This document shows, piece by piece, positions 1 to 36,693 of a stretch of DNA of 36,693 nt. The notes beneath the pieces were generated by a model, which was given only the letters and a program-made list of their open reading frames with translations, had not been told where the DNA came from and searched no databases. Location of the stretch: positions 1 to 36,693 of the IMG/VR virus record IMGVR_UViG_3300042429_000625; one strand, given 5' to 3'. Source of the DNA: a virus. The first letter of the stretch is position 1; every line of letters starts with the position of its first letter. The position numbers and the translations under genes are program-made.

Positions 1-47
1 GCTTGGTGCGAGCTGCATTAAAAAGAGGGATCGGATTTTTTCTTCAT
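1..47 (-). CDS. 5' end of an early gene that probably wraps round the window ends
   Basis: Read on the minus strand from an ATG at 47, this gives MKKKSDPSF and then a TAA at 20-18. Skipping one base in the A5 run at 20-24 (T5 on the coding strand) opens the frame as NAARTK, which joins across the window ends to the open frame LTPFAEAIRDGHR of 36691-36515. The joined product would be 74 residues. The ATG frame and the downstream frame differ by +1, so either a base is wrong in the homopolymer, or the ribosome slips at TTT-TAA, or the match is chance. A purine stretch GAGGG touches the ATG and is half of an inverted repeat. Seen: both frames. Inferred: circular continuity. Confidence 0.4.
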
Positions 48-52
48 CCCTC
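25..52 (-). promoter_or_regulatory. Inverted repeat covering the start of the first early gene
   Basis: GAGGGAT at 25-31 and ATCCCTC at 46-52 are perfect 7-base arms. On the minus strand the second arm contains the only SD-like purine run and the first bases of the ATG at 47, so folding would hide the start. It could be a translational control hairpin or a protein-binding operator. Confidence 0.35.
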
Positions 53-186
53 GGTTTGGACTGTCAAAGAGTCCCAATGGTCAGCGGTGTGCTTGCTTTG
101 GGTGGTGTTAAGCGGCGGGTGTCGAAGTCCTGCTTAACGAGATGAAGACAAATCTAGTCATACATGGAACGCAAGGATAAAAATAC
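53..186. promoter_or_regulatory. Divergent intergenic region with two inverted repeats
   Basis: This stretch separates the leftward early genes from the rightward small ORF. It has perfect inverted repeats GGACT/AGTCC (58-62 and 70-74) and GTTAAGC/GCTTAAC (107-113 and 132-138, loop of 18). Both transcription units must start near here because their genes diverge, but no convincing sigma-70 -35/-10 pair was found on either strand. The repeats may be operators, leader-RNA hairpins or part of a replication origin. Confidence 0.35.
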
Positions 187-327
187 ATGAAAACCAAAAA
201 TAGTTATGTTTTGAGAGGTAAAACAGGGGTGAAGAAAGTTATGCGATGGGGTGAAGACACACGTTTTTGCTTGTCGAAACCGTGGGGTGTTCACCTACTC
301 ACCTCATCCGAGCGGGTGACACTGTGA
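187..327 (+). CDS. Small unknown protein (46 residues)
   Basis: An ATG at 187 is preceded by AAGGA at 173-177 with nine bases between, one of very few good Shine-Dalgarno sites in the window. The product begins MKTKNSYVLRGKTGVKKVMR and ends in SSERVTL; it is basic in its first half (several Lys and Arg) with one Cys and two Trp. Its TGA lies in the left half of a hairpin at 310-348, and a strong terminator follows at 368-412, so it looks like a self-contained short transcription unit between the divergent promoters. No family is recognised. An early host-takeover or regulatory protein would fit the position, but that is only inference from location. Confidence 0.5.
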   Translation: MKTKNSYVLRGKTGVKKVMRWGEDTRFCLSKPWGVHLLTSSERVTL

Positions 328-348
328 GGAAACTCACACTACCCGCTC
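310..348 (+). promoter_or_regulatory. GAAA-capped hairpin overlapping a stop codon
   Basis: Outer arms GAGCGGGT (310-317) and ACCCGCTC (341-348) are perfect. An inner stem TGTGAG/CTCACA (323-328, 333-338) closes a GAAA tetraloop. It contains the stop of the small ORF at 187-327 and is followed at 350-364 by ATCTAAC-C-GTTAGAT, another near-perfect inverted repeat. It has no U-tract, so it is not itself a classic terminator; it may stabilise the transcript end or bind a protein. Confidence 0.5.
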
Positions 349-367
349 AATCTAACCGTTAGATGAA

Positions 368-412
368 AGCCCGTTGAAGCCTGTCACCCCTTCAACGGGC
401 TTTTCTGTTTTT
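368..412 (+). terminator. Strong intrinsic terminator
   Basis: A 12-bp perfect stem (368-379 with 390-401, core GCCCGTTGAAG) is followed by the U-rich tract TTTCTGTTTTT. It ends the transcript of the small ORF at 187-327 and separates it from the terminase operon. Confidence 0.85.
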
Positions 413-722
413 ACCCGATGGCACACGCCAAAAGACAAGCTGGGCCTGCAATGCCTCTGGCAAGCGTAGGACAACGGTTAGGGAGAGCCTGCGAGGCTTC
501 AAAACCAACTCCCAATAATGATGCAAGGCGCAAGCCTGTGAGCTGGATTCAATCCATTCGTGTAACTTGGCAACCGTGCGAAACAATGGGCCTCGGCGTC
601 CTAGTCCAAAGCGCAATGCTTTGAGCGGCTTTCCCCTAACGGGGTGAGCTGTGACCTGACGAACCGTAGAGCCAAAACGCTAGGCTTTGACTTTTAATGG
701 GGTTTAGCTCTAAGCGTAGTGA
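413..722 (+). ncRNA. Hairpin-dense leader, candidate structured RNA
   Basis: About 310 bases with no convincing gene. Local helices on the plus strand: GGGAG/CTCCC (481-485, 509-513) enclosing AGCCT-GCG-AGGCT (486-498); AGGC-GCAA-GCCT (526-537), a GNRA loop; GGAT-TCA-ATCC (545-555); CAAAGC/GCTTTG (607-612, 618-623); CCCC-TAAC-GGGG (633-644); and TAGAGC/GCTCTA (667-672, 707-712). The density of tight stems suggests a folded RNA or a packaging site. It starts just after a terminator and ends at the first gene of the terminase operon, so it could instead be that operon's 5' leader. It matches no RNA family I know. Open frames inside it give low-complexity products and were not called. Confidence 0.35.
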
Positions 723-1124
723 ATGATCTCACCCAACGAAGTCACCGGCCTTAACCCTGAAGACCTCATTTCAGGCCACAACGGTCAAAAGCAAATCCTC
801 ACCGTCAAGCGCACCTTGGTCGTTCAAACGCCAACGGGTAGAACTCAAATGGTTGAGCGTATCTGTGAAGACCAATACCTGAACACTTACTTGGTTTACT
901 CCTCAAAGCTGAGTGACGGTTTGGTTTATGAGGTTGCTGATTACATCAAACCATCAGTCATTACCCATTACCAGGGATTCACTGACGCGCTACTCGATGA
1001 CTTCCGCCAGAAAGCATTTGCTGCCTTTGCTCAGTCCGAACGCGAGGCCAACGCTCTACGGGCCAACGCTGAGAGTTTGGCGGCATCCATTGCTAAGGCT
1101 CCGGTCAATCTAGGCCTTAACTGA
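723..1124 (+). CDS. Unknown protein upstream of the small terminase subunit
   Basis: First gene of the rightward late operon, 133 residues, ending two bases before the small terminase start. The N-terminal two thirds look like a small mixed alpha/beta domain; residues 95-125 are Ala/Glu/Arg-rich and probably helical. No signal peptide, membrane segment or known motif was seen. The ATG has no Shine-Dalgarno sequence, as is usual in this genome. The position suggests a packaging-related or virion role, but the family is not recognised. Confidence 0.7.
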   Translation: MISPNEVTGLNPEDLISGHNGQKQILTVKRTLVVQTPTGRTQMVERICEDQYLNTYLVYSSKLSDGLVYEVADYIKPSVITHYQGFTDALLDDFRQKAFAAFAQSEREANALRANAESLAASIAKAPVNLGLN

Positions 1125-1126
1125 AC

Positions 1127-1501
1127 ATGACGCCTAAAATGCAGGCGTTTGCCGATGCGCTACTGGCAGGCAAGACCGGCTCTGATGCGTACCGTTTGGC
1201 TTATCCAGATTCTAAGGCTAACCCGAGGGTAGTAAGCGTTAAGGCGGCTCGTCTATCACGTCACCCTGAGATAATGGCTGTAATCGCAAAGGAACGGGCA
1301 AAGACGGCCAATCGTGCAGCTTGGTCACGGGAGGAAATGATTACCACGCTGCGCGAGATAGCTGAAGCCAAGGATTCGCCAAAGTCGGCACGCACTGGCG
1401 CAATTGCTCAGGCTTCACGAATGCTCGGTTTCGACGCTCCTCAGAAGGTTGAGGGTGTAAACGGTGGTGCTCCTATCGTCGTCCAGTGGCTTAAATCATG
1501 A
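1127..1501 (+). CDS. terS: Terminase small subunit
   Basis: The 124-residue product begins MTPKMQAFADALLAGKTGSD, followed by AYRLAYPDSKANPRVVSVKA, the typical N-terminal helix-turn-helix of small terminases that recognise the packaging site (a short 'TPKQ.AF...L.G....AYR.AY' pattern). The C-terminal part is helical and ends in a short tail. It overlaps the next gene, the large subunit, by four bases (ATGA), which fits coupled translation and a joint packaging motor. Length is within the normal range for the family. The identification rests on the N-terminal pattern plus the adjacent large subunit. Confidence 0.85.
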   Translation: MTPKMQAFADALLAGKTGSDAYRLAYPDSKANPRVVSVKAARLSRHPEIMAVIAKERAKTANRAAWSREEMITTLREIAEAKDSPKSARTGAIAQASRMLGFDAPQKVEGVNGGAPIVVQWLKS

Positions 1502-2859
1502 GCAACATCGTAATTCCCTACCTGCCGCGCAGCCAATTCGTGCCATTTCATGACCGTGATGAGCGGTGGGCGGTGCTGGTTGTTCATCGTCGTGGTGGCA
1601 AAACGGTGTCGGCAATCAACGACCTGATTAAAAGTGCGCTTACCTGCACGCTGCCGTCACCTCGATTCGCTTACGTTGCGCCAACCTTCGCACAAGCCAA
1701 AGACGTGGCGTGGTCTTACCTGCTGAAGTTCACTGACCCGATTCCTGGGCGTGTGGTGGCAACCTCTGAGCTGCACGTCACAATGGCAGGGGATAGGCGA
1801 GTTCGCCTCTACGGTGCTGACAATTACGATCGGATGCGTGGCATTTACCTAGATGGCTGCGTGATTGATGAGCCTGCGGACATGGACCCGAACGCTTGGT
1901 TTGAGGTTATTCGGCCTGCGCTGTCGGATCGTCGCGGTTGGTGTGTGTGGATTGGCACGCCAAAGGGAAAAGACGCATTTTATCGGCTCTACGCGAATGC
2001 GCTGAATGATCCCGAGTGGTTCACGCTTCACTTGCCTGCTTCACGCTCTGGCATCATTGCACCTGATGAGCTGGAAAGCGCACAAAAGGCCATGCGTTCG
2101 ACTACTGGCGCTTACGAACGCGAATACGAATGCAGCTTTGAAGCTCCGATACCTGGCTCAATCTACGGCGACATTCTAAGCAAGATGCGCGGCAACGGGC
2201 AGGTTAAAGACTTCCTCGTAGATTCCGCTTACCCTGTGTTTGCTGCGTGGGACATTGGGTGGTCTGACGAAACCAGTGTTTGGCTCTTCCAGATTGCAGG
2301 CCGCGAGGTGCTGTGGCTCTGGCACACACGCCAAAAGCACAAGACGGCTGCGCAAATGGTGAAGATCGTGACTGAGAGCGGCATTCCGATAACGGGTAAC
2401 TTCCTGCCGTGGGATTCACGCGCAACCGCTGCAAGCGTAGGCGTGAGCTACAAAAGCGAATGCGAGAAAGCGGGGCTGATGAACGTAAAGGTAATGCCTC
2501 CAACGCGTGAGATTTGGGCAGGCATCAACGCTTCACGCGACATTCTGAGCCGGTCTTACTTCCGCATTCCTGCCTGTTCGCAAGGTTTAGAGGCGCTGTC
2601 AGCCTATCAGTCGAAGGAGACGGTGAGCGGTGGCGCTATTTCGGCTGAACCATTGCACAATTGGGCATCACACGACGCTGATTCATTTCGCTACGCATGT
2701 GAGGCAATTTCGTTGGGGATGGTGAAGACTCCTGCTGCTCGGCGCATGGCTGAGATTGTGCCTGATGCGCTTGATGGTTCTGCCGTGGACGTGGGTTATG
2801 TGCGTGAGCGGCAACGTGACAAAAGCAGAGGAATGGCCTTAGACACGTTTAAGCTGTGA
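1498..2859 (+). CDS. terL: Terminase large subunit (ATPase and nuclease)
   Basis: A 453-residue packaging motor that pumps DNA into the procapsid and cuts the concatemer. Walker A is HRRGGKT at residues 30-36, Walker B is VIDE at 122-125, and the coupling motif IGTPKG is at 152-157. The C-terminal RNase H-like nuclease shows WDIGWSDE around D252, a second Asp at D306 (LPWDSR) and HDADSFRY at 392-399, giving the expected acidic triad. The gene starts inside the end of terS and its stop overlaps the GTG of the next gene. It is full length for the class used by podoviruses that lack large insertions. Confidence 0.95.
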   Translation: MSNIVIPYLPRSQFVPFHDRDERWAVLVVHRRGGKTVSAINDLIKSALTCTLPSPRFAYVAPTFAQAKDVAWSYLLKFTDPIPGRVVATSELHVTMAGDRRVRLYGADNYDRMRGIYLDGCVIDEPADMDPNAWFEVIRPALSDRRGWCVWIGTPKGKDAFYRLYANALNDPEWFTLHLPASRSGIIAPDELESAQKAMRSTTGAYEREYECSFEAPIPGSIYGDILSKMRGNGQVKDFLVDSAYPVFAAWDIGWSDETSVWLFQIAGREVLWLWHTRQKHKTAAQMVKIVTESGIPITGNFLPWDSRATAASVGVSYKSECEKAGLMNVKVMPPTREIWAGINASRDILSRSYFRIPACSQGLEALSAYQSKETVSGGAISAEPLHNWASHDADSFRYACEAISLGMVKTPAARRMAEIVPDALDGSAVDVGYVRERQRDKSRGMALDTFKL

Positions 2860-3209
2860 TTCCCTACGTTGTAGCACGCGCCATTTACGATCGCGAGCCG
2901 TGCGCCAGGTCATTCAATGAAGACTTGGAGCTTCACCTGATGAATGGAGTCGTGTTCTCAACGGCTGATTTCTTCCTGATGGGGCGAGCGGTGCCGCGTG
3001 GTGCGTGTCACGCCGATGTCATCAATCCTGCCGTGGTCTTCGCTGCTTCGCTTTGTGACTGCTGGCACGTTCACGTTTTAGCCGGTAATGGGCGCAAAGC
3101 GTGGTCGATCCTGCCGTATCCCCTGCAATGGATGAGCTTCGAGCGCAACAACCGCTTGAAGTTCTATCCAATGGCGGACATGCAAAGAATCTTCTCCTTC
3201 CTCAAATGA
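2856..3209 (+). CDS. Conserved unknown protein next to the large terminase
   Basis: A GTG start at 2856 overlaps the terL stop; the product has 117 residues. The C-terminal half, WSILPYPLQWMSFERNNRLK, followed by FYPMADMQRIF, resembles a small protein often found directly after terL in podoviruses. The middle section is rich in Cys, His and aromatic residues (CHADV, CDCWHVHV). Its function is unknown. It overlaps the next gene by four bases, so it belongs to the packaging/portal operon. The resemblance is from memory of genome context, not from a search. Confidence 0.75.
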   Translation: MIPYVVARAIYDREPCARSFNEDLELHLMNGVVFSTADFFLMGRAVPRGACHADVINPAVVFAASLCDCWHVHVLAGNGRKAWSILPYPLQWMSFERNNRLKFYPMADMQRIFSFLK

Positions 3210-3478
3210 AAAAACATCAAATCGAGCATCAGCGTTCACGGGCAGTTAATGCCTTTCCAATGCAACAACAACAAAAGGGCGGTGGCGGTGGGCCTGCTGC
3301 TCCTGCTGCCATTGCGCCGCCTGTGACGCAATCGGTGACTGAGGTTAACCAAGCCAAGCGGGACACGCAAAGACAGGCTGGAAAGGCCAAGGGATACGCT
3401 TCTACGGTGCTCGCTGGTGAAACCAATGGCTATGGCGCCAACCCAACTGCTCAGAAGTCAACCGTGCTTGGAGGCTAA
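3206..3478 (+). CDS. Small Gln/Gly/Ala-rich protein before the portal gene
   Basis: The ATG at 3206 is chosen because it overlaps the preceding stop as ATGA; an upstream in-frame ATG at 3101 would lie deep inside the previous gene. The 90-residue product is basic at the start, then low-complexity (QQQQKGGGGGPAAPAA), then KRDTQRQAGKAKGYASTVLA, ending QKSTVLGG. Small disordered proteins with an ending similar to 'KTLLG' are common beside portal genes in tailed phages, and their role is unsettled. No fold is apparent. Confidence 0.7.
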   Translation: MKKHQIEHQRSRAVNAFPMQQQQKGGGGGPAAPAAIAPPVTQSVTEVNQAKRDTQRQAGKAKGYASTVLAGETNGYGANPTAQKSTVLGG

Positions 3479-3484
3479 AGCATC

Positions 3485-5149
3485 ATGGAACACTCAAACG
3501 ATCCTAAGAAGCTGCTGGCTTCTCAAATCATCCAGCGTCACCAAGCTCTAAAGGCTGGGCAATCGCAGTTTAGAACGCTATGGCAGGAAGCGGCGGATTA
3601 CATTCGCCCTCGCAAGGGTGGCATTCAGTCAACCGTCACGGCTGGCTCAAATCAGTTCTCGCAAATCTACGATACCACTGCGGGCGAGTCCGCGGACATC
3701 TTCGCTGCTGGTGTGATGACGCAACTGACGCCAGCCGGTGAGCTGTGGGCACGGTTAAGCGCCAAGGAAGGGGCTGACCAAGCTGAACGCGATTGGTGGG
3801 ATGACTGCTCGCAACGCATGATGAAAATCATTCACGGCTCAAACTTCTACCTCGGCTGGCATGAAGACCTCGATGACGCTGGCATCTTTGGCACTTCTAA
3901 CCTGTTTGTTGAAGAGTCTGAGAAAACCGTCATTAACTGCGTAAACGTTCCCATTGGTTCCTTTACCATTGCGGAAGACTCTGAGGGCATGGTTGACACG
4001 GTTTATCGTGAATGGGAATGGACAGCTCGCCAGTGTGAACAGAAGTGGGGGCGTGAGTGCCTGTCTAAAGCGATGTGTGATGCGTGTGACTCCAAGGCTG
4101 CGGCTGAAGCTGACCGTAAGTTTACGATCATCCACGCTGTTTATCCACGAAACAAAGAGGCTGTTCGTGATGGTCAAGTGGTGGGCAAGCTGCGGCCTAT
4201 CGCATCGGTTTATGTCGAGGTGGGCAGTCAGCACGTCATTCATGAGGATGGTTATTACGAAATGCCCCACTGTTGCGGGCGTCTGCTACGCTCAAACGGT
4301 GAGCTTTACGGTCGCGGGCCTGGCACTGACAAGATGGTGAACATCAAATTGGCCAATCGGATGAAGCTAGACCTGCTCCTAGCTCTGGAAAAGCAGGTTA
4401 AACCGTCGTGGCTGATGCCTGATGACAACGCTTCACGTCCTGATAACCGTCCTAACGGTGTCACCTACTGGGATGCGTCCAATCCAGCGAATAAACCTGA
4501 GCAAATCCGCAATGAGGGGCGTGTTGATTTCGCAATGGAAGGCTTGAAGGCTGAACAGTCGGCCATTCGTGAAGGTTTCTTCGTGAATATGTTTCAAATG
4601 CTATCCAACGCTGACCAAATGAAGCGGGACAAGACCGCTTTCGAGGTGAGCCAACTGGTGCAAGAGAAGCTGCTGATGTTCTCGCCTCTGTTTGCTCGCA
4701 TCACACAGGAGAAGCTAAACGTGTTCATGCATCGCGTGTTTGGCATCTGTATGCGTGCAGGCGTGTTCTTGCCTCCACCTGATTCAGTCGTGCAAAAGGG
4801 CGTTGTGGACTATGAAGTAGAGTACGTTTCCAAGATCGCATTGGCAATCCGTGCGGCTGAGGACAATTCGCTTGTGGTAATGATGCAGTTGGTAGCGGAA
4901 ATGATGCAGTTTGATCCTTCCGTCATCCATGTGTGCAAGTGGCGTGATGCGTTCCGGCGTTCAGCGTCGAACAAAGGGTTTCCTACTGCTCTCATTCGCA
5001 CGGATGAAGAGGTTGATTCGATCATGCAGGGCATTGCTCAACAGGCTGCGGCTGCGCAAGCTCCTGATGCCATGAACAAGATGGCTGGGGCTGCTCAGAA
5101 GCTCGGGCCTGCTGGTCAACGCAAGATGCTTGACGCTATTCCCGTATGA
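3485..5149 (+). CDS. Portal (head-to-tail connector) protein
   Basis: 554 residues, in the size range of T7 gp8-type connectors. The N-terminal helix region (FRTLWQEAADYIRPRKGGIQ) matches the start of the podovirus head-to-tail connector family, and GRGPGTDKMVNIKLANRMKL in the middle is another family hallmark. It should form the dodecameric ring at one capsid vertex, docking terminase and later the tail. GGAGG at 3468-3472 is 12 bases from the ATG, a weakly placed Shine-Dalgarno. The C-terminus is Ala/Gln/Met-rich, as in other connectors. It overlaps the next gene by four bases. Confidence 0.93.
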   Translation: MEHSNDPKKLLASQIIQRHQALKAGQSQFRTLWQEAADYIRPRKGGIQSTVTAGSNQFSQIYDTTAGESADIFAAGVMTQLTPAGELWARLSAKEGADQAERDWWDDCSQRMMKIIHGSNFYLGWHEDLDDAGIFGTSNLFVEESEKTVINCVNVPIGSFTIAEDSEGMVDTVYREWEWTARQCEQKWGRECLSKAMCDACDSKAAAEADRKFTIIHAVYPRNKEAVRDGQVVGKLRPIASVYVEVGSQHVIHEDGYYEMPHCCGRLLRSNGELYGRGPGTDKMVNIKLANRMKLDLLLALEKQVKPSWLMPDDNASRPDNRPNGVTYWDASNPANKPEQIRNEGRVDFAMEGLKAEQSAIREGFFVNMFQMLSNADQMKRDKTAFEVSQLVQEKLLMFSPLFARITQEKLNVFMHRVFGICMRAGVFLPPPDSVVQKGVVDYEVEYVSKIALAIRAAEDNSLVVMMQLVAEMMQFDPSVIHVCKWRDAFRRSASNKGFPTALIRTDEEVDSIMQGIAQQAAAAQAPDAMNKMAGAAQKLGPAGQRKMLDAIPV

Positions 5150-5439
5150 AACACCTAGCCGATGAATTAGCCGATATTCGGCACGTTAAAGAGGAGAAAC
5201 AACAGCTTCGCATGGCTTATGCGCGGCTGTTCTCCTCAGTCGATGGGATGGCAGTGCTGGCCGATCTTCAAGCGCAATTTGGCTGGCGTGATGGCGTGGA
5301 ACGCTCAACCTACCAATTCGGAATCGCACCCAACGATTTCATTCACCGTGACGGAGCTAAAGAGCCGATCCGTCATATCCTTCGACAAATAAGCCAGATA
5401 GACGGGGAACTTAAACCAAAACCAGAAGCAGTATCATGA
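5146..5439 (+). CDS. Bbp19-like small phage protein
   Basis: 97 residues. The segment YARLFSSVDGMAVLADLQAQ, the following FGW, and the later HRDGAKEPIRHILRQISQI fit the Bbp19-like family (short proteins with 'F.s.dG..VL.dL...f' and '..G.r..i..Il..i'), usually encoded between portal and scaffold genes of podoviruses. Molecular function is unknown; it is presumed to help head assembly. It overlaps the portal gene upstream and the next gene downstream by four bases each, so it is tightly coupled in the operon. Confidence 0.75.
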   Translation: MKHLADELADIRHVKEEKQQLRMAYARLFSSVDGMAVLADLQAQFGWRDGVERSTYQFGIAPNDFIHRDGAKEPIRHILRQISQIDGELKPKPEAVS

Positions 5440-5876
5440 GTAAAATCACCTATTCCGTAGCCGATGGCTACGTCTTACGCGGCGAAGAGCCGATTGCCCA
5501 GTATGAAGACGGTCAACTTACCTTCTTAGAAGGCAAAGACAAATATCGCGCTCCTGTGGTGCGTTACCTGCGAGAGAACAACCTTGCGGCTGATGTCGCT
5601 CCTACTCGCCCAGGTGAGGAGTTGCCGACTGATCCAGGTTCACCACGATTGCCTGAGCTGGTTGAAGCTGTGGTTGATGAAGTGGTGGCTGTGCCTGCCG
5701 CGGTGGTGGCTCCTGTGGTGGTCAAGGCACTGCCTGCTGCGGTCAAGGTGTATGCTGATGCGCCTGTGATGACGCCTGAAGAGGGTGAGAAGACTCCTGC
5801 GTTTGCTCGCTGGCTCATTGCCAATCATCCAGAAGATGCGCGGTCACGTTCCGCTTTGCGTAATTTTTTTCAGTAA
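5436..5876 (+). CDS. Unknown protein with Val/Ala-rich linker
   Basis: 146 residues in three parts: an N-terminal segment (MSKITYSVADGYVLRGEEPI, then AQYEDGQLTFLEGKDKYRAP) probably forming a small beta structure; a Val/Ala/Pro-rich stretch at about 70-108; and a C-terminal helical piece (TPAFARWLIANHPEDARSRS). The bipartite layout with a flexible linker suits an assembly factor or minor virion protein. No family recognised. It overlaps the Bbp19-like gene and sits 15 bases ahead of the scaffold gene. Confidence 0.75.
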   Translation: MSKITYSVADGYVLRGEEPIAQYEDGQLTFLEGKDKYRAPVVRYLRENNLAADVAPTRPGEELPTDPGSPRLPELVEAVVDEVVAVPAAVVAPVVVKALPAAVKVYADAPVMTPEEGEKTPAFARWLIANHPEDARSRSALRNFFQ

Positions 5877-5891
5877 TCCAATTCCCATTCC

Positions 5892-6929
5892 ATGAATATC
5901 AATCGTTTCCTTAAATTCTATGACGCTCCTTCTGCTGCTGGCGGTGCCTCTGGTGGCGTTTCTACTGATGGCGGCTCTGCTGCTGCTGCCACTTCGGGCA
6001 ATGTTGTTAGTGGCGCTGCTGCCGCCTCAACCAATACGGGAGCGGCTGCTGGCGCTCAACAGGCTGGTGCTGCTGCATCAGGACAAGCGGCAAGCAGTCT
6101 ATCACCGGCAGACGTTCGAGGTCTAATGAACGAAAAGGGTGAGTTCACTTCACCCGATTGGGCGAAACAGTTGGGCCTTCCTGAAGCGTTCGCATCCAAG
6201 TTCAAGACCGTTGACGGTGCGCTGAAGAGCTACGCCAATCTTGAAAAGATGCTGGGCAATCAGAACAAGGTGGCTGTGCCTGGTGATAACGCATCGAAAG
6301 AGGAAATTGCGCTGTTCCGCTCAAAGATTGGCGTTCCTGAGAAGGCTGACGGTTACAAGATCGCCAAGCCTGAAGGTCTGCCTGATGAGTTGTGGGGCGC
6401 TGATCGTGTCACGGCTTACCAAGCTAAGGCTCATGAGCTGGGATTGACCGCAAAGCAGGCGGAAGGGCTGGCTGCGTGGCAGGCTGAACAGTTGGGCGGT
6501 GATGTGAAGACCAACCAGGCTGCTATTCAGGCCTACCGTGATGCTACGGTGGCAGAGCTGAAGAAGGAGTGGGGTGGTAACTTTGAAGCGAACGTGGCAC
6601 TGGCTGAACGTGGCGCAGCGGCTGCTGGGCTTACGGCTGATGTGCTGAAGAGTACGCCTGAGCTGTCGAACAATCCCCATTTCATCCGCGCAATGCAGGC
6701 CGTTGCGCTGAAACTGGGCGAAGATCGGAGTGCAGCCAATATCAGGGCTGCGTCTGGCAATAACCTAGCCGTAAACACGCCGGAAGCGGCAAGCATGGAG
6801 ATTGCAAAGATTCGTGCTGATGCGAATCACGCCTACAATAACCCGAAGGCATCACCTCGTGACCGTGAAGCGGCTGTGGCTTACGTTCAAAAGCTCTACG
6901 CGATTAAAAATCCTGAGGAGCAAAGTTGA
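5892..6929 (+). CDS. Capsid scaffolding protein
   Basis: 345 residues, immediately before the major capsid gene as expected. Residues 10-75 are Ala/Gly/Ser-rich and disordered. The conserved core begins at residue 80 with NEKGEFTSPDWAKQLGLPEA, followed by KSYANLEKMLGNQNKVAVPG and a section ending in EKADGYKIAKPEGLPDELWG, a pattern common to scaffold proteins of T7-like and other podoviruses. The rest is helical and charged. It would direct procapsid assembly and then leave or be degraded. A strong terminator follows. Confidence 0.88.
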   Translation: MNINRFLKFYDAPSAAGGASGGVSTDGGSAAAATSGNVVSGAAAASTNTGAAAGAQQAGAAASGQAASSLSPADVRGLMNEKGEFTSPDWAKQLGLPEAFASKFKTVDGALKSYANLEKMLGNQNKVAVPGDNASKEEIALFRSKIGVPEKADGYKIAKPEGLPDELWGADRVTAYQAKAHELGLTAKQAEGLAAWQAEQLGGDVKTNQAAIQAYRDATVAELKKEWGGNFEANVALAERGAAAAGLTADVLKSTPELSNNPHFIRAMQAVALKLGEDRSAANIRAASGNNLAVNTPEAASMEIAKIRADANHAYNNPKASPRDREAAVAYVQKLYAIKNPEEQS

Positions 6930-6945
6930 GCATTTAGCTAGGAAG

Positions 6946-6978
6946 ACCCTCTCAATCTAACGGTTGAGGGGGTTTTTT
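6946..6978 (+). terminator. Intrinsic terminator after the scaffold gene
   Basis: A 10-bp stem (6946-6955 with 6964-6973, one G-U pair) with loop TCTAACGG is followed by TTTTTT. Its sequence CTCAATCTAAC (6951-6961) also occurs at 346-356 beside the hairpin after the 46-residue ORF. It separates the head-assembly genes from the capsid gene, so the capsid needs its own promoter or read-through. Confidence 0.85.
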
Positions 6979-7148
6979 GTGCGTTGACACACGGTTTAAG
7001 CGGTTTCAGTGAGTTTATTCAGCAAAAGCAGAGGGAACTCACAATGAGCCTCGGCAAGCGACCTTCTTAGGTAGCGCCGAATTGTTCGGGAACGCATGAC
7101 GCCTGGGAAACAACCTAGTCCGATTCATCTCCTTAAATCTCTTCTTTT
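6979..7148 (+). promoter_or_regulatory. Leader of the major capsid gene
   Basis: 170 bases without a long gene. A TTGACA at 6984-6989 could be a -35 element, but no good -10 lies 16-18 bases downstream. An inverted repeat GTGAGTT/AACTCAC (7009-7015, 7036-7042) is followed directly by a mini-ORF, MSLGKRPS, at 7044-7070. The capsid start is preceded by CTTAAATCT (7132-7140) and a pyrimidine tract and has no Shine-Dalgarno. Because it lies between a terminator and the most highly needed protein, a promoter here is likely, but its exact place is unclear. Confidence 0.45.
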
Positions 7149-8042
7149 ATGTCGTTCAAGATCACCGCCGCTTTCGTTGACCAATTCTCTGGCAACGTCG
7201 AGCACCTCACCCAGCAAGGCGATTCCCGCTTTGCTGGCAAAGTCCGCAATGAGTCCCAAAAGGGCAAAACCAAGTTCTTCGAACAGCTGGGCACTACCCG
7301 TGCCGTTCGCCGCACTTCCCGTCACGCTGATACTCCTCGCGTTGATAGCTCGCACCAGCGCCGTGCCTGCTTCCTCAATGACTACGACATCAGCGACCTG
7401 GTTGATTCACTGGATGACACCAAGATGCTCATTGATCCGAAATCCAGCTACGCTCAGTCGTTTGCTATGGCGTTCAATCGCGCCAAGGATGAGGAAGTCA
7501 TCACTGCTGCAACTGGCGACTCCTACGCCGACAAAGACGGCACTGGTGCCACTATCGCTGTCGCTCTGCCTGCTGCTCAGAAGGTCGCTGTGAACTTCGG
7601 TGGTTCTAACATCGGCATGACGCTTGCTAAGATGATCGAGGCCAAGTCGATCCTGGGCAAAGCTGAGTATCCCAAGGGTTCCGAGTTATTCCTTGCCTAC
7701 ACTCAGCAACAGCTTGATGACTTGCTCCTTAACGTGAGCCAAGTGTCTAGCTCTGATTACGCTGCTGTGAAGGCTCTGGTTGACGGTGAAGTGTCCTACT
7801 TCATGGGTTTCAACTTCATCAAGAGCGAGCTGCTTACCCTCACCGTTGCCTCTGACGTTCGCACCTGCTTCGCCTATGTGAAACAGGGTTTGGTTCAGTC
7901 CATCGGTCAGGACATGGTTGCTAAGGTCGATGAGCTGCCCACCAAGAACTACGCCACTCAGGTTTACGCCAACATGAGCGTTGGCGCCTGCCGTATGCAG
8001 GAAGAGCTTGTGGTTCAAATCTCCTGCGACGAATCCCCGTAA
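7149..8042 (+). CDS. Major capsid protein
   Basis: 297 residues, directly after the scaffold gene. It belongs to the podovirus HK97-fold capsid family that starts with a short 'F...F...v..l.qq..s.f...v' segment; here MSFKITAAFVDQFSGNVEHL, then TQQGDSRFAGKVR. DTPRVDSSHQRRACFLNDYD is another family landmark, and MGFNFIKSELL near residues 218-229 corresponds to the conserved 'G..fi.se.l' before the C-terminal strand. It is not cleaved by an obvious prohead protease, and none is encoded. The start is the ATG after CTTCTTTT; an overlapping frame from 7096 is a shadow. Confidence 0.92.
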   Translation: MSFKITAAFVDQFSGNVEHLTQQGDSRFAGKVRNESQKGKTKFFEQLGTTRAVRRTSRHADTPRVDSSHQRRACFLNDYDISDLVDSLDDTKMLIDPKSSYAQSFAMAFNRAKDEEVITAATGDSYADKDGTGATIAVALPAAQKVAVNFGGSNIGMTLAKMIEAKSILGKAEYPKGSELFLAYTQQQLDDLLLNVSQVSSSDYAAVKALVDGEVSYFMGFNFIKSELLTLTVASDVRTCFAYVKQGLVQSIGQDMVAKVDELPTKNYATQVYANMSVGACRMQEELVVQISCDESP

Positions 8043-8087
8043 TCCTTGAGGGTTCATCACACGTCTAATCATCAATAACTAAATATC

Positions 8088-8555
8088 ATGCCTACTTTTA
8101 ACACTTCCCGCTTCACTGCGCAAACTGGCGCTGCTGGTGCCTCGCCTTCGGCTGCTTATCAGCTGTCGAAGTTCACTCAGGGCAAAGTCCGTTATGCAAC
8201 CGTTCCCTATGCGCTTGCTGGCACTGAGGCGGCTGCTGACATCATCAACCTCGTTCGTCTGAAAGAGGGTGCGGTTCCGATTCCTTCGCTGTCCCGCATC
8301 ATCTGTGAAGACCCTGGTACTGCTCTGACGCTGGACATCGGTTACGCTTCCAACACGGACGCGCTCTCTGATGGCATTGCGCTCACCACTGCTCATGACA
8401 TCGCCTTCACTGCTGGCGGCACTGCTGTTGCTGAACAGTATGTTCCGGCTCCTCTGGCTTACGCTGATCGTGACATCATCGCCACGGTAACGGTTGCTAC
8501 CTCGCTGACTGCTGGCGCTAAGCTCCTGTTCCTAATCGCCTACGTTGACGAATAA
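8088..8555 (+). CDS. Probable capsid decoration or minor structural protein
   Basis: 155 residues between the capsid gene and a terminator. Composition is Ala/Thr/Ile-rich with almost no charged clusters, and alternating hydrophobic residues suggest beta strands (TLDIGYASNTDALSDGIALT, RDIIATVTVATSLTAGAKLL). Proteins of this size directly after the capsid gene in podoviruses are often head decoration or vertex proteins, and the 'l.idIGya.ntDal' pattern is seen in such genes. The assignment is from position and composition. The start is ATG after CTAAATATC, again without Shine-Dalgarno. Confidence 0.7.
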   Translation: MPTFNTSRFTAQTGAAGASPSAAYQLSKFTQGKVRYATVPYALAGTEAAADIINLVRLKEGAVPIPSLSRIICEDPGTALTLDIGYASNTDALSDGIALTTAHDIAFTAGGTAVAEQYVPAPLAYADRDIIATVTVATSLTAGAKLLFLIAYVDE

Positions 8556-8577
8556 GAGCTAGGCTCTGCTTCGTGTT

Positions 8578-8617
8578 AAACCCACCTTTGCTCTTCCGAG
8601 TGGGGGTGGGTTTTTTT
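8578..8617 (+). terminator. Intrinsic terminator after the capsid genes
   Basis: AAACCCACC (8578-8586) pairs with GGTGGGTTT (8605-8613), with extra internal pairing CTC-TTCC-GAG, followed by a T7 tract. A smaller hairpin AGAGC-TAG-GCTCT lies just upstream. It isolates the capsid-plus-decoration unit. Confidence 0.85.
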
Positions 8618-8640
8618 CTTAAATCTTAAATCTATTTTCT
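8618..8640 (+). promoter_or_regulatory. Tandem CTTAAATCT motif before a virion gene
   Basis: CTTAAATCT occurs twice with a two-base overlap at 8618-8626 and 8625-8633, then TATTTTCT and the ATG at 8641. The same nonamer precedes the capsid ATG at 7132-7140. It may be an initiation element for SD-independent translation or part of a late promoter. Confidence 0.4.
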
Positions 8641-10419
8641 ATGTCTCTGAATGTGAATCAAGTGGTTGGTAGCAAGCCCCAGATTATCGGGGGTGAGTTG
8701 GACGGTGAGCCAGGCACCTATAAGGCGCTTGTTTTAAGTGAAACGGGTGGCATCACCCAAAACTCTCACGTCGTTGACTGCTCGTTTACCAAGACCGGCG
8801 CGGGGCTGGTGGCGGATGAAGTGGTGCAAGTGGGCGCAACGGGTTCGGGTATGACCGTAGCTCAGGCTTATGGCAATTTGCTGGTGGATACCGGCACCAC
8901 GGTAAACGCTGAGTTCCTGATGCGCTCGGTGGAGTCGATCAAGGGCGGGCACATTGCACGCGCCAAGGTGATGCTGAGTCAGAAGATCGTGAATCAGCAC
9001 TTCGGGGTTTATCTCGCTGATTTGATTGGTGAGAACTGCGCGTTTACCACGGATGAAACCGGCCTTCTTATCTCGATCACGTTGCCAACTGGTCACGGGT
9101 TTACTTCGGCCAATGTTGGGCAAAGTTGTTACCTTGGGGGTGGCAGTGGTGCGGCTGCCATTGTGCCTGGTCGTTATGCAATAACTGCGGTGGCTGGTGA
9201 TGTAGTCACATTCTCGCCGGTCTTTGCTTGCACCTGGACGCGTTCGACCACTACGGCAACGATCACCTTCCTCGGTGGGAATCCAATCTTTTCCATCGCT
9301 GAAGCTGCGACGGTCAGTGCATCGTCCGACACGCTTGCAATCGTCAACGGTGCGGTATCACTGCTCACGCAATCGTCTGGTGGTGTTTCTACCTTCACCT
9401 GCTTAAACGCTGGTGCTACTGCCGGCACGTTGACGCTTACCATGAGCGCCAAGGCGTGGACTCCGAGCGCAAGTGGCACGGTGACTGTGTTCGGCTGGAA
9501 CTGCGTGAGTTTGGTCAAGAACGGCACTTCGGCCACCACGACCAACTGGTTTGACTCTCAACGTCGCGGCTGGGGTTCCGGTGCGTCGTCGCTTACGCTT
9601 ACCACGGATGCCTCGCCTGGTGTTATGGTTCAATTCTCCGGTGATACTACCTCGGAGTTCCTTTGTGACGCCTCACCGGCCACGGCGACGACGGTTCAGT
9701 TCACTTCTCGCGCTAGTCGTTTGGAAAGTCTGGTTGATGCGCTTACTCCTGTTTATCTGTTCATTCAGGCGTTCAACGGTGTTACGGCTCCCGCATCGAC
9801 TACTCGCTTAACGGTGGGCAAGTTCTCGATGGAGGAGACGGGAATCAACAAGGTGATTATCGGGGGAGTAAGTCAGGCTGGATCAGGCAACGGCCAACGT
9901 GTGGTAGTAGATTCGATTACGATGCCGTCGTCGACTGCGGTGGCCGGCACCGCTGCGGAAGGTGCCTCTGCTTCGGGTAATCCGGTGGCAATCGGTGTTA
10001 AAGCCGCAACCGCTATTCAGACTGCTCGCACGGCTGGGCAAATGGTCGCCCCGGCTGCTGACAAAATTGGTCGGTATGTTGGTTGTGGTGAGCAAATCCG
10101 AGACCTGAACACGATGGCTCCGATGGTCACGCTTACCAACACTACGGAGACGACCGTTGTTGCGGCAGTCGCCTCGATCTTCAATGATCTTCGGGCACTC
10201 ATCATCACCAATACGAGCGCAACGGGAACCAGGGTTGATTTCCGACATGTGGCTGCTGGTACGGTGGTGTTCTCGGTGTGGGTTCCGGCTACTACTACGC
10301 TGACCGTAACGCTGCCTGTGGTTGCTAGACAGGCTACGGTGAACACGGCATGGACTGCGCAGCTTGGAACTGCGGTCACGGATGTTCGTATCACTGCGTT
10401 TGCCATTCAGGTGAACTAA
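8641..10419 (+). CDS. Large beta-rich structural protein (possible head fibre or outer appendage)
   Basis: 592 residues, Thr/Ser/Ala/Gly/Val-rich with few charges, as in secreted or virion beta-sandwich proteins. The N-terminal ~110 residues (MSLNVNQVVGSKPQIIGGEL, QKIVNQHFGVYLADLIGENC) look like a separate domain, perhaps the anchor. Two similar strand-rich segments contain ATITFLGGNPIFSI and TLTMSAKAWTPSASGTVTVF, followed by a region ending in TAWTAQLGTAVTDVRITAFA. It has its own transcription unit between two terminators. It could be a head fibre, a vertex spike or an extra tail protein. No catalytic motif or known fold is identified with confidence. Confidence 0.75.
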   Translation: MSLNVNQVVGSKPQIIGGELDGEPGTYKALVLSETGGITQNSHVVDCSFTKTGAGLVADEVVQVGATGSGMTVAQAYGNLLVDTGTTVNAEFLMRSVESIKGGHIARAKVMLSQKIVNQHFGVYLADLIGENCAFTTDETGLLISITLPTGHGFTSANVGQSCYLGGGSGAAAIVPGRYAITAVAGDVVTFSPVFACTWTRSTTTATITFLGGNPIFSIAEAATVSASSDTLAIVNGAVSLLTQSSGGVSTFTCLNAGATAGTLTLTMSAKAWTPSASGTVTVFGWNCVSLVKNGTSATTTNWFDSQRRGWGSGASSLTLTTDASPGVMVQFSGDTTSEFLCDASPATATTVQFTSRASRLESLVDALTPVYLFIQAFNGVTAPASTTRLTVGKFSMEETGINKVIIGGVSQAGSGNGQRVVVDSITMPSSTAVAGTAAEGASASGNPVAIGVKAATAIQTARTAGQMVAPAADKIGRYVGCGEQIRDLNTMAPMVTLTNTTETTVVAAVASIFNDLRALIITNTSATGTRVDFRHVAAGTVVFSVWVPATTTLTVTLPVVARQATVNTAWTAQLGTAVTDVRITAFAIQVN

Positions 10420-10423
10420 TTCC

Positions 10424-10567
10424 ATGAACGAGCCATTTGAATTGCTTGGGATTGATCCTGAGAATGAGGAAACTCATGTTCTCATTCGTGTGAGGTCGGT
10501 TGTTTACTCGGTCTTTGTAGGCCAAGAACAACTTATGGCAAATCAGGCTGTTGGTTTGGCGGAGTAA
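10424..10567 (+). CDS. Small acidic unknown protein (47 residues)
   Basis: A short frame starting four bases after the 592-residue gene: MNEPFELLGIDPENEETHVL, then IRVRSVVYSVFVGQEQLMAN, ending QAVGLAE. It has an acidic N-terminal half and a hydrophobic middle, and its stop sits 12 bases before a terminator stem, so it would be the last gene of that unit. Spacing and codon use fit a real gene. No family recognised. Confidence 0.55.
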   Translation: MNEPFELLGIDPENEETHVLIRVRSVVYSVFVGQEQLMANQAVGLAE

Positions 10568-10579
10568 CTAAAACCCCGT

Positions 10580-10611
10580 GCCGTGGCGGGTAATCCACGG
10601 CTTTCTTCTTT
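10580..10611 (+). terminator. Intrinsic terminator touching the next start codon
   Basis: GCCGTGG (10580-10586) pairs with CCACGGC (10595-10601), followed by TTTCTTCTTT, whose last base is next to the ATG at 10612. The U-tract thus doubles as the pyrimidine-rich leader of the tail tube gene, so terminated transcripts would end at its start codon and only read-through would express it. Confidence 0.8.
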
Positions 10612-11229
10612 ATGGCTTCAAAGACTCAGATTTGTAACTTTGCTTTGGGGCTAGTCGCCTCAGAGGGCATCAACTCGATTGATGACGCGACTGAACCAGC
10701 TCGTCAGTGCAAGCTCCACCTCGATCAGACTACTCGAGAGGTGTTGCGCTTGGCTCCTTGGCGTAGTTGCCGCAAGCGTGCCGTTCTGGTGGCAAATGCG
10801 GCTGTTCCTGCGTTCGGGTGGGATAAGTCATACCTGCTGCCCGTGGACTGGCTCAGAATGGTTTCTTTCAACGACATCGACCCAACTGACATTCGGCGCG
10901 AGTTGTTTGAGGTTGAGGGGCGTGAGTTGCTGACGGATGAGGCAACGGCGAACATCATTTACATCGCTGACGTTACGACTGAGGTCGGTGGAGCGGGTTA
11001 CAACCGACTGGATGCGCTGTTGACTAAAGCGATTTACTACTCGTTGGCGGCTAAGCTGGCGTGGCCGTTGCAGCAGAGTCGCACGCTTGCGGAGTCGCTG
11101 AATGCGTCGGCTGATGCACTGGTGAGACAAGCCAAGTCTGTTAACGCACGGGATGCGTTTGAACCACTGATTAACCCTGTGGATGGTTCGGATTGGGTGA
11201 ACGCTCGGCAATCTTCGACTAACGGCTAA
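10612..11229 (+). CDS. Tail tubular protein A (gatekeeper/adaptor)
   Basis: 205 residues, the T7 gp11 position and size. MASKTQICNFALGLVASEGI, the following acidic stretch, and REVLRLAPWRSCRKRAVL match the family pattern (a helix ending in 'W.fa..ra.L'). FGWDKSYLLPVDWLRM corresponds to the conserved 'y.Y.LP.DclR' segment. It should form the ring between portal and nozzle. It is followed one base later by the nozzle gene. Confidence 0.88.
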   Translation: MASKTQICNFALGLVASEGINSIDDATEPARQCKLHLDQTTREVLRLAPWRSCRKRAVLVANAAVPAFGWDKSYLLPVDWLRMVSFNDIDPTDIRRELFEVEGRELLTDEATANIIYIADVTTEVGGAGYNRLDALLTKAIYYSLAAKLAWPLQQSRTLAESLNASADALVRQAKSVNARDAFEPLINPVDGSDWVNARQSSTNG

Positions 11230-11230
11230 A

Positions 11231-14200
11231 ATGGCACTCCATAAATTTCTCAATAATTTCACGTCTGGCGAGTGGACACCCCTACTTGATGGACGGTCTG
11301 ACTTGGCTCAGTACGACAATGCGTGTCGGACAATGGAGAACTTCCGGCCTATGCAGTACGGTGGGGCGCGTTATCGCACGGGTTTCGAGTTCGTGTGTCC
11401 TGCCAAGTTTGAAACCAAGCAGTGCCGTCTTCTTCCGTTCAACTTCAGCACGGCAACGCGGTTTGTGTTGGAGTTTGGGCACCTGTATATTCGGTTTATC
11501 ACAAACGGTCTTCCGGTGTTGACCGCGGCTAAGGTGATTACGGCGATGACATCGGCGAGTCCTGGCGTGTTTACGTCAACGGCTCACGGCTTTACTAATG
11601 GCAAAGAGATTGTCTTAGATGACTTGGTTGGGCCTACGGTGCTCAATGGGCGGCGGTTCTTGGTGGCTGGGGTGACAACCGATACTTACACGCTGACCGA
11701 TAAGTTCGGGGTGGCGGTTGATACCACGCTCTTGCCTGCGTATGTGTCGGGTGGCACGGCTAAGGGGATTTATGAGGTGGTGACGACTTACACGGAGGAT
11801 GATCTGTTCGGCATCCAGTTTAAGGGCATCAATGACGTGATTTATCTCACGCATCCCAACTACGCACCTCGCAAGCTGTCACGGGTGACTGATGTGAGTT
11901 GGACGTTCGGGCTGGTTGCTTTCGATTCTGCGCCATTACTTGATGAGAACATCACTGCTACCACGTTGACCTGTTCTAACGCGGCTGTGGGCACGGGACG
12001 CACGCTTACGGCGTCTTCTTCGCTGTTTAGTGCTCTTCATGTTGGGTCTGTGTGGCAAATCAGCCATGATCAAGACGCTTTGCAGACTGAGCGCACGCTG
12101 ACATCTAGCGGAAATAGTGCGTCGATTCGGGTAAAGGGAACTTGGTCTATTCAAACTACTGGCTCTTGGACGGCGACGATTAAGGTAGTTCGCTCTTTTG
12201 ACGATTTTGCCACTGCTGGTGAAGTAATTCGGTTGTTTAAGGGTGTGGCGGATCGCAACATTTCGGCTTCAGGGGATGAAGATGAGGACTGTCATTTACG
12301 CCTAGAAGTGACTTGGACAAGTGGATCAGGTCGCGTGTGGATTGAAGCGGAGAACACCACGATTTCGGGCTTGGTGAAGATCACGGCTTACACGTCTGAC
12401 ACGGTGGTAACGTGCCAAGTGCTCACTGCGCTGGCGGCTACCACGGCAACTAAGGTCTGGCGTGAAGGGGCATGGAGCGATTACCGAGGTTATCCCCGTG
12501 CGCTGGGGCTTTATGAGCAACGCCTGTTCTTTGGTGGTACGGCTGCTTTCCCCACTCGCTTCTGGGGCTCTAAGTCGGGTGACTTTGAGAACTTCGAAGA
12601 CGGTTCACTTGACGATGATGGTGTGTCGTTCGTCGTGGCGTCTGCTGAGTCCAACCCGATTATGTGGATGGACGGTCTGGACGTGCTGCAAATCGGCACG
12701 GCTGGCGGTGAGGTGGTGGCACGGGCTGGATCGCAAGATGAGCCTTTAACGCCTTCCAACGTGGCCGTTCGTGCTCAATCGTCCTACGGTTCTGATACGA
12801 TTCAATCAATCAGCGTGGGTGACGCGGTGCTATTCATGCAGCGGCAAGGGCGTCGTCTGCGTGAGATGGCTTACACCATTGAGAAAGATCGTTATGTGGC
12901 ACCTGACCTTACCTTGCTTTCTGAGCACGTCACGGAGTCGGGAATTGTTCAAATGGCGTTTGCTCGTCAACCTGACCCTACGCTGATGCTGGTGCGTGAT
13001 GACGGCCAGCTTGCGGTTCTTACCTATAACCGTGAGCAAAACGTCACGGCATGGGCACGGTGGACAACTCCAGGCTACTTCGAGTCAATCACGTCAGTTT
13101 ACGGCTCACCTGTGGATGAGATTTGGGCATCAGTTAAACGCACGATAAACGGCGTCACCGTTCGCAACATTGAACGTATGGCAGTCGAAGAAGAAGCTGC
13201 GGGCACTGCCAACCTCGCTGAAGTCGTCTTCATCTTGGACACCACGGGTTCAATGGGGAGCATCATCACCTCAGTTCTCACTCAAATCTCTGAAATCGCT
13301 GCGCTCTATGTTGCCAAGTTTGGACGTGCCCGCTTTGCCCTTGCTGACTACAAAGACGAAACCGATCCATTCGTGTTCGATGACTTCATGGATTTGGACG
13401 CCTTAGCAATCGTACTGGCTACCAAAACAGCCGATGGCGGCGATGATGCGCCAGAAGACGGCTACGGGGCCATCAAGAAAAGTATGGAACAAGCAAGCTG
13501 GACGCTTGGTTCTGCACGCTTTGCCGTTCTCTTTACTGACGTTGAATCCCATGAGCGCGGTGCAACTGAGGCACAGGCTCTTTCTGCACTGCAATCCAAA
13601 GACTGCGTGTTCTCCTACGGCATTGGCGTTGAACCAACTTTTGAGGATTTACGCACTGCTACTGGTGGCGTTCTCGTTGAAGATATTGACACAATCGCCA
13701 ATGATCTTCTGCCGTCCGTATTTATTCCATTCACTGAGTTCCACTTAGATTGTGCTTCAGTTGGCACAGCGTCTTCAAACGTCATTTCTGGTCTGCATCA
13801 CTTGGAGGGTGAGTCAGTCCGTGTCGTGCTCAACTCTGCCGTTATGGGTGATTACACGGTCACGGCTGGGGCAATCACGCTTCCAGTGGGTTCATTGGGG
13901 GCTTACGCTATCGGCCTGCCTTATTCTGGCACGATTAAGACCATGCGCCTAGATACCCAACTGGCGAACGGTGCGAGCCAAGGGCGCAAACGGCGAATCA
14001 CTGAAGCAACCTTGCGCTTCAATCAAACGCAGGGGTGTAAGTTTGGGAAGTCACTGACTGCGTTAAACGAGATTCAGTTTAGGGGCTGGGCTGATGATCC
14101 GAGCATTGGGGCTCCTAAGTTTACGGGTGAGAAAACCGTGAGCTGGCCTATGGGCTACTCTGAAGACGCTGTGGTTTACGTTGTGCAGGATCAACCGTTG

Positions 14201-14251
14201 CCGTGCACGCTGCTAGGTCTTGCGATTAAGCACGATTTCATGGGGGATTGA
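11231..14251 (+). CDS. Tail nozzle protein (tubular protein B) with inserted VWA domain
   Basis: 1006 residues. The start (KFLNNFTSGEWTPLLDGRSD, then NFRPMQYGGARYRTGFEFV) and YPRALGLYEQRLFFGGTAAF at about 421-440 are hallmarks of podovirus nozzle proteins. Residues about 663-832 are a complete von Willebrand A domain: VVFILDTTGSMGS (MIDAS D670, T672, S674), ALADYKDE (D706), GGDDAPEDG (D738, D739) and LFTDVESHE (D770). After it the nozzle sequence resumes with HLDCASVGTASSNVISGLHH, then LEGESVRVVL. The domain thus splits a normal nozzle fold near the place that forms the lower, outer tip. A metal-dependent adhesion role in host contact is inferred; the family normally lacks this domain. Confidence 0.88.
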   Translation: MALHKFLNNFTSGEWTPLLDGRSDLAQYDNACRTMENFRPMQYGGARYRTGFEFVCPAKFETKQCRLLPFNFSTATRFVLEFGHLYIRFITNGLPVLTAAKVITAMTSASPGVFTSTAHGFTNGKEIVLDDLVGPTVLNGRRFLVAGVTTDTYTLTDKFGVAVDTTLLPAYVSGGTAKGIYEVVTTYTEDDLFGIQFKGINDVIYLTHPNYAPRKLSRVTDVSWTFGLVAFDSAPLLDENITATTLTCSNAAVGTGRTLTASSSLFSALHVGSVWQISHDQDALQTERTLTSSGNSASIRVKGTWSIQTTGSWTATIKVVRSFDDFATAGEVIRLFKGVADRNISASGDEDEDCHLRLEVTWTSGSGRVWIEAENTTISGLVKITAYTSDTVVTCQVLTALAATTATKVWREGAWSDYRGYPRALGLYEQRLFFGGTAAFPTRFWGSKSGDFENFEDGSLDDDGVSFVVASAESNPIMWMDGLDVLQIGTAGGEVVARAGSQDEPLTPSNVAVRAQSSYGSDTIQSISVGDAVLFMQRQGRRLREMAYTIEKDRYVAPDLTLLSEHVTESGIVQMAFARQPDPTLMLVRDDGQLAVLTYNREQNVTAWARWTTPGYFESITSVYGSPVDEIWASVKRTINGVTVRNIERMAVEEEAAGTANLAEVVFILDTTGSMGSIITSVLTQISEIAALYVAKFGRARFALADYKDETDPFVFDDFMDLDALAIVLATKTADGGDDAPEDGYGAIKKSMEQASWTLGSARFAVLFTDVESHERGATEAQALSALQSKDCVFSYGIGVEPTFEDLRTATGGVLVEDIDTIANDLLPSVFIPFTEFHLDCASVGTASSNVISGLHHLEGESVRVVLNSAVMGDYTVTAGAITLPVGSLGAYAIGLPYSGTIKTMRLDTQLANGASQGRKRRITEATLRFNQTQGCKFGKSLTALNEIQFRGWADDPSIGAPKFTGEKTVSWPMGYSEDAVVYVVQDQPLPCTLLGLAIKHDFMGD

Positions 14252-14254
14252 GCT

Positions 14255-14653
14255 ATGACCACCCGACTCATTGATAACGATTTGGATTATCCTGTAATTC
14301 TCCCTTGGTGGGAGGCGCATCAGGGCGTTGGAGTGCCTCGCAACATCCTTCCACCATGCGGAGTGGTGGCGATGGATGACGATGGCACTCCTGCGGCGGC
14401 TGGCTGGCTTTACATGGCGGTGGGTGTTGGTCTGGCGTGGATGTCGTGGCATGTGACCAATCCGGTGCTTCCACCGATAAGGGCACTGCGGGCCTTAACT
14501 CAGGTGGCTGGTGCTCTTGAAATGCTGGCTGAGGCTCACGATTACCATATCGTTTACACTGAAACCAACAATCCTGCCCTAGTGCGTTGGATGAAGGCGC
14601 GGGGCTTTCAACAGAATCATAGTGGCGTCACTCAACTCTTCAAAACAGTCTAA
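14255..14653 (+). CDS. GNAT-like protein in T7 gp13 position
   Basis: 132 residues with GNAT-type features: a central 'v.w.V..P.l....i.aL..l' section (AWMSWHVTNPVLPPIRALRA) and TETNNPALVRWMKARGFQ near the C-terminus, the usual final helix-strand of N-acetyltransferases. The T7 gp13 internal virion protein also has a GNAT-like fold, and this gene is in the same place just after the nozzle gene. The acetyl-CoA loop is not clearly kept, so a structural or assembly role is as likely as enzymatic activity. The gene starts three bases after the nozzle stop. Confidence 0.75.
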   Translation: MTTRLIDNDLDYPVILPWWEAHQGVGVPRNILPPCGVVAMDDDGTPAAAGWLYMAVGVGLAWMSWHVTNPVLPPIRALRALTQVAGALEMLAEAHDYHIVYTETNNPALVRWMKARGFQQNHSGVTQLFKTV

Positions 14654-14655
14654 AC

Positions 14656-15144
14656 ATGGGAATAGAAACTTTAGCGGTGGTTGCCATTGCGGCAACGGTG
14701 GCAGGCGCGGGCGTCTCTGCCTATGCTGCCAATGAGCAAGCGAAGTCACAACAGAAGATGGCGAATTACAACGCTGCTCTGATGGACAATGAAGCTGCTC
14801 AACGTGCGGCTGATGCTCGCACTTCAGCCAATGCCCAGCGTGCTCAGAATGACGCATTGCGGGCCAAACAACGGGCTTTGTACGCCAAGGCGGGTGTTGT
14901 GTCGGCTGGCACTCCTTTGCTCGTCCAGGCTGAACAGGCGGCAACGCTTGAAATGGCTGCACTGGACACTGAGCGAACGGGGAACATGGAAGCTGCTCGG
15001 ATGCGCTCGCAAGCGGACATGGATCGCATGGCTGGACGTGCTGCGCGGAGTGCTGGTCGGCTTCAGGTTGCTGGTACGGTGCTGCAAGGTGCCGGTGCTG
15101 CTTCGTCAATGGGTGCAAACTATCGTTATCAAGGAATCGCTTAA
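14656..15144 (+). CDS. Internal virion protein, T7 gp14-like
   Basis: 162 residues. A hydrophobic segment at residues 5-26 (TLAVVAIAATVAGAGVSAYA) is followed by a long Ala/Gln/Arg-rich helix with MRSQADMDRMAGRAARSAGR near the end, and a short tail NYRYQGIA. This is the build of T7 gp14-type ejection proteins, which leave the virion first and form a channel in the outer membrane. It lies between the gp13-like and gp15-like genes, as in T7. A membrane-active role is inferred from the family. Confidence 0.8.
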   Translation: MGIETLAVVAIAATVAGAGVSAYAANEQAKSQQKMANYNAALMDNEAAQRAADARTSANAQRAQNDALRAKQRALYAKAGVVSAGTPLLVQAEQAATLEMAALDTERTGNMEAARMRSQADMDRMAGRAARSAGRLQVAGTVLQGAGAASSMGANYRYQGIA

Positions 15145-15153
15145 TCTACTTTT

Positions 15154-16599
15154 ATGCCTCGTATCCCTCTCGCAACGTTTACACCTAACGCAACGCCTAG
15201 CTCTGCTGTCCGCGGTGACATGGGCATGTTTGACGGCATTGCTGCCGGTCAACGCTCTCTTGCTGCTGGTATCCAGTCCATAGGGCAAGCGGCGGGTGAC
15301 TTCGCTATGAAGAAGCAGGAAGCGGTCAACTACGCTACTGCGGTAGATGCTGACCGGAAGATGAAGGAAGCATTTGTTTCCTTTCAAGACGACCTGAAGA
15401 ACAACGGTGACGAAACAACGTGGGAAGCTGCTTGGCAGAAGCGGGCGGGTGAGGTGGAGAAGGAGATTGGTGTTGAGAAAATGCCTGGTGCTCTGCGTGA
15501 CCGGCTGAGTCCGCAAATGGAGTCTTGGAAGTCGTCGATGACCGGCCAAGTGCGCAGTCAGGCAACGGCTCGCCAGATTAACCGTGCCAAGGGTAACGTG
15601 ATGGAGTCAGCTGAGAATGATTTGAAGCTGGGCGACGTGGCGAGTTACACGGCAAAGATTCAGGGCGGTGAACAACATGGTTTGTTTGATCCGGCTGAAG
15701 CAAAGGCACTGGTTAAAAACGGTGTGCAAAAGGCTGAATACTACGCTGCTACCAACATGATCCTGACTAACCCGATGGCGTCGATGGATGCACTCACTGA
15801 GACGAATAAGGCGGGTGGGTGGGTTAACTACGACAATCTCGATGAGAAACAACGTAAGACGCTGATTGATTCGGCCAACGTAGCGGTTCAGCGGGTGCGT
15901 GCGGAGACTTACCAAGACCTGATTGGTCGCATGAATGATGGGCAAATCATCCCTGTAACGGAGTTAGACGGAATGGTTGAAAAGAAGATGCTCACTTCTA
16001 CGCAAGCGCGGGACATTCAGCGCAATCAGGGCAAGTCAGCGTCTAAAGCTACGGCTGGGGCGTTTGCTGGTGTGATGTCGGCAATCAATGCCTATGATCC
16101 GCGGGATGATGGCACGAATGAGAACTACGCCAACCTTGCGGTTCAGGTGGCAACGCTTCCCCCAGGCTTAAAAGAAGACGCTTATAGCCGATTGAAGGAG
16201 AAGCGTGACCCTGCTTCACCGTTGAATGGTGCGGTTGCACGGGATGCGATGAGCCAAGTTGATGCTTCCTTCAAAGCGGGCTTGTTCGGTCAGTTTGAGG
16301 TGAGTGAGCAAGACAAGAACACGGGGTTATTTATTAAGAAAACCGATCCTGTGGCTTACGCTGCGGCGCTTGAACAGAAGGTTAAGATTGAAGACGCTTT
16401 AAGCTCGTTCTTCAGGGATAAGCCAAAGGCTACCCGTGTGGAAGCATTGGCTTACGTTGGACACGTCCAGGCCGGTCATGTGGCAAAGCAAGGGGCTTCG
16501 TTGTTTGTGGCTCCTACAGTCCGAGCATTGCAAACAACTCCTGCGCCTGCTGAGGTTGACGCCTTGCTCGCAAAATACGGTAAACAACCCAAAAAATGA
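15154..16599 (+). CDS. Internal virion protein, T7 gp15-like
   Basis: 481 residues, mostly helical and polar. The N-terminus (MPRIPLATFTPNATPSSAVR) leads into AAGQRSLAAGIQSIGQAAGD and long charged helices, as in gp15-type ejection proteins that line the periplasmic part of the DNA channel. It is about two thirds of T7 gp15 in length. It follows the gp14-like gene with TAATCTACTTTT before the ATG and overlaps the giant gene by four bases, so the two partner proteins are translationally coupled. Confidence 0.78.
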   Translation: MPRIPLATFTPNATPSSAVRGDMGMFDGIAAGQRSLAAGIQSIGQAAGDFAMKKQEAVNYATAVDADRKMKEAFVSFQDDLKNNGDETTWEAAWQKRAGEVEKEIGVEKMPGALRDRLSPQMESWKSSMTGQVRSQATARQINRAKGNVMESAENDLKLGDVASYTAKIQGGEQHGLFDPAEAKALVKNGVQKAEYYAATNMILTNPMASMDALTETNKAGGWVNYDNLDEKQRKTLIDSANVAVQRVRAETYQDLIGRMNDGQIIPVTELDGMVEKKMLTSTQARDIQRNQGKSASKATAGAFAGVMSAINAYDPRDDGTNENYANLAVQVATLPPGLKEDAYSRLKEKRDPASPLNGAVARDAMSQVDASFKAGLFGQFEVSEQDKNTGLFIKKTDPVAYAAALEQKVKIEDALSSFFRDKPKATRVEALAYVGHVQAGHVAKQGASLFVAPTVRALQTTPAPAEVDALLAKYGKQPKK

Positions 16600-19500
16600 A
16601 CGAACTGAACTCTTCGACTGCCAAGACCAACGTAAATTCCCTGCTGACTGATGACGATGCTTTGTCTGTTTATCGGGCTATCCCTACTGAACAGGATGAG
16701 GGTAAGCGGTCGGCACTGGTGGGCTTGCTGAGTGGTTACACTGAGGCCAAGCGTGCTGCTGGCCTGCAACCGTTTCAGCCTTCAGCCGATAAGCAGAATG
16801 CCCAGGTTGATCGTTTTGAGGGGCTTTATGGTTCACTCGATGACGTTGAAAAGACAATGGCGCCGGAACAGTCGGCCAAGTTGCAGGGCTTGCTTTCCAC
16901 TTCAGCCGATCCAAAGGAAGCCAAGGCGCGGATGGTGAACATGGCTTACATTCAGTCGATGCACGGGAGCAAGCTGCCTGCTGGGTGGGATGATGCGTTG
17001 TGGCCTGGCATTCGTGCATCCTACGCCAATCAAGCGTTTGGTGTGGATAAGCCTGATATGACTGACGTGGAGCTTTACGGGGCAATCAGTGGGCGCGTGA
17101 AGCAGGATAAGGAAGACCGTGCGATGGCTGCTGAATTGGTAAACAAGATGCACCAATCGGCGTTTAAGGGTGAAGGCGATTGGATGAAGGCTTATGAGCA
17201 AGCGAAGCCTGCTGACGATCCTTCTAAGCCAATGACCGCGGCATCACGGGACAAGATGCGTATGATTGCCAAGAACAGCTTTAACCAGGTGAAGGAGAAG
17301 GCGGATCGTCTTCGTCCTGTAGCTGATGACATCGTGGGTAGTCTGGCACGAATCAAGGGAACGCAGAAGGGTTTTGAAGACGTGCGTGGGTTTAGCATGG
17401 ATGAGTTAATTGCCAAGGTTGACGCGGTGCCTGATGCTGACCGGCCTTTGCTTTACTCGGTGATTGCTCAACAGGTTGGTGCAACTCCTGAGTTGTTTGA
17501 TGAGAAGGGCGTGCTTCAACAGTCCGGTGAGTCGATTGGGCGTGGTTTTGTTGACGTGGCTAAGAGCAACAAACGGGCAATCAGTGATAACCCTGAGCTT
17601 ATCAATGCGCGTGCGTTGAAGGCAGCGGGTGATAACGTGGCGGTTGCTGGCGAGCGCAAGCCTGGTGAGTCAATGGTGTCGTGGGTGAGTCGGTCGATGC
17701 AGGGCAATTATGGCATTGTTGATTTTGCCAAGGACGTGATTACGCAAAACGGTCAGCCTTTCTTGCGTAAGCGGCGGGCGATGTCCGCGGATGAGCTGGA
17801 CGCGTTTAAGTCTGAAGTGACCGCAATGGAGCGTAAGCGGGTGATTGGTGATGAACTCGATGAGTTAGCCAATGCGGTGATTGATCCGGTTAAGGGGAAG
17901 AATTTCTTCACCAAGAACGTGCTTTATCCTGCGTTGAATACCGCGGCTTACAGTGCTCAGGCATTTGTTCCTTACGCTGGTTTGCCGTTGCTCATTGGTA
18001 GCACGCTGGGGATGCGTTCTCAGGAAATGATGGATCGTGGCATGAGCATTGAAGATGCCCAAAAGGGTGCGCTGGCGTCGGCTCTGCTTGAGGCTCCCAT
18101 TGAAATGATCCAGGCAAAGATGGTTGTCGGCAATCTGCCGTTGTTTAAAAAGCTCTTGGAGGTGCCGGTTGAGGGATTTGCTTCACTGGCTAAACGCACG
18201 GGTGCGGTGCTGGGCGTGCAAATGGTGGAGCAGAATTTGCAAGAAGGCTTTCAAGATGCGATGCCGTTACTGGTTCAGGAAGTTGGCAGCTTCATTTCTG
18301 AGGCCGTTCCTGGGGTGGATGGTAAGAAGGAGTTGGCTGAGTATGCAAAGGGGCGCGTTGATACGTTTTGGGCACTCCTGCCGATGGTCTTAATCGGGAC
18401 TGGTTCAGCTACGTTCAGCGATGCGGCCTTTGGGCGTCAGTATTTCAATGACGTTCGGGCACTGAAGGCAGTCGGCTTCACGGATGAAGCGGTGACTAAG
18501 ATCATGGAAGCGCCTTCACTGGAAGAGAAGCAGGCTGTGATGAAGTCGATGTGGTCTGATGAGCAAATGCGGGTAATGAATGGCGTAGCTCAACAGGCGG
18601 CTTTTGCTGATTTGGATGCTGACATGCAGGCGTCTTACATAGAGCAAGGTTCTGGTGAAGGTGCTCAGATTCGTCGTCTGGAAGATGGCATGTTTGAGGT
18701 GACGACTCCTGACGGTGAGTTATTGGATAACACAAGCAGTCCTGATGCGGCTTTGGAGTTGGCGCGTGATTGGAATGCTGCCGATCAACTGAACGAGACT
18801 GCGGCCATTGAAGACATGATTGGTTATGTCGAGAGCTTCCAAGAAGCAGGGCAGTCGATTGAGCTGATGGACAAGTCAAAGACGCTTCAGGATCGCGTTG
18901 ATGCGGGTGACTTCACGCAAGAAGAGGCTGATGGGATTGTGCAGCTTTACACGGAAATGGGGCGGCTGAATGAAGGGGCAACGCCTGGCTCTGTTTTGAT
19001 TACGGGTGAGAATGAAGTGACCAAGTATGATGCGCGTCGGCGTATCGTGTCGGACGTTTCACGCATCTATGACGGTGCAAGTCCGCTGACTGTGGTGGAA
19101 GAGCACGCTGAGGGTTATCTGAAGCGGCGTCTGGCTGATGGTTCTGTGACGCTTGAAGACATTGTGCGGTGGCGTAAGAGCACGGGGAGCACTGTAACGG
19201 ATGCTTCAGAGCGTGCGCTGATTGAGTGGTTTAGTGAGCAGTCACAAGCCTATCTGGTGGGCAAGTCGAACGCTGAAGCGTTGCCTGCTACCTTTCGCCA
19301 ATTCCTGAGCAAGCTGCGGAAGTATCTCGGTAAGATTCTTGATCTGTCTGTTCGGCTGATGGATCTGGAAGCGTCTGGCAAGATGGATGGCAACTTTAAG
19401 ACTCACCTGGCGCGGTCGGTGGGGCTGGATCAAGCTCACATTGATGCTCAAATGCGGGCTGAAGAGGTGGGGCAAATGGATGGGCGTGGCACTGAGCTTA

Positions 19501-22500
19501 TGGGGTGGCTGAAGGGCAAGCTGCCGCATCCTGATACGGCAAAGGCTAACGGTGAGCAACTGGCGGGTGAGCTGGCTACGGTGTGGGAGGGATTTAAGTC
19601 ACCACAAGCGGCGCGTGCGTTCTTTGCGCCAAAGGGTGTTTACACGCCACTGGATCAACTGGCTGGCATGGCACGGGATGACGGGTTTCCTTTCGAGACG
19701 GCTGATGATCTGTTGAAAGCCATTGATTCGTCACTGCGCGGCGAAGAGGTGTTTGCTGATGCTGGCACTGGTGCGACGTTCAGCCTGAGCGATTCACGGG
19801 CAAAGCCTGAAGACGCAAGCAACGTCACGGTGCTGCCTGATGGTGCGCAACTGGTCGGGCCTACTACGTTCAGCTTAACAGCCTATCATGGCACTCCTCA
19901 CAAGGTGGACAAGTTCAGCATGGACAAGATCGGAACGGGCGAGGGTGCGCAGGCTTACGGCTGGGGGCTTTACTTCGCGGAGAATAAAGCGGTGGGCGAA
20001 GAATATAGGAGGAGTCTATCAGACAACATGCTTTCGCGTGATGTTCTAAAGGAGTATTTTAAGGAAGGGGCTATCATACCGTCATATGGCGGCATGGATC
20101 GCGTTGTTAAATTAAATCTCGGTGTAGATGTCGCTAATTGGAGTGTGGACGTTCAAGCGGTTGTGCCTGACGGAAAAGGGGGGTGGAAAAAGGAAAGTGA
20201 TTATGGCACTGGAATCCGTAACCATAGCACTTATCCAAGTCCCAAAAATTTAGATAAGTTGGGAATAAAGAGGGGCAACCTGTATACCGTAGAGCTACTA
20301 CCAGACGCCGATGACTTCCTTGACTGGGACAAGCCACTGAGAGAGCAAAGCGATAAGGTTAAGGAGGCTTTGGCTAAGGTGGACAACCGGCTAGTTAAGG
20401 CTTTGGCTGAAGTTGCTGCTGGTGGTCGTCCTAGGGACGTAGCGGTAAGCCATGGGGTTAACGTGATAGACCTTTACCTAGGTTCTGGCGGTGCAATGGT
20501 GCAAACGCTAGGTGGTGACGCTGCGGCATCTAAGACGCTGGCGGCTGCTGGCATTCCAGGAATCCGCTACTTAGACGGAGCAAGCCGTGGCAAGGGTGGC
20601 ACGTCCAACTACGTCATCTTTGACGAGTCGCTTGTGAAGATCATCGAAGAGAACGGCAAGAAGGTGGAGCAAGCGGGGGCTACGTTCTCGCCGGCTGACA
20701 TCAGCGCGAAGTGGGAAGCGCGTGGCATCAAAAACCAAGTGAGCGAAAAGGGCGGGGTAATTACTCTGTCTTCAATTCGCGTGTCTGACACTGAGCAGGC
20801 CCAGGGTCTTGGCACGGCAGCAATGAAGGAGTTGACGGCCTACGCCGACAAAAGCGGGCAAATGATCGCGCTAACACCTTCAGTTGATTTTGGGGCGTCT
20901 TCGGTTGGACGGTTGCGAGACTTTTACAAGCGATTTGGCTTCGTGGAAAACAAGGGCAGGAACAAAGACTTCCGAGTCAGGGAGACGATGATTCGTGAAG
21001 CCAAGAAGGGCGGGAAAGCTGACATCACAATGGGCATGGAGTCGCTTGACCGTGCAAATGAGATTAAGGCAGTGATGCGGAAGCATAAGATTGCTGCGCG
21101 TGTGGCTGCTGCGGATCACCAAGGGGAAGCGTTCTCACCTGAAATGCGTAAGGCTATGGAAGACCGGCTTTATCGCGTGGTTCCCAATAAGGAAACGGTG
21201 GCTGAAGCGTTAAAGGTGGTAACGGAGAAGGGTGTTGGTAATGCGTTGGAGCTTGTTCTGTCACGAACCAGTACGCTCACGCCCAACGTGCAGGTTGCTC
21301 TTGGAATGGCACTGATGGAGCATTTCAATGCCAAGAAGCAGTTTGAGAAGGCGATTGAAGTAGGTGAGCGAGTGAATGAGTTGGGCACTGAGTTGGGGCG
21401 TGGTGTTCAGGCGTTCAGTCTGTTGGGCAACGTGCTCGATACTCCTGAAAAGGCTCAAATCTTCCTGTCTAATAAGCTGAAGAGCTTGGAAGCGGCTTTG
21501 CGTGAGCGTAAGCCGGTCATTGACGCATCCAAAGAGGTGTTGGCTAACGTGCAGGAAGAGGCGTTGAAGCTTTTGGAGAAATGGCTTGATGAGATTAACG
21601 GGGTTTCTGGTAAGCCGATGGCTTCACGGAAGGCTGTTAGAACTGAGGATTTGCCTGATATTACCTTCGCACTGAGCCAAGACGTGCGGAAGTCAGGCAT
21701 TGTGTCGGTTGTGGCTCGTATGCTCAAGGAATCGGGTGCTGCGGAGACGCGGAAGGCACTGGTTGAGAAGTACGGCGACAAGGTTGCTCCTCATGTGGCT
21801 GACATTCTCATTGAGGCACAAAAGCAACTGACGGCAAAGGCTGCGGCTAAGAAGGCGAAGCCAAAGGTGGATAAGCCTGGCGCTGCTGCTGAGGATAAAG
21901 GCAAAGATCGCAGTGGGCCACGGATGAGCGAAGAGGAGATTGATAACGCACTGGCTGAGATTCACGCCACGGGGCGCAAGGTAGGCTTCCAAGATCAAAT
22001 GGTTGCCATTGAAGAGCATTTCCAAGGTAAGCGTATGACTGATGCTCAGATTGAGGACACGCTTGCGCTAGGGCGTGCAATGGGCATCGGTGGCACTACT
22101 ACCACGCTGGAAGGGTTTGATGACCTGGTTAAGCGGTTTGAGGATGAGGTAATCAACCGGCTGAAGGTGAAAGGTCATGATGCGCCAAAGTCGCTGCGTG
22201 ATGCCGTGCGGAAGCTGTTTGAAACCAAGGGCGTCAAGTTTACCCGTGAGGACATTGCGCGGGTGTTCGCTGAGAAGTTCAAAGTGCCAAAGGCAACGGA
22301 GACGCAAAATAAGCGCCTAGTGGAGTTGGCTGAGAACATTCGGAGCACGCCTGAGTTTTCGACTGCTCGGACTGATGCAACGGTGGAGCTGATGAACCAC
22401 GTCAATGAAATCCTGAAGCCGGTTGATTGGGTGGATATTGGTTGGTCACTTTGGTATGCCAACGTGTTGAGCGGGTATAACACCCATTTCCGCAATCTTT

Positions 22501-24326
22501 ACGCGAATACCTTAGAGCAAATGGTTTCGCTTCCATTGGAAGCAATGCGGGCGAATCCAGTTAAGACGCTGCAACTGATGCGTGAAATGCTTTACGGGGT
22601 GAAGGCTGGGGCGTCTATCGGCCTAGCTGAAGCCAAGAATCAGTTGAAGACGGGTGAAGCGTCGGTGTTGCAAACTGAGTCGAACAAGTTTGGCAGTTCC
22701 GGCACGTTGGAGCGGGTTGACTTCGCTGGTGGGCAGGCAAATCCGTTCAACTGGCTGAAGGTAGTTGGTCGTGCTCTGCGTGCGGAAGATTTGTTTGCCT
22801 ACGCAACGGCTCAGGAAGCCAAGGCGCGCATGGTTGCGTGGGAAATGGCTGACGCAAAGGGGCTGATTGGTGCGGAGCGTCAAGCTGAGGTTGAAAAGCT
22901 CTTAAACGCCACGGATGAGCAGATTGGTGACTTCGCTGAACGGGCTGCGCGTGAGTGGGATGGTCTGAGCGATGAGCTGAAGGCCAAGGGCAATCGTGAA
23001 CAGTGGGAAGCGCGACGGGTGAAAGAGCTGCGTCTGTTGGAGCGTGATGGTGCTCTGATTGAGCGGGCGAGTGAGTTTGCGGCGCGTGCTACGTTCAATT
23101 ACAAGCCTGATGGGTTTGTTGGGCTTATGGCGAACAGCTTGATTGATGTAATGAATGGGCTTGGTCGTGCTGATACGACTGGACAAGCTGAGGTTGTGCA
23201 AAAGGCACTGATGACGGCTCCTAAGTTGGTGGTGCCGTTTGTTCGGATTGTCGCCAATGTGCTTAATCGTGGCATTGATTACACGGGCATGGGCATTGCA
23301 CGGTCTGCTTTTGAAACTAAGCGAGTTGGGGCGGCTGCTGGTAAGAATGGGTTTGTTGCCAAGTCAGCCGATGAGCGGGCAATGGAGTTGAAGCGGGGCA
23401 TTTTCGGCATTGTTGCCTTGGGTGTGCTGTCCAGCCTGGCGAATCCTGACGATCCTGAGGCAGAGATTCAGATTCACGGCTCTGGTGCTGGCTCACGCGA
23501 GAAGAACCAGGCGCTTAACGGGCCGCGGTGGATGCCTTATTCAATCGAGTTCAGGGGCAAAGAAGGGTCTAAGTTTTACACCTTCCAATACAGCCCTTTG
23601 CTCATGGGGCTGGCCTTGGTTGGTAATTACCACGATGCGAAGCGTTATCGTAAGCTCGATGAAAAGGATTTGACTGAGCGCCTGGCGGTGGCGGCTGCTG
23701 GTGTTGGTTCGGTGCTGCTCGATCAGTCGTTTCTTTCCAATGCTGCCGATCTTGTGAACATGTTTGGACGTGATGGGCAGGTGTCCCAAAATGCGCTTTA
23801 TTCGTTCATGGGTCGCACCTTCAATCCTTCCACGGTAGCGATTCCGTTTTCGTCACTGCTGCGTCAATTGGAGCGTGACTTTGATCCAGTGCAGCGGAGT
23901 AAACCGGACATCAAAGCGGCGTTGTTCTCCAATGTGCCGGTTGCAGCACGGGCGAATGATCCAGCGTTGGACATTCTTGGGGATGCGATTGCGAACAGGC
24001 CGTTTGACTGGTTGGCGCGTGCGTCTGTCGATGGCACTCCTGAAGCGCGGATTTACCGTGCGTTTGGGGCTAAAGACCTGGTTCCTACGTCTGTCTGGTC
24101 TTACAAAGGCAAGATGGAGCCGGAACAGTTCTACCAATTCACCAAGGAGCGCGGTGCGTTGTTGAAGGAGTCGCTGATGCGCAATGATGCGGCGTTCCTG
24201 AAGTTAATCGAATCTTCCAACGAAGAAGTTGCTGCGAAGATTCTCGAAAACCTTTCTCGTTCGGCTACGCAAATGGCGCGAGTTCGGGTCGGCTATTTCC
24301 CTGAAGTTAAAACCAAAACCAAATAA
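16596..24326 (+). CDS. Giant internal virion protein (T7 gp16 position) with ART and GNAT domains
   Basis: 2576 residues, about twice T7 gp16. Residues 1-1090 are mostly helical, with hydrophobic patches near 450-520. Residues about 1095-1353 form an ADP-ribosyltransferase-like domain of the phage polyvalent-protein type: TAYHGTPHKVDKFSMDKIGT, AYGWGLYFAENKAVGEEYR, and NYVIFDESLVKII at the end. Residues about 1368-1474 are a GNAT acetyltransferase (VSDTEQAQGLGTAAMKELTA, LRDFYKRFGFVEN). The C-terminal ~400 residues (RWMPYSIEFRGKEGSKFYTF, SPLLMGLALVGNY) resemble the C-terminal part of other giant phage internal proteins. No transglycosylase domain was found at the N-terminus. It is likely ejected into the host with the DNA, delivering the enzymes; that step is inferred from position. 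Confidence 0.85.
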   Translation: MNELNSSTAKTNVNSLLTDDDALSVYRAIPTEQDEGKRSALVGLLSGYTEAKRAAGLQPFQPSADKQNAQVDRFEGLYGSLDDVEKTMAPEQSAKLQGLLSTSADPKEAKARMVNMAYIQSMHGSKLPAGWDDALWPGIRASYANQAFGVDKPDMTDVELYGAISGRVKQDKEDRAMAAELVNKMHQSAFKGEGDWMKAYEQAKPADDPSKPMTAASRDKMRMIAKNSFNQVKEKADRLRPVADDIVGSLARIKGTQKGFEDVRGFSMDELIAKVDAVPDADRPLLYSVIAQQVGATPELFDEKGVLQQSGESIGRGFVDVAKSNKRAISDNPELINARALKAAGDNVAVAGERKPGESMVSWVSRSMQGNYGIVDFAKDVITQNGQPFLRKRRAMSADELDAFKSEVTAMERKRVIGDELDELANAVIDPVKGKNFFTKNVLYPALNTAAYSAQAFVPYAGLPLLIGSTLGMRSQEMMDRGMSIEDAQKGALASALLEAPIEMIQAKMVVGNLPLFKKLLEVPVEGFASLAKRTGAVLGVQMVEQNLQEGFQDAMPLLVQEVGSFISEAVPGVDGKKELAEYAKGRVDTFWALLPMVLIGTGSATFSDAAFGRQYFNDVRALKAVGFTDEAVTKIMEAPSLEEKQAVMKSMWSDEQMRVMNGVAQQAAFADLDADMQASYIEQGSGEGAQIRRLEDGMFEVTTPDGELLDNTSSPDAALELARDWNAADQLNETAAIEDMIGYVESFQEAGQSIELMDKSKTLQDRVDAGDFTQEEADGIVQLYTEMGRLNEGATPGSVLITGENEVTKYDARRRIVSDVSRIYDGASPLTVVEEHAEGYLKRRLADGSVTLEDIVRWRKSTGSTVTDASERALIEWFSEQSQAYLVGKSNAEALPATFRQFLSKLRKYLGKILDLSVRLMDLEASGKMDGNFKTHLARSVGLDQAHIDAQMRAEEVGQMDGRGTELMGWLKGKLPHPDTAKANGEQLAGELATVWEGFKSPQAARAFFAPKGVYTPLDQLAGMARDDGFPFETADDLLKAIDSSLRGEEVFADAGTGATFSLSDSRAKPEDASNVTVLPDGAQLVGPTTFSLTAYHGTPHKVDKFSMDKIGTGEGAQAYGWGLYFAENKAVGEEYRRSLSDNMLSRDVLKEYFKEGAIIPSYGGMDRVVKLNLGVDVANWSVDVQAVVPDGKGGWKKESDYGTGIRNHSTYPSPKNLDKLGIKRGNLYTVELLPDADDFLDWDKPLREQSDKVKEALAKVDNRLVKALAEVAAGGRPRDVAVSHGVNVIDLYLGSGGAMVQTLGGDAAASKTLAAAGIPGIRYLDGASRGKGGTSNYVIFDESLVKIIEENGKKVEQAGATFSPADISAKWEARGIKNQVSEKGGVITLSSIRVSDTEQAQGLGTAAMKELTAYADKSGQMIALTPSVDFGASSVGRLRDFYKRFGFVENKGRNKDFRVRETMIREAKKGGKADITMGMESLDRANEIKAVMRKHKIAARVAAADHQGEAFSPEMRKAMEDRLYRVVPNKETVAEALKVVTEKGVGNALELVLSRTSTLTPNVQVALGMALMEHFNAKKQFEKAIEVGERVNELGTELGRGVQAFSLLGNVLDTPEKAQIFLSNKLKSLEAALRERKPVIDASKEVLANVQEEALKLLEKWLDEINGVSGKPMASRKAVRTEDLPDITFALSQDVRKSGIVSVVARMLKESGAAETRKALVEKYGDKVAPHVADILIEAQKQLTAKAAAKKAKPKVDKPGAAAEDKGKDRSGPRMSEEEIDNALAEIHATGRKVGFQDQMVAIEEHFQGKRMTDAQIEDTLALGRAMGIGGTTTTLEGFDDLVKRFEDEVINRLKVKGHDAPKSLRDAVRKLFETKGVKFTREDIARVFAEKFKVPKATETQNKRLVELAENIRSTPEFSTARTDATVELMNHVNEILKPVDWVDIGWSLWYANVLSGYNTHFRNLYANTLEQMVSLPLEAMRANPVKTLQLMREMLYGVKAGASIGLAEAKNQLKTGEASVLQTESNKFGSSGTLERVDFAGGQANPFNWLKVVGRALRAEDLFAYATAQEAKARMVAWEMADAKGLIGAERQAEVEKLLNATDEQIGDFAERAAREWDGLSDELKAKGNREQWEARRVKELRLLERDGALIERASEFAARATFNYKPDGFVGLMANSLIDVMNGLGRADTTGQAEVVQKALMTAPKLVVPFVRIVANVLNRGIDYTGMGIARSAFETKRVGAAAGKNGFVAKSADERAMELKRGIFGIVALGVLSSLANPDDPEAEIQIHGSGAGSREKNQALNGPRWMPYSIEFRGKEGSKFYTFQYSPLLMGLALVGNYHDAKRYRKLDEKDLTERLAVAAAGVGSVLLDQSFLSNAADLVNMFGRDGQVSQNALYSFMGRTFNPSTVAIPFSSLLRQLERDFDPVQRSKPDIKAALFSNVPVAARANDPALDILGDAIANRPFDWLARASVDGTPEARIYRAFGAKDLVPTSVWSYKGKMEPEQFYQFTKERGALLKESLMRNDAAFLKLIESSNEEVAAKILENLSRSATQMARVRVGYFPEVKTKTK

Positions 24327-24331
24327 AGATT

Positions 24332-26884
24332 ATGTCCGTAACAAATGAAACGTATCGCGTGCAGGCCACGCTTGCCACTGCCATTCAAGCAATTCCCGTC
24401 ACGTTCTACTTCTTGGAACAAGACGATTTGATCGTTTACCAAACGGTTGCAGGGGTGGATACGCTGATGGCGCTGAACACTAATTACACCTTAACGGGTG
24501 AGGGCGTGGAAGCAGGGGGTACGCTGACCACCATTGGCGGAACTGTGGGGGCTGTTTGGACTATCGCACGGGCGGATGCACTCACCCAGTCGGAAGAGTT
24601 CATTTACAGCGGTTCTTTGGCACCTTCTGCGGTTGAGCGTGGTTATGACCGGCTGGCGATGCAGATTCAGCGCATTTACAGCATGGCGGCACGTTCGATT
24701 CGCTTACCTGTGACCAATGCGGAAGGTGGAGAGCTGGCATTGAATGACCGCAAGGGCACCATCTTGGGGTTTGATGCGAGCACTGGCGCGGTGGAGTTCA
24801 CCACTAAGCAAAGTCTTTTAGACGATGCGGCTGCTGCTGCTGAGGCGGCTGCTCAGCCTTTGGTGGATGCTGCTGAAGCGGCTAAAACTGCGGCTGAGCT
24901 GGCTGAAACCAATGCCGAGACTGCTGAAGCTAATGCGGTTGCTGCGGCTGGCACGGCTGCGGATGACGCTGCTGCTGCGGTGGTGGTGAGCTTGACTGCT
25001 GCTGTTCAGGTCTTGACTGACACTGCCACGCTTCAGGCTGGTTTGTCTGCTGATAGTGCAGCGGATTCAGAGCTTGCCAAGGAAGCTGCGCAAGTGGCTC
25101 AGGTTGCTGCGGAGTTAGCTGAAACTAACGCTGAAACTGCTGAAGCCAATGCAGAGCAAGCGGTGATTGATGCTGCTGCACAGTTGGCGTTGGCTACCAC
25201 GCAAGCGAACAATGCTGCGGGTTCTGCGTCATCTGCCAGTGCGTCGGCTGCTTCTGCCGACGCCAGCGCCACGGCTGCGCTCAACGCCATCAGCCAAGCC
25301 TACAAAGGCGAGCTGGCGGGCGCGAGCGTCCCCGCCACCAGCACGACCAACGGCGACACCTACCGCATCACCTCGGCAGGCACGAGCCAGGGCAAGACGT
25401 GGGTGGTTGGTGACGCCGCGATCTACAACGGAAGCTCGGGCCAATGGACGCAGCTCACGGGCTTTTACATTTACGCCGACGCCGCCGACATCGCCAGCAA
25501 AGCGGCGCTGATCGAGCGCGAGGGCCTGCGGTTCGACGGCACGGCGGGCGCGGTGATTGGTGGCGGCGGGATTCCGGCTGTGGGGACTGGGGATTTTACG
25601 GTCTGGTTTATGATAAATCCCGGTGCTGCCTTCATACCACGATTTTTATTTGGAGCTTCTGGGGCGTTTGGGTTGCAGGCATTAAACGTTAGCGGCGGGC
25701 TTGAAGTTGTGAAAGTCGGCATTGCTAATATTGGTTCATCTTCAATCGTGTTTAGTGCGGGCCTACCTACCATAATTCACTATGTTAGAAGCGCAGGGGT
25801 CGGCTCTTTTTACCGTAACGGATCATTTGTTGATTCGATTACAGATACCACGAACTACACTGCTAGTTCCACGTTCATAAATTCAGAAATTGATGGAGTT
25901 TCAAATGCCAGCGCCAACACGTATGCTCATTTTGGGCACGCCAACTACGCCCTAACCCAGTCCGAAATCACGGCCCTAATCGGTCGCGGTCTGGTCACGC
26001 TGCCGGAGCAACGCGGCGGGAGTATGGTGAGCCTAATCCCATCTGGCAACGGCGCATCACTTGGAGCAACCGACGCTAATAACCTCACCAATTGGAGCGC
26101 ATATTTAGCAACTGGAAGCGTTGGTTCAGGAACGCGAACGGGTGGCGCTGGATCGTATTATGCGAGGCTCACCCGAGCGGGAATTGATTTTAATGCGTGG
26201 TATAATCCGGCCAAAATAGTTTCAGTTAATCAAAAATACCTGATTCGCTTTTGGGCTAGGGCATCGGTATCAGGAAATATAAATTTTCAGATGCGATCAG
26301 GCGGAGCAGGTAGCAGTACTAGCGCCGCTTTTGCCTTAACTACCGCATGGTCACAATTTAGCTACACTTGTGTAGTTACCGCAAATACTACGATTGATCG
26401 CCTATCATTTGATATGGCGGGCATTGGTATCAACGGGGACTATTTTGATATAGACGATTTTGAAGTAATCCCCCTCGGCACGCTATTCGAGCAGGACAGC
26501 GGCCAGCGCAACGGCGGCTACATGATCCGCGACACCTCAGGCAACGGTCGCCACCTCGAACTACCCGAAACAGGCGTCTCGATTAACGACCCCGCCGACA
26601 CGGGATTTATCGAGTACACCCGCACCACGGACGGCTATCTCCTCGGCGACCGCCGCGTGATCCCATCCACTGGCTACCTAGTCGAAGTCGTCGCCACCGG
26701 CAACGGCACCGTGACCCTTGGCGAATCCGCAGGCACGCCCGCCAACGTGTGCGCCTCGGTCACGCTCACCAGCACGCCGCAGATCCTGCCCATCCTCGTG
26801 ACCCAAACGAGCACGGGTAAGCTCTACGTTGATCTTGGTACTGCTACCACCTGCACCTTCAAAATCCGCTTCAGAGCTGTCTAA
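24332..26884 (+). CDS. Tail fibre with T7-type anchor and lectin-like tip
   Basis: 850 residues. Residues 1-130 match the T7 gp17 N-terminal anchor (TYRVQATLATAIQAIPVTFY, then LAMQIQRIYSMAARSIRLPV). Residues 165-325 are an Ala-rich coiled-coil shaft with a repeated AAELAETNAETAEANA block. Residues 325-410 are a connector (GDTYRITSAGTSQGKTWVVG). Residues about 410-558 look like a laminin-G/concanavalin-type domain (GDFTVWFMINPG, YALTQSEITALIGRGLV); about 570-715 resemble a carbohydrate-binding beta sandwich (YLIRFWARASVSGNINFQMR); the end is a further beta domain. The anchor binds the tail and the tip should bind a cell-surface sugar. GC content jumps sharply inside the gene, indicating domain exchange. 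Confidence 0.9.
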   Translation: MSVTNETYRVQATLATAIQAIPVTFYFLEQDDLIVYQTVAGVDTLMALNTNYTLTGEGVEAGGTLTTIGGTVGAVWTIARADALTQSEEFIYSGSLAPSAVERGYDRLAMQIQRIYSMAARSIRLPVTNAEGGELALNDRKGTILGFDASTGAVEFTTKQSLLDDAAAAAEAAAQPLVDAAEAAKTAAELAETNAETAEANAVAAAGTAADDAAAAVVVSLTAAVQVLTDTATLQAGLSADSAADSELAKEAAQVAQVAAELAETNAETAEANAEQAVIDAAAQLALATTQANNAAGSASSASASAASADASATAALNAISQAYKGELAGASVPATSTTNGDTYRITSAGTSQGKTWVVGDAAIYNGSSGQWTQLTGFYIYADAADIASKAALIEREGLRFDGTAGAVIGGGGIPAVGTGDFTVWFMINPGAAFIPRFLFGASGAFGLQALNVSGGLEVVKVGIANIGSSSIVFSAGLPTIIHYVRSAGVGSFYRNGSFVDSITDTTNYTASSTFINSEIDGVSNASANTYAHFGHANYALTQSEITALIGRGLVTLPEQRGGSMVSLIPSGNGASLGATDANNLTNWSAYLATGSVGSGTRTGGAGSYYARLTRAGIDFNAWYNPAKIVSVNQKYLIRFWARASVSGNINFQMRSGGAGSSTSAAFALTTAWSQFSYTCVVTANTTIDRLSFDMAGIGINGDYFDIDDFEVIPLGTLFEQDSGQRNGGYMIRDTSGNGRHLELPETGVSINDPADTGFIEYTRTTDGYLLGDRRVIPSTGYLVEVVATGNGTVTLGESAGTPANVCASVTLTSTPQILPILVTQTSTGKLYVDLGTATTCTFKIRFRAV
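24890..25153 (+). repeat. Repeated coiled-coil block in the tail fibre
   Basis: The 16-residue block AAELAETNAETAEANA occurs at residues 187-202 (24890-24937) and 259-274 (25106-25153). The DNA copies differ at several third positions, so the duplication is old or kept by selection for the shaft heptads. Confidence 0.8.
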
Positions 26885-26888
26885 TCTT

Positions 26889-27155
26889 ATGCCTAATCCA
26901 ATGCTTGAAAATATCGTTTCGGTTCCTTCGCGTTTTCCTTTGGTAATCCTGCGGGATACCGATGAGCAAGAAACGCCATTGATTACGGTTACAGCGGTTT
27001 ATCCTGATGACGGTGCTCTTGGCTCAGTCACGTTCGACACGGTGAGCGATAAGGCGCGTGGTGCGCTGTTTCTGACAAGTCAGAATGGGAATGACTCTGA
27101 GGAGATTCCTGTTGGTGATATTCTGATGGCAGTGAATGCGGTTTTGAACGCATGA
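26889..27155 (+). CDS. Unknown small protein after the tail fibre
   Basis: 88 residues. The ATG at 26889, just after the fibre stop and a TAATCTT motif, is preferred to one inside the fibre gene. The sequence (MPNPMLENIVSVPSRFPLVI, then TAVYPDDGALGSVTFDTVSD) suggests a small beta-rich domain with an acidic middle. No membrane segment. It could be a fibre chaperone or minor virion protein from its place. It overlaps the peptidase-like gene by four bases. Confidence 0.7.
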   Translation: MPNPMLENIVSVPSRFPLVILRDTDEQETPLITVTAVYPDDGALGSVTFDTVSDKARGALFLTSQNGNDSEEIPVGDILMAVNAVLNA

Positions 27156-27601
27156 AAGGCGTGAAGTCTATCCTGGCCGGTGTGCTTGTGGCACTGGCTG
27201 GGTTCTTCTGCTGGGATAAATTAGGGGATGAGGCTGTGAAGATTCAGCCTGTGGTGCTGCCATTGGCTGAGATTAAGGCACGCATGGCTGAAGCTCCTGC
27301 TGAGTGGGTGGGTGTGTTGGGAACGGGGTCAATGGCTCCGTTAATCCCTGCTGGTCGTGCAAGTGAGGTGGTGGCCTACGTTCACATTCCACTGTATGCC
27401 TTCGACTGGTTAAAACAGGGTGACGTGGTGGTGTTTAGGCATGGCATGGCTGGTCTGGTGGTGCATGAGCTGGCTGGGAGTGATTCAGGTGGTTGGATCA
27501 CGGGGGGAATCAACAATCACAATTATGATGCTGGACGTGTAACGGTTATGAACTTTATTGGCCGAGTTTCAGAAATCTTAATCATTCGACATGAACATTA
27601 A
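27152..27601 (+). CDS. S26-like signal-peptidase-fold protein with Ser/His pair
   Basis: 149 residues. Residues 5-20 are a hydrophobic N-terminal anchor. LGTGSMAPLIPAG places the nucleophile-like S60 in the family's 'G.SM.P.l..G' box; KQGDVVVFRHG at 89-98 matches box C; and GLVVHELAG gives H105 where bacterial enzymes have Lys and Sec11-type enzymes have His. ITGGINNHNYDAGRVTVM with FIGRV resembles the final 'GD.n...D...i.GkV' box, with Gly in place of the first Asp and D126 later. It should sit in the inner membrane facing the periplasm. In this place it may act on phage or host envelope proteins. Activity is not certain. Confidence 0.7.
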   Translation: MKGVKSILAGVLVALAGFFCWDKLGDEAVKIQPVVLPLAEIKARMAEAPAEWVGVLGTGSMAPLIPAGRASEVVAYVHIPLYAFDWLKQGDVVVFRHGMAGLVVHELAGSDSGGWITGGINNHNYDAGRVTVMNFIGRVSEILIIRHEH

Positions 27602-28250
27602 AACAGCGATTCGGTTAATAGCCTGTGGCGTCATAACGCTTCTGGTGCTTTCACTGCTTGGGTGTGGTATGGCACTGCCAAGGGTGAAGGTCCAGGGGGC
27701 AAGTGCTCAGGGTCCGCGTGACATTGGGGCACCTGCAACGGTGCAAAGTGAGGGAACCGTTACCACGTTACCTGTTCCGGCTGGTTCAACGGTTGAGAGC
27801 ACGGTAGGAGTGGCGGCTACGGCTGCGAATGCGGCCATTCCTGCGGCTGTTAAGGTGGTACTGGCGGGGGCGTCTGAATTACGCTCAGAATCGCATCAGG
27901 AGCGGGCTTCTAGTGGGTCAACTGATTCCACGGTGGCGGTGAAGCGTATCGAGGTGGAGAGTGCGGCTGAAGAAAGGCGTTGGCTACTGTGGGCGGCTAT
28001 TGGCTGCGGGGTTGTGGGTCTGGTGCTGAAGTCGCTGCTACCGGCTTGGCCTGCGTTGTCGAATGGGCTGCTGGTGGGAGCGGTGGCGGCTGGTGCTGCT
28101 TGGAAGCTCTGTGAGGTGCCTGCCTGGTTGTGGCTGGCGGTGCTGGTGGGCATGGGGTTGATCGTGGCAGGCTACAAGCGGGCTGAGTGGGATAAAAACG
28201 GGAATAATATCCCCGATATTTTTGAGTCGAAGAAGGGGGGCGAGTCATGA
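27591..28250 (+). CDS. Lipoprotein with three membrane segments (lysis region)
   Basis: 219 residues. A lipoprotein signal ends at LLGC (lipobox L22-C25, G26 at +2). A Thr/Ala/Ser-rich extracytoplasmic stretch follows to about residue 118, then a charged helix, and three hydrophobic segments at about 131-150, 157-176 and 179-196. The tail has DKNGNNIPD (201-209), resembling a calcium-binding loop of the dockerin or thrombospondin-3 kind. It overlaps its neighbours by 11 and 4 bases. A role in lysis (spanin- or holin-like) is inferred from the envelope features and the next gene; it is not a recognised spanin. Confidence 0.7.
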   Translation: MNIKTAIRLIACGVITLLVLSLLGCGMALPRVKVQGASAQGPRDIGAPATVQSEGTVTTLPVPAGSTVESTVGVAATAANAAIPAAVKVVLAGASELRSESHQERASSGSTDSTVAVKRIEVESAAEERRWLLWAAIGCGVVGLVLKSLLPAWPALSNGLLVGAVAAGAAWKLCEVPAWLWLAVLVGMGLIVAGYKRAEWDKNGNNIPDIFESKKGGES

Positions 28251-28585
28251 GCAACTGGGATGATCGCAATCGACAGGAGTCTGCTTTTGATCCCAATAGC
28301 GTGAACGCCATGTTTGCCACGCTCATGGAGCGTCACCGTCGTTACGACCTGGATATGGAGGCGGATAAAGAGGCAACGGCTGTGTTTCGGGCTGAGTTGA
28401 GGGGTGAGTTGCAGACGATTAAAGAACAGGTCTTAAAGACGAATGGACGGGTTACGGCACTTGAACGGTTTCAACAGTCGGTAATGGTGCGAGTCGCTAC
28501 GCTTACGGCTGTAATCGGGTCAATCGGTGGATTCATTTCGTGGGCGGTAAGTATCGGTCTGCATCATGTGATTCTTGGTAAGTGA
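28247..28585 (+). CDS. Holin-like or haemolysin XhlA-like protein
   Basis: 112 residues: a charged N-terminus, a coiled coil at about 36-77 (LQTIKEQVLKTNGRVTALER) and one membrane segment at 83-105 (LTAVIGSIGGFISWAVSIGL) with a very short tail. This is the build of XhlA-type and other single-span phage lysis proteins. It is the last rightward gene, ending just before the bidirectional terminator. No recognised endolysin accompanies it. Function is assigned from topology and place only. Confidence 0.65.
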   Translation: MSNWDDRNRQESAFDPNSVNAMFATLMERHRRYDLDMEADKEATAVFRAELRGELQTIKEQVLKTNGRVTALERFQQSVMVRVATLTAVIGSIGGFISWAVSIGLHHVILGK

Positions 28586-28591
28586 GCACAA

Positions 28592-28621
28592 AAAAACCCC
28601 ACTTTTTACAGTGGGGTTTTT
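28592..28621. terminator. Bidirectional terminator between converging operons
   Basis: A 12-bp symmetric stem (28592-28603 with 28610-28621, core ACCCCACT) has an A-tract on the left and a T-tract on the right, so it ends both the rightward late operon and the leftward early operon, whose last stop is at 28624. Confidence 0.9.
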
Positions 28622-28623
28622 CG

Positions 28624-28887
28624 TTACTTTAGAAACCCGTTCTTACGAGCTTCACCTGGTCGGTTGTGGATGGTGCGATGACAGGGGCCACAAACTGCGA
28701 GCCATGTTTCAACGGTTAGGTAGTTCTTACCTCTTCCGTGAACGTGGTGGCATTCGGTGGAATCGCGTTTGTGGCATACCTCGCAAGTGGGCTTTTGCTG
28801 CATGAACACGGCGCGTAAGCGGGTGTATTCAGCGAGTTCACGGGTCTTCTTCTTGCTGATTCGTCTGATGGGTGTGCGGCGGATCAT
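28624..28887 (-). CDS. HNH endonuclease
   Basis: 87 residues, a compact HNH (treble-clef) nuclease. C35xxC38 and C66xxC69 bind zinc; HHVHGRGKN at 47-55 gives the catalytic His, and CHRTIH at 69-74 closes the motif. The N-terminus is very basic (IRRTPIRRISKKKTRE), suiting DNA binding. Free-standing HNH proteins in phages may nick DNA for packaging, recombination or homing; the 'HHvHGR' form recalls lambda NinG-like and packaging-related HNH proteins. It is the last gene of the early operon, overlapping its upstream neighbour by four bases. Confidence 0.85.
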   Translation of the reverse strand: MIRRTPIRRISKKKTRELAEYTRLRAVFMQQKPTCEVCHKRDSTECHHVHGRGKNYLTVETWLAVCGPCHRTIHNRPGEARKNGFLK

Positions 28888-29123
28888 CGAATGCCTTTGA
28901 GTTCTTGGATTAGATTTTTGTCACCGTTTAGCGTGCTTGGATTAGCTATGGCTTCAATCCAACGGGCTGGGTCCATGGTCATGGTGTGTTTCCATCCTTC
29001 TTTTTTAAGCTGCGCACCTAGGTTGGTGCTGTCTTCTAAGTTCAAGCACTGGATTATTCCATTGCGTGCGTAAACGAAAAGAATGCGTTCAATTGGTATC
29101 ATGTGGGTGATGGTGCAGATCAC
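28884..29123 (-). CDS. Unknown small protein between dUTPase and HNH genes
   Basis: Up to 79 residues from a GTG at 29123, two bases after the dUTPase stop; an ATG at 29102 would give 72 residues (MIPIERILFVYARNGIIQCL). The sequence is mixed alpha/beta with a Lys-rich section (LKKEGWKHTMTMDPARWIEA). No family recognised. Tight packing in the operon supports it as real. Confidence 0.65.
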   Translation of the reverse strand: MICTITHMIPIERILFVYARNGIIQCLNLEDSTNLGAQLKKEGWKHTMTMDPARWIEAIANPSTLNGDKNLIQELKGIR

Positions 29124-29125
29124 GG

Positions 29126-29533
29126 TTAAACTCCGGTTGAACCAAATCCACCTGTGCCACGTTCAGAGTCGTTTAAGCTCTCAACGGCGACAAAGGCTGT
29201 TTCAGCGTAGTGGGTGATTATTACCTGGGCGATGCGGTCGCCACGGGCAATTACCGCGGTATCTGGGCCTAGGTTGGTGATGATGGCTGAGACTTCACCG
29301 CGATAACCTGAGTCAATGGTTCCGGTGTGGCAGAGAATTCCTTTCAAGCTCATGCTGGAACGGCCACGCACCTGCATTTCAAAGCCTTCAGGTAGTTCAA
29401 CGGCGAATCCTAGGGGCACCTTCTTGGTGGCTCCGTGTTCGATCACAACGAACTCGTTGGCGTAGCAGTCCATTCCAGCGTCACCCCTGCGTGCGGTTTT
29501 TGGCATGACTGAGGTGGGTGAGGTGAGGAGCAT
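29126..29533 (-). CDS. dut: dUTP diphosphatase
   Basis: 135 residues, a trimeric-type dUTPase, which hydrolyses dUTP to dUMP and so keeps uracil out of phage DNA and feeds dTMP synthesis. All five motifs are present: DAGMD (18-22), RSS (58-60), GTIDSGYRGE (71-80, catalytic D74 and Y77), GDRIAQ (98-103) and the P-loop-like RGTGGFGSTG (125-134). The N-terminus begins only a few residues before motif I, slightly shorter than in the E. coli enzyme. It follows an inverted repeat at 29539-29566 that may control it. Confidence 0.95.
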   Translation of the reverse strand: MLLTSPTSVMPKTARRGDAGMDCYANEFVVIEHGATKKVPLGFAVELPEGFEMQVRGRSSMSLKGILCHTGTIDSGYRGEVSAIITNLGPDTAVIARGDRIAQVIITHYAETAFVAVESLNDSERGTGGFGSTGV

Positions 29534-29538
29534 TTTGA

Positions 29539-29566
29539 CGTTAATGTTGGTAGTTATTTATTAACG
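29539..29566. promoter_or_regulatory. Inverted repeat upstream of dut
   Basis: CGTTAAT (29539-29545) and ATTAACG (29560-29566) are perfect arms around an AT-rich loop of 14 bases. It lies in the only gap between the GC-rich cassette and dut, six bases before the dut ATG (minus strand). It may be an operator or a weak terminator for the cassette; no U-tract follows. Confidence 0.45.
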
Positions 29567-29567
29567 C

Positions 29568-29942
29568 TTATGGTTTTTGTTTATCGTTTTTCCGGTTTTG
29601 TGCGGGACAAGACTTAACCCCAATCGCGGCGAGGGCTGCGCGGGCTTGTGCCTTGTAAAAGTTGCGCTCGTATTCCCTCAACTCGTTAAAAAGCGAAGGG
29701 TCAAAGTGGAGATAGTTTTTATATGTGTCGGCAAATAACGCCCGCGCCATCTGCTCAACCATGCGCTCGATCGAGTCGGCGTCGGCGGGCAGGACTGCCA
29801 CGGGCTTAACTTTTGCGGCATTGAACCCGCTGAAATAATGCGCCGATTTTTTGTCGGCGTAGAGATAGATTCCACGCCCGCCACCCAGTTTCGCGGCGGC
29901 TGTTTTCCAGTACCGCTTGGCCTTCACTTTTGCTGTTTTCAT
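29568..29942 (-). CDS. Unknown protein in the GC-rich cassette
   Basis: 124 residues from the ATG at 29942 (a GTG at 29957 would overlap the previous gene). The N-terminus is Lys-rich (MKTAKVKAKRYWKTAAAKLG); later IERMVEQMARALFADTYKNY and FYKAQARAALAAIGVK resemble a short helical motif ('mA.alf...y....Aralaai') found in many small phage proteins of unknown role. GC-rich codons match the next gene upstream, not the rest of the operon. Its first 5' codons share a 14-base word with that gene. Confidence 0.65.
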   Translation of the reverse strand: MKTAKVKAKRYWKTAAAKLGGGRGIYLYADKKSAHYFSGFNAAKVKPVAVLPADADSIERMVEQMARALFADTYKNYLHFDPSLFNELREYERNFYKAQARAALAAIGVKSCPAQNRKNDKQKP

Positions 29943-30838
29943 TTTTATGCGTGGCACAAGCAGTCAGTTGATGAATCCCAATCAATTCCGCATAGCATCT
30001 CGAAGAGCTGCGGGTTTTTAGCTTTATCAGCCAACCGCTCATCATGGCGGTCCACCGCAAGTTCTAGTGCGGGATCTTTGCTGAGTGTGAGGAGGTCCGA
30101 GATGCGCAGGCCGGTCCGGTCAAATGCAAGGTCCACCGCTCTGCCGCGAGGATCTACGCGCTTGCCTTCCTTGCTCGCCCAGAATCCCGCGACCTCTGGT
30201 GATTCGCGCAGGATAGTTAGCCGTTTGCGCAGCGACTTTTTGAAGCACAAGTCGCAGTTGCCTTGGTAGTCCTTGAGCCCGAGATCAAAGTCTTGCCGGT
30301 CCCAGAAGGTACGTACCGCTTCTTCGTCGATGCGCAGCTCTACTAGCGGGTAGATGATGCCCGGATTGGGTCCGGCGCGCGATGGCTCGTCAGCGCGGAT
30401 GCCGAGCGCGGTCTCGTATTCGGTCACGCCGATGGATTTCAGATATGAGGCCATCGGCCGCAGTTTCAGTTCGCGCGTGCAGTGAGGGAAGGCGTTCGAG
30501 GGTAGTCCGTATTTCGCTATCACCGCCGTGAATGGGTGATCTGGGCTCTCCGGGTCGGTGTTTCGGATTGCGGTCTCGTAGTTTACCACTCTGTGCTTAG
30601 TGCCTTGGCCTTTTTCTGGGTGCACCACGGCCTCGACCCAGACCACGCCGAGGCCCCATCGCGTGTCACATTCATGCACGAAGTCCAGCGTCTCTTGACG
30701 CTCCTTGCCGGTATTTGCGTAAATGAAGATTTTACGGTATCCCGCAAAAAGTGGCGAGGTCTGCACTAAGCGCGCCAGAAGCGCCGATGTTCGTCCGCCG
30801 CTGAATGAAACAAGCAGGTTTTTAGCCTTCACTTTTGC
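29920..30838 (-). repeat. 14-base direct repeat at the starts of two cassette genes
   Basis: GCCTTCACTTTTGC (plus strand) occurs at 29920-29933 and 30825-30838, 905 bases apart. On the coding strand it encodes AKVKA near the start of both genes, so the PAPS-reductase-like gene is framed by the repeat. This could be the scar of an insertion by short homology. Confidence 0.65.
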
Positions 30839-30847
30839 GGCGCTCAT
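29945..30847 (-). CDS. PAPS reductase-like ATP pyrophosphatase
   Basis: 300 residues from the ATG at 30847, which overlaps the upstream stop as ATGA; a longer frame from 30934 is unlikely. VSFSGGRTSALLARL near the start is the PP-loop that binds ATP, followed by IFIYANTGKERQETLDFVHE. CTRELKLRPM and CDLCFKKSLRKRL contain Cys residues, and the tail ends DCLCHA. This is the phage group of phosphoadenosine-phosphosulfate-reductase-like proteins; relatives act in sulfur metabolism or DNA phosphorothioation (DndC), but no dnd partners are present. The true substrate is unknown. GC content (about 70% by hand count at 30361-30420) stands out from neighbours. Confidence 0.85.
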   Translation of the reverse strand: MSAAKVKAKNLLVSFSGGRTSALLARLVQTSPLFAGYRKIFIYANTGKERQETLDFVHECDTRWGLGVVWVEAVVHPEKGQGTKHRVVNYETAIRNTDPESPDHPFTAVIAKYGLPSNAFPHCTRELKLRPMASYLKSIGVTEYETALGIRADEPSRAGPNPGIIYPLVELRIDEEAVRTFWDRQDFDLGLKDYQGNCDLCFKKSLRKRLTILRESPEVAGFWASKEGKRVDPRGRAVDLAFDRTGLRISDLLTLSKDPALELAVDRHDERLADKAKNPQLFEMLCGIDWDSSTDCLCHA

Positions 30848-31344
30848 TGGCTGTCCTTTCCTGTTTTTAGGTGGGTGTGGAGAATGGCAATGCTGTCTAT
30901 TTGGTTGTCGTCGGTGTAGTCGAGTCCAGGCCAACGCATGAGAGCGGTTGCAATCATGACTTCCTTCTTGGCGTTACCCGATCCAGTGAAATCTTTTTTG
31001 ATCGTGGTTGGCGAGTAAGCGAAGCAGGGGATGGCTGCTTTAAGTGCCTCTTTCAGCATGATGGCGCGAAGGCCACAAAAGACGTGAGCTGCGCTGCTGG
31101 ACATCCATCGGAAAACCTCTTCGTAAGCGATTTCTAGGGGCTTATCGTCGCGTAGGTGGTTCTTCAGCCAATTCTCAAATTGGGCGAACTGTAAGCCTGC
31201 GGGTGGGTGGGGCTGTCCTTTCTTTACTTTGGTGCCGAAATACTGGCTACCACTGGTAATGATTCCTGAGCCAATCAGGGCGAATCCGGTAGTTGTGGCT
31301 AGGTCGAGTGCGAGCACTCTTGCCGATGTGTTGGGATGGGTCAT
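30844..31344 (-). CDS. RuvC-like Holliday junction resolvase
   Basis: 166 residues with an RNase H fold. Acidic catalytic residues are in order: D14 (LALDLATTTGFA), E75 (AYEEV), D145/D146 and D150 (YTDDNQIDSIAI). KKEVMIATALMRW precedes the last helix as in RuvC and phage relatives. It should cut four-way junctions that arise during ERF-driven recombination and replication, giving linear DNA for packaging. It overlaps neighbours by four bases on each side, within the early operon. Confidence 0.88.
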   Translation of the reverse strand: MTHPNTSARVLALDLATTTGFALIGSGIITSGSQYFGTKVKKGQPHPPAGLQFAQFENWLKNHLRDDKPLEIAYEEVFRWMSSSAAHVFCGLRAIMLKEALKAAIPCFAYSPTTIKKDFTGSGNAKKEVMIATALMRWPGLDYTDDNQIDSIAILHTHLKTGKDSQ

Positions 31345-31580
31345 TTGCGTATCTGTGAGGTGTAGCGGGTAAATTCTTGGGGGCAGGTGAAGAATAGGAC
31401 TTGCGAGGGAAGCAGGCCGGTATCGGCTGCGATGGTTAAACCCATGATTGAGGGCTGGCCTAGCTTTGCCAGTGGTGAACAGGCAGGGAGCACGGCTGCG
31501 ACGGGCTTAGATGGGCTGCGAATGATGAAGTCAGTCATTGAGTGAATGAAGTCATTGAGTGTGATTATGGCGTCTTTCAT
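31341..31580 (-). CDS. Unknown small protein upstream of the resolvase gene
   Basis: 79 residues. Starts MKDAIITLNDFIHSMTDFII, then SPSKPVAAVLPACSPLAKLG, ending QEFTRYTSQIRK. It has three Cys-containing or hydrophobic patches but no clear zinc pattern or membrane segment. It overlaps both neighbours by four bases, which supports expression. No family recognised. Confidence 0.65.
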   Translation of the reverse strand: MKDAIITLNDFIHSMTDFIIRSPSKPVAAVLPACSPLAKLGQPSIMGLTIAADTGLLPSQVLFFTCPQEFTRYTSQIRK

Positions 31581-31837
31581 GTGAGCGTAGCTTTGTTTTC
31601 CACTAGGGAGATTTCGAGTGTTTTACCGGATTTACCACGGATTGTTAAGGCGTAGTCGGGAATATTACCTTTAATGGTGCGGCCTGTGAAGCGTTGGGCT
31701 GTTACGATCCCAACCAGGCTTTGGCCTTGGTGGAGAAACTGAGCTGTGCAACCAATCCATTTCTTTGGTTGGTTGGCGTAAGGGTCTTCAGCAATAACCT
31801 GAATAGGGTCGGGTGGTTTTGGTGGGTTTGGCTTCAT
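31577..31837 (-). CDS. Unknown small protein with beta-rich core
   Basis: 86 residues. A Pro-rich start (MKPNPPKPPDPIQVIAEDPY) leads to KKWIGCTAQFLHQGQSLVGI and strand-like segments around YALTIRGKSGKTLEISLVEN, suggesting a small barrel. It overlaps the preceding gene by 50 bases, unusually long for this operon, but no other start is available. No family recognised. Confidence 0.65.
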   Translation of the reverse strand: MKPNPPKPPDPIQVIAEDPYANQPKKWIGCTAQFLHQGQSLVGIVTAQRFTGRTIKGNIPDYALTIRGKSGKTLEISLVENKATLT

Positions 31838-32123
31838 TCTTGGCGATTATTTCAGCGATGTCTCTGAGCGTGTTCATTGCCCAGAACTTGCGGACTGCTA
31901 TGAGGTGGCGGCAACTGGTGGCGCGGGTGAATAACTCGGCTCCTTGGCGAATGGCTGGGCCTCTGCGTGCGATGTAGTCTGCGCAGCTACAAACGCCGTT
32001 GCCGTAGTTCTTGGACAAATCGACCATGTGGGGGGCGTGCTTAGCTGACCAACTTTCGCAAATGAAACGCATGGCTTCACCTTCGATTGGCTGAATGTTG
32101 ATTTTACCGTCTTCCTTGCTCAT
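31788..32123 (-). CDS. Small SWIM-type zinc-binding protein
   Basis: 111 residues from the ATG at 32123, which overlaps the helicase-loader stop; a longer frame from 32183 lies inside that gene. NGVCSCADYIARRG and, about 20 residues later, SCRHLIAVRKFWAM give CxC...CxH, the SWIM zinc motif, used for DNA or protein binding. The segment before it (FICESWSAKHAPHMVDLSKN) also fits SWIM proteins, where a strand precedes the first Cys pair. Its place beside replication genes suggests a DNA-transaction partner. The function is inferred. Confidence 0.75.
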   Translation of the reverse strand: MSKEDGKINIQPIEGEAMRFICESWSAKHAPHMVDLSKNYGNGVCSCADYIARRGPAIRQGAELFTRATSCRHLIAVRKFWAMNTLRDIAEIIAKNEAKPTKTTRPYSGYC

Positions 32124-32983
32124 TAGAAGGTTTGTTCTGCTGGGGTTGTAATTGCGGCCTGGGTGAAGGGAACAACGCGGCAAACCTCACGGATTCGGCG
32201 TAAGAGGGCGTCAATGCGGTCGTGGTCAACCTTCGTCGTCTTGTCGCTCTTGTTGGCCTGCGCTTTGTAGTCATCGCCTCCGATCTGTGACGTGATGATG
32301 AAGTGGTTTTTATTCCGCATCAGTAGGTCAATTAAGTCCTGAAGGAATGACGCCATTTTCTCATCTTGTGCTCCGGTGAGTAAGGAGTCATCGAGCAAAA
32401 GCACGTCATAGCGGGCGTACTGGCGAAGGTATTTGAGCCGGTCGTTGAAGCTGTGGGCTGCGTGCTTTAGTTCTTCAGGCCACAAGCAACCAACGTGTTT
32501 GTTGAGGAGTAGGCAGCGTTTGAGGAGTAATACTGCGCTGCGGGTCTTGCCTGATCCACTGGTTCCGTAAAGGAAAAGGCTTTCTTCGCCTTTGTAGTCG
32601 CTGAGTGTGTTGAAGATTCCAGTTGGGAACTTCTCATGTTTCTTATCCGTGTCTCGGTAGTTCAGTGGGCAAATGCTTTCCCAATAGCCTTTTGCTTTCT
32701 CCATGTTGCCAGAGTGGATCGCTGCATTCCGGCAATCGTCGCAAGCAGTGATTTCAGCGAAGTAAGCCATGCACTTGAAGCGTGCTTTGCTGGGGCATGG
32801 AATGCGCTCGTTTGGGTTCTTTGGGTTGGGTCTGCCGTTGCAGTCTTGGTCAACCTCTTGACGCATGGGGTGCTCGGGGTGGTTGTGAAGGTAGGCGAGT
32901 TGAGAAATCGTAAGGTTTCCAATCTCGGGGCCACACGTTGCTTCGCGCATGTGGGCGGGGGCTTTTTTGTCAGGGTTGCTCAT
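32123..32983 (-). CDS. DnaC-like helicase loader (AAA+ ATPase)
   Basis: 286 residues from the ATG at 32983, overlapping the upstream stop. Walker A GTSGSGKT is at 140-147, Walker B VLLLDD at 194-199, a sensor-1-like FIITSQ at 228-233 and RIDALLRRIRE at 256-266. This is the IstB/DnaC type. The N-terminus has Cys at 48, 63, 71, 81, 84 and 105, probably a zinc-binding domain in place of the usual DnaC helicase-binding region. No replicative helicase is encoded, so it likely loads the host DnaB. The gene follows the replication initiator-like gene, the standard pair in phages. Confidence 0.85.
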   Translation of the reverse strand: MSNPDKKAPAHMREATCGPEIGNLTISQLAYLHNHPEHPMRQEVDQDCNGRPNPKNPNERIPCPSKARFKCMAYFAEITACDDCRNAAIHSGNMEKAKGYWESICPLNYRDTDKKHEKFPTGIFNTLSDYKGEESLFLYGTSGSGKTRSAVLLLKRCLLLNKHVGCLWPEELKHAAHSFNDRLKYLRQYARYDVLLLDDSLLTGAQDEKMASFLQDLIDLLMRNKNHFIITSQIGGDDYKAQANKSDKTTKVDHDRIDALLRRIREVCRVVPFTQAAITTPAEQTF

Positions 32984-33441
32984 ATTTTGGAATAGTCTCT
33001 GGCGGTGGCGTTGAAGCTGGAAGGGTGGTCGCGTTGCCATTCTTTGGGGTCATCCATGTAGCTTCCACGGTTGAACCAGGTAGCGGGGTGGGGAATAAAT
33101 TGCTTTTCACGCTCAGGCCATGTCTTAACGGATTCGGAAAAGGTCTTTGTGTGTGTGAGCAAACTGAGAGCTGGGTAAGTCTTCAGAATTGCCTTGATGG
33201 CCTTGATTGCTGCGGTTTTCCCGATCTTTCGCGGGTAAGACTGGTAAATGTCTTCAGGGCTTACGATCCAGTCTGTAACTGCATCTGTTGTGGTCTGCTG
33301 ATGCTTCTGCTGCCATTCCTGAATGCAAATGTCTATGATGGCGGCAAGCTGTGTCTTGGTGAAGGTCTTACCTTCGGCTTTAGCTGCGATTAGGTAGGCG
33401 GCTGTCGCTTCCCCTGGTGTAGTGTGTGCGGGCTGGGTCAT
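32980..33441 (-). CDS. Phage replication initiator-like protein
   Basis: 153 residues. The C-terminal half reads IYQSYPRKIGKTAAIKAIKA, then TWPEREKQF, then IPHPATWFNRGSYMDDPKEW, the signature seen in the C-terminal part of many phage replication or primosome proteins upstream of a DnaC-like loader. The N-terminus is helical and short; no winged helix is obvious, so it may be a trimmed version. It would bind origin DNA and recruit the loader. An inverted repeat lies 13 bases before its ATG. Confidence 0.78.
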   Translation of the reverse strand: MTQPAHTTPGEATAAYLIAAKAEGKTFTKTQLAAIIDICIQEWQQKHQQTTTDAVTDWIVSPEDIYQSYPRKIGKTAAIKAIKAILKTYPALSLLTHTKTFSESVKTWPEREKQFIPHPATWFNRGSYMDDPKEWQRDHPSSFNATARDYSKI

Positions 33442-33453
33442 TGGGTAGTGGGT

Positions 33454-33475
33454 GCCGTGAGTTACCCGTCACGGC
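33454..33475. promoter_or_regulatory. Inverted repeat before the replication gene
   Basis: GCCGTGA (33454-33460) and TCACGGC (33469-33475) are perfect arms with an 8-base loop, between the 187-residue gene and the replication initiator-like gene. With no U-tract after it on the minus strand, an operator, origin element or RNA stability hairpin is more likely than a terminator. Confidence 0.5.
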
Positions 33476-33493
33476 GTCGGGGTTGTGGTTTAC

Positions 33494-34057
33494 TTACTCG
33501 GCCTGCTTAGAACGTTTCTTCTTGGCAGGTTGTCCGCTGTCATTGGCGGCACTTTCGGAGAACTGAAGCGTTTGCCCTTGGGTTGGTTCGGCTTCGTCGC
33601 TGTCTTCAGGATCGTCTTCACCGGCTGGGAACTGGATTTGTCCTTGGGCACGGTCGCCCTTGACGTAGGCTGCGGCTTCGTCGATGAGCGAGGTAATAAG
33701 TGCAACCTGCGCTTCTTTTAGCGGGGGGCTGCATTTACCTTCTTCTTTGGGGAAGCTGGTCAGTCGGTTGGGGGTGCTGAACTTGAATGCGTCGGTGCTG
33801 TCTTCGACTGCTTTGCTGGCCTTAAAGGTAACGAGTTCGTTGCCTTTGTCGGTCAGCTTTACCTCTAGGACAATCAGGCCATTGGCGAACTTCGGGGGAA
33901 GGTGGCAAATGTCGCAAACGAGTCCGGCAAGGTTGTCGAATGCCAGATTAAAGGCAGGCAACGGGTTTTCAGGTGCGCGCAATACGCGTTCTTCACCTTC
34001 AACGGTGTACTCAACAATGATCTTCTTCTTAGTGCGCTTAACTTTTGTGATGTGCAT
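33494..34057 (-). CDS. Unknown protein with acidic tail
   Basis: 187 residues. An N-terminal beta-rich domain begins MHITKVKRTKKKIIVEYTVE; DNLAGLVCDICHLPPKFANG has a Cys-x-x-Cys-like pair, and later LIVLEVKLTDKGNELVTFKA. After residue 130 comes an acidic linker (EDDPEDSDEAEPTQ) and a basic end (PAKKKRSKQAE). Position between exonuclease and replication genes suggests DNA metabolism. GGAAT lies 10 bases before the ATG, a poor Shine-Dalgarno. No family recognised. Confidence 0.7.
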   Translation of the reverse strand: MHITKVKRTKKKIIVEYTVEGEERVLRAPENPLPAFNLAFDNLAGLVCDICHLPPKFANGLIVLEVKLTDKGNELVTFKASKAVEDSTDAFKFSTPNRLTSFPKEEGKCSPPLKEAQVALITSLIDEAAAYVKGDRAQGQIQFPAGEDDPEDSDEAEPTQGQTLQFSESAANDSGQPAKKKRSKQAE

Positions 34058-34086
34058 GGTTTTTTATTCCCTGTGGGGAAAGTGGG

Positions 34087-34722
34087 TTATTCTGAGCTGA
34101 TGAGGCCCATTCGCTGGGCAATGTTTTCAACGGCTTGTAAGTCGGCTTTTAGGTAGTTCAGGGCACGTTCTGGGTCGCTCTGGAAGATAGCGAACCAGTC
34201 GGCTCCGATCTTCTCAGTCTTTCCATCGAAACCCATAAAGCGGGCAACGGTGTCGAGTCCGTGAAACTTCTCAGTGCGGTTTCCACACTGGAAAGTGGTC
34301 ATTGTGTCGATAAATCGCCGGTCGTTTAAGTATCGTCCGCTGTTCACCGTTGGGGGAACTTTAACGCCTAGTGCCCAACTGCGGCGAATGATGAAGGGTA
34401 AATCAAAGCCTAGGATGTTGTGACCGATAAACTTCCTGTCTGCTTCTTTGTTAAACCATTCCCAAAAGTGGCGGATCATAAAAACCTCATTCTCAGTCAT
34501 CAGGATAGGCTCTTCATTTGGAATCTTGAATCCGATTGCGACGATCTTACCCGTGAGCGGGGAAAGGGCGGCACGCTTTAACCACTCGGCGCGTTGCTCT
34601 GTGATGTTGGCGGCTATCTTGTCAGCGTCCTTGTAGTTGGCGGGAGTGGTAAACTCTGGCGCAAGGTGGGCGATTTGCTCGGCTGGCAGGCCGGTTGTCT
34701 CAATGTCGATTATTGTGGTCAT
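34087..34722 (-). CDS. DEDDy 3'-5' exonuclease
   Basis: 211 residues. Exo I is IDIETTG (D6, E8), Exo II is FIGHNILGFDLPFI (N102, D107), and Exo III is YLKAD (Y190, D194), so the DEDDy set appears complete. It resembles the predicted exonuclease related to the proofreading domain of family B polymerases, found alone in phages. It may trim 3' ends to create substrates for the ERF protein or degrade host DNA. It has no attached polymerase. It lies 9 bases after the SSB-like gene. Confidence 0.88.
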   Translation of the reverse strand: MTTIIDIETTGLPAEQIAHLAPEFTTPANYKDADKIAANITEQRAEWLKRAALSPLTGKIVAIGFKIPNEEPILMTENEVFMIRHFWEWFNKEADRKFIGHNILGFDLPFIIRRSWALGVKVPPTVNSGRYLNDRRFIDTMTTFQCGNRTEKFHGLDTVARFMGFDGKTEKIGADWFAIFQSDPERALNYLKADLQAVENIAQRMGLISSE

Positions 34723-34731
34723 GGGCGTGGA

Positions 34732-35055
34732 TTAAAATGGAACGTCTTCGTCAATGTTCTCTTGGGGTGGCGGTGGTGGCGGTGTGGCTGGTGCGCGGCG
34801 GGTGGAGCGTTGCGGGGCGTCGTCTTGAACTCCCTCGCCTCCTTTCTCCTTGGCGTTTCCGATGATTGGGCCTTTGATTCCAGCGTCACGGGTGGCTTTG
34901 TTCACGCCTTGGACGATGAAATGGGTATCCCCGAACTGGCTGCTTTTGGAAGGGATAAGAATGATGTCGAGATACTGAGCGCCACTGTTGGCGTTGAAAA
35001 GATGCTCCTGAAGAACTTTCTTTAGGTCAATTTTGGCGGTGATTAGGTTGGGCAT
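34732..35055 (-). CDS. Probable single-stranded DNA-binding protein
   Basis: 107 residues. Residues 1-70 look like a small strand-rich domain (MPNLITAKIDLKKVLQEHLF, then YLDIILIPSKSSQFGDTHFI) that does not match the usual OB-fold SSB by eye. Residues 75-100 are a disordered Pro/Gln linker, and the end IDEDVPF is the acidic tip with terminal Phe through which SSBs bind partner enzymes. It lies between the ERF and exonuclease genes. The SSB role is inferred from the tip, layout and context. Confidence 0.7.
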   Translation of the reverse strand: MPNLITAKIDLKKVLQEHLFNANSGAQYLDIILIPSKSSQFGDTHFIVQGVNKATRDAGIKGPIIGNAKEKGGEGVQDDAPQRSTRRAPATPPPPPPQENIDEDVPF

Positions 35056-35064
35056 GGGAAAGGG

Positions 35065-35763
35065 TTAAGCGGTTTCTGCTGCAAATGAGGTGTTGGCGCG
35101 TTCGGTGTTGAGTTTTTTTAGCACGGCTGCGGCCTGCTTCTCGGTGAGTTTTTCCACGGTGTCGGCTTTGTAGGCTACCAGGGCGGCTTTAATACGGTCT
35201 TGGCATCCATCCAAGTAGAGCATGGAAAGCTCACTGATTTGCTCTTTGTTAGCTAGGGCAACTACTGGCTGTCCTAGTGGGGCGGTTTCCTTGGCCTTTG
35301 TGGGGCTTTTGGCTGCTGGTTCGTGTGTTGTTGCGTCTGCGTCATTATCGCCCTCTGTAGGTATGCAGAAGGCTTGAAGGCAGGCGTACTTGTAAGCGGC
35401 ACTCATGGCTTTGTTGGTGCTCTTGTCGCCTGAGTCCATCGCTTCGCCAAAGGTGGCAATGGTGTGCTTGCTGCCGTCAACTGCGCTAACTAGGTCAAAC
35501 TCAACTCGGAGCGTGGTGTAGAACAGTGCGCCGCCTGCTTTAGATGCTCGCTCTTCCTGCGTGCGTTCGGTCACACGGGGGAGAATGCAGAGTTTATGCG
35601 TGGCAAGCAGTGAAGCGATAGCGTTGTAAACGTCGTCAATGCCTCGGAACTTGTAACCTGAACCTTGGCTGTTGGTGCGGTCTTTGGTGATGCCTTCTTT
35701 GGAAAGGTCGGCTTGGACTGCGTTAATGGCTGCGTAAACGTGGATTTTATTTGAGTCGGACAT
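35065..35763 (-). CDS. erf: ERF family single-strand annealing protein
   Basis: 232 residues. The core (KIHVYAAINAVQADLSKEGI, YKFRGIDDVYNAIASLLATH, then GDKSTNKAMSAAYKYACLQA, FCIPTEGDND) matches P22 Erf-type recombinases, with the conserved 'Y.frgiddv.n....' and 'sy..Ky.l...f.i.t..D.D' patterns. Residues about 145-165 are a linker and the C-terminus is helical. It anneals complementary strands for genome circularisation and concatemer formation. Next to it are an SSB-like and an exonuclease gene, the classic partners. Confidence 0.92.
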   Translation of the reverse strand: MSDSNKIHVYAAINAVQADLSKEGITKDRTNSQGSGYKFRGIDDVYNAIASLLATHKLCILPRVTERTQEERASKAGGALFYTTLRVEFDLVSAVDGSKHTIATFGEAMDSGDKSTNKAMSAAYKYACLQAFCIPTEGDNDADATTHEPAAKSPTKAKETAPLGQPVVALANKEQISELSMLYLDGCQDRIKAALVAYKADTVEKLTEKQAAAVLKKLNTERANTSFAAETA

Positions 35764-35794
35764 GGGAAATTGTCTTATGTGGTGGTGAGGCTTG

Positions 35795-36016
35795 TTACGC
35801 CTTGCCGTGTTGGGTCACGGTCTGAACCCGTGGGGCTGTCGAAGGCTTCACGGGTTTCTTATTTGAGGCTAATTTATCAATGGTTAAACCAATATGCGCC
35901 TTTGGGTCTTTTTGTCTTAGTTTCGCTGTTAGTTCCTGCAAATTGAAGTAGGTGTTAGCTGATATGCTTACGGTTACTTGTTTGCGTGGCAGTAATCCTA
36001 ATAATGGTCGTGACAT
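35795..36016 (-). CDS. Small basic protein, possible ribbon-helix-helix regulator
   Basis: 73 residues. RKQVTVSISANTYFNLQELT, then AKLRQ...IGLTIDKLASNK, resembles a ribbon-helix-helix domain: a short strand with alternating polar residues, a helix, then a second helix starting after a Gly. A basic tail (KKPVKPSTAPRVQTVTQHGK) follows. If so it would be a dimeric DNA-binding regulator of early genes, and inverted repeats in the genome are possible sites. The assignment is tentative. Confidence 0.6.
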   Translation of the reverse strand: MSRPLLGLLPRKQVTVSISANTYFNLQELTAKLRQKDPKAHIGLTIDKLASNKKPVKPSTAPRVQTVTQHGKA

Positions 36017-36030
36017 GGTGTGTTGTGGGT

Positions 36031-36195
36031 TTAGCGGGAAAGTTGGGAGGGCTTGATTCGCACCTCAGAGCACAAGACGCGGCTGTGTCGGCGTTCGCTG
36101 CTGATAGCCTGGTCAAAGGCGAAGTGGTAAACACCGCGCCAGAAGGCGCAGGTGGTGGCGTGGTAGCTTAGGCGGAGGGAGTTGATGAATCGCAT
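36031..36195 (-). CDS. Small basic unknown protein (54 residues)
   Basis: An ATG at 36195 opens a frame MRFINSLRLSYHATTCAFWR, GVYHFAFDQAISSERRHSRV, ending VRIKPSQLSR, with TAA at 36033-36031. It fills the gap between two minus-strand genes and overlaps the upstream one by 28 bases. Codon use is C-rich like that gene. Basic and aromatic, it could bind nucleic acid. A rightward frame in the same place looks like its shadow. No family recognised. Confidence 0.5.
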   Translation of the reverse strand: MRFINSLRLSYHATTCAFWRGVYHFAFDQAISSERRHSRVLCSEVRIKPSQLSR

Positions 36196-36512
36196 GGTGT
36201 GAGTTGCTGAATGAGGTGGGAAATAGCTGCGTGAGGGTTTGGGCCTTCGCCTAGCGTGCAGTTAGTGACGTTGTTTGGGGGGAAGTGGCTGATTGACCAA
36301 CGCACGATGTTGGGTCGATCTGCATCAAAGCTGGTCTGAATTTGTTGAGTCATAATCAACGCACCGATTGGCACGGTGATTAATTGGCGGGCGAGGGCTT
36401 CAACCTCGTTAATCGTCATGGGGGCAGGTTCTAAAGGCGCGGCGGGCGTAGGTGCGTTCATCGTGGGCAAGGTCTGATTGGTGTTGGGTTGGTGTTGGGT
36501 GGGTAAAGTCAT
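36168..36512 (-). CDS. Unknown early protein
   Basis: 114 residues. The first 32 residues are Thr/Pro/Asn-rich and probably disordered (MTLPTQHQPNTNQTLPTMNA), so the folded part may begin at the Met at residue 32. It then reads MTINEVEALARQLITVPIGA, LIMTQQIQTSF and IVRWSISHFPPNNVTNCTLG, mixed helix and strand. It begins three bases after the stop of the preceding early gene. No family recognised; an early host-interaction protein is possible from position. Confidence 0.6.
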   Translation of the reverse strand: MTLPTQHQPNTNQTLPTMNAPTPAAPLEPAPMTINEVEALARQLITVPIGALIMTQQIQTSFDADRPNIVRWSISHFPPNNVTNCTLGEGPNPHAAISHLIQQLTPCDSSTPSA

Positions 36513-36514
36513 GT

Positions 36515-36693
36515 TTAGTCTCCTGAGTATCCGCTTGATCGGTCGTAGTAGGCTGAGAGGGCTGCTGCGGCTGATTGCTGCTGCTGGTTGAGTTGATCCT
36601 GAAGGATTCGGTTGGCATCGGCTTGGGTGGGCTTGGCTGGCAGGTTGTATGCGATACGGTGGCCGTCGCGGATCGCTTCGGCAAAGGGTGTGA
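36515..36693 (-). CDS. Truncated early gene at the window end
   Basis: An open frame enters at the window edge and reads TPFAEAIRDGHRIAYNLPAK, PTQADANRILQDQLNQQQQS, AAAALSAYYDRSSGYSGD, stop at 36517-36515. At least 58 residues, helical, Gln/Ala-rich in the middle. If the window is circular it continues into positions 1-47, where an ATG (MKKKSDPSF) lies one base out of frame. No family recognised. It would be the first gene of the leftward early operon. Confidence 0.65.
   Translation of the reverse strand, partial: TPFAEAIRDGHRIAYNLPAKPTQADANRILQDQLNQQQQSAAAALSAYYDRSSGYSGD

Follow-up and report, generated by a model that had tools for sequence, protein, structure and literature searches.

An uncultured short-tailed phage carries, within its gp12-type tail nozzle protein, a complete von Willebrand A (VWA) domain that in the predicted model resembles the integrin I domain and retains an intact predicted metal site (MIDAS). 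We favor, with about even confidence, the interpretation that the inserted domain, on the outer flank of the tail, is an additional module that binds the host surface by means of its MIDAS. Nozzles are usually seen as gates, with recognition left to the fibres, and the nozzle VWA provides a testable case of a phage virion that bears a MIDAS domain. A first-pass annotation of this DNA had proposed an adhesion module at the tail tip; its picture of a rare, apparently metal-competent VWA inserted in a gp12-type nozzle held up, but its placement of the domain at the tip did not.

The phage and its nozzle protein

The source is an IMG/VR record of 36,693 bases (the window, i.e., the whole stretch of DNA analysed) with the layout of an uncultured short-tailed phage: large terminase, portal (identified by PF12236, E 7e-102), capsid, adaptor, nozzle, internal virion protein, a 2576-aa protein, and tail fibre. 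The capsid, gp11-type adaptor, nozzle, and internal virion protein genes follow one another in the gp12-type order.

7149-8042, capsid (PF19821, E 3e-75)
10612-11229, gp11-type adaptor (phrog_394)
11231-14251, plus strand, gp12-type tail nozzle protein that carries the insert (1006 aa; phrog_376)
14656-15144, internal virion protein (phrog_418)
24332-26884, plus strand, tail fibre gene, separate from the nozzle (phrog_1640 over residues 1-128)

The nozzle ORF matches the phrog_376 family profile over its full length (residues 7-1002, E 3.8e-188) and the Carin-1 tail nozzle in the PDB (8ck1_A, E 2e-82). The AF2 model of the whole nozzle (pLDDT 79.5; residues 1-1006) aligned to 8ck1 with a VIA Z of 43.9 and to T7 gp12 with a Z of about 27, and through these structure matches it has the seven-bladed propeller and platform of the nozzle fold. 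As in T7 gp12, the Carin-1 nozzle, and phrog_376, the platform comes first, followed by the propeller and then by the C-terminal dock and platform. The T7 and Carin-1 nozzles differ in that they lack a VWA domain, and in T7 the stretch between the end of the propeller and the dock is short. The parts of the window nozzle referred to below are as follows.

11573-11764, plus strand, FCCH-like domain, a second nozzle decoration (residues 115-178; PF16190)
13154-13180, plus strand, last propeller strand upstream of the insert, TVRNIERM region (residues 642-650, a DSSP strand)
13214-13690, plus strand, VWA domain core (residues 662-820; PF25106, PF00092, AF2)
13238-13252, plus strand, predicted MIDAS loop 1, DTTGS (residues 670-674)
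13436-13459, plus strand, predicted MIDAS loop 2, GGDDAPED (residues 736-743), with D739 at the expected metal-ligand position
13535-13555, plus strand, predicted MIDAS loop 3, TDVESHE (residues 769-775), with D770 as predicted ligand
13739-13945, plus strand, FHLDCA (first strand) and HLEG domain, corresponding to the fibre-dock region of T7 (residues 837-905; from hhalign and the insert-free alignment)

The FCCH-like domain scores E 0.025 in the window and 7e-5 in the related locus L002, both under the curated cut-off for PF16190. In Xanthomonas phage CP2 (L010:1501-4604), two adjacent ORFs make up the nozzle.

A VWA domain with an intact predicted metal site

The first-pass annotation had assigned the insert to 13217-13726, which corresponds to residues 663-832 of the ORF at 11231-14251, and its motifs DTTGS (670-674), ADYKDE (705-710), GGDDAPED (736-743), and TDVESHE (769-775) lie where it placed them. 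Its claim of a full VWA domain is borne out by matches to the PF25106 and PF00092 profiles and by a predicted VWA/I-domain fold. When the whole protein was scanned, PF25106 (VWA_4) matched residues 665-790 and passed its cut-off (E 9.8e-8, 32.2 bits against 27), while PF00092 matched residues 665-801 slightly under its cut-off (E 1.8e-4). Both pass when the domain is scanned alone (36.7 bits against 27 and 26.8 against 23.8, respectively), and both are above cut-off for the VWA of L002.

The whole-protein AF2 run modelled the VWA region poorly (pLDDT mostly 30-65) because FILDTT of the VWA was misaligned in the MSA with the F-x-V-D strand of VWA-free nozzles, and the domain was therefore folded alone, with an alignment that took in cellular VWA relatives. 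The resulting model (pLDDT 85, pTM 0.84) matched integrin beta-I domains, alpha-I domains, and CMG2 with VIA Z of 17-19; the model shows the alpha/beta I-domain fold (best match Z 19.0, 177 residues, rmsd 2.8). A search of the PDB with the domain sequence gave no match, so that the evidence for the fold consists of the Pfam profiles and the predicted model.

Sequence comparison placed D670, T672, S674, D739, and D770 at the five canonical metal-site positions, and the VIA match to 1ido sets model residue 9 on residue 132, which puts D670 on residue 140 if the alignment is ungapped. The metal-site positions are invariant among 48 aligned sequences (the window, L002, and 46 cellular relatives; alignment A7), in which D739, E742, and D770 are kept in 48/48 and H774 in 47/48. 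In A7, DTTGSM and DYKDETD are conserved partly by design, both peptides having served as search patterns, and the conservation of D739, E742, W757, D770, and H774 is free of this bias. The domain thus appears to be metal-competent and may bind a divalent metal at the MIDAS.

Bacterial proteins of the PF25106 type with a DTTGSM...GGGDxPED pattern (Labilithrix, Calditrichota, Ruminococcus, and others) share the domain and the metal-site pattern with the nozzle, but are cellular open frames of about 440-900 aa that lack the nozzle flanks. Integrin I and beta-I domains share the fold and metal loop 1, but are only 11-18% identical to the nozzle VWA, in which the predicted loop 2 ligand is an Asp (D739, of the GGGD-PED type) where integrins and other classical I domains usually have a Thr; there is also no sign of an integrin-type partner.

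The insertion and its relatives

The flanks of the insert, as originally claimed, read as a continuous member of the nozzle family: in insert-free relatives, IERM runs straight into F-x-L/V-D-[CS]. The interval from the last propeller strand to the GLxHLEG motif is 45 residues or fewer in 59 of 77 non-redundant homologues and clearly longer in 17 of the 77; of these 17, a VWA occupies the interval only in L002, a close relative. An alignment of nozzles from Pelagibacter, Nostoc, Burkholderia, Caulobacter, Xanthomonas, and other phages likewise showed a VWA between IERM and FHLDCA-SGLHHLEG only in the present lineage. That the VWA is an ordinary part of the nozzle fold is ruled out by the 59 homologues without any insert, in agreement with the first-pass reading, and an assembly chimera is ruled out by L002, which comes from a separate metagenome and shows the entire architecture.

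The L002 protein is about 70-71% identical to that of the window over its whole length, and about 60% identical over the VWA only. A third locus, L003, has a VWA opening with the canonical DxSxS (DESSS) at the same junction (L003:5537-5600); its frame is lost about ten residues or fewer past this opening, near the contig end, and the loss may therefore be a sequencing error. Judging from this short sequence, L003 probably carries the VWA at the same junction. A fourth member is probably UniProt A0A6J5QP07, a 'VWFA domain containing protein' of an uncultured Caudovirales phage, which has nearly the same total length as the window nozzle (1007 aa) and matches the model of the VWA domain with 53% identity, though it lacks a nozzle annotation. 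The first 370 nozzle residues are also encoded with 100% identity on contig L004 (L004:3501-4612), and since this contig is from a different metagenome, close kin of the phage exist elsewhere.

Other phages have different domains in longer-junction nozzles. FCCH-type domains occur in L016 and L034 and, by sequence, in L036, L041, and L043, while the nozzle at L114:3535-6540 carries at the same junction a LamG domain (PF13385, E 1.6e-23) together with another beta-rich region and an FCCH-like domain. The occurrence of FCCH, LamG, and VWA at one junction in different phages indicates that the junction accepts several domains, and suggests that it serves generally as a place where surface-binding modules can be added. 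LamG is a carbohydrate-binding type of fold.

No nozzle VWA was seen outside the present lineage in scans of 160 IMG/VR loci or in VWA-only scans, and at the four remaining viral loci with a VWA (L262-L265), the product is a stand-alone VWA protein. VWA-only tblastn of GenBank phage records gave just weak matches, all in uncultured gut phage records; the weak match in the crAss-like cr106_1 is a gene outside the tail block. As a separate gene, a VWA was sought in 50 related records, and PF25106 was found only in that of L002; none of 84,980 bacterial and archaeal genomes held a prophage copy with the VWA sequence patterns. The open-licence literature searched held nothing relevant on a VWA in a nozzle or tail, and to that extent a VWA in a nozzle is new. 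Nozzle inserts as such are already known, e.g., the Ig-like domains carried by the SU10 tip (PMC9509320).

Position on the tail

Most PDB proteins that have only the propeller in common with the nozzle align up to residues 653-657 and no further, which means that the VWA starts immediately downstream of the final strand of the propeller. An hhalign comparison with T7 gp12 placed residues 418-654 on T7 residues 337-582 and residues 847-997 on about 611-781, at a modest probability of 38.8 (E 3e-4), with the domain order backed by the structure match. In T7, the propeller is followed by the fibre dock, which lies on the outer surface; a loop of blade 3, bounded by about residues 146 and 281, forms the tip (PMC6702177). 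In SU10, blade 1 bears the fibre-dock loop, the insertion that forms the tip lies between blades 2 and 3, and blades 1-3 are positioned away from the tail axis (PMC9509320). In the window nozzle, the tip is a separate insertion at about residues 240-400, apart from the VWA.

Since the VWA follows the propeller and precedes the outer-surface dock domain, it most likely projects from the tail flank beside the fibres, as placed by homology to the T7 and SU10 structures. A sensor bulging from the tail tip, as first proposed, is thus very improbable: the VWA does belong to the nozzle, the opposite end of which makes up the tip, but the tip loop corresponds to about residues 240-400 and the VWA comes after the propeller (PMC6702177, PMC9509320).

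Possible functions of the inserted domain

What might a VWA domain do on the flank of the tail? The domain, its metal-site residues, its insertion, and its rarity are computed results; metal binding, the exact position, and adhesion to a ligand are inferred, as follows. The inserted VWA would fold on its own and bind a divalent metal at the MIDAS, whose ligands are intact. With one VWA on each nozzle subunit, the tail would bear a ring of six around its outer side, next to the fibre docks, if the homologous structures are a guide. Each copy may serve as a metal-dependent grip of short range that holds a protein or glycan of the host surface, either following the long fibres or in concert with them.

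This accessory grip is suggested by the VWA fold, the intact metal-site positions, the absence of the insert from most relatives, and its position between the last propeller strand and the dock. The VWA is moreover an addition to the phage's own fibre, the same junction carries FCCH or LamG modules in other phages (a LamG in L114), and there is a precedent in Bdellovibrio Bd0875. In Bd0875, a MIDAS domain lies within a small beta-rich domain, and the MIDAS Asp is required for prey invasion (PMC11003981). In both proteins, a VWA interrupts a beta-rich domain at an interface for cell entry; Bd0875 differs in that it belongs to the bacterial surface and has a lipobox and a cap region (PMC11003981), and the likeness is one of architecture.

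A less probable alternative is that the VWA makes a contact within the virion, gripping its own tail fibre, the adaptor, or a neighbouring nozzle subunit, to give firmer docking or a metal-dependent latch that is released on ejection. VWA domains often bind partner proteins or subunits of the same complex, not a foreign surface, and the insert adjoins the fibre-dock domain. In SU10, moreover, the short fibre is held by the blade-1 dock loop of the nozzle (PMC9509320). However, the N-terminal fibre anchor was found in 31 of 50 related records, 30 of which have no VWA_4 match, indicating that docking works without the VWA, which is therefore an addition and not the dock. That other phages have a LamG or FCCH domain at this junction also argues against a contact of this kind, and an accessory grip on the host surface is favored over it.

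It is unlikely that the VWA is a structural spacer, tolerated because it sits in a permissive loop and lacking any essential role that depends on a metal. Such a loop is consistent with the unrelated domains (FCCH, LamG, and others) accepted at the junction and with the greater divergence between the window and L002 in the VWA than in the whole protein (about 60% against 71% identity). Yet all five metal-site positions are retained in these two phages, which are about 40% apart in the VWA, and L003 opens with the canonical motif.

An extension of the accessory grip that we regard as speculative and rather improbable is that, in this small phage lineage, an integrin-type, force- and metal-dependent grip on the nozzle mechanically couples host contact at the six docks to untwisting of the nozzle and DNA release.

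Codon use and origin of the insert

The first-pass annotation had proposed transfer from a preference for C-ending codons. Third-position C is indeed higher in the insert than in the flanks (0.36 against 0.22 and 0.23), but this value reaches only the 93rd percentile among other structural genes, and total GC3 drops to 0.50 in the insert against 0.57. In its synonymous codon choice, the insert is unlike every other nozzle block (log-likelihood per codon -1.32 against -1.16 +/- 0.05, minimum -1.25). The L002 insert has a smaller rise in third-position C. Gain by transfer is plausible from this codon shift, and since L002 and probably L003 have the VWA at the same place, the insertion is older than the window phage. 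The domain is common to at least two, and probably four, members of the lineage, and acquisition before they split or later replacement at the site would both be compatible with this. Cellular VWA relatives are up to 39% identical over about 110 aa and are spread over many phyla, so that no donor can be named.

Other genes in the window

A 592-aa ORF at 8641-10419, between the capsid and adaptor genes, matched nothing in PHROGs and nothing significantly in Pfam. A small ORF downstream of the nozzle (14255-14653) belongs to phrog_17252; the ORF at the equivalent post-nozzle place in Nostoc phage Nsp-JY18 is annotated as an acetyltransferase. Besides its conserved N-terminal anchor, the tail fibre (24332-26884) has a long region rich in alanine and weakly matches CBM_4_9 (residues 583-693). 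The 2576-aa protein (16596-24326) has weak ART-PolyVal (residues 1095-1139) and GNAT (residues 1350-1449) matches, both below cut-off, and looks like a polyvalent protein.
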